DNA from: an uncultured Collinsella sp.
GTDB taxonomy: Bacteria; Actinomycetota; Coriobacteriia; Coriobacteriales; Coriobacteriaceae
Assembly: GCA_900551635.1 (NCBI GenBank)
Contig: URWQ01000004.1
Location: forward strand, 1 to 20,086
Direction of reading: 5' to 3'
Length of the DNA stretch: 20,086 nt
Shown here piece after piece: positions 1 through 20,086 of this stretch. The position numbers were made by a program, and so were the translations under genes. How positions within the stretch are numbered: position 1 is the first letter of the stretch; the number at the start of each line of letters is the position of its first letter. The notes under the pieces were generated by a model that saw only the letters and a program-made list of their open reading frames with translations, was not told the DNA's origin and made no database searches.

Positions 1-1
1 T

Positions 2-50
2 CACGACGGAGGCCACATTAAGTGGCCTCCTGTTCGTGCGGAACTCGCGA
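2..50 (+). repeat. Dispersed structured hairpin repeat, copy 1
   Basis: A 9-bp perfect stem (GGAGGCCAC at 8-16, GTGGCCTCC at 22-30) closes an ATTAA loop. It is followed by the conserved tail TCGTGCGGAACTCGCGAT at 34-51. CACGA at 2-6 can also pair with TCGTG at 34-38 to form a basal helix. The same loop and tail recur at 17838-17886 and, inverted, at 20054-20086, but the inner stem bases differ there while pairing is kept. No T-run follows, so it is not a simple terminator. Function is unknown: a structured RNA or a mobile palindrome are both possible. Confidence 0.7.
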
Positions 51-199
51 TAAACCTAAGCCGGTGTCCCCGCTCTCCCGGGGCCTGTGGTTACCTGGTT
101 GTTGCATGCGGCTCGCTTTTCGGAACTGGGCTGATATTTTCTTGATGTTGGGCGCTCTTGGTCCTAATGGGCTTGGGGCGCCTTCGCGTTTCCTCAGCT

Positions 200-236
200 C
201 CGCACCCTTGCGGGTTCGAATCCCTCCGCTTGCCCA
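200..236 (+). pseudogene. tRNA 3'-end-like fragment (T-arm only)
   Basis: GGGTTCGAATCCCTCCG at 212-228 is a canonical tRNA T-arm (TTCGAAT loop) and is followed by CTTGCCCACA, which resembles an acceptor end. No matching 5' acceptor strand, D-arm or anticodon arm is found upstream in the window, so this is not a complete tRNA. The 17 bases are a perfect inverted copy of the T-arm of tRNA-Gln at 293-309. It may be a tRNA remnant or an old attachment site. A degenerate long-variable-arm tRNA missed by eye is the main alternative. Confidence 0.35.
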
Positions 237-242
237 CAAGAA

Positions 243-274
243 AGCGCCCTGGGCCGTTATGGGCTCAGGGCGCT
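243..274 (-). terminator. Terminator of tRNA-Gln, possibly bidirectional
   Basis: AGCGCCCTG (243-251) pairs with CAGGGCGCT (266-274), with inner GGCC/GGGC pairing. On the minus strand the stem is followed by a TTTCTT tract just downstream of tRNA-Gln. On the plus strand it is followed by CAATTTT, so it could also stop transcription coming from the left. Confidence 0.75.
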
Positions 275-283
275 CAATTTTAA

Positions 284-358
284 TGGCTGGGACGGAGGGA
301 TTCGAACCCCCAACAGCCGGCACCAAAAACCGGAGTTCTACCGTTGAACTACGTCCCA
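284..358 (-). tRNA. tRNA-Gln (anticodon TTG)
   Basis: Read on the minus strand, the sequence folds as a full cloverleaf. The acceptor TGGGACG (358-352) pairs with CGTCCCA (294-288). The D-stem is GTTC/GAAC. The anticodon stem CCGGT/GCCGG carries the loop TTTTGGT, giving anticodon TTG at 326-324. The T-arm has the loop TTCGAAT. The discriminator G is at 287 and CCA is encoded at 286-284. It decodes CAA (and CAG by wobble). A terminator follows directly at 243-274. Confidence 0.95.
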
Positions 359-396
359 ATGTGTGGTGTTGCCCAAAAGCAACCCGTTTAGTTTAC

Positions 397-1302
397 CTAA
401 TCTGCGAGGGCATCGCAAACGCCATCGAGCAGGCGTACGGCGAGTGTCTGCGCATCACTTGCGGTGAAGGTTCCGTTGTAGCGCGTCATGCCCGTGAGCT
501 CAATGCGGATGCGCGCGGGCTTTTGCTGCGCGGCGACATTGGCGGTGCGGATGCGCTGTGCAAGGTTGTGACACTCGGCAAGGGCGATCGTGGCGCGCGG
601 CGCAGCATCTGCGGGCAGCTCATCGCTTGCGATCTCGAGCACCAGATCCACGTCGGTCGGAACCTCGGAATCGCAAAGCATCATGCCGCTGCTGTCGGTC
701 GTCGCCGTGGCGATGTTCCACATGCGCGATGCAACGCTGCGTGCGATGGGGTCCTCACCGATGACGGCAATCTGGAAACGCTCGAGCACGTTGGCGGCAC
801 GGGCAAAACCGATGCGCGACTCGGCCTCGGTAACCGAGGGCTTGCCCTCCCACACGTGATGCAGGCGGTTGATATAGGCGTAGGTATCCTGGAACGCCAT
901 GCCATCGGCAAACAGGCCAACATTTTCCTGGAACTGCTGCAGGGCGGCCTCGGTGTGCGGGCCAAAATAGCCGTCGTCCTCACCGCAGGCAAAGCCCAAA
1001 ACGTTGAGCGCGCGCTGCAGGGCCTGAACGTCGGCGCCATGGAAATTGGGCATGCGCAGATAGAGCGTGCGGTCGCCCAGCTTATACGAGGCGTCTACCA
1101 GGGCGCTCCAACAGGGGATATCGACGGCACAGCCAGCGGCAAGGCCGCTATCGAGCCTAAAGGTGCCAACAGCCTGCTCGGTGGTGGTGCCAAAGCGCTT
1201 GTCGGAGACCTCGGCGTCATCGATTGTATAGCCAAGCTGCAGAAGGCGGGACTGGACGTCCTCGACGGCTGCTCCCTGCATGCCCGTTGTAATAGGTTCC
1301 AT
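397..1302 (-). CDS. CwlM-like peptidoglycan-binding protein without amidase catalytic core
   Basis: The protein is 301 residues long. Two PG_binding_1 repeats are visible, at about residues 5-70 and 82-148. The second carries the typical DVQALQRALNVLGF and GYFGPHTEAALQQFQ motifs, and the linker YKLGDRTLYLR is very like the N-terminal half of actinobacterial CwlM. There is no signal peptide or membrane segment, so it is probably cytoplasmic. In the CwlM family an Amidase_3 domain follows. Here the last ~150 residues lack the IDPGHGG strand and the zinc-ligand His/Glu set, though the end (RIRIELTGMTRYNG onward) could be a degenerate remnant. In mycobacteria, CwlM is a cytoplasmic regulator that activates MurA; a similar non-enzymatic role here is inference. 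The RBS GAAAGGGG precedes the ATG. The gene lies 138 bp downstream of the polyprenyl synthase gene on the same strand. Confidence 0.8.
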   Translation of the reverse strand: MEPITTGMQGAAVEDVQSRLLQLGYTIDDAEVSDKRFGTTTEQAVGTFRLDSGLAAGCAVDIPCWSALVDASYKLGDRTLYLRMPNFHGADVQALQRALNVLGFACGEDDGYFGPHTEAALQQFQENVGLFADGMAFQDTYAYINRLHHVWEGKPSVTEAESRIGFARAANVLERFQIAVIGEDPIARSVASRMWNIATATTDSSGMMLCDSEVPTDVDLVLEIASDELPADAAPRATIALAECHNLAQRIRTANVAAQQKPARIRIELTGMTRYNGTFTASDAQTLAVRLLDGVCDALAD

Positions 1303-1440
1303 GAACGAACCCCTTTCGGCGTATCATTCGTACTATTTGAGCGCCTGTCGGATAGACGACGCAAAGAGATGCATAAACATGCACTCAACAGTGTAGCAAG
1401 TTGTACCCAAATACGCTGCTGACAGGTTTTATAACCCCCG

Positions 1441-2466
1441 CTAGTTGAGTCGCTCCACAAAGAAATCTGCCATGGAGAGGAACAACTCGCGTGCGTGCTG
1501 ATCAAGCTCAACGTTCTCGATGGCCGCTTTGGCCTTGGCGGTCAGGTTGAGCGCGTAAGTGTGGGCGTAATCGATGGAGCCGGTCTCCTGGAAGATCTCC
1601 ACGGCACGCGCGAGTTGCGCGGGGTCCTCGGTGCCCGAGGAAAGGATTGCCTCGACCTCGTCGTGGTAGCGTTCATCAGAGAGGGCGTGTACGGCGACAA
1701 GCGTGCGCTTGCCCTCGGTGATGTCGGTGCGGAAGTCCTTGTTGGCGGCCTCTTTGGTGCCGATCAAGTTGAGCAGATCATCTTGGATCTGGAAGGCAAG
1801 GCCCGTGTGCAGGCCAAAGGCGCGCAGCGCCTCAATCTGCTCCTCGCTGCCGCCGCCGATAATGGCTCCGGCGGCAAGTGGCGTGGCTCCGCTGTAGTAC
1901 GCGGTCTTGTGCGTCGCCATGTCCAGATAATCGTCGACCGAGATGTCAAAGCGCCCATCGCGGACCCAGCCCAAGTCGAGTGCCTGGCCCTCAATGGTGC
2001 GGACGATCATCTCGGTGAGCTCGTGGAGCACGCGGAGTTTCACGTCTGCCTCGAGCGTGGGGTCGTCGAGAACCGTCTTGGTGACCATGGTGAGCGCTAA
2101 ATCGCCGCAGTTGATGGCGAGTCCCGTGCCCTCGGTAAGGTGCATGCAGGGCTTGCCGCGGCGCAGTTGGCCGTTGTCGGCGATGTCGTCGTGGATCAGC
2201 GCGCCCGACTGAAAGTGCTCGATGGCTGCCGCGGCGCTGCGGGCGCTCTCAAAGCTACCGCCCACTGCGGTCGCGGCGAGCATACAGATAAGCGGGCGGT
2301 GGCGCTTGCCGGCATTGGCCGTAAATGCCGAGAGCGGGGTATACAGGTAACGCTCGATATCGGCGGAAGTCGCCTGTCCGTCAAAGAACGTGGCCAGATA
2401 GTCGTTAATCTGGTCAAAGTGCTGGGCTAAAAAGCTGGTAAACGGACTGGACACGGGTTCTCGCAT
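1441..2466 (-). CDS. Polyprenyl (geranylgeranyl/heptaprenyl-type) diphosphate synthase
   Basis: This trans-prenyltransferase (341 residues) condenses isopentenyl diphosphate onto allylic diphosphates to make isoprenoid chains for quinones or carotenoid-type lipids. The first aspartate-rich motif is DDIAD at residues 93-97, followed by LRRGKP. The substrate-binding segment GKRHRP is at about 53-58. The second motif reads DDLLN (229-233) instead of the usual DDxxD, followed by KDFRTDITEGKRT, which keeps the conserved GK loop. Length and motif order match the IspA/IspB/GGPPS family; chain length cannot be decided from sequence alone. An AAGAAAG stretch precedes the ATG. It lies 116 bp after the PTS-HAD gene on the same strand, and no clear terminator is seen between them. 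In actinobacteria, a long-chain prenyl product for menaquinone is the likeliest role. Confidence 0.9.
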   Translation of the reverse strand: MREPVSSPFTSFLAQHFDQINDYLATFFDGQATSADIERYLYTPLSAFTANAGKRHRPLICMLAATAVGGSFESARSAAAAIEHFQSGALIHDDIADNGQLRRGKPCMHLTEGTGLAINCGDLALTMVTKTVLDDPTLEADVKLRVLHELTEMIVRTIEGQALDLGWVRDGRFDISVDDYLDMATHKTAYYSGATPLAAGAIIGGGSEEQIEALRAFGLHTGLAFQIQDDLLNLIGTKEAANKDFRTDITEGKRTLVAVHALSDERYHDEVEAILSSGTEDPAQLARAVEIFQETGSIDYAHTYALNLTAKAKAAIENVELDQHARELFLSMADFFVERLN

Positions 2467-2582
2467 TCTTTCTTAGGTTGCACCGTTGCATTATGCAGAC
2501 AACATATTGCCACATTGGGGCGTCGAGCGCGGCGGTTGAAGACGATTGAGTCTTGCGGCCGCAAACGCGGCAAGGGGCTCGG

Positions 2583-4028
2583 CTAGATAAGCCCAAAATG
2601 TTCGAGCGCGGTGACGACGCCGTTGTGGTCGAAGCTGTCGGTTACGTAGTCGGCCTTTTCCTTGAGGAAGTCCGGCGCGTTGCCCATGGCGATGCCAACA
2701 TCGACCGCCTCCATGAGGGCGATGTCGTTGCTCGCGTCGCCAATGCCATATACGGTGCCGTGGTCTGGTCCCAGGGCGTCAAGCACAGCCTTGATTCCGG
2801 CCCGTTTGGTGCACTCGCGCGGCGAGATTTCTGTGACCTCGAGCTCGAGCTCGTTGAGGCAGAGCAGAGGTCCAAGCTCTTCATCTTGGGCGATGCGGTT
2901 GGCAAGTGGTGTGGACATAAGAATTTTATAGGCGTTGTAGTGCTCAAGTTGCGTGACGGCGTCGCCCACGGTGCGTGCGTATCCGTACGTCTCGGGGGCA
3001 TCTGCACTCATGCGCACGACGCGATCGATGCCCTCAAAGCGAATGACCTCGCCCGATTGCTCGAGATAGGGGGCGAGGCGCTGTAACATGCCGGGGCTTA
3101 TGGCAGCGTTTCGCACGACGCGCCCCTCGAGTTCGGCGTAACCGCCCGCGAGGCACACGACGCCTGCCCACGGCAGTTCGAGCAGCTTGGGATGGATGCA
3201 GCTGAGGGTGCGCCCCGTACAGATAAAAGCTTTGTTGCCGTTGGCGACAAACGTGCGAATTGCCTGTGCAACCGTCTCGTTGGGATAGGGGGAAAGATCT
3301 CGCTCGCCCTCGGGGAGCTCTTGGGCAAGTTTGGGATCTTGCCAGGCGAGCGTACCGTCGATGTCGAAGAAGCAGACATTGCCATACTTTTTGGCGCCAT
3401 CGCCGGCATGAAAAGGCGAGGCGGCGAATGCAAAACCCGGTTCGAGTCCCATAATCTGATCAAAGTGTTCTTTGACGCGGGGTACCGAGATGCCGATGAT
3501 TACCTGAGCGGTCTTGCCGGTGACGATGAGGCCTTTGGCACCCGCTGCGACAAAGGTCGCATTGTCCGCGACGATGGAGGGATCCACGACTTCGACGCGC
3601 AGACGCGTGGCGCAGTTGGTTGCGCCCGCAATGTTGGAGACGCCGCCCAGAAGCGTCACAACCTGCTCGGCGAGGAGATGATCTTGTGAGGCTTGGTTGC
3701 CGGAAGCGCCGGTTTTGGATGAGCGCTTTTCGTCAACGTCGTTTCCCGTCAAGCGTGAGAGCGCCGCGTTGCTGGCGATATGGTCCTCGCGTCCCGGGGT
3801 TTTAAGGTCAAAGGTCAGGATAAGACCTCGAAAGCTCAGAAAGAAGATGACGCTAAAGATGAGTCCGATTCCGAGTGCCAAAAGGTAGGAGCCGGCATGC
3901 GCCCGCATGAGCGGGATAAAGTTGAAGGCAGCCATTTCCATAAAGCCGCCCGAGAAGATGCCAACGACGCCAAAGAAGTTCATAGCCATGGCGAGGCAGG
4001 AAGATAGAGCGGCATAGAGCAAAAAGAG
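2583..4028 (-). CDS. C-terminal part of frameshifted PTS fusion: end of EIIC, EIIB, and Cof-type HAD phosphatase
   Basis: This frame resumes exactly where the EIIC frame breaks (LFLLYAALSSCLAMAMNFFG onward). It contains the last EIIC membrane segments, then an EIIB domain with the phospho-cysteine motif NCATRLR (about residue 477 of the 817-residue reconstructed protein), then a full HAD-IIB (Cof) domain from about residue 551. HAD motif I is FFDIDGT, motif II is FICTGRT, and motif IV is GIGDASNDIALME. EIIB passes phosphate to the incoming sugar; Cof-type HADs hydrolyse sugar phosphates. Having both in one chain suggests phosphotransfer followed by dephosphorylation, which is inference. The frame is open upstream to 4235, but that extension overlaps EIIC coding and is not protein-like. 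ATGs at 3989 and 3983 could start a separate product, though no strong RBS was noted. EIIB and HAD motifs look intact, so decay is not advanced. Confidence 0.8.
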   Translation of the reverse strand, partial: LFLLYAALSSCLAMAMNFFGVVGIFSGGFMEMAAFNFIPLMRAHAGSYLLALGIGLIFSVIFFLSFRGLILTFDLKTPGREDHIASNAALSRLTGNDVDEKRSSKTGASGNQASQDHLLAEQVVTLLGGVSNIAGATNCATRLRVEVVDPSIVADNATFVAAGAKGLIVTGKTAQVIIGISVPRVKEHFDQIMGLEPGFAFAASPFHAGDGAKKYGNVCFFDIDGTLAWQDPKLAQELPEGERDLSPYPNETVAQAIRTFVANGNKAFICTGRTLSCIHPKLLELPWAGVVCLAGGYAELEGRVVRNAAISPGMLQRLAPYLEQSGEVIRFEGIDRVVRMSADAPETYGYARTVGDAVTQLEHYNAYKILMSTPLANRIAQDEELGPLLCLNELELEVTEISPRECTKRAGIKAVLDALGPDHGTVYGIGDASNDIALMEAVDVGIAMGNAPDFLKEKADYVTDSFDHNGVVTALEHFGLI

Positions 4029-5037
4029 CCCCGGGATAGGTGAACATAAAGAGAAACTCGAGCGGCTCGGTGACGCCGCAGACCGCCGAAGCGACGATGG
4101 CGGGCAGAAGGATGGCCTTGAGGCCAGCGCGGCGTTCGGGCTTGGCGGTGGTGTAGAACGCAACGGCGATGGCAGGAAGGCCAAAGAGCTTGACCCAGCC
4201 GGTGGCGGTGAAACCAGCCCACGGCGCAAGCTCATTGAGGGGGCGCGTGCTATGGGAGAGAATGGGGAGCAAATTGGTCCACGTGGCGTAGATACCGTCG
4301 TTAATAACTAAATTGTCGTAGTAGATAGGCATGTAGAGCAGGTGGTGCAGCCCCATGGGCTCGAGTGCTCGCTCCAAAAACGCAAAGATACCCACGCCGA
4401 GGGGGCCGACGCCCACAAGTGCGTGGCGCAGCGTTTCGGTCGCTGCGTATACGAAGGGCACGATGGCGGCCGAGATGGCGGCAAGGGCGAACACGGCAAA
4501 AAAGCTGATGAGGTAGACCAGCGAGGAACCCGAGAAGGTGCCGAGCCAATCGGGGACCTTGGCATCGTAGAAGCGGTCATGGATGGCGACGACGGTTGCC
4601 GATACCGCTAGCGGGCCGATAATGCCGGTGTCGAGCGTCTTGATGCCGTCGATGATGGTAATGCCGCTAGCGGGGGTCAAAGACGACGGGTACTTAAGTC
4701 CAAGGTTGTCTCCGCTTAGCTTGATGATCTCGCTCAAAAAGAAGCAATAGGCAAAATAAGCCACGAGCGCCTCGAGGCAACAACGTGCCGGTTGCTTTTG
4801 GGCAAGGCCGATGGGCAGCGCTACGGCAAAAAGGAGCGGAAGTCGCTTAAAGACCGTCCACGAGCCGCGCTGAATGATAGTCCAAAAAACGTACCAAGGG
4901 GTTCCGTATACGGCGAGGTCGCCGACGATATCCGCAGACGTTGCGAGGGCGGAGACGCCGACCATAAGGCCCGATATGGAAAACAACATGGCGGGCGCGA
5001 ACATTGCCCCGCCAAAGCGTTGGATTTTTTGCAGCAT
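3853..5037 (-). CDS. N-terminal part of frameshifted PTS fusion: alpha-glucoside/maltose-type EIIC
   Basis: The start (MLQKIQRFGGAMFAPAMLF) closely matches Bacillus MalP/GlvC, the maltose-specific EIICB. Further family matches are GSWTVFKRLPLLFAVALPIG, CLEAL, GIKTLDT, FLERALEPMGLHH and ACGVTEPLEFLF-like segments. It forms the multi-spanning sugar channel of the PTS. True EIIC coding ends at TYPG near 4033; the remaining residues down to the stop at 3853 are out-of-frame read-through. Removing one base of the CCCC at 4029-4032 joins it to the downstream frame, giving an 817-residue EIIC-EIIB-HAD protein. The gene is divergent from the TreR-like regulator, with GTTTAAAC sites in the shared 227-bp intergenic region. 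Substrate is most likely maltose or another alpha-glucoside. It could be a real pseudogene, a phase-variable run, or a sequence error. Confidence 0.85.
   Translation of the reverse strand: MLQKIQRFGGAMFAPAMLFSISGLMVGVSALATSADIVGDLAVYGTPWYVFWTIIQRGSWTVFKRLPLLFAVALPIGLAQKQPARCCLEALVAYFAYCFFLSEIIKLSGDNLGLKYPSSLTPASGITIIDGIKTLDTGIIGPLAVSATVVAIHDRFYDAKVPDWLGTFSGSSLVYLISFFAVFALAAISAAIVPFVYAATETLRHALVGVGPLGVGIFAFLERALEPMGLHHLLYMPIYYDNLVINDGIYATWTNLLPILSHSTRPLNELAPWAGFTATGWVKLFGLPAIAVAFYTTAKPERRAGLKAILLPAIVASAVCGVTEPLEFLFMFTYPGALFALCRSIFLPRHGYELLWRRWHLLGRLYGNGCLQLYPAHAGACRLLPFGTRNRTHL
4029..4032 (-). other. Frameshift point in the PTS EIIC-EIIB-HAD gene
   Basis: On the minus strand the sequence is TAT CCC GGG GCT CTT, where the family frame requires TAT CCC GGG CTC TTT. 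There is one extra G in a CCCGGGG run. The upstream frame reads FTYPG and the downstream frame reads GLFLLYAALSS, so the junction can be placed to within one codon. Confidence 0.8.
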
Positions 5038-5080
5038 GTTCTGCCTCCCGTATATCGAGGCGCGTTACGCGTGGTGAAAC

Positions 5081-5090
5081 GTTTAAACAA
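5081..5090. promoter_or_regulatory. Putative TreR-like operator, PTS side
   Basis: GTTTAAACAA contains the palindrome GTTTAAAC. It lies about 45 bp upstream of the PTS start codon (5037, minus strand) and matches four other sites in the window (consensus TTGTTTAAACAA). The position suits repression of the PTS promoter. Confidence 0.5.
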
Positions 5091-5202
5091 TGGATTCATT
5101 GTAGAGGACCAGACGATTGTCGTACCGGCAGTTTTGAGCGAAACCGGTTTGGGCGCGACAGAAACCGTCAACGGTTAAATCCTGTCGCTTTGCCGATAAT
5201 CG

Positions 5203-5212
5203 GTTTAAACAA
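5203..5212. promoter_or_regulatory. Putative TreR-like operator, regulator side
   Basis: This is a second GTTTAAACAA in the same divergent intergenic region, about 53 bp upstream of the regulator ATG at 5265. It suggests autoregulation. A possible -10 (TATGCT, about 5225-5230) lies just downstream, without a convincing -35. Confidence 0.5.
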
Positions 5213-5264
5213 CTTTAAGAAATGCTATGCTGCCTAGCCATACATATTCATTAGAGGTGAAGTC

Positions 5265-5984
5265 ATGCCAAAAGCGATATACGAAGGAATCTACCGAGAA
5301 ATACGCTCGCGCATCATTAACGGGACCTATGCGTTTCAGGAGATGCTGCCAACCGAAGCCGAGCTGACCGCGGAGTTCGGATGCACTCGCAATACCGTCC
5401 GTCGCGCCTTGGGTATGCTGGCCGACGGGATGTTTGTGCAGCCCATACACGGCAAGGGCGTGCGCGTTATTTGGCTTAAGGGCGAAACCGACATGTTGGG
5501 CGCACTCGAAGAGGTTGAGTCGTTTGGCGAGTTTGCAAAGCGCAACAATGCCGTTGCATCTACGGACGTTAAGTCTTTCGAACATCTGGTTTGCACCGAG
5601 CAACTCTCTCGTCACCTGGGCTTTAAGGTGGGCGAGGAGTTGATTCGCGTAGTGCGTGTCCGAAGCCTCAACGGCAACGCGCGCCAAGTGGACCATGGCT
5701 ATTTTTTGGCGTCGATCGCCAAGGGCCTGACTCCCGAGATCGCGGCAGATTCTATTTACGGCTATCTGGAGCACAAGCGCGGTGTCAAAGTGATGGCGAG
5801 CCGTCGTACGGTGAGTGTCGAGCTCGCCAACGATGAGGACTGCAGCTATCTTGACCTCGGCAAATACAACTGCGTTGCCGTCATGGAGAGTCAGTCGTAC
5901 ACCTCGGACGGCATCTTGTTTGAGGTGACGCACACTCGCACACACCCCGAGATCTTCCATTACCGTGTCAATTCCAAGCGATAG
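5265..5984 (+). CDS. GntR-family (HutC/TreR subfamily) sugar-responsive regulator
   Basis: The protein is 239 residues long. The N-terminal winged helix (about residues 5-70) has the GntR signature LPTEAELTAEFGCTRNTVRRAL followed by the wing residues IHGKGVRV. Residues ~90-235 form a UTRA effector domain, with segments (SIYGYLE, VSVELANDEDCSYLDL) that align well with the trehalose repressor TreR. UTRA domains of this type bind sugar phosphates. The gene is divergent from the PTS-HAD gene and precedes the ABC operon, so it is the natural local regulator of both. It probably recognises the TTGTTTAAACAA-like sites listed separately, since TreR of Bacillus binds TTGTATATACAA. The RBS GAGGTG precedes the ATG by 6 bases. 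The effector may be a maltose- or trehalose-type phosphate ester, which is inference. A strong hairpin terminator follows at 6023. Confidence 0.88.
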   Translation: MPKAIYEGIYREIRSRIINGTYAFQEMLPTEAELTAEFGCTRNTVRRALGMLADGMFVQPIHGKGVRVIWLKGETDMLGALEEVESFGEFAKRNNAVASTDVKSFEHLVCTEQLSRHLGFKVGEELIRVVRVRSLNGNARQVDHGYFLASIAKGLTPEIAADSIYGYLEHKRGVKVMASRRTVSVELANDEDCSYLDLGKYNCVAVMESQSYTSDGILFEVTHTRTHPEIFHYRVNSKR

Positions 5985-6022
5985 CCGGCTAGCTCGCAGC
6001 CTGACGAGACTCATGGCCTCAA

Positions 6023-6077
6023 AGAGAAAACGCCCGGTCAAACCGACGGTACATCGGCTTGACCGGGCGTTTTCTCT
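6023..6077. terminator. Long symmetrical terminator after the GntR regulator
   Basis: AGAGAAAACGCCCGGTCAA (6023-6041) pairs perfectly with TTGACCGGGCGTTTTCTCT (6059-6077). An inner CCGA/TCGG helix extends the stem. The stem itself carries GCGTTTTCTCT on both strands, so it can terminate in either direction. It isolates the regulator from the ABC operon. Confidence 0.85.
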
Positions 6078-6095
6078 GCATTCGATAACAAATAA

Positions 6096-6107
6096 TTGTT
6101 TATACAA
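6096..6107. promoter_or_regulatory. Putative operator 1 of the ABC operon
   Basis: TTGTTTATACAA is a perfect-arm near-palindrome that differs by one base from the Bacillus TreR operator TTGTATATACAA. It lies 184 bp upstream of the binding-protein ATG. Confidence 0.55.
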
Positions 6108-6164
6108 AACTTGTCAAGTATCAAGTTGAAATTACCGTTCACCGAAGTTTTTCTACCGCTCTAG

Positions 6165-6182
6165 TAATACTTGTTCAAACAA
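6165..6182 (+). promoter_or_regulatory. Putative -10 and operator 2 of the ABC operon
   Basis: TAATAC at 6165-6170 is a fair -10 box and is followed immediately by TTGTTCAAACAA at 6171-6182, a further copy of the shared operator. An operator just downstream of -10 would block transcription when bound. No strong -35 was found at the proper spacing, so the promoter call is tentative. Between the terminator at 6023-6077 and the gene start at 6291, nothing else was identified. Confidence 0.5.
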
Positions 6183-6290
6183 CTAGCCAAATAGCGTATC
6201 GTACAAATCAGCAAAAGGGGCAAAGTCCCCGAGCCAATCTCCGAAGGCGGCGGCAAAGGGTGCCGCCACGGTGTGAAAGGGTGGATTGTA

Positions 6291-7607
6291 ATGAAGAACG
6301 AAATGAGCAGAAGGCAGTTCCTGGGCTTTGCTGGTTCCGCGGCTGCGGTTCTTGGTCTGGGTCTCGTGGGCTGCGGTGGTTCTGCCGGCTCCGGCTCCTC
6401 TGCTTCTGGTGACGCTGCCGAGGTCTACTTCCTCCAATTCAAGCCCGAGGTCGACAAGGAGTGGAAGGAGATCGCCAAGGCCTATAAGAAGGAGAAGGGC
6501 GTCGAGGTCAAGATCGTGACCGCCGCCTCCAACACCTACGAGGAGAAGCTCAAGTCCGAGATGTCCAAGAGCTCCGCTCCGACCCTGTTCCAGGTCAACG
6601 GCCCCACCGGTCTTAAGAACTGGAAGGATTACTGCGCCGACCTGTCCGATACCAAGCTCCGCGGTGAGCTCATTGACGACTCCCTGGCTCTGCAGTCCGA
6701 TGGCAAGGATCTGGGTATCGACTGGGTCCAGGAGAGCTACGGCATCATCTACAACAAGCAGCTGCTCGAGAAGGCTGGTTACAAGGCCGAGGACATCAAC
6801 TCCTTCGACAAGCTGAAGGCTTGTGCCGACGACATCCAGGCCCGCAAGGACGAGCTTGGTGTTGAGGGCGCCTTCACTTCCGCTGGCATGGACGACTCCT
6901 CCAGCTGGCGCTACACCACCCACCTTGCCAACCTCCCGCTCTACTACGAGTTCGAGAAGGAGCACAATCAGGAGGACGACGAGATCAAGGGCGAGTATCT
7001 CGACAACTTCAAGCAGATTTTCGACCTGTACATCACCGACTCCACCTGCGATCCTTCGCAGCTTGCCTCCAAGACCGGCGACGACGCCACCAACGAGTTC
7101 GCAACCGGCAAGGCCGTCTTCTACCAGAACGGTTCTTGGGCCTACGCTGACCTCACCAAGGCCGGCATGACCGACGATCAGATTGGCATGATGCCCATCT
7201 ACATCGGTGTCGACGGCGAGGAGAACCAGGGCCTGTGCTCCGGCGGCGAGAACTACTGGTGCGTCAGCTCCCAGGCTTCCGAGGATGCCCAGAAGGCCAC
7301 CGAGGACTTCATGTATTGGTGCGTCACTTCTGACACCGCCACCAGCATCATCGCTGACAAGATGGGTCTGACTGCCCCGTTCAAGAGCGCTAAGGAGACC
7401 ACCAACGTCTTCTCGCAGCAGGCCGTTGCCATGGCCAAGGACGGCAAGAAGACCGTCGCTTGGGACTTCGTTTACATCCCCTCTGAGGAGTGGAAGAAGA
7501 ACCTCAAGCAGGCTCTGATTGCCTATGCTGCCGACAACAGCAAGTGGGACGGCGTCAAGAACGCCTTCGTCGATGGCTGGAAGACCGAGAAGGCTGCTTC
7601 CGAGTAA
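6291..7607 (+). CDS. CUT1-family sugar ABC transporter substrate-binding lipoprotein (probably maltodextrin)
   Basis: The protein is 438 residues from the ATG at 6291. An in-frame ATG 18 bases upstream is less likely, because GAAAGGGTGG sits 6 bases before 6291. The N-terminus has a Tat-like SRRQFLGF motif, a hydrophobic stretch and the lipobox LVGC, so it should be an exported, membrane-anchored lipoprotein. The mature part is an extracellular solute-binding protein of the COG1653 type (segments YGIIYNKQLLEKAG and FATGKAVFYQNGSWA). Codon use is strongly biased (GAG, AAG, CTC), more so than in the neighbours, which suggests high expression. It is the first gene of the binding protein-permease-permease-ATPase operon. 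Specificity for maltodextrins is inferred from the operator motif shared with malQ-glgP and from the nearby maltose-type PTS; the sequence alone does not settle it. Confidence 0.92.
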   Translation: MKNEMSRRQFLGFAGSAAAVLGLGLVGCGGSAGSGSSASGDAAEVYFLQFKPEVDKEWKEIAKAYKKEKGVEVKIVTAASNTYEEKLKSEMSKSSAPTLFQVNGPTGLKNWKDYCADLSDTKLRGELIDDSLALQSDGKDLGIDWVQESYGIIYNKQLLEKAGYKAEDINSFDKLKACADDIQARKDELGVEGAFTSAGMDDSSSWRYTTHLANLPLYYEFEKEHNQEDDEIKGEYLDNFKQIFDLYITDSTCDPSQLASKTGDDATNEFATGKAVFYQNGSWAYADLTKAGMTDDQIGMMPIYIGVDGEENQGLCSGGENYWCVSSQASEDAQKATEDFMYWCVTSDTATSIIADKMGLTAPFKSAKETTNVFSQQAVAMAKDGKKTVAWDFVYIPSEEWKKNLKQALIAYAADNSKWDGVKNAFVDGWKTEKAASE

Positions 7608-7639
7608 GCAGTTGCTGCCCAAGCTATCTGATTAGCGAC

Positions 7640-7673
7640 AGGGGGCGGGCAGACGTTGGTTTGCCCGCCCCCT
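7640..7673 (+). other. Stable intercistronic hairpin between binding protein and permease genes
   Basis: AGGGGGCGGGCA (7640-7651) pairs with TGCCCGCCCCCT (7662-7673), a 12-bp GC-rich stem. The following GCATATT is not a T-run, so this is more likely an mRNA-stabilising or partial read-through element. It would favour the binding protein over the permeases, as seen in other sugar ABC operons. Confidence 0.75.
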
Positions 7674-7694
7674 GCATATTGAAAGGACCCTTCT

Positions 7695-8549
7695 ATGGGC
7701 AAAGCACTCAAGCGCTGGTGGCCGCTCTTTATGCTGCCCACGTGTCTGGCGTTTATGATCGGGTTCGTGATCCCCTTTATCCAGGGTTTCTATCTCTCGT
7801 TCTGCCAGTTTATTACCATCAACAACACGCACTTTGTCGGTATCGAGAACTACGTGCGCGCACTGTCCGATCCGCAGTTTGCCACGTCGTTCTTCTTTAC
7901 CGTGGCGTTTGCCTTCCTGTCGACGGTGCTCATCAACGTGATCGCCCTCGCCATCGCGCAGGCGCTCACCCGCAAAGCGCTCAAGGGCACCAACATCTTC
8001 CGTACGATCTTCTTTATGCCTAACCTGATCGGCGGCATCGTGCTGGGCTACATCTGGCAGATTCTGATCAACTGCCTGCTCTCCAACGTGGGCGCCCAGC
8101 TCATCGCCCTTAACTCTGCTGCTGGCTTCTGGGGCCTTATCATCCTGACCCTGTGGCAGCAGGTCGGCTACATGATGATCATCTACATCGCTGGTCTGCA
8201 GTCCATTCCGTCCGACTACATCGAGGCCGCCAAGGTCGACGGTGCCACGGCATGGCAGACGTTTTGGAAGGTTAAGATCCCTAACCTGATGCCGACCATC
8301 ACCATCTGCCTGTTCCTGTCCATCACCAACGGCTTTAAGCTGTTCGACCAGAACCTCGCCCTTACCGGCGGCGCCCCCGCGCACTCCACCGAGATGCTCG
8401 CCCTGAACATCTACAACACGTTCTATTCGCGTGCCGGTATCGCATGGCAGGGCATCGGTCAGGCCAAGGCGGTTATCTTCTGCATCCTGGTCGTGGCCAT
8501 CTCCATGATCCAGCTTAAGGCCACGAGGTCCAAGGAGGTGCAGCAGTAA
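7695..8549 (+). CDS. Sugar ABC transporter permease (MalF/MsmF type)
   Basis: The 284-residue membrane protein has about six transmembrane segments, starting with FMLPTCLAFMIGFVIPFIQG. The cytoplasmic EAA loop that docks on the ATPase is present as EAAKVDGATAWQTFWKVKIP, near residues 176-195. Length is typical of CUT1 permeases that lack the long N-terminal extension of E. coli MalF. GAAAGGA lies upstream of the ATG. The sequence GCATAT(T/C)GAAAGG before this gene recurs before the ATPase gene, so the two share a translation-start leader. The stop codon overlaps the next start (TAATG), implying translational coupling with the second permease. Confidence 0.92.
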   Translation: MGKALKRWWPLFMLPTCLAFMIGFVIPFIQGFYLSFCQFITINNTHFVGIENYVRALSDPQFATSFFFTVAFAFLSTVLINVIALAIAQALTRKALKGTNIFRTIFFMPNLIGGIVLGYIWQILINCLLSNVGAQLIALNSAAGFWGLIILTLWQQVGYMMIIYIAGLQSIPSDYIEAAKVDGATAWQTFWKVKIPNLMPTITICLFLSITNGFKLFDQNLALTGGAPAHSTEMLALNIYNTFYSRAGIAWQGIGQAKAVIFCILVVAISMIQLKATRSKEVQQ

Positions 8550-9388
8550 TGAAACGCGATAAGGTTATCAACCGCGCGCTCTCGATTTTCTTTACGATCC
8601 TGTCGCTCGCGTGGATCTACCCCGTGTTCATGATTGCGCTTAATTCTTTTAAGAAAGCGACCGCAATCAGCACCACCACGGCATTCGATCTGCTCACGCC
8701 CGAGACGTTCAACGGCCTCGCAAACTACATGCACGCCCTTAACGAGCAGGGCTTTGCCTCGGCATTTATGTACTCGCTCATCATCACGGTCACGTCGGTC
8801 GTGCTGATTTTGGTGTGCTGCTCCATGTGCGCTTGGTACGTGGTTCGTGTCAACAACAAGATCTCGAACTTCTTCTATTACCTGTTCGTGTTCTCGATGG
8901 TCGTGCCGTTCCAGATGCTCATGTTCACGCTGTCCAATTTGGCGGACCGCATCGGCTTCAACACGCCGTTCAACATCTGCTTTATCTACCTCGGCTTTGG
9001 CGCGGGCCTGGCGGTCTTTATGTTCGCCGGTTTTGTAAAGAACATCCCGCTCGAGATCGAGGAGGCGGCCATGATTGATGGCTGCAACCCGGTCCAGGTG
9101 TTCTTTAAGATTGTCCTTCCCATCATGAAGCCCACCTATCTTTCGGTCGGCATCCTCGAGACCATGTGGGTCTGGAACGACTATCTGCTGCCCTACCTTA
9201 CGCTCGACTCCACCAAGTACAAGACCATTCCTATCTTGATCCAGTACTTCCGCGGCGGCTACGGCCACGTCGAGCTCGGCCCCATGATGGCCTGCATCAT
9301 GATGGTCGTTATCCCCATCGTTATCATGTACATCCTCTGTCAGAAGTACATCATCGACGGCGTGGTGGCAGGTGCCGTCAAGGGCTGA
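8549..9388 (+). CDS. Sugar ABC transporter permease (MalG/MsmG type)
   Basis: The 279-residue partner permease has about six transmembrane segments. The EAA loop reads EEAAMIDGCNPVQVFFKIVLP, around residues 170-190, and the family WVWNDYLLPYL segment follows. It overlaps the first permease by one base and ends 68 bp before the ATPase gene. It would form the heterodimeric channel with the upstream permease. The C-terminus QKYIIDGVVAGAVKG is the conserved end that contacts the ATPase in this family. Confidence 0.92.
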   Translation: MKRDKVINRALSIFFTILSLAWIYPVFMIALNSFKKATAISTTTAFDLLTPETFNGLANYMHALNEQGFASAFMYSLIITVTSVVLILVCCSMCAWYVVRVNNKISNFFYYLFVFSMVVPFQMLMFTLSNLADRIGFNTPFNICFIYLGFGAGLAVFMFAGFVKNIPLEIEEAAMIDGCNPVQVFFKIVLPIMKPTYLSVGILETMWVWNDYLLPYLTLDSTKYKTIPILIQYFRGGYGHVELGPMMACIMMVVIPIVIMYILCQKYIIDGVVAGAVKG

Positions 9389-9456
9389 TGCCGTAACTGT
9401 TTTGCAAGTTTCTGCGGCACCCCTCAGCGCGGCGCCGCATATCGAAAGGTAGAGAC

Positions 9457-10656
9457 ATGGCCGAGATCGTTCTCAAACATGTTCAGAAGGTGTATCCCAA
9501 CAACGAGTCAAAAAAGAAGGGCTTCTTTGGCAAAAAGAAGAAGACCGAGGAGAAGAAGCACAACCTCAAGGTTACCGAGGACGGTGTGCTCGCTGTAGAG
9601 GACTTCAACCTCACCGTTCACGACCAGGAGTTCGTCGTCCTCGTTGGCCCCTCTGGCTGCGGTAAGTCCACGACGATGCGCATGGTCGCCGGCCTGGAGG
9701 ACATTACCTCGGGCGATGTGCTCATCGACGGCAAGCGTGTCAACGACGTGGCGCCCAAGGACCGCGACATCGCCATGGTGTTCCAGAGCTACGCTCTGTA
9801 CCCCAATATGACGGTGTACGAGAACATGGCATTTACGCTCGAGCTCAAGAAGGTTCCCAAGGACGAGATCGACCGCAAGGTTCGCTCTGCTGCCGAGATT
9901 CTGGGCATTACCGAGTACCTCGACCGTAAGCCCAAGGCGCTCTCCGGCGGCCAGCGCCAGCGTGTCGCTATCGGCCGCGCCATCGTGCGTGACCCCAAGG
10001 TCTTCCTGATGGACGAGCCGCTGTCCAACCTGGACGCCAAGCTTCGTAACCAGATGCGTGCCGAGCTCATTAAGCTGCGCCACGAGATCAAGGGCACGTT
10101 CATTTATGTTACTCACGACCAGACCGAGGCCATGACCCTTGGCGACCGTATCGTGGTCATGAAGGACGGCGTCGTCCAGCAGATCGCCACGCCGCAGGAG
10201 GTCTTCAACCATCCCGCGAACATCTTCGTCGCCGGCTTCATCGGCGTGCCGCAGATGAACTTCTTCGATGCCCAGCTGGTGCGCTCGGGCAACGGCTTTA
10301 CCGTCAAGACCGAGGATATGAACGTGGCACTCGCCCCCGAGACTTGCGCTCAACTTGCCCTCAACTGGGACGGCGGCGACGTGAAGGAGATTACGGCCGG
10401 CGTGCGTCCCGAGCAGATCCTGCTTGCCGACAAGGGCGAGGAGGGCGCGCTCCAGGGTACCGTCGAGGTGACCGAGCTCATGGGCTCGACCGAGCATGTC
10501 CACGTGACCGCTCCCGACGGCCAGTTTGTCCTGATTATCCCCGTCGTCGACCTCGAGGCCAAGGGCGCGCTCAAGGCTGGCGACACCATCTGGTTCAAGT
10601 TCGAGAAGAACGCGACCCACCTCTTCGATAAGGTCTCTGGCAAGAACCTTATCTAG
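9457..10656 (+). CDS. MsmK/UgpC-type sugar ABC transporter ATPase
   Basis: The protein is 399 residues long. It has Walker A GPSGCGKST (64-72), Q-loop VFQSYALYP, signature LSGGQRQRVAIGRAI, Walker B VFLMDEPLSNLDAKL and H-loop YVTHDQTEA, then a C-terminal TOBE/OB regulatory region (AGVRPEQIL). It energises the two permeases. Between the first beta strand and the aromatic/A-loop region there is a lysine-rich insert of roughly 25-30 residues (about 16-45, with KKKGFFGKKKKTEEKK) that is absent from classical MsmK and MalK. Similar inserts occur, as far as I recall, in some gut-bacterial homologues. In many Gram-positives one such ATPase serves several sugar importers, which may apply here too. GAAAGGTAG precedes the ATG. 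A terminator follows at 10727. Confidence 0.93.
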   Translation: MAEIVLKHVQKVYPNNESKKKGFFGKKKKTEEKKHNLKVTEDGVLAVEDFNLTVHDQEFVVLVGPSGCGKSTTMRMVAGLEDITSGDVLIDGKRVNDVAPKDRDIAMVFQSYALYPNMTVYENMAFTLELKKVPKDEIDRKVRSAAEILGITEYLDRKPKALSGGQRQRVAIGRAIVRDPKVFLMDEPLSNLDAKLRNQMRAELIKLRHEIKGTFIYVTHDQTEAMTLGDRIVVMKDGVVQQIATPQEVFNHPANIFVAGFIGVPQMNFFDAQLVRSGNGFTVKTEDMNVALAPETCAQLALNWDGGDVKEITAGVRPEQILLADKGEEGALQGTVEVTELMGSTEHVHVTAPDGQFVLIIPVVDLEAKGALKAGDTIWFKFEKNATHLFDKVSGKNLI

Positions 10657-10726
10657 GCCCGGTGCATCCAGGCCCTCCCTTTGGGCGACTGCGGTATTGC
10701 CATCCTTTTGCCGCGGTCACATATAA

Positions 10727-10768
10727 GGCTCCCCTCCCGTCCACTGGGCGAGAGGGGAGCCTTTCTTT
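10727..10768 (+). terminator. Terminator of the ABC transporter operon
   Basis: GGCTCCCCTC (10727-10736) pairs with GAGGGGAGCC (10752-10761), and TTTCTTT follows. This is a standard intrinsic terminator on the plus strand. Confidence 0.9.
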
Positions 10769-10795
10769 GTGTTGGGGCTGTCTGACCGGTCGTTT

Positions 10796-11010
10796 GTCTC
10801 GATCTGTAACGGGTGAGGCTGATTTCGGACGTTAGATGTTACAGATCGAGACGGTTCCGCTGAGCTAACCATTTCATCTAAATCTGTAACACCAAAGGTG
10901 AATTTCAGCTGCTAGATGTTACAGATCGAGATTGACCCAAGGGGGGGCGGTATGTCTCAATCTGTAACAGCTGGGGCCGTTTTTACCGAGCAGCTGTTAC
11001 AGATCGAGAT
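10796..11010. repeat. Array of three 57-bp imperfect palindromes
   Basis: The units are 10796-10852, 10876-10932 and 10954-11010, separated by 23 and 21 bp. Each has a left arm close to GTCTCGATCTGTAAC and a right arm GTTACAGATCGAGA(C/T), with a 27-bp centre. Unit 1 has 15-bp perfect arms. Unit 2 has two mismatched positions. Unit 3 has one mismatch but its stem extends inward (AGCTG/CAGCT). Centres are partly conserved: units 1 and 2 share GATTTC/AATTTC and end in TAGAT. The array lies between convergent operons and between their two terminators, so it is probably not translated. It may be REP-like DNA, a protein-binding array or a set of RNA hairpins. Confidence 0.85.
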
Positions 11011-11049
11011 TCTTCGGTCGAGTCGGGTCACAGGGTAACGTGCGGGCAC

Positions 11050-11080
11050 AAAAAACGGAGCCGTGTTGCCACGACTCCGT
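11050..11080 (-). terminator. Terminator of the malQ-glgP operon
   Basis: On the minus strand ACGGAGTCGTG pairs with CACGGCTCCGT around a GCAA tetraloop (11055-11080), and TTTTT follows (11054-11050). It sits about 30 bp after the phosphorylase stop codon. Confidence 0.88.
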
Positions 11081-11110
11081 TTCTCAAGAGGATGGGTAAG
11101 GGAAGCGAAA

Positions 11111-13378
11111 TTAGCTCAGGTGCCAAATCTCGTCGTTGTACTGGGAGATCGTGCGGTCAGACGAGAAGGTGCCGGCGTTGGCGATATTGATGAGCGTCTT
11201 GCGCATCCAGGCGTCCTGGTCCTCGTAGTCGGCCAACACGCGCTCCTTGGTCTGGATGTACTCCTCGATGTCGAGCAGGGCCATAAACCAGTCCTTGCCC
11301 TTAATGTCATCGTGCAGGCGCTGCAGGCGCTCGGCGTTGCCGGTCGCCATAAAGGCCGGGTTGGTGATGAAGTCCACCAGCAGTTTAATGCCGGGCTTGC
11401 GGTAGAGCACACCGGCGTCATAGGTGCCGTCGGCATAGAGCTGCTCGACCTGTTTGGACGAGGCACCAAAGGTATAGATATTCTCGTCGCCCACGAGCTC
11501 GGCAATCTCCACGTTGGCGCCGTCAAGCGTGCACAGGGTTAGGGCGCCGTTGAGCATGAACTTCATGTTGGAGGTGCCGCTCGCCTCCTTGGAGGCCAGG
11601 CTGATCTGCTCGGAGATATCAGCGGCGGGGATCACGCGCTCGGCGGCGGTGACGTTGTAGTTCTCGATCATGACAACCTGCAGGTAGGGAGCCACGTCGG
11701 GGTCGTTTGCAATCCACTGCGACAGCGTCAGAATCAGATGGATGATGTCCTGCGCGATAGTGTAGGCAGGTGCCGCCTTGCCGCCAAAGATGATGGTGAC
11801 GGGGTGCTTAGGTCTGTTGCCGTTCTTGATATCGAGGTACTTCCAGATGATGTAGAGCGCGAGCATCTGCTGACGCTTGTACTCGTGGATGCGCTTGACC
11901 TGGACGTCGATGATGGCGTTGGAGGGAATGGTCACGCCCTGCTCGAGCGCCATGAACTGGCGCATGATGGCCTTGGCCTCGACCTTGGTGGCGGCCAGGC
12001 GCTCAAGAACGTCCTTGTCGTCGGCGAACTTGGCGAGTTTGCTCAGATCGCCGGTGCTGCGCCAGTCGGTGCCGATCACATCGTCGAGCAGGCTGGCGAG
12101 CGCGGGGTTGGCCCCATGGATCCAGCGGCGGAAGGTGATGCCGTTGGTCTTGTTGGAGAACTTCTTGGGATAGATCTCGTAGAACGGATGAAGCTCGGTA
12201 TCCTCCAGGATCTTGGTGTGGAGGGCGGCTACACCGTTGATGGAGAAGCCAAAGTGGATGTCCATGTGGGCCATGTGGACGGTATCGTGTTCGTCGATGA
12301 TGGCGACGCGCGGGTCATCGTGCTCGGCCTTCGCGATCTCATCGAGCTTGACGATAATGTCGGCGATGGCAGGGGAGACCTTCTGCAGGCTGGCGAGCGG
12401 CCACTTCTCGAGCGCCTCGGCAAGAATCGTGTGGTTAGTGTAGGCGACCATGGAGCGCACGATGGTAACGGCCTCGTCAAACTCGATGTCGTGCTCGGTG
12501 GTGAGCAGGCGGATGAGCTCGGGAATGACCATGGTGGGGTGCGTGTCGTTGATCTGGACCACGGCGTAGTCGGCCAGGTCGTGCAGGTTGCTGCCGCGCT
12601 CGATGGCCTCGTCGATCAGGAGCTGGGCGGCGTTGCTCACCATGAAGTATTCCTGGTAGATGCGAAGCAGGCGGCCCTGCTCGTCGGAATCGTCGGGGTA
12701 GAGGAACAAGGTGAGGTTCTTGGCGATCTCGGTCTTGTCGAAGTCGATGGAGCTGCCGGGGACCAGGCCGTCGTCGACGCTTGCCAGGTCGAACAGGCGC
12801 AGGCGGTTCTTGGTGGGCTGGCCGTAACCGGGCACATCGATGTTGACGAGCTTGGAGGTAACGGCAAAATCGCCGAACTCGACGGTGTAGGAGCGGTCAT
12901 CGTCGACCAGGATGTCCTGCTCACCGAGCCACTCGTCGGGGACGGCCTTCTGCTGGTTGTCGACAAAGCGCTGACGGAACAGACCGTAGTGATAGTTGAG
13001 GCCCACGCCATCGCCGGTCAAGCCCAGCGTGGCGATGGAATCCAGGAAGCATGCGGCCAAGCGGCCCAGGCCGCCGTTGCCGAGTGACGGCTCGACCTCG
13101 AACTCCTCGATCTTGTTGAGGTCGTGGCCTGCGGCGGTGAGCTGGTCCTTAACCTCGTCGTAGATGCCAAGGTCGATCATGTTGTTGATGAGCAGCTTGC
13201 CGATCAAAAATTCGGCGGAAATGTAATAGAGCTTTTTCTTGCCGTTGTTGAGCGGGCAGGCGGCGGAGCGCTCCTGCACGAGTTTGACCAGCAGCTTGTA
13301 AATGCGACGGTCGTCGAGCTGCTCGAGCGAGGTGCCAAAAGACTGCTCGGCGAGTTCCATGAGGTTAATTTGGGGCAT
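11111..13378 (-). CDS. glgP: Glycogen/maltodextrin phosphorylase (GT35)
   Basis: It releases glucose-1-phosphate from the non-reducing end of alpha-1,4-glucans using PLP. The PLP lysine lies in KEASGTSNMKFMLNGAL at about residue 606. Other family segments are SLGNGGLGRLAACFLDS near the N-terminus, NDTHPTM and RIHEYKRQ. From the ATG at 13378 the protein has 755 residues, close to bacterial maltodextrin phosphorylases. That start is chosen because AGGAGAAA lies 5-10 bases upstream; the open frame extends 9 codons further to 13405 without a comparable RBS. It is the second gene of the malQ-glgP operon, and together they convert imported maltodextrins to glucose-1-P and glucose. Whether glycogen or maltodextrin is preferred cannot be read from the sequence; the operon context favours maltodextrin. 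Confidence 0.93.
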   Translation of the reverse strand: MPQINLMELAEQSFGTSLEQLDDRRIYKLLVKLVQERSAACPLNNGKKKLYYISAEFLIGKLLINNMIDLGIYDEVKDQLTAAGHDLNKIEEFEVEPSLGNGGLGRLAACFLDSIATLGLTGDGVGLNYHYGLFRQRFVDNQQKAVPDEWLGEQDILVDDDRSYTVEFGDFAVTSKLVNIDVPGYGQPTKNRLRLFDLASVDDGLVPGSSIDFDKTEIAKNLTLFLYPDDSDEQGRLLRIYQEYFMVSNAAQLLIDEAIERGSNLHDLADYAVVQINDTHPTMVIPELIRLLTTEHDIEFDEAVTIVRSMVAYTNHTILAEALEKWPLASLQKVSPAIADIIVKLDEIAKAEHDDPRVAIIDEHDTVHMAHMDIHFGFSINGVAALHTKILEDTELHPFYEIYPKKFSNKTNGITFRRWIHGANPALASLLDDVIGTDWRSTGDLSKLAKFADDKDVLERLAATKVEAKAIMRQFMALEQGVTIPSNAIIDVQVKRIHEYKRQQMLALYIIWKYLDIKNGNRPKHPVTIIFGGKAAPAYTIAQDIIHLILTLSQWIANDPDVAPYLQVVMIENYNVTAAERVIPAADISEQISLASKEASGTSNMKFMLNGALTLCTLDGANVEIAELVGDENIYTFGASSKQVEQLYADGTYDAGVLYRKPGIKLLVDFITNPAFMATGNAERLQRLHDDIKGKDWFMALLDIEEYIQTKERVLADYEDQDAWMRKTLINIANAGTFSSDRTISQYNDEIWHLS

Positions 13379-13423
13379 GTTTTCTCCTGTGATGGGTTGT
13401 TTCATGTCTGCAATTCATAAGAA

Positions 13424-13461
13424 GCCCGCGCGAGGGGATTGGGGTGGCCTCGCGCGGGAAA
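13424..13461. other. GC-rich hairpin between malQ and phosphorylase genes
   Basis: CCCGCGCGAGG pairs with CCTCGCGCGGG, an 11-bp stem around a short G-rich loop. No T-run follows on the minus strand (CTTCTTAT). It could stabilise the upstream message or weakly attenuate glgP. Confidence 0.65.
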
Positions 13462-13506
13462 AGCAAGCGCGTCCGCACGGTGGGGAGGGGTTGGGCGCGG
13501 TAGCTC

Positions 13507-15012
13507 CTATTGAGGAAGCTCGATTTCGGCTTCCGACGGGATGCGGAAGTAGGTCTCGGTCCAGTCGGTGAGTTTGTGCTCGAGCTCGCGGGTGATGGCG
13601 CCGTCGAGCATGCGCCAGGTCCAGTTGCCGCCCAGCGTGGCAGGGGTGTTGATGCGCGCCTCGTTGTCCAAGTTGAGCAGGTCCTGCATGGTGTAGATGC
13701 ACGTGTCGCTCACGCTGGCGGCGATGGTGCGGTTGAGTGCATCTGCCATGGGTTCGCCGGCTTGCTGATGGGTGTACAGGGCTGCCTGCTCGCGCTGACG
13801 CGGGGTGGCCGTTCCCTCAAACCAACCGCGCGCCGTCTCGTTGTCGTGGGTGCCCACATAGGCGACGGTGTTGGCGATGTAGTTATGCGGCAGGTAGTAC
13901 GAGTTGGTGCCCTCAAAGGCAAACTGCAGGATCTTCATGCCGGGGAAGCCCGAGTTGTCGCGCATGTCGATGACGCCGGGGGTGAGGAAGCCCAGGTCCT
14001 CGGCGATGATGGGCAGCGTGCCGAGCTTTTCCTCGAGCGTCTTGAAGAACTTGAGGCCGGGACCCTGCGTCCACGAACCGTAGGACGAATCGGGCGAGGA
14101 GAACGGCACCTCCCAATAGGCCTCGAAGCCGCGGAAGTGATCCAGGCGGATGACGTCGTACATGTCGAGGGCGGCGCGAATGCGGCCCTCCCACCAGGAG
14201 AAGCCGTCGGACTCCATGGCGTCCCAGTCGTAGATGGGGTTGCCCCAGTACTGGCCGGTGGCCGAGAACTGGTCGGGCGGCGTGCCGGCGACGCTCACGG
14301 GATTGCCGGCGGCGTCGATCTTAAAGAGCTCAGGCGTCGCCCACATCTCGACGGAGTCACGCGAGACATAGATGGGCAGGTCGCCGATGATGAGAATGTC
14401 GCGCTCGTTGGCATAGGCCTTGAGGCGGCTCCACTGGCGATCGAAGAAGTACTGCGTCATCTGGTGGTAGAGCATACGCGCCGGATGGTCGGCGCAGACC
14501 TTGGCGGAAGCCTCGCCGCGGGTGCGGAGCTCCGCGGGCCACTCCCAAAACGCCTTGAGACCGCACTCCTCTTTGACGGTCATGAACTCACAGTAGGGGA
14601 TGAGCCAGTTCTCGTTGGCCTGGATAAAGTCATCGAAATCGGCCGGCTTGTCGGCAGCAAAGCGCTCAGCGGCGCGGTCGAGAATCTGACGGCGGCCGCC
14701 AAAGATAGCACCGTAGTCGACATTGCTGGGGTCGGATCCCAGATACACGCCATCGATATCGCGCTGCTCCAGATACCCTGCCTCGATAAGCTCGGCAAAG
14801 TCGATAAAGTTGGGGTTGCCTGCGCGGGCCGAGAACGACTGATAGGGCGAATCGCCATAGCTGGTCGTCGTAAGGGGCAGAATCTGCCAGTAATGTTGTT
14901 TGCACGAGGCGAGAAAATCGACGAAGTCGTAGGCATTCCAGCCAAAGCCGCCGATTCCGTATGGTCCGGGCAGAGATGAGACGGGCATGAGGACGCCGCT
15001 TGCACGCTCCAT
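13507..15012 (-). CDS. malQ: 4-alpha-glucanotransferase (amylomaltase)
   Basis: This GH77 enzyme transfers glucan segments between maltodextrins, releasing glucose. With the ATG at 15012 the protein has 501 residues. The catalytic nucleophile is Asp-291 in IRLDHFRGF, the acid/base is Glu-338 in IIAEDLGF, and the stabilising Asp-390 is in VGTHDNET. The N-terminal GVLMPVSSLPGPYGIGGFG segment is typical. The ATG at 15012 is preferred because GGTGAG lies 8 bases upstream. A longer frame from TTG at 15027 exists, with AAGAAGG too close for good spacing. It is the first gene of the operon with glgP. A TTGTTTAAACAT operator and a possible TACAAT -10 lie in the 15098-15122 leader. Confidence 0.95.
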   Translation of the reverse strand: MERASGVLMPVSSLPGPYGIGGFGWNAYDFVDFLASCKQHYWQILPLTTTSYGDSPYQSFSARAGNPNFIDFAELIEAGYLEQRDIDGVYLGSDPSNVDYGAIFGGRRQILDRAAERFAADKPADFDDFIQANENWLIPYCEFMTVKEECGLKAFWEWPAELRTRGEASAKVCADHPARMLYHQMTQYFFDRQWSRLKAYANERDILIIGDLPIYVSRDSVEMWATPELFKIDAAGNPVSVAGTPPDQFSATGQYWGNPIYDWDAMESDGFSWWEGRIRAALDMYDVIRLDHFRGFEAYWEVPFSSPDSSYGSWTQGPGLKFFKTLEEKLGTLPIIAEDLGFLTPGVIDMRDNSGFPGMKILQFAFEGTNSYYLPHNYIANTVAYVGTHDNETARGWFEGTATPRQREQAALYTHQQAGEPMADALNRTIAASVSDTCIYTMQDLLNLDNEARINTPATLGGNWTWRMLDGAITRELEHKLTDWTETYFRIPSEAEIELPQ

Positions 15013-15097
15013 GAATGCGCTCACCAACCTTCTTGTTGTGGGGTCGGCCTGCCGATGGGTGTGCAGTCCGCCTCCGATGTTCTGATTCGATACGCCT

Positions 15098-15122
15098 ATT
15101 GTAAAACATGTTGTTTAAACAT
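15098..15122 (-). promoter_or_regulatory. Putative malQ promoter -10 with TreR-like operator
   Basis: TTGTTTAAACAT at 15111-15122 matches the operator sites of the PTS and ABC units. On the minus strand TACAAT (15103-15098) is a plausible -10 directly downstream of it, so the operator would occupy the spacer. Flanking ACATG/CATGT extends the symmetry. No clear -35 box was found at ideal spacing. Confidence 0.55.
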
Positions 15123-15176
15123 GTACAGGCAAGATAAAAAAGTTGGTCGATTTTCGGCGAATGGTTACATGCCATG

Positions 15177-15210
15177 AAAAAAGCCCCGACCTCACAACGT
15201 GAGATCGGGC
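15177..15210 (-). terminator. Terminator of galE
   Basis: On the minus strand GCCCGATCTCAC and GTGAGGTCGGGGC form a strong stem with a short loop (15210-15183), followed by TTTTTT (15182-15177). Confidence 0.9.
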
Positions 15211-15233
15211 CAAGAGCGGTATGTAGGTTTTTG

Positions 15234-16295
15234 CTACTCGGCGTCGGCGAAGCCGTTGGGGTTGTGGCTCTGCCAGTTCCAGCTATCGCGGCACATGTCC
15301 GCGATGTCGTACTGGGCCTTCCAGCCCATCATGCGCTCGGCCTTGGAGGCATCGCACCAGTTGGCAGCGATGTCGCCGGCGCGGCGCTCGCGGATCACAT
15401 AGGGCAGCTCCTTGCCACAAGCCTTGGAGAAGGCGGCGACGACCTCGAGTACCGAGGTGCCGGTGCCGGTGCCCAGGTTAAAGATCTCGACGCCGGTTTT
15501 GCCGTTCATCCAGTTGAGGGCGGCAACGTGACCAGAGGCCAGATCGCACACGTGGATGTAGTCGCGCACGCCGGTGCCGTCGGGGGTGGGGTAGTCGTTG
15601 CCAAAGACCTGAACGGCCTCGAGCTTGCCCACGGCGACCTGGGCGACATAAGGCACCAGGTTGTTGGGGATGCCCTTGGGGTCCTCGCCGATCAGGCCCG
15701 ACGGATGAGCGCCAATGGGGTTGAAGTAACGGAGCAGCACGACGTCCCACTCGGGGTCGGCGGTGTGGACGTCCATAAGGATCTGCTCGATCATCCACTT
15801 GGTCCAACCATAGGGGTTGGTCGCGGGCTTCTTAGGATCCTCCTCGGTGACGGGCGGGTTGTCCGGGTCGCCGTAGACGGTCGAGGAGCTCGAGAAGATG
15901 ATGGACTTGCAGCCATGGTTGCGCATGACGTCGATGAGCACCAGGGTGTTCTCGATGTTGTTGTGATAGTACTCGACGGGCTTGCTCACCGACTCGCCGA
16001 CGGCCTTAAAGCCGGCAAAGTGGATGACGCGGTCGATCTGATGGGTATCGAAGATCTTGTTCATCGCATCGCGGTCGAGCACGTTGGCCTCGTAGAAGGT
16101 GAGGTTCTTGGCGGCCTCGTCGCCCACGATGGTCTTGACGCGGTCGACGGCGACGGCGCTGGAGTTGGAGAGATCATCGACGATGACGACCTGGTAGCCA
16201 CCCTCGAGCAGCTGAACGACGGTGTGCGAGCCGATAAAGCCGGCGCCACCGGTAACGAGGACGCAGGTGTCTTTGGGGTCGAGTGCTTTGGACAT
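15234..16295 (-). CDS. galE: UDP-glucose 4-epimerase
   Basis: The 353-residue extended short-chain dehydrogenase/reductase interconverts UDP-glucose and UDP-galactose using bound NAD. The NAD-binding motif GGAGFIG is at residues 16-22, FSSSSTVYG places the catalytic Ser/Thr, and Tyr-162 and Lys-166 are in NPYGWTKW. The segments RYFNPIGAHPSG and GTGVRDYIHVCDLASGH are diagnostic of GalE. Length is slightly above the usual ~338 owing to a short N-terminal extension. It is monocistronic, with its own terminator at 15177. It links glucose-1-P-derived UDP-glucose to galactose metabolism or surface glycans. It is divergent from the cell-wall hydrolase gene; the 266-bp region between them shows no confident promoter. 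Confidence 0.96.
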   Translation of the reverse strand: MSKALDPKDTCVLVTGGAGFIGSHTVVQLLEGGYQVVIVDDLSNSSAVAVDRVKTIVGDEAAKNLTFYEANVLDRDAMNKIFDTHQIDRVIHFAGFKAVGESVSKPVEYYHNNIENTLVLIDVMRNHGCKSIIFSSSSTVYGDPDNPPVTEEDPKKPATNPYGWTKWMIEQILMDVHTADPEWDVVLLRYFNPIGAHPSGLIGEDPKGIPNNLVPYVAQVAVGKLEAVQVFGNDYPTPDGTGVRDYIHVCDLASGHVAALNWMNGKTGVEIFNLGTGTGTSVLEVVAAFSKACGKELPYVIRERRAGDIAANWCDASKAERMMGWKAQYDIADMCRDSWNWQSHNPNGFADAE

Positions 16296-16500
16296 GTAGT
16301 CTCCTATCGAATCAGGAACACTTCTTCAGGGGAGTATAGCGCAGGCAGGGACGCCCAAATCGTGCGCGGCAGGAAAAGCAGAGGATTATGCTAACGTACT
16401 CATAACAGAGCTTGCGCACGCATAACCTGATCTTTGGCGCTCGCTTACGAGCCGCCGACCTTGCAGTTTCCTGCCGTTCGTGGAAATCGTTGGGACGCGC

Positions 16501-16564
16501 CATATGTACGCTAATATGTATGAGTTGAGCGACATATAAATAAGCATGTAACGGAGTACATATG
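16501..16564 (+). promoter_or_regulatory. Inverted repeat spanning the start codon of the cell-wall hydrolase gene
   Basis: CATATGTAC (16501-16509) is the exact reverse complement of GTACATATG (16556-16564), which contains the ATG. The 46 bp between them include AT-rich sequence (ACATATAAATAAG) and the RBS ACGGAG is next to the right arm. If the transcript includes both arms, pairing would cover the start codon. The arms could equally be a protein-binding site. Confidence 0.35.
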
Positions 16565-17767
16565 TCACCAAACAGCGATTCCATCCTTTCCCAGGAGCTC
16601 TCGCGCCGCACTGCCCTCAAGGCCCTGTTCGGCGCCGCTTCTGCGGCAGTTCTTTTTGGCCTGCCCGCTCGCGCCCATGCGGCGGAGGCTTCCAAAGAAA
16701 CCACCGATAAACTGAATGCCGCCCAGGCCCAGCTCGACGAGGTTCAGGCCCAGCTCGACAGCATCGCAAATGAGTATGCGGCGCTGGCCAACAAGAATGC
16801 CCAGACCCTCAACGACATCGAGAATGTCCAGGGCAAGATTGACGACACGCAGGCCCAGATCGATGAAAAGAAGGCTGAGCTCAAGAAGAAGCGCAACGAC
16901 CTTTCCGATCGCGTGGCCGCCAGCTACAAGTCCGGCGGCACGAACATCCTGTCGCTGCTGCTGGCCTCTGGCTCGTTTGAGGAACTCGTCGCCAACGCGC
17001 ATTACGTTGAGAAGATCAACAAGAGCGACCGCGATGCCATCGAGGATATCCAGACGATTCAGGCTGAGCTCGACACACAGAAGACCGAGCTCGAAGCACA
17101 AAAGGCCGACCTGGAGAAACTCAAGGACCAGCAAACGGCTCAGATGCAGGATATGCAGGCCAAGCAGCAAGAAGTCCAGACCGTGCTGAACGGTCTTTCC
17201 GACGATGTCAAGGAGCTCATGGCTCAGCGCGATTCCGAGATCCTCGCTGCCGCCCAGGCCGAGGAGGCTGCCAGGAAGGCCGCCGCTGCCGCGGCCGCCG
17301 CGAACAAGAACAATTCCTACTCGGGTGGTTCGAGCTCGGGTGGTGGATCGTATGCGCCGGGAACTCCGCAGCAGAATGCCGGCTCGGGCAAGCAGCAGGC
17401 CGTCGTCAACGCGTGCTACTCCACGCCTTCGCCGGGTCAGAACTGGTGCGCGGCGTGGGTTACCAATGTCTTCCGTAACGCCGGCGTTGGCTACTTTGGC
17501 GGCAACGCCTGCGACATGTTTAACGCCTGGTGCTATAGCTCCGACCGCTCGGCGCTGCAGGTGGGCATGATCGTGGCCGATTCCTCGCACAGCGGCACGG
17601 GTGCTCCGGGCCTTATCTACGGTCATGTGGGTATCTACGTTGGCGGCGGCATCGTTATGAGCAACGAGGGCGCCATTACGTCTAAGTCGCTCGATTCGTT
17701 TATTAGCTTCTATGGCACTGGCTCTGGCGTGCGTTGGGGCTGGCTCGGCGGTATTGCGCTGTCGTAA
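16562..17767 (+). CDS. Secreted coiled-coil CHAP-type cell-wall hydrolase (PcsB/RipC-like)
   Basis: The protein is 401 residues long. The signal peptide (about 1-40) contains SRRTALKALF, a Tat-like twin arginine, and a cleavage region near ARAHAAEA. Residues ~45-245 form a long heptad-rich coiled coil of the CwlO/PcsB N-terminal type, with an SGGTNILSLLLASGSFEELV break as in that family. A Ser/Gly/Asn linker (about 250-278) leads to the C-terminal catalytic domain, with Cys-296 in NWCAAWV and His-355 in YGHVGIYVGGG, which fits a CHAP/NlpC-like amidase or endopeptidase. Such proteins split peptidoglycan during division, and the coiled coil is usually controlled by FtsEX. ACGGAG precedes the ATG. 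The exact bond cleaved is unknown. Confidence 0.88.
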   Translation: MSPNSDSILSQELSRRTALKALFGAASAAVLFGLPARAHAAEASKETTDKLNAAQAQLDEVQAQLDSIANEYAALANKNAQTLNDIENVQGKIDDTQAQIDEKKAELKKKRNDLSDRVAASYKSGGTNILSLLLASGSFEELVANAHYVEKINKSDRDAIEDIQTIQAELDTQKTELEAQKADLEKLKDQQTAQMQDMQAKQQEVQTVLNGLSDDVKELMAQRDSEILAAAQAEEAARKAAAAAAAANKNNSYSGGSSSGGGSYAPGTPQQNAGSGKQQAVVNACYSTPSPGQNWCAAWVTNVFRNAGVGYFGGNACDMFNAWCYSSDRSALQVGMIVADSSHSGTGAPGLIYGHVGIYVGGGIVMSNEGAITSKSLDSFISFYGTGSGVRWGWLGGIALS

Positions 17768-17837
17768 CGGTGGTTTGAAGTAAGTTGGTCCGTCGCTGCC
17801 CGAAAGGCATTAGGTTGCCTGCTCGGACAGTCCTGCT

Positions 17838-17890
17838 CGCACGGAGAGCACATTAAGTGCTCTCCGGCTCGTGCGGAACTCGCGATTGAC
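17838..17890 (+). repeat. Dispersed structured hairpin repeat, copy 2
   Basis: The stem GGAGAGCAC (17843-17851)/GTGCTCTCC (17857-17865) closes the loop ATTAA. A basal CGCAC/GTGCG helix (17838-17842, 17871-17875) extends it, and the tail TCGTGCGGAACTCGCGAT is identical to copy 1. It lies 70 bp after the cell-wall hydrolase gene, and no T-run follows. Confidence 0.7.
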
Positions 17891-17938
17891 CAAACCCCGC
17901 GTCCCATCCCGGCGAGCCTCTGGCTAGTAACGACGATC

Positions 17939-17983
17939 AAAAAGCAACAAGGGGCTCCCCCGCTCATCAAACGGGAGAGCCCC
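17939..17983 (-). terminator. Terminator of the AbiE-like operon (left copy of duplicated hairpin)
   Basis: GGGGCTCCCCCG (17951-17962) pairs with CGGGAGAGCCCC (17972-17983). On the minus strand the stem is followed by TTGTTGCTTTTT. A near-copy in the same orientation lies at 19900-19931. Confidence 0.8.
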
Positions 17984-18009
17984 TCGCCATACATAACGAA
18001 TCAAGGCGC

Positions 18010-18777
18010 CTATAGGTAAACCTTTTCGAGAAACGATAATGTGTCCTGAAGACGCGCTCTCTCTTTACGATCGGTCTGCCGATTTACATAAGAAGAAAAG
18101 TCCGCAAAGAAGTCTCCGGCATCAGCCCTCATTTGCTCTATTAGCTCCAAGCGAGCCGAAGGCGACAACAAACCCGCAAGTCGAACAATATCCGAGCGAT
18201 GCTTTCGTCGATCTTTATCGTTGCAATGGCGCCCTTCTTCATAGCTCCTATTGATATCAATGTGCGCGCGCATCTTGAGGGGAATGATATGGAGCGCATC
18301 GAGCAACCTAATGCCCTCTACGTTCGTTGCGTTGTCGCGAATAAATTCGTAGTAGCCATCGTCAAGAATAATTGCCGAGAGACTTGATACGGCCCCGTCA
18401 AAGGAAAGAGGTGCCACTTCGCTCGTTTCATCTTCGAGCACAAAATCAGGATGTCGGGCAAATAGCTCAATTTGACCGGGATAGTCTAGGGCCCGCTTTG
18501 ATCCTTTGGGCAAGCAGAACCGATAGTAAGTACACTTTCCATCGCCGACCTTTCCAATCTCGTATCCAGCTGCTTTGATAAACGCCCACAACGCAGTGGC
18601 AAATTCAACGCCTTCCCCATCAACAATTACGACGACATCCAAATCTTCGGTAGCCCTGAATGAATCACCTTCGCTGTCAAATAGAACGCTGCAGGTCCCT
18701 CCACCAATAAGGACGTAACCACCTTTGCAGCTGCTCATGGCGTCGGCAAATCGCTCTATTCCCCTCACTTTTGGCAT
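18010..18777 (-). CDS. AbiEii-like nucleotidyltransferase (putative type IV toxin)
   Basis: The protein is 255 residues long. It has a nucleotidyltransferase fold start, YVLIGGGTCSVLF (21-33), and the metal-binding pair EDLDVVV (Asp-45, Asp-47). A helical part carries KMRAHIDINR and KHRSDIVRLAGLL (about 165-200), which resembles the AbiEii/PF08843 family. AbiEii toxins transfer nucleotides to RNA acceptor ends and act in abortive phage defence; whether this one is toxic is inference. The start overlaps the upstream gene by 13 bp and the RBS GGAGGAT lies inside it, so the pair is translationally coupled in the usual antitoxin-toxin order. Composition is clearly more AT-rich than the metabolic genes, suggesting horizontal acquisition. 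A housekeeping MNT-type nucleotidyltransferase is the main alternative. Confidence 0.75.
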   Translation of the reverse strand: MPKVRGIERFADAMSSCKGGYVLIGGGTCSVLFDSEGDSFRATEDLDVVVIVDGEGVEFATALWAFIKAAGYEIGKVGDGKCTYYRFCLPKGSKRALDYPGQIELFARHPDFVLEDETSEVAPLSFDGAVSSLSAIILDDGYYEFIRDNATNVEGIRLLDALHIIPLKMRAHIDINRSYEEGRHCNDKDRRKHRSDIVRLAGLLSPSARLELIEQMRADAGDFFADFSSYVNRQTDRKERARLQDTLSFLEKVYL

Positions 18778-19787
18778 ATCATCCTCCTGAGCTGTTCGAC
18801 CGCATCGAGCAGACGGTCATCTTTGTAATCCTCTTTTGCGCAGGCAACGTATAAGGAGAACGGGTCGACACATTGCAAACCTGTCGTGTCAAAACTAACA
18901 TCGGACGGCTCGTCCACGGGATACGACCAGACCTCAATCTCGATAGCAGCCGGTTCGTACCACTGGGCCTCCAGCCATTTGTCGCCCATATGCTCTTTTA
19001 AGGCCTCTAGCTGATACTTTTCGAGAGCAATGGTTGGGGCGGAACTGTCATGAGCAAGGTCGGACATATAGCTAAGGGCAGACACACCGGAAAGCAGCGC
19101 GTCAACGGCACGTAGCTCTGTTCTCTCGATAACCTTCTTGAGCCGGATTCGCTCTAAAACTGGCGTGCGAAGATAGTCCTCAAACCCATCCAGCAACGTC
19201 TCGGTCGACAACCCGGTGTCGCACAATATACGCTTTTTGCCGTCCCGCATAATCAACCCAGGAGCTATAGCGGCGATTTCCGAAAGATAGCCGCTGACGC
19301 TTGCCGCGCTTTTGCCACACAGACGCGCAAGGTCGCCGGCGGGGCAGTCAACCCATCGTCCCGCGATGAGATTTAGAACGATTCGTTGAGATTGGGGCGA
19401 AAGCGGGGCAGCGGGAGAAGCACCCAGCCCTTCATCGGAAATAATGGCTCCGATAAACGGCAGAAACGCATTTTGCTCATCTCGGATATATGCGATTCCC
19501 TCCGAAGAAAGCGCGTGCATAAAACCTAAATCCATAGCATCCCAGCAAATTGCCACCGGACGAGCATCTAACTTACGCACTGCATTGACGAGATTTCGCG
19601 CCGAAATGACACTGGGCGGTTCTTTTGGTTCCGCAACAATAAAACGGCCCTGCTCAGACATGCCGAGCCGTGCCAAGCGAAGCGAATACCGCTCGAGATA
19701 CATGCGAGGAATCTGCATCTCAACTGGCTCTGAATCGATGGCGAGCTCTAAAGAGAAGAGTCTTTTAGGGAGACAATTTAGCAGCAT
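18765..19787 (-). CDS. AbiEi-like winged-helix protein (putative antitoxin/regulator)
   Basis: The protein has 340 residues from the ATG at 19787, chosen because GGTGAG lies 5 bases upstream. A GTG two codons earlier (19793) is also open. The middle (about 128-190) shows a winged helix-turn-helix, with SQRIVLNLIAGRWVDCPAGD, then LARLCGKSAASVSGYLSEI as helix-turn-helix. The C-terminal part has no family I can name with certainty; it ends with DPFSLYVACAKEDYKDDRLLDA. Placement upstream of, and overlapping, an AbiEii-like nucleotidyltransferase is the reason for the antitoxin call. It probably autorepresses through the TTTCAG/CTGAAA symmetry at its own promoter. Like its partner it is AT-richer than the flanking metabolic genes. 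Confidence is high that it is a gene and moderate on function. Confidence 0.68.
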   Translation of the reverse strand: MLLNCLPKRLFSLELAIDSEPVEMQIPRMYLERYSLRLARLGMSEQGRFIVAEPKEPPSVISARNLVNAVRKLDARPVAICWDAMDLGFMHALSSEGIAYIRDEQNAFLPFIGAIISDEGLGASPAAPLSPQSQRIVLNLIAGRWVDCPAGDLARLCGKSAASVSGYLSEIAAIAPGLIMRDGKKRILCDTGLSTETLLDGFEDYLRTPVLERIRLKKVIERTELRAVDALLSGVSALSYMSDLAHDSSAPTIALEKYQLEALKEHMGDKWLEAQWYEPAAIEIEVWSYPVDEPSDVSFDTTGLQCVDPFSLYVACAKEDYKDDRLLDAVEQLRRMICQK

Positions 19788-19805
19788 GTCCACTCACCAT
19801 TTTCA

Positions 19806-19862
19806 TTTCAGTTACATTTTAGTATCTATCTGAAATTATACTGAATCGTATAAAACACTCAA
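19806..19862 (-). promoter_or_regulatory. Promoter and probable operator of the AbiE-like operon
   Basis: On the minus strand TTGAGT (19862-19857) and TATAAT (19840-19835) are separated by 16 bp, a good sigma-70-type promoter. TTTCAG (19806-19811) and CTGAAA (19830-19835) form an inverted repeat touching the -10, and another CTGAA lies 11 bp further at 19841, one helical turn away. This is consistent with autorepression by the winged-helix protein. Confidence 0.65.
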
Positions 19863-19899
19863 TCCCTAAAGTCATAAGAAACAGTCCAAAACGTAACAA

Positions 19900-19931
19900 G
19901 GGGCTCCCCCGTTCATCAACGGAGGAGCCCC
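19900..19931 (-). terminator. Right copy of duplicated hairpin (terminator-like)
   Basis: GGGGCTCCCCCG (19900-19911) pairs with CGGAGGAGCCCC (19920-19931). The flank AACAAGGGGCTCCCCCG and loop core TTCATCAA/CTCATCAA match the left copy at 17951. On the minus strand a weak CCCCTTGTTACG tail follows, so it may end a gene located beyond the window. Confidence 0.65.
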
Positions 19932-20053
19932 TACTCGTATCTATATATCAGCCCACCCGGCTCTCCAGACCAAAAAGCGAACGAGCAGAGCGACGTTTGC
20001 AAGCTGCAGGCCAAAACGCCACAAGGAAGAGGGCGCGCCGGGGGCTTTGGTCG

Positions 20054-20086
20054 ATCGCGAGTTCCGCACGAGCCGGAGAGCACTTA
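20054..20086 (-). repeat. Dispersed structured hairpin repeat, copy 3 (cut by window end)
   Basis: The reverse complement reads TAAGTGCTCTCCGGCTCG and continues through the conserved GTGCGGAACTCGCGAT tail, nearly identical to copy 2 but on the opposite strand. The left stem arm lies beyond the window. About 100 bp downstream in its own direction, CGCTTTTTGG and GGGCTGATAT (19954-19945) match segments at 114-137 after copy 1, so the element may be longer than the hairpin. Confidence 0.65.

Follow-up and report, generated by a model that had tools for sequence, protein, structure and literature searches.

Organization of the fusion locus

The window analyzed here (the whole 20,086-nucleotide stretch of DNA from an uncultured Collinsella sp.) contained a gene joining the EIIC and EIIB domains of a phosphotransferase system (PTS) to a HAD-IIB phosphatase domain, together with genes encoding a regulator, a maltose-type ABC transporter, and two enzymes of alpha-glucan metabolism (Table 1). 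The fusion gene was present as two overlapping open reading frames (ORFs) of the minus strand in different frames. The ORF at 3853-5037 (394 aa) carried the Pfam domain PTS_EIIC, and the ORF at 2583-4235 (550 aa) contained the remainder of EIIC, followed by the Pfam domains PTS_EIIB and Hydrolase_3 (HAD).

Table 1. Coordinates of the genes, domains, and operator-like sites in the window
Feature	Coordinates	Strand	Remarks
EIIC-EIIB-HAD fusion gene	2583..5037	(-)	frameshifted near 4030 in the window; single frame of 816-817 codons in 21/43 genus genomes
EIIC domain (PF02378), portion preceding the frameshift	4030..5007	(-)	residues 11-336 of the first ORF product, P0001 (Pfam)
EIIB core (PF00367), NCATRLR motif	3570..3665	(-)	residues 191-222 of the second ORF product, P0002 (Pfam)
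HAD-IIB phosphatase domain (PF08282)	2604..3371	(-)	carries DxD, T, K, and GDxxND motifs; fold modeled with confidence
GntR/UTRA regulator, TreR-like	5265..5984	(+)	divergent from the fusion gene
Sugar-binding protein	6273..7607	(+)	nearest to solved maltose-binding proteins
ABC permease	7695..8549	(+)	
ABC permease	8549..9388	(+)	
ABC ATPase, MalK/UgpC type	9457..10656	(+)	
Alpha-glucan phosphorylase (GlgP)	11111..13405	(-)	
4-alpha-glucanotransferase (MalQ)	13507..15027	(-)	
GTTTAAAC operator-like site	5081..5088		between the fusion gene and GntR; in all 7 aligned sequences
Second GTTTAAAC operator-like site	5203..5210		same fusion-GntR intergenic region; one-base variant in L053
Operator-like near-match	6096..6107		upstream of the ABC genes; sequence varies in L031
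TTGTTCAAACAA operator-like site	6171..6182		upstream of the ABC genes
GTTTAAAC operator-like site	15113..15120		upstream of MalQ-GlgP

Both pieces were aligned with the intact protein of the closest relative at the fusion gene, recorded as Collinsella sp. WCA1-178-WT-3 (genome G013, locus L031), which was the best match to the 550-aa piece among 39 genomes searched. The 394-aa piece aligned over its own residues 1-336 and the 550-aa piece continued at the equivalent place, and this handover indicates a frame change near window position 4030. The relative's protein comprises 817 aa, in agreement with the original prediction of an 817-residue chain once one base is corrected. The frameshift may be a real break or an error of sequencing or assembly. 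Compared with G013, the window copy showed dN/dS values of 0.06 for HAD and of 0.10 and 0.14 for the EIIC pieces, which would make any true loss of function a recent one.

Conservation and origin of the fusion

Forty-three genomes of the genus were compared, and the named relatives among them are Collinsella. A single open frame covering residues 1-817 with zero stops was identified in 21 of the 43, with 82-100% identity to the G013 protein, confirming that the EIIC-EIIB-HAD fusion is genuine, complete, and conserved. The same architecture without a frameshift, which the original prediction proposed to look for in related genomes, thus exists. That prediction had also considered that relatives might carry separate EIICB and HAD genes, as they do, side by side, in a sister family, and that the fusion might be only an assembly effect, which is ruled out by the intact frames. 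Among the matches listed (of 1216 matched), 113 of 120 proteins were 805-822 aa long. A search with the HAD part retrieved 10 named loci, seven of them Collinsella, and two of the other three had HAD as an unfused ORF (279 aa in L043 and 259 aa in L044). Furthermore, 17 of the 43 genus genomes encoded a paralogous EIICB without HAD (45-50% identity to G013); five had both this paralogue and the fusion, and ten had neither at the threshold used.

Across seven genome pairs, the dN/dS ranges were 0.00-0.12 for EIIC, 0.00-0.09 for EIIB, and 0.07-0.19 for HAD, and the linkers ranged from 0.19 to 1.13 where computable. These values show purifying selection on each of the three domains and far less on the linkers, as would be expected of three working domains connected by loose linkers.

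A class-wide sample of 396 genomes gave EIICB matches at E <= 1e-60 in 68, and only 21 of these, all of the Collinsella genus, had the full-length fusion; at this threshold, none was seen in other genera of the class. A large HAD frame of 923 aa in one genome (G263), first taken as a second fusion, was rejected, as the EIICB there occupies a separate frame of 576 aa and its ORF ends before the HAD match.

Outside the genus, the HAD was traced with a stand-alone homologue (P0175) as query on 38 chosen genomes of two families, namely the 37 EIICB-matching genomes outside the genus and G036. All 19 matches at E <= 1e-60 lay within 213 bp of an EIICB gene or overlapped it (G250), and the same HAD subfamily is thus encoded as a separate gene beside a homologous EIICB in 19 sister-family genomes. 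The names attached to the stand-alone HADs indicate Olsenella and Paratractidigestivibacter. The next matches fell to E 3e-40, and none of the 16 weaker matches listed shared its contig with any EIICB match listed. The contrast between 19/19 strong and 0/16 weaker listed matches linked to EIICB rules out the chance adjacency of a housekeeping HAD.

In the HAD tree, the fused, EIICB-linked, and related stand-alone HADs were placed on one side of a well-supported branch (99/96), opposite ten other HADs. The fused EIICBs occupied a long branch of the EIICB tree, and one such tree nested them among HAD-linked EIICBs (support 95/98 and 99/95). This nesting is no longer regarded as secure, since a grouping of the fused with the GH4-linked EIICBs was not rejected after six rows were removed from the set (p-AU 0.18). 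The fusion likely arose from EIICB and HAD genes lying next to each other, an origin supported by the pairing of these genes and by the HAD tree rather than by the EIICB tree.

Classification of the transporter and phosphatase domains

The transporter part belongs to the glucose-superfamily PTS EIICBs: the intact L001 protein scored 136.7 bits for PTS_EIIC and 44.9 bits for PTS_EIIB, above the Pfam cut-offs, and the cysteine of the EIIB motif (Cys475) was invariant in the 11 rows of alignment A1. The EIIB with NCATRLR that had been read from the window was therefore borne out, including its PF00367 core. For the EIIC, described in the same prediction as MalP/GlvC-like, the domain assignment stands and the MalP/GlvC label is not supported, as the best NCBIfam model for the fused protein was the alpha-glucoside EIIBC model TIGR02005 and not a MalP/GlvC equivalog. 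Two fused proteins (504.5 and 504.2) fell short of the TIGR02005 cut-off of 607.3, which was reached by unfused relatives, both HAD-linked (650.6) and GH4-linked (684.4). The fused EIICB is thus divergent and below the cut-off, and its substrate may have shifted. A gene for EIIA_1 (PF00358) was found in all 43 genus genomes.

The phosphatase part is a member of the HAD superfamily, with 107.2 bits for Hydrolase_3 (PF08282) against a cut-off of 20.9. The motif residues D558, D560, K744, D767, and D771 were invariant and T607 was nearly so. The HAD domain is complete, as proposed, with PF08282 and four motifs, and the proposed Cof type was not upheld, given scores of 102 and 97.9 bits for the Cof-type HAD-IIB model TIGR00099 (cut-off 137). 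Among solved structures, the closest by sequence and fold were HAD-IIB phosphatases, including BT4131, which acts on sugar phosphates, and the farther fold matches included trehalose-6-phosphate and sucrose phosphatases. The HAD-IIB fold is compatible with the removal of phosphate from maltose-6'-phosphate. In the structure model of 817 residues, only the HAD part was confident; residues 1-549 had mostly pLDDT < 50 because the alignment is thin there, and the domain arrangement is therefore unreadable from the model. The HAD has the motifs of an active enzyme and is under the selection expected of one, suggesting phosphatase activity, and a HAD kept as a non-functional passenger is unlikely in view of the retained catalytic motifs and the purifying selection.

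Alternation of HAD and GH4 beside EIICB

All 17 copies of the HAD-less EIICB paralogue of Collinsella had a GH4 gene following at 125-194 bp. The one GH4 gene compared was assigned to PF02056, and its nearest solved structures were the 6-phospho-alpha-glucosidase 6dux (E 1.2e-202) and the maltose-6'-phosphate glucosidase 1u8x (E 7e-201). Among 55 EIICB copies in the fetched loci, 25 were accompanied by HAD, 27 by GH4 (two of which, L104 and L106, had only a distant GH4 of 25-27% identity), three by neither, and none by both. A maltose-type ABC transporter or MalQ/GlgP was encoded in the fetched stretch of 21/25 HAD loci, 0/27 GH4 loci, and 2/3 loci with neither enzyme; these loci are related by descent, and such counts are therefore not independent trials. 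The HAD loci without these genes were L076, which ends at a contig end, L087, L090, and L111. For the fused gene itself, six of 21 loci were examined, with ABC genes in 6/6 and MalQ/GlgP in 5/6 (L035 is cut by a contig end).

In none of the 21 fusion genomes did the listed coordinates place a GH4 match on the same contig as the fused gene at a distance of 100 kb or less. Elsewhere, 19 of the 21 had a GH4 match, with only partial ones in G003 and G011, and G013 and G042 had none at E <= 1e-10. Both routes can therefore coexist in one cell. The original prediction had pointed out that the window lacks a 6-phospho-alpha-glucosidase gene, which holds for the surroundings of the fusion and does not extend to most of the genomes as a whole.

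Enterococcus faecalis continues from free maltose by maltose phosphorylase. The gene for this enzyme (GH65) was absent from all 43 genus genomes; such a continuation is therefore unavailable, and the maltose route would be MalQ/GlgP. The earlier proposal that free maltose is handed to MalQ/phosphorylase fits the MalQ and GlgP genes beside the fusion, with GlgP rather than maltose phosphorylase as the phosphorylase.

Regulator and operator-like sites

The divergent regulator showed GntR and UTRA domains above the Pfam cut-offs, as in the HutC type, and was nearest to TreR/YvoA types, scoring 159.3 bits on the TreR model TIGR02404, which is short of the 211.95 required. The effectors of UTRA-type regulators include trehalose-6-phosphate (PMC2018728). 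The site GTTTAAAC occurred three times in the window, compared with 0.08 expected, and three occurrences were reached in 0/100 shuffles; two lie between the fusion and GntR genes and one upstream of MalQ-GlgP, with a variant upstream of the ABC genes. The HutC-type consensus is GT-N-TA-N-AC, which GTTTAAAC fits.

With an operator pattern of this type, chosen after the window was seen and counted <= 350 bp upstream of genes, sites at HAD loci preceded EIICB in 17/26, the sugar-binding protein gene in 16/17, and MalQ in 6/7 cases. The site density upstream of the HAD-locus genes was 2.6-4.2 per kb vs 0.28 per kb overall, the latter including these sites. Upstream of GH4-linked EIICBs, operator-like sites were present in 5/25 examined, four of them being GTCTAGAC. 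Genome-wide use of the pattern was abandoned as too unspecific, since the whole genome G001 gave 11 matches vs 7 for a reversed control. At the locus itself, the shared operator-like sites form a putative link between the fusion gene, the ABC genes, and MalQ-GlgP.

Proposed function and alternative explanations

The gene neighborhood points to an alpha-glucoside/maltose PTS in which the sugar phosphate would be handled by HAD, as do the sister systems and the operator-like sites that the genes share. We consider it reasonably probable that the fusion acts as a single-chain importer-phosphatase, bringing in a sugar, most likely maltose, by the PTS, dephosphorylating it by HAD, and supplying free maltose to MalQ/GlgP. 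A separate EIIA would charge the EIIB of the fusion, EIIC would take an alpha-glucoside (most likely maltose) from outside, and EIIB would phosphorylate it at the 6' position during crossing, yielding maltose-6'-phosphate, which the C-terminal HAD would then dephosphorylate in the cytoplasm. Overall, free maltose would be obtained inside at the cost of one PEP. The free sugar could be used by MalQ and GlgP (plus sugar kinases), for which the sugar phosphate would be a dead end. The TreR-like GntR regulator probably senses the short-lived sugar phosphate and, via GTTTAAAC-type sites, would coordinate the expression of the fusion gene with that of the maltose-type ABC transporter and MalQ-GlgP. 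More tentatively, the PTS might serve as a PEP-driven importer of unmodified sugar, with the short-lived sugar phosphate acting only as a flux signal to the TreR-like regulator; the lifetime of this signal, and hence the strength of induction of the whole maltodextrin regulon, would be set by HAD.

The imported sugar might instead be trehalose, isomaltose, a sucrose isomer, or some comparable alpha-glucoside, dephosphorylated in the same manner and cut in its free form by another enzyme. Such a substrate would suit a regulator nearest to TreR/YvoA types and an EIICB that is divergent and best matched by a general alpha-glucoside model, and the fused and GH4-linked systems, both present in five genomes, would be redundant if they served the same sugar. 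The maltose-type ABC transporter, MalQ, and GlgP adjoin the fusion, however, and the operator-like sites are shared, which makes this substrate rather unlikely. We think it less likely still that HAD is a safety valve, clearing surplus or non-metabolizable sugar phosphate for expulsion or to end the signal, rather than the main catabolic step. A role of this kind has been proposed for the E. coli HAD-IIB phosphatase YigL (PMC4098024), and a valve built into the importer would act where the sugar phosphate arises and would also reset the inducer for GntR. With HAD as a valve, some other enzyme would have to process most of the sugar phosphate, but none adjoins any of the 25 HAD-linked EIICBs; HAD and GH4 substitute for each other and never occur together among the 55 EIICB copies, and G013 and G042 have no GH4 match at E <= 1e-10.

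That HAD acts on some other phosphate compound or merely regulates the transporter appears highly improbable. HAD-IIB enzymes are often promiscuous, and the structure model is uninformative on the domain arrangement, both of which would leave room for such a role. Nevertheless, the same HAD subfamily adjoins the same EIICB family across two families of bacteria, and its motifs and selection resemble those of an active enzyme. The importer-phosphatase for maltose is thus the function that we favor.

Significance and comparison with known systems

PTS transporters are defined by the delivery of a phosphorylated sugar, and the fusion would undo this phosphorylation in its own chain. The phosphatase MapP reportedly connects two routes held to be incompatible; if our reading is true, the fusion would join such routes with a phosphatase family other than that of MapP. 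The locus would also allow direct tests of how a substrate is handed over at the membrane, of inducer control by the importer itself, and of the replacement of GH4 by HAD as the sugar-phosphate enzyme next to one transporter family, in a common gut-bacterial group that uses starch sugars. No published account of a PTS EIICB-HAD fusion was found in the open-licence literature, a search scope that does not amount to proof of absence.

The GlvA-type alpha-glucoside PTS with GH4 shares a homologous EIICB and a divergent GntR with the fusion locus, and it is represented by the paralogous locus in 17/43 genomes. In that system GH4 cuts the sugar phosphate, whereas the fusion locus is without GH4 and has HAD in its place. 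HAD-IIB sugar phosphatases, BT4131 among them, are stand-alone and soluble, in contrast to the HAD of the fusion, which is joined to a PTS permease and forms a separate subfamily. The solved glucose-superfamily EIIC relatives, namely Bacillus cereus MalT EIIC (5iws and 6bvg) and E. coli PtsG (8qsr), are without a phosphatase domain.

The nearest functional parallel is MalT and MapP of Enterococcus faecalis, in which maltose uptake by the PTS is followed by dephosphorylation to free maltose, with the phosphatase gene adjoining the transporter gene (PMC3737437). The fusion would likewise combine a maltose PTS with phosphate removal to free maltose. Unlike MapP, a separate protein of the endonuclease/exonuclease/phosphatase family (PMC3737437), the phosphatase of the fusion is of the HAD-IIB type, lies within the permease chain, and falls outside the MapP family. 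The fusion is therefore best read as a counterpart of MapP in which the phosphatase is of the HAD type and joined to the permease.

Composition and frame-change point of the fusion gene

The gene encoding the fused EIIC-EIIB-HAD protein appears, on sequence comparison, to be a mosaic between strains. The divergent GntR regulator of the window was 100% identical to that of genome G010 (locus L033), yet the HAD part was closer to that of G013 (93% vs. 76%), the closest relative at the fusion gene. Additionally, an EIIC of the G001/G010 kind was joined to a G013-like HAD in several public proteins. Proteins P0020, P0093, P0103, and P0115, together with window positions 2583-5984, were the basis for the mosaic reading.

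Some database entries (P0093, P0125, and P0134) comprised EIIB-HAD alone and shared a common start Met, located shortly downstream of the frame change in the window; one of them, P0125, sits on a contig of 133,684 bases. The gene may thus break repeatedly at the frame-change point, or this point may be difficult to sequence.

EIICB and GH4 genes outside the fusion

EIICB genes without an adjoining HAD or GH4 gene were found at three loci (L083, L086, and L089), and the maltose-type ABC transporter genes were still present at L086 and L089. The EIICB gene at L086 contained an internal stop. The G001 genome harbored an additional GH4 gene with a GntR regulator of its own, located away from the fusion, and the EIIBC beside this GH4 gene looks like a different one.

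Further genes and operator-like sites

The features identified in the window and at other loci are listed below. For the two slightly overlapping ORFs of the window, no Pfam match was obtained at 0.001.

Coordinates of further genes and operator-like sites
Feature	Location	Remarks
tRNA-Gln gene	window 284-358	minus strand
ORF with peptidoglycan-binding domains	window 397-1302	adjoins tRNA-Gln gene
Probable cell-wall hydrolase	window 16562-17767	PcsB-type coiled coil, weak CHAP match
Two ORFs (255 and 342 aa)	window 18010-19793	minus strand
Additional GH4 gene (G001)	L108 4941-6269	
Paired GTTTAAACAA sites	L113 6226 and 6389	
Paired GTTTAAACAA sites	L119 6321 and 6484	
GTTTAAACAT site (G001)	L116 5067	

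The GTTTAAACAA sites occurred in pairs at a spacing of 163 bases, an arrangement that was equal in all five genomes searched, and the operon behind them looks, by eye, like a mannose-type PTS. The GTTTAAACAT site lies near the start of a gene encoding a ROK-family sugar kinase (PF00480); a kinase of this type would be needed for the free glucose coming from MalQ.
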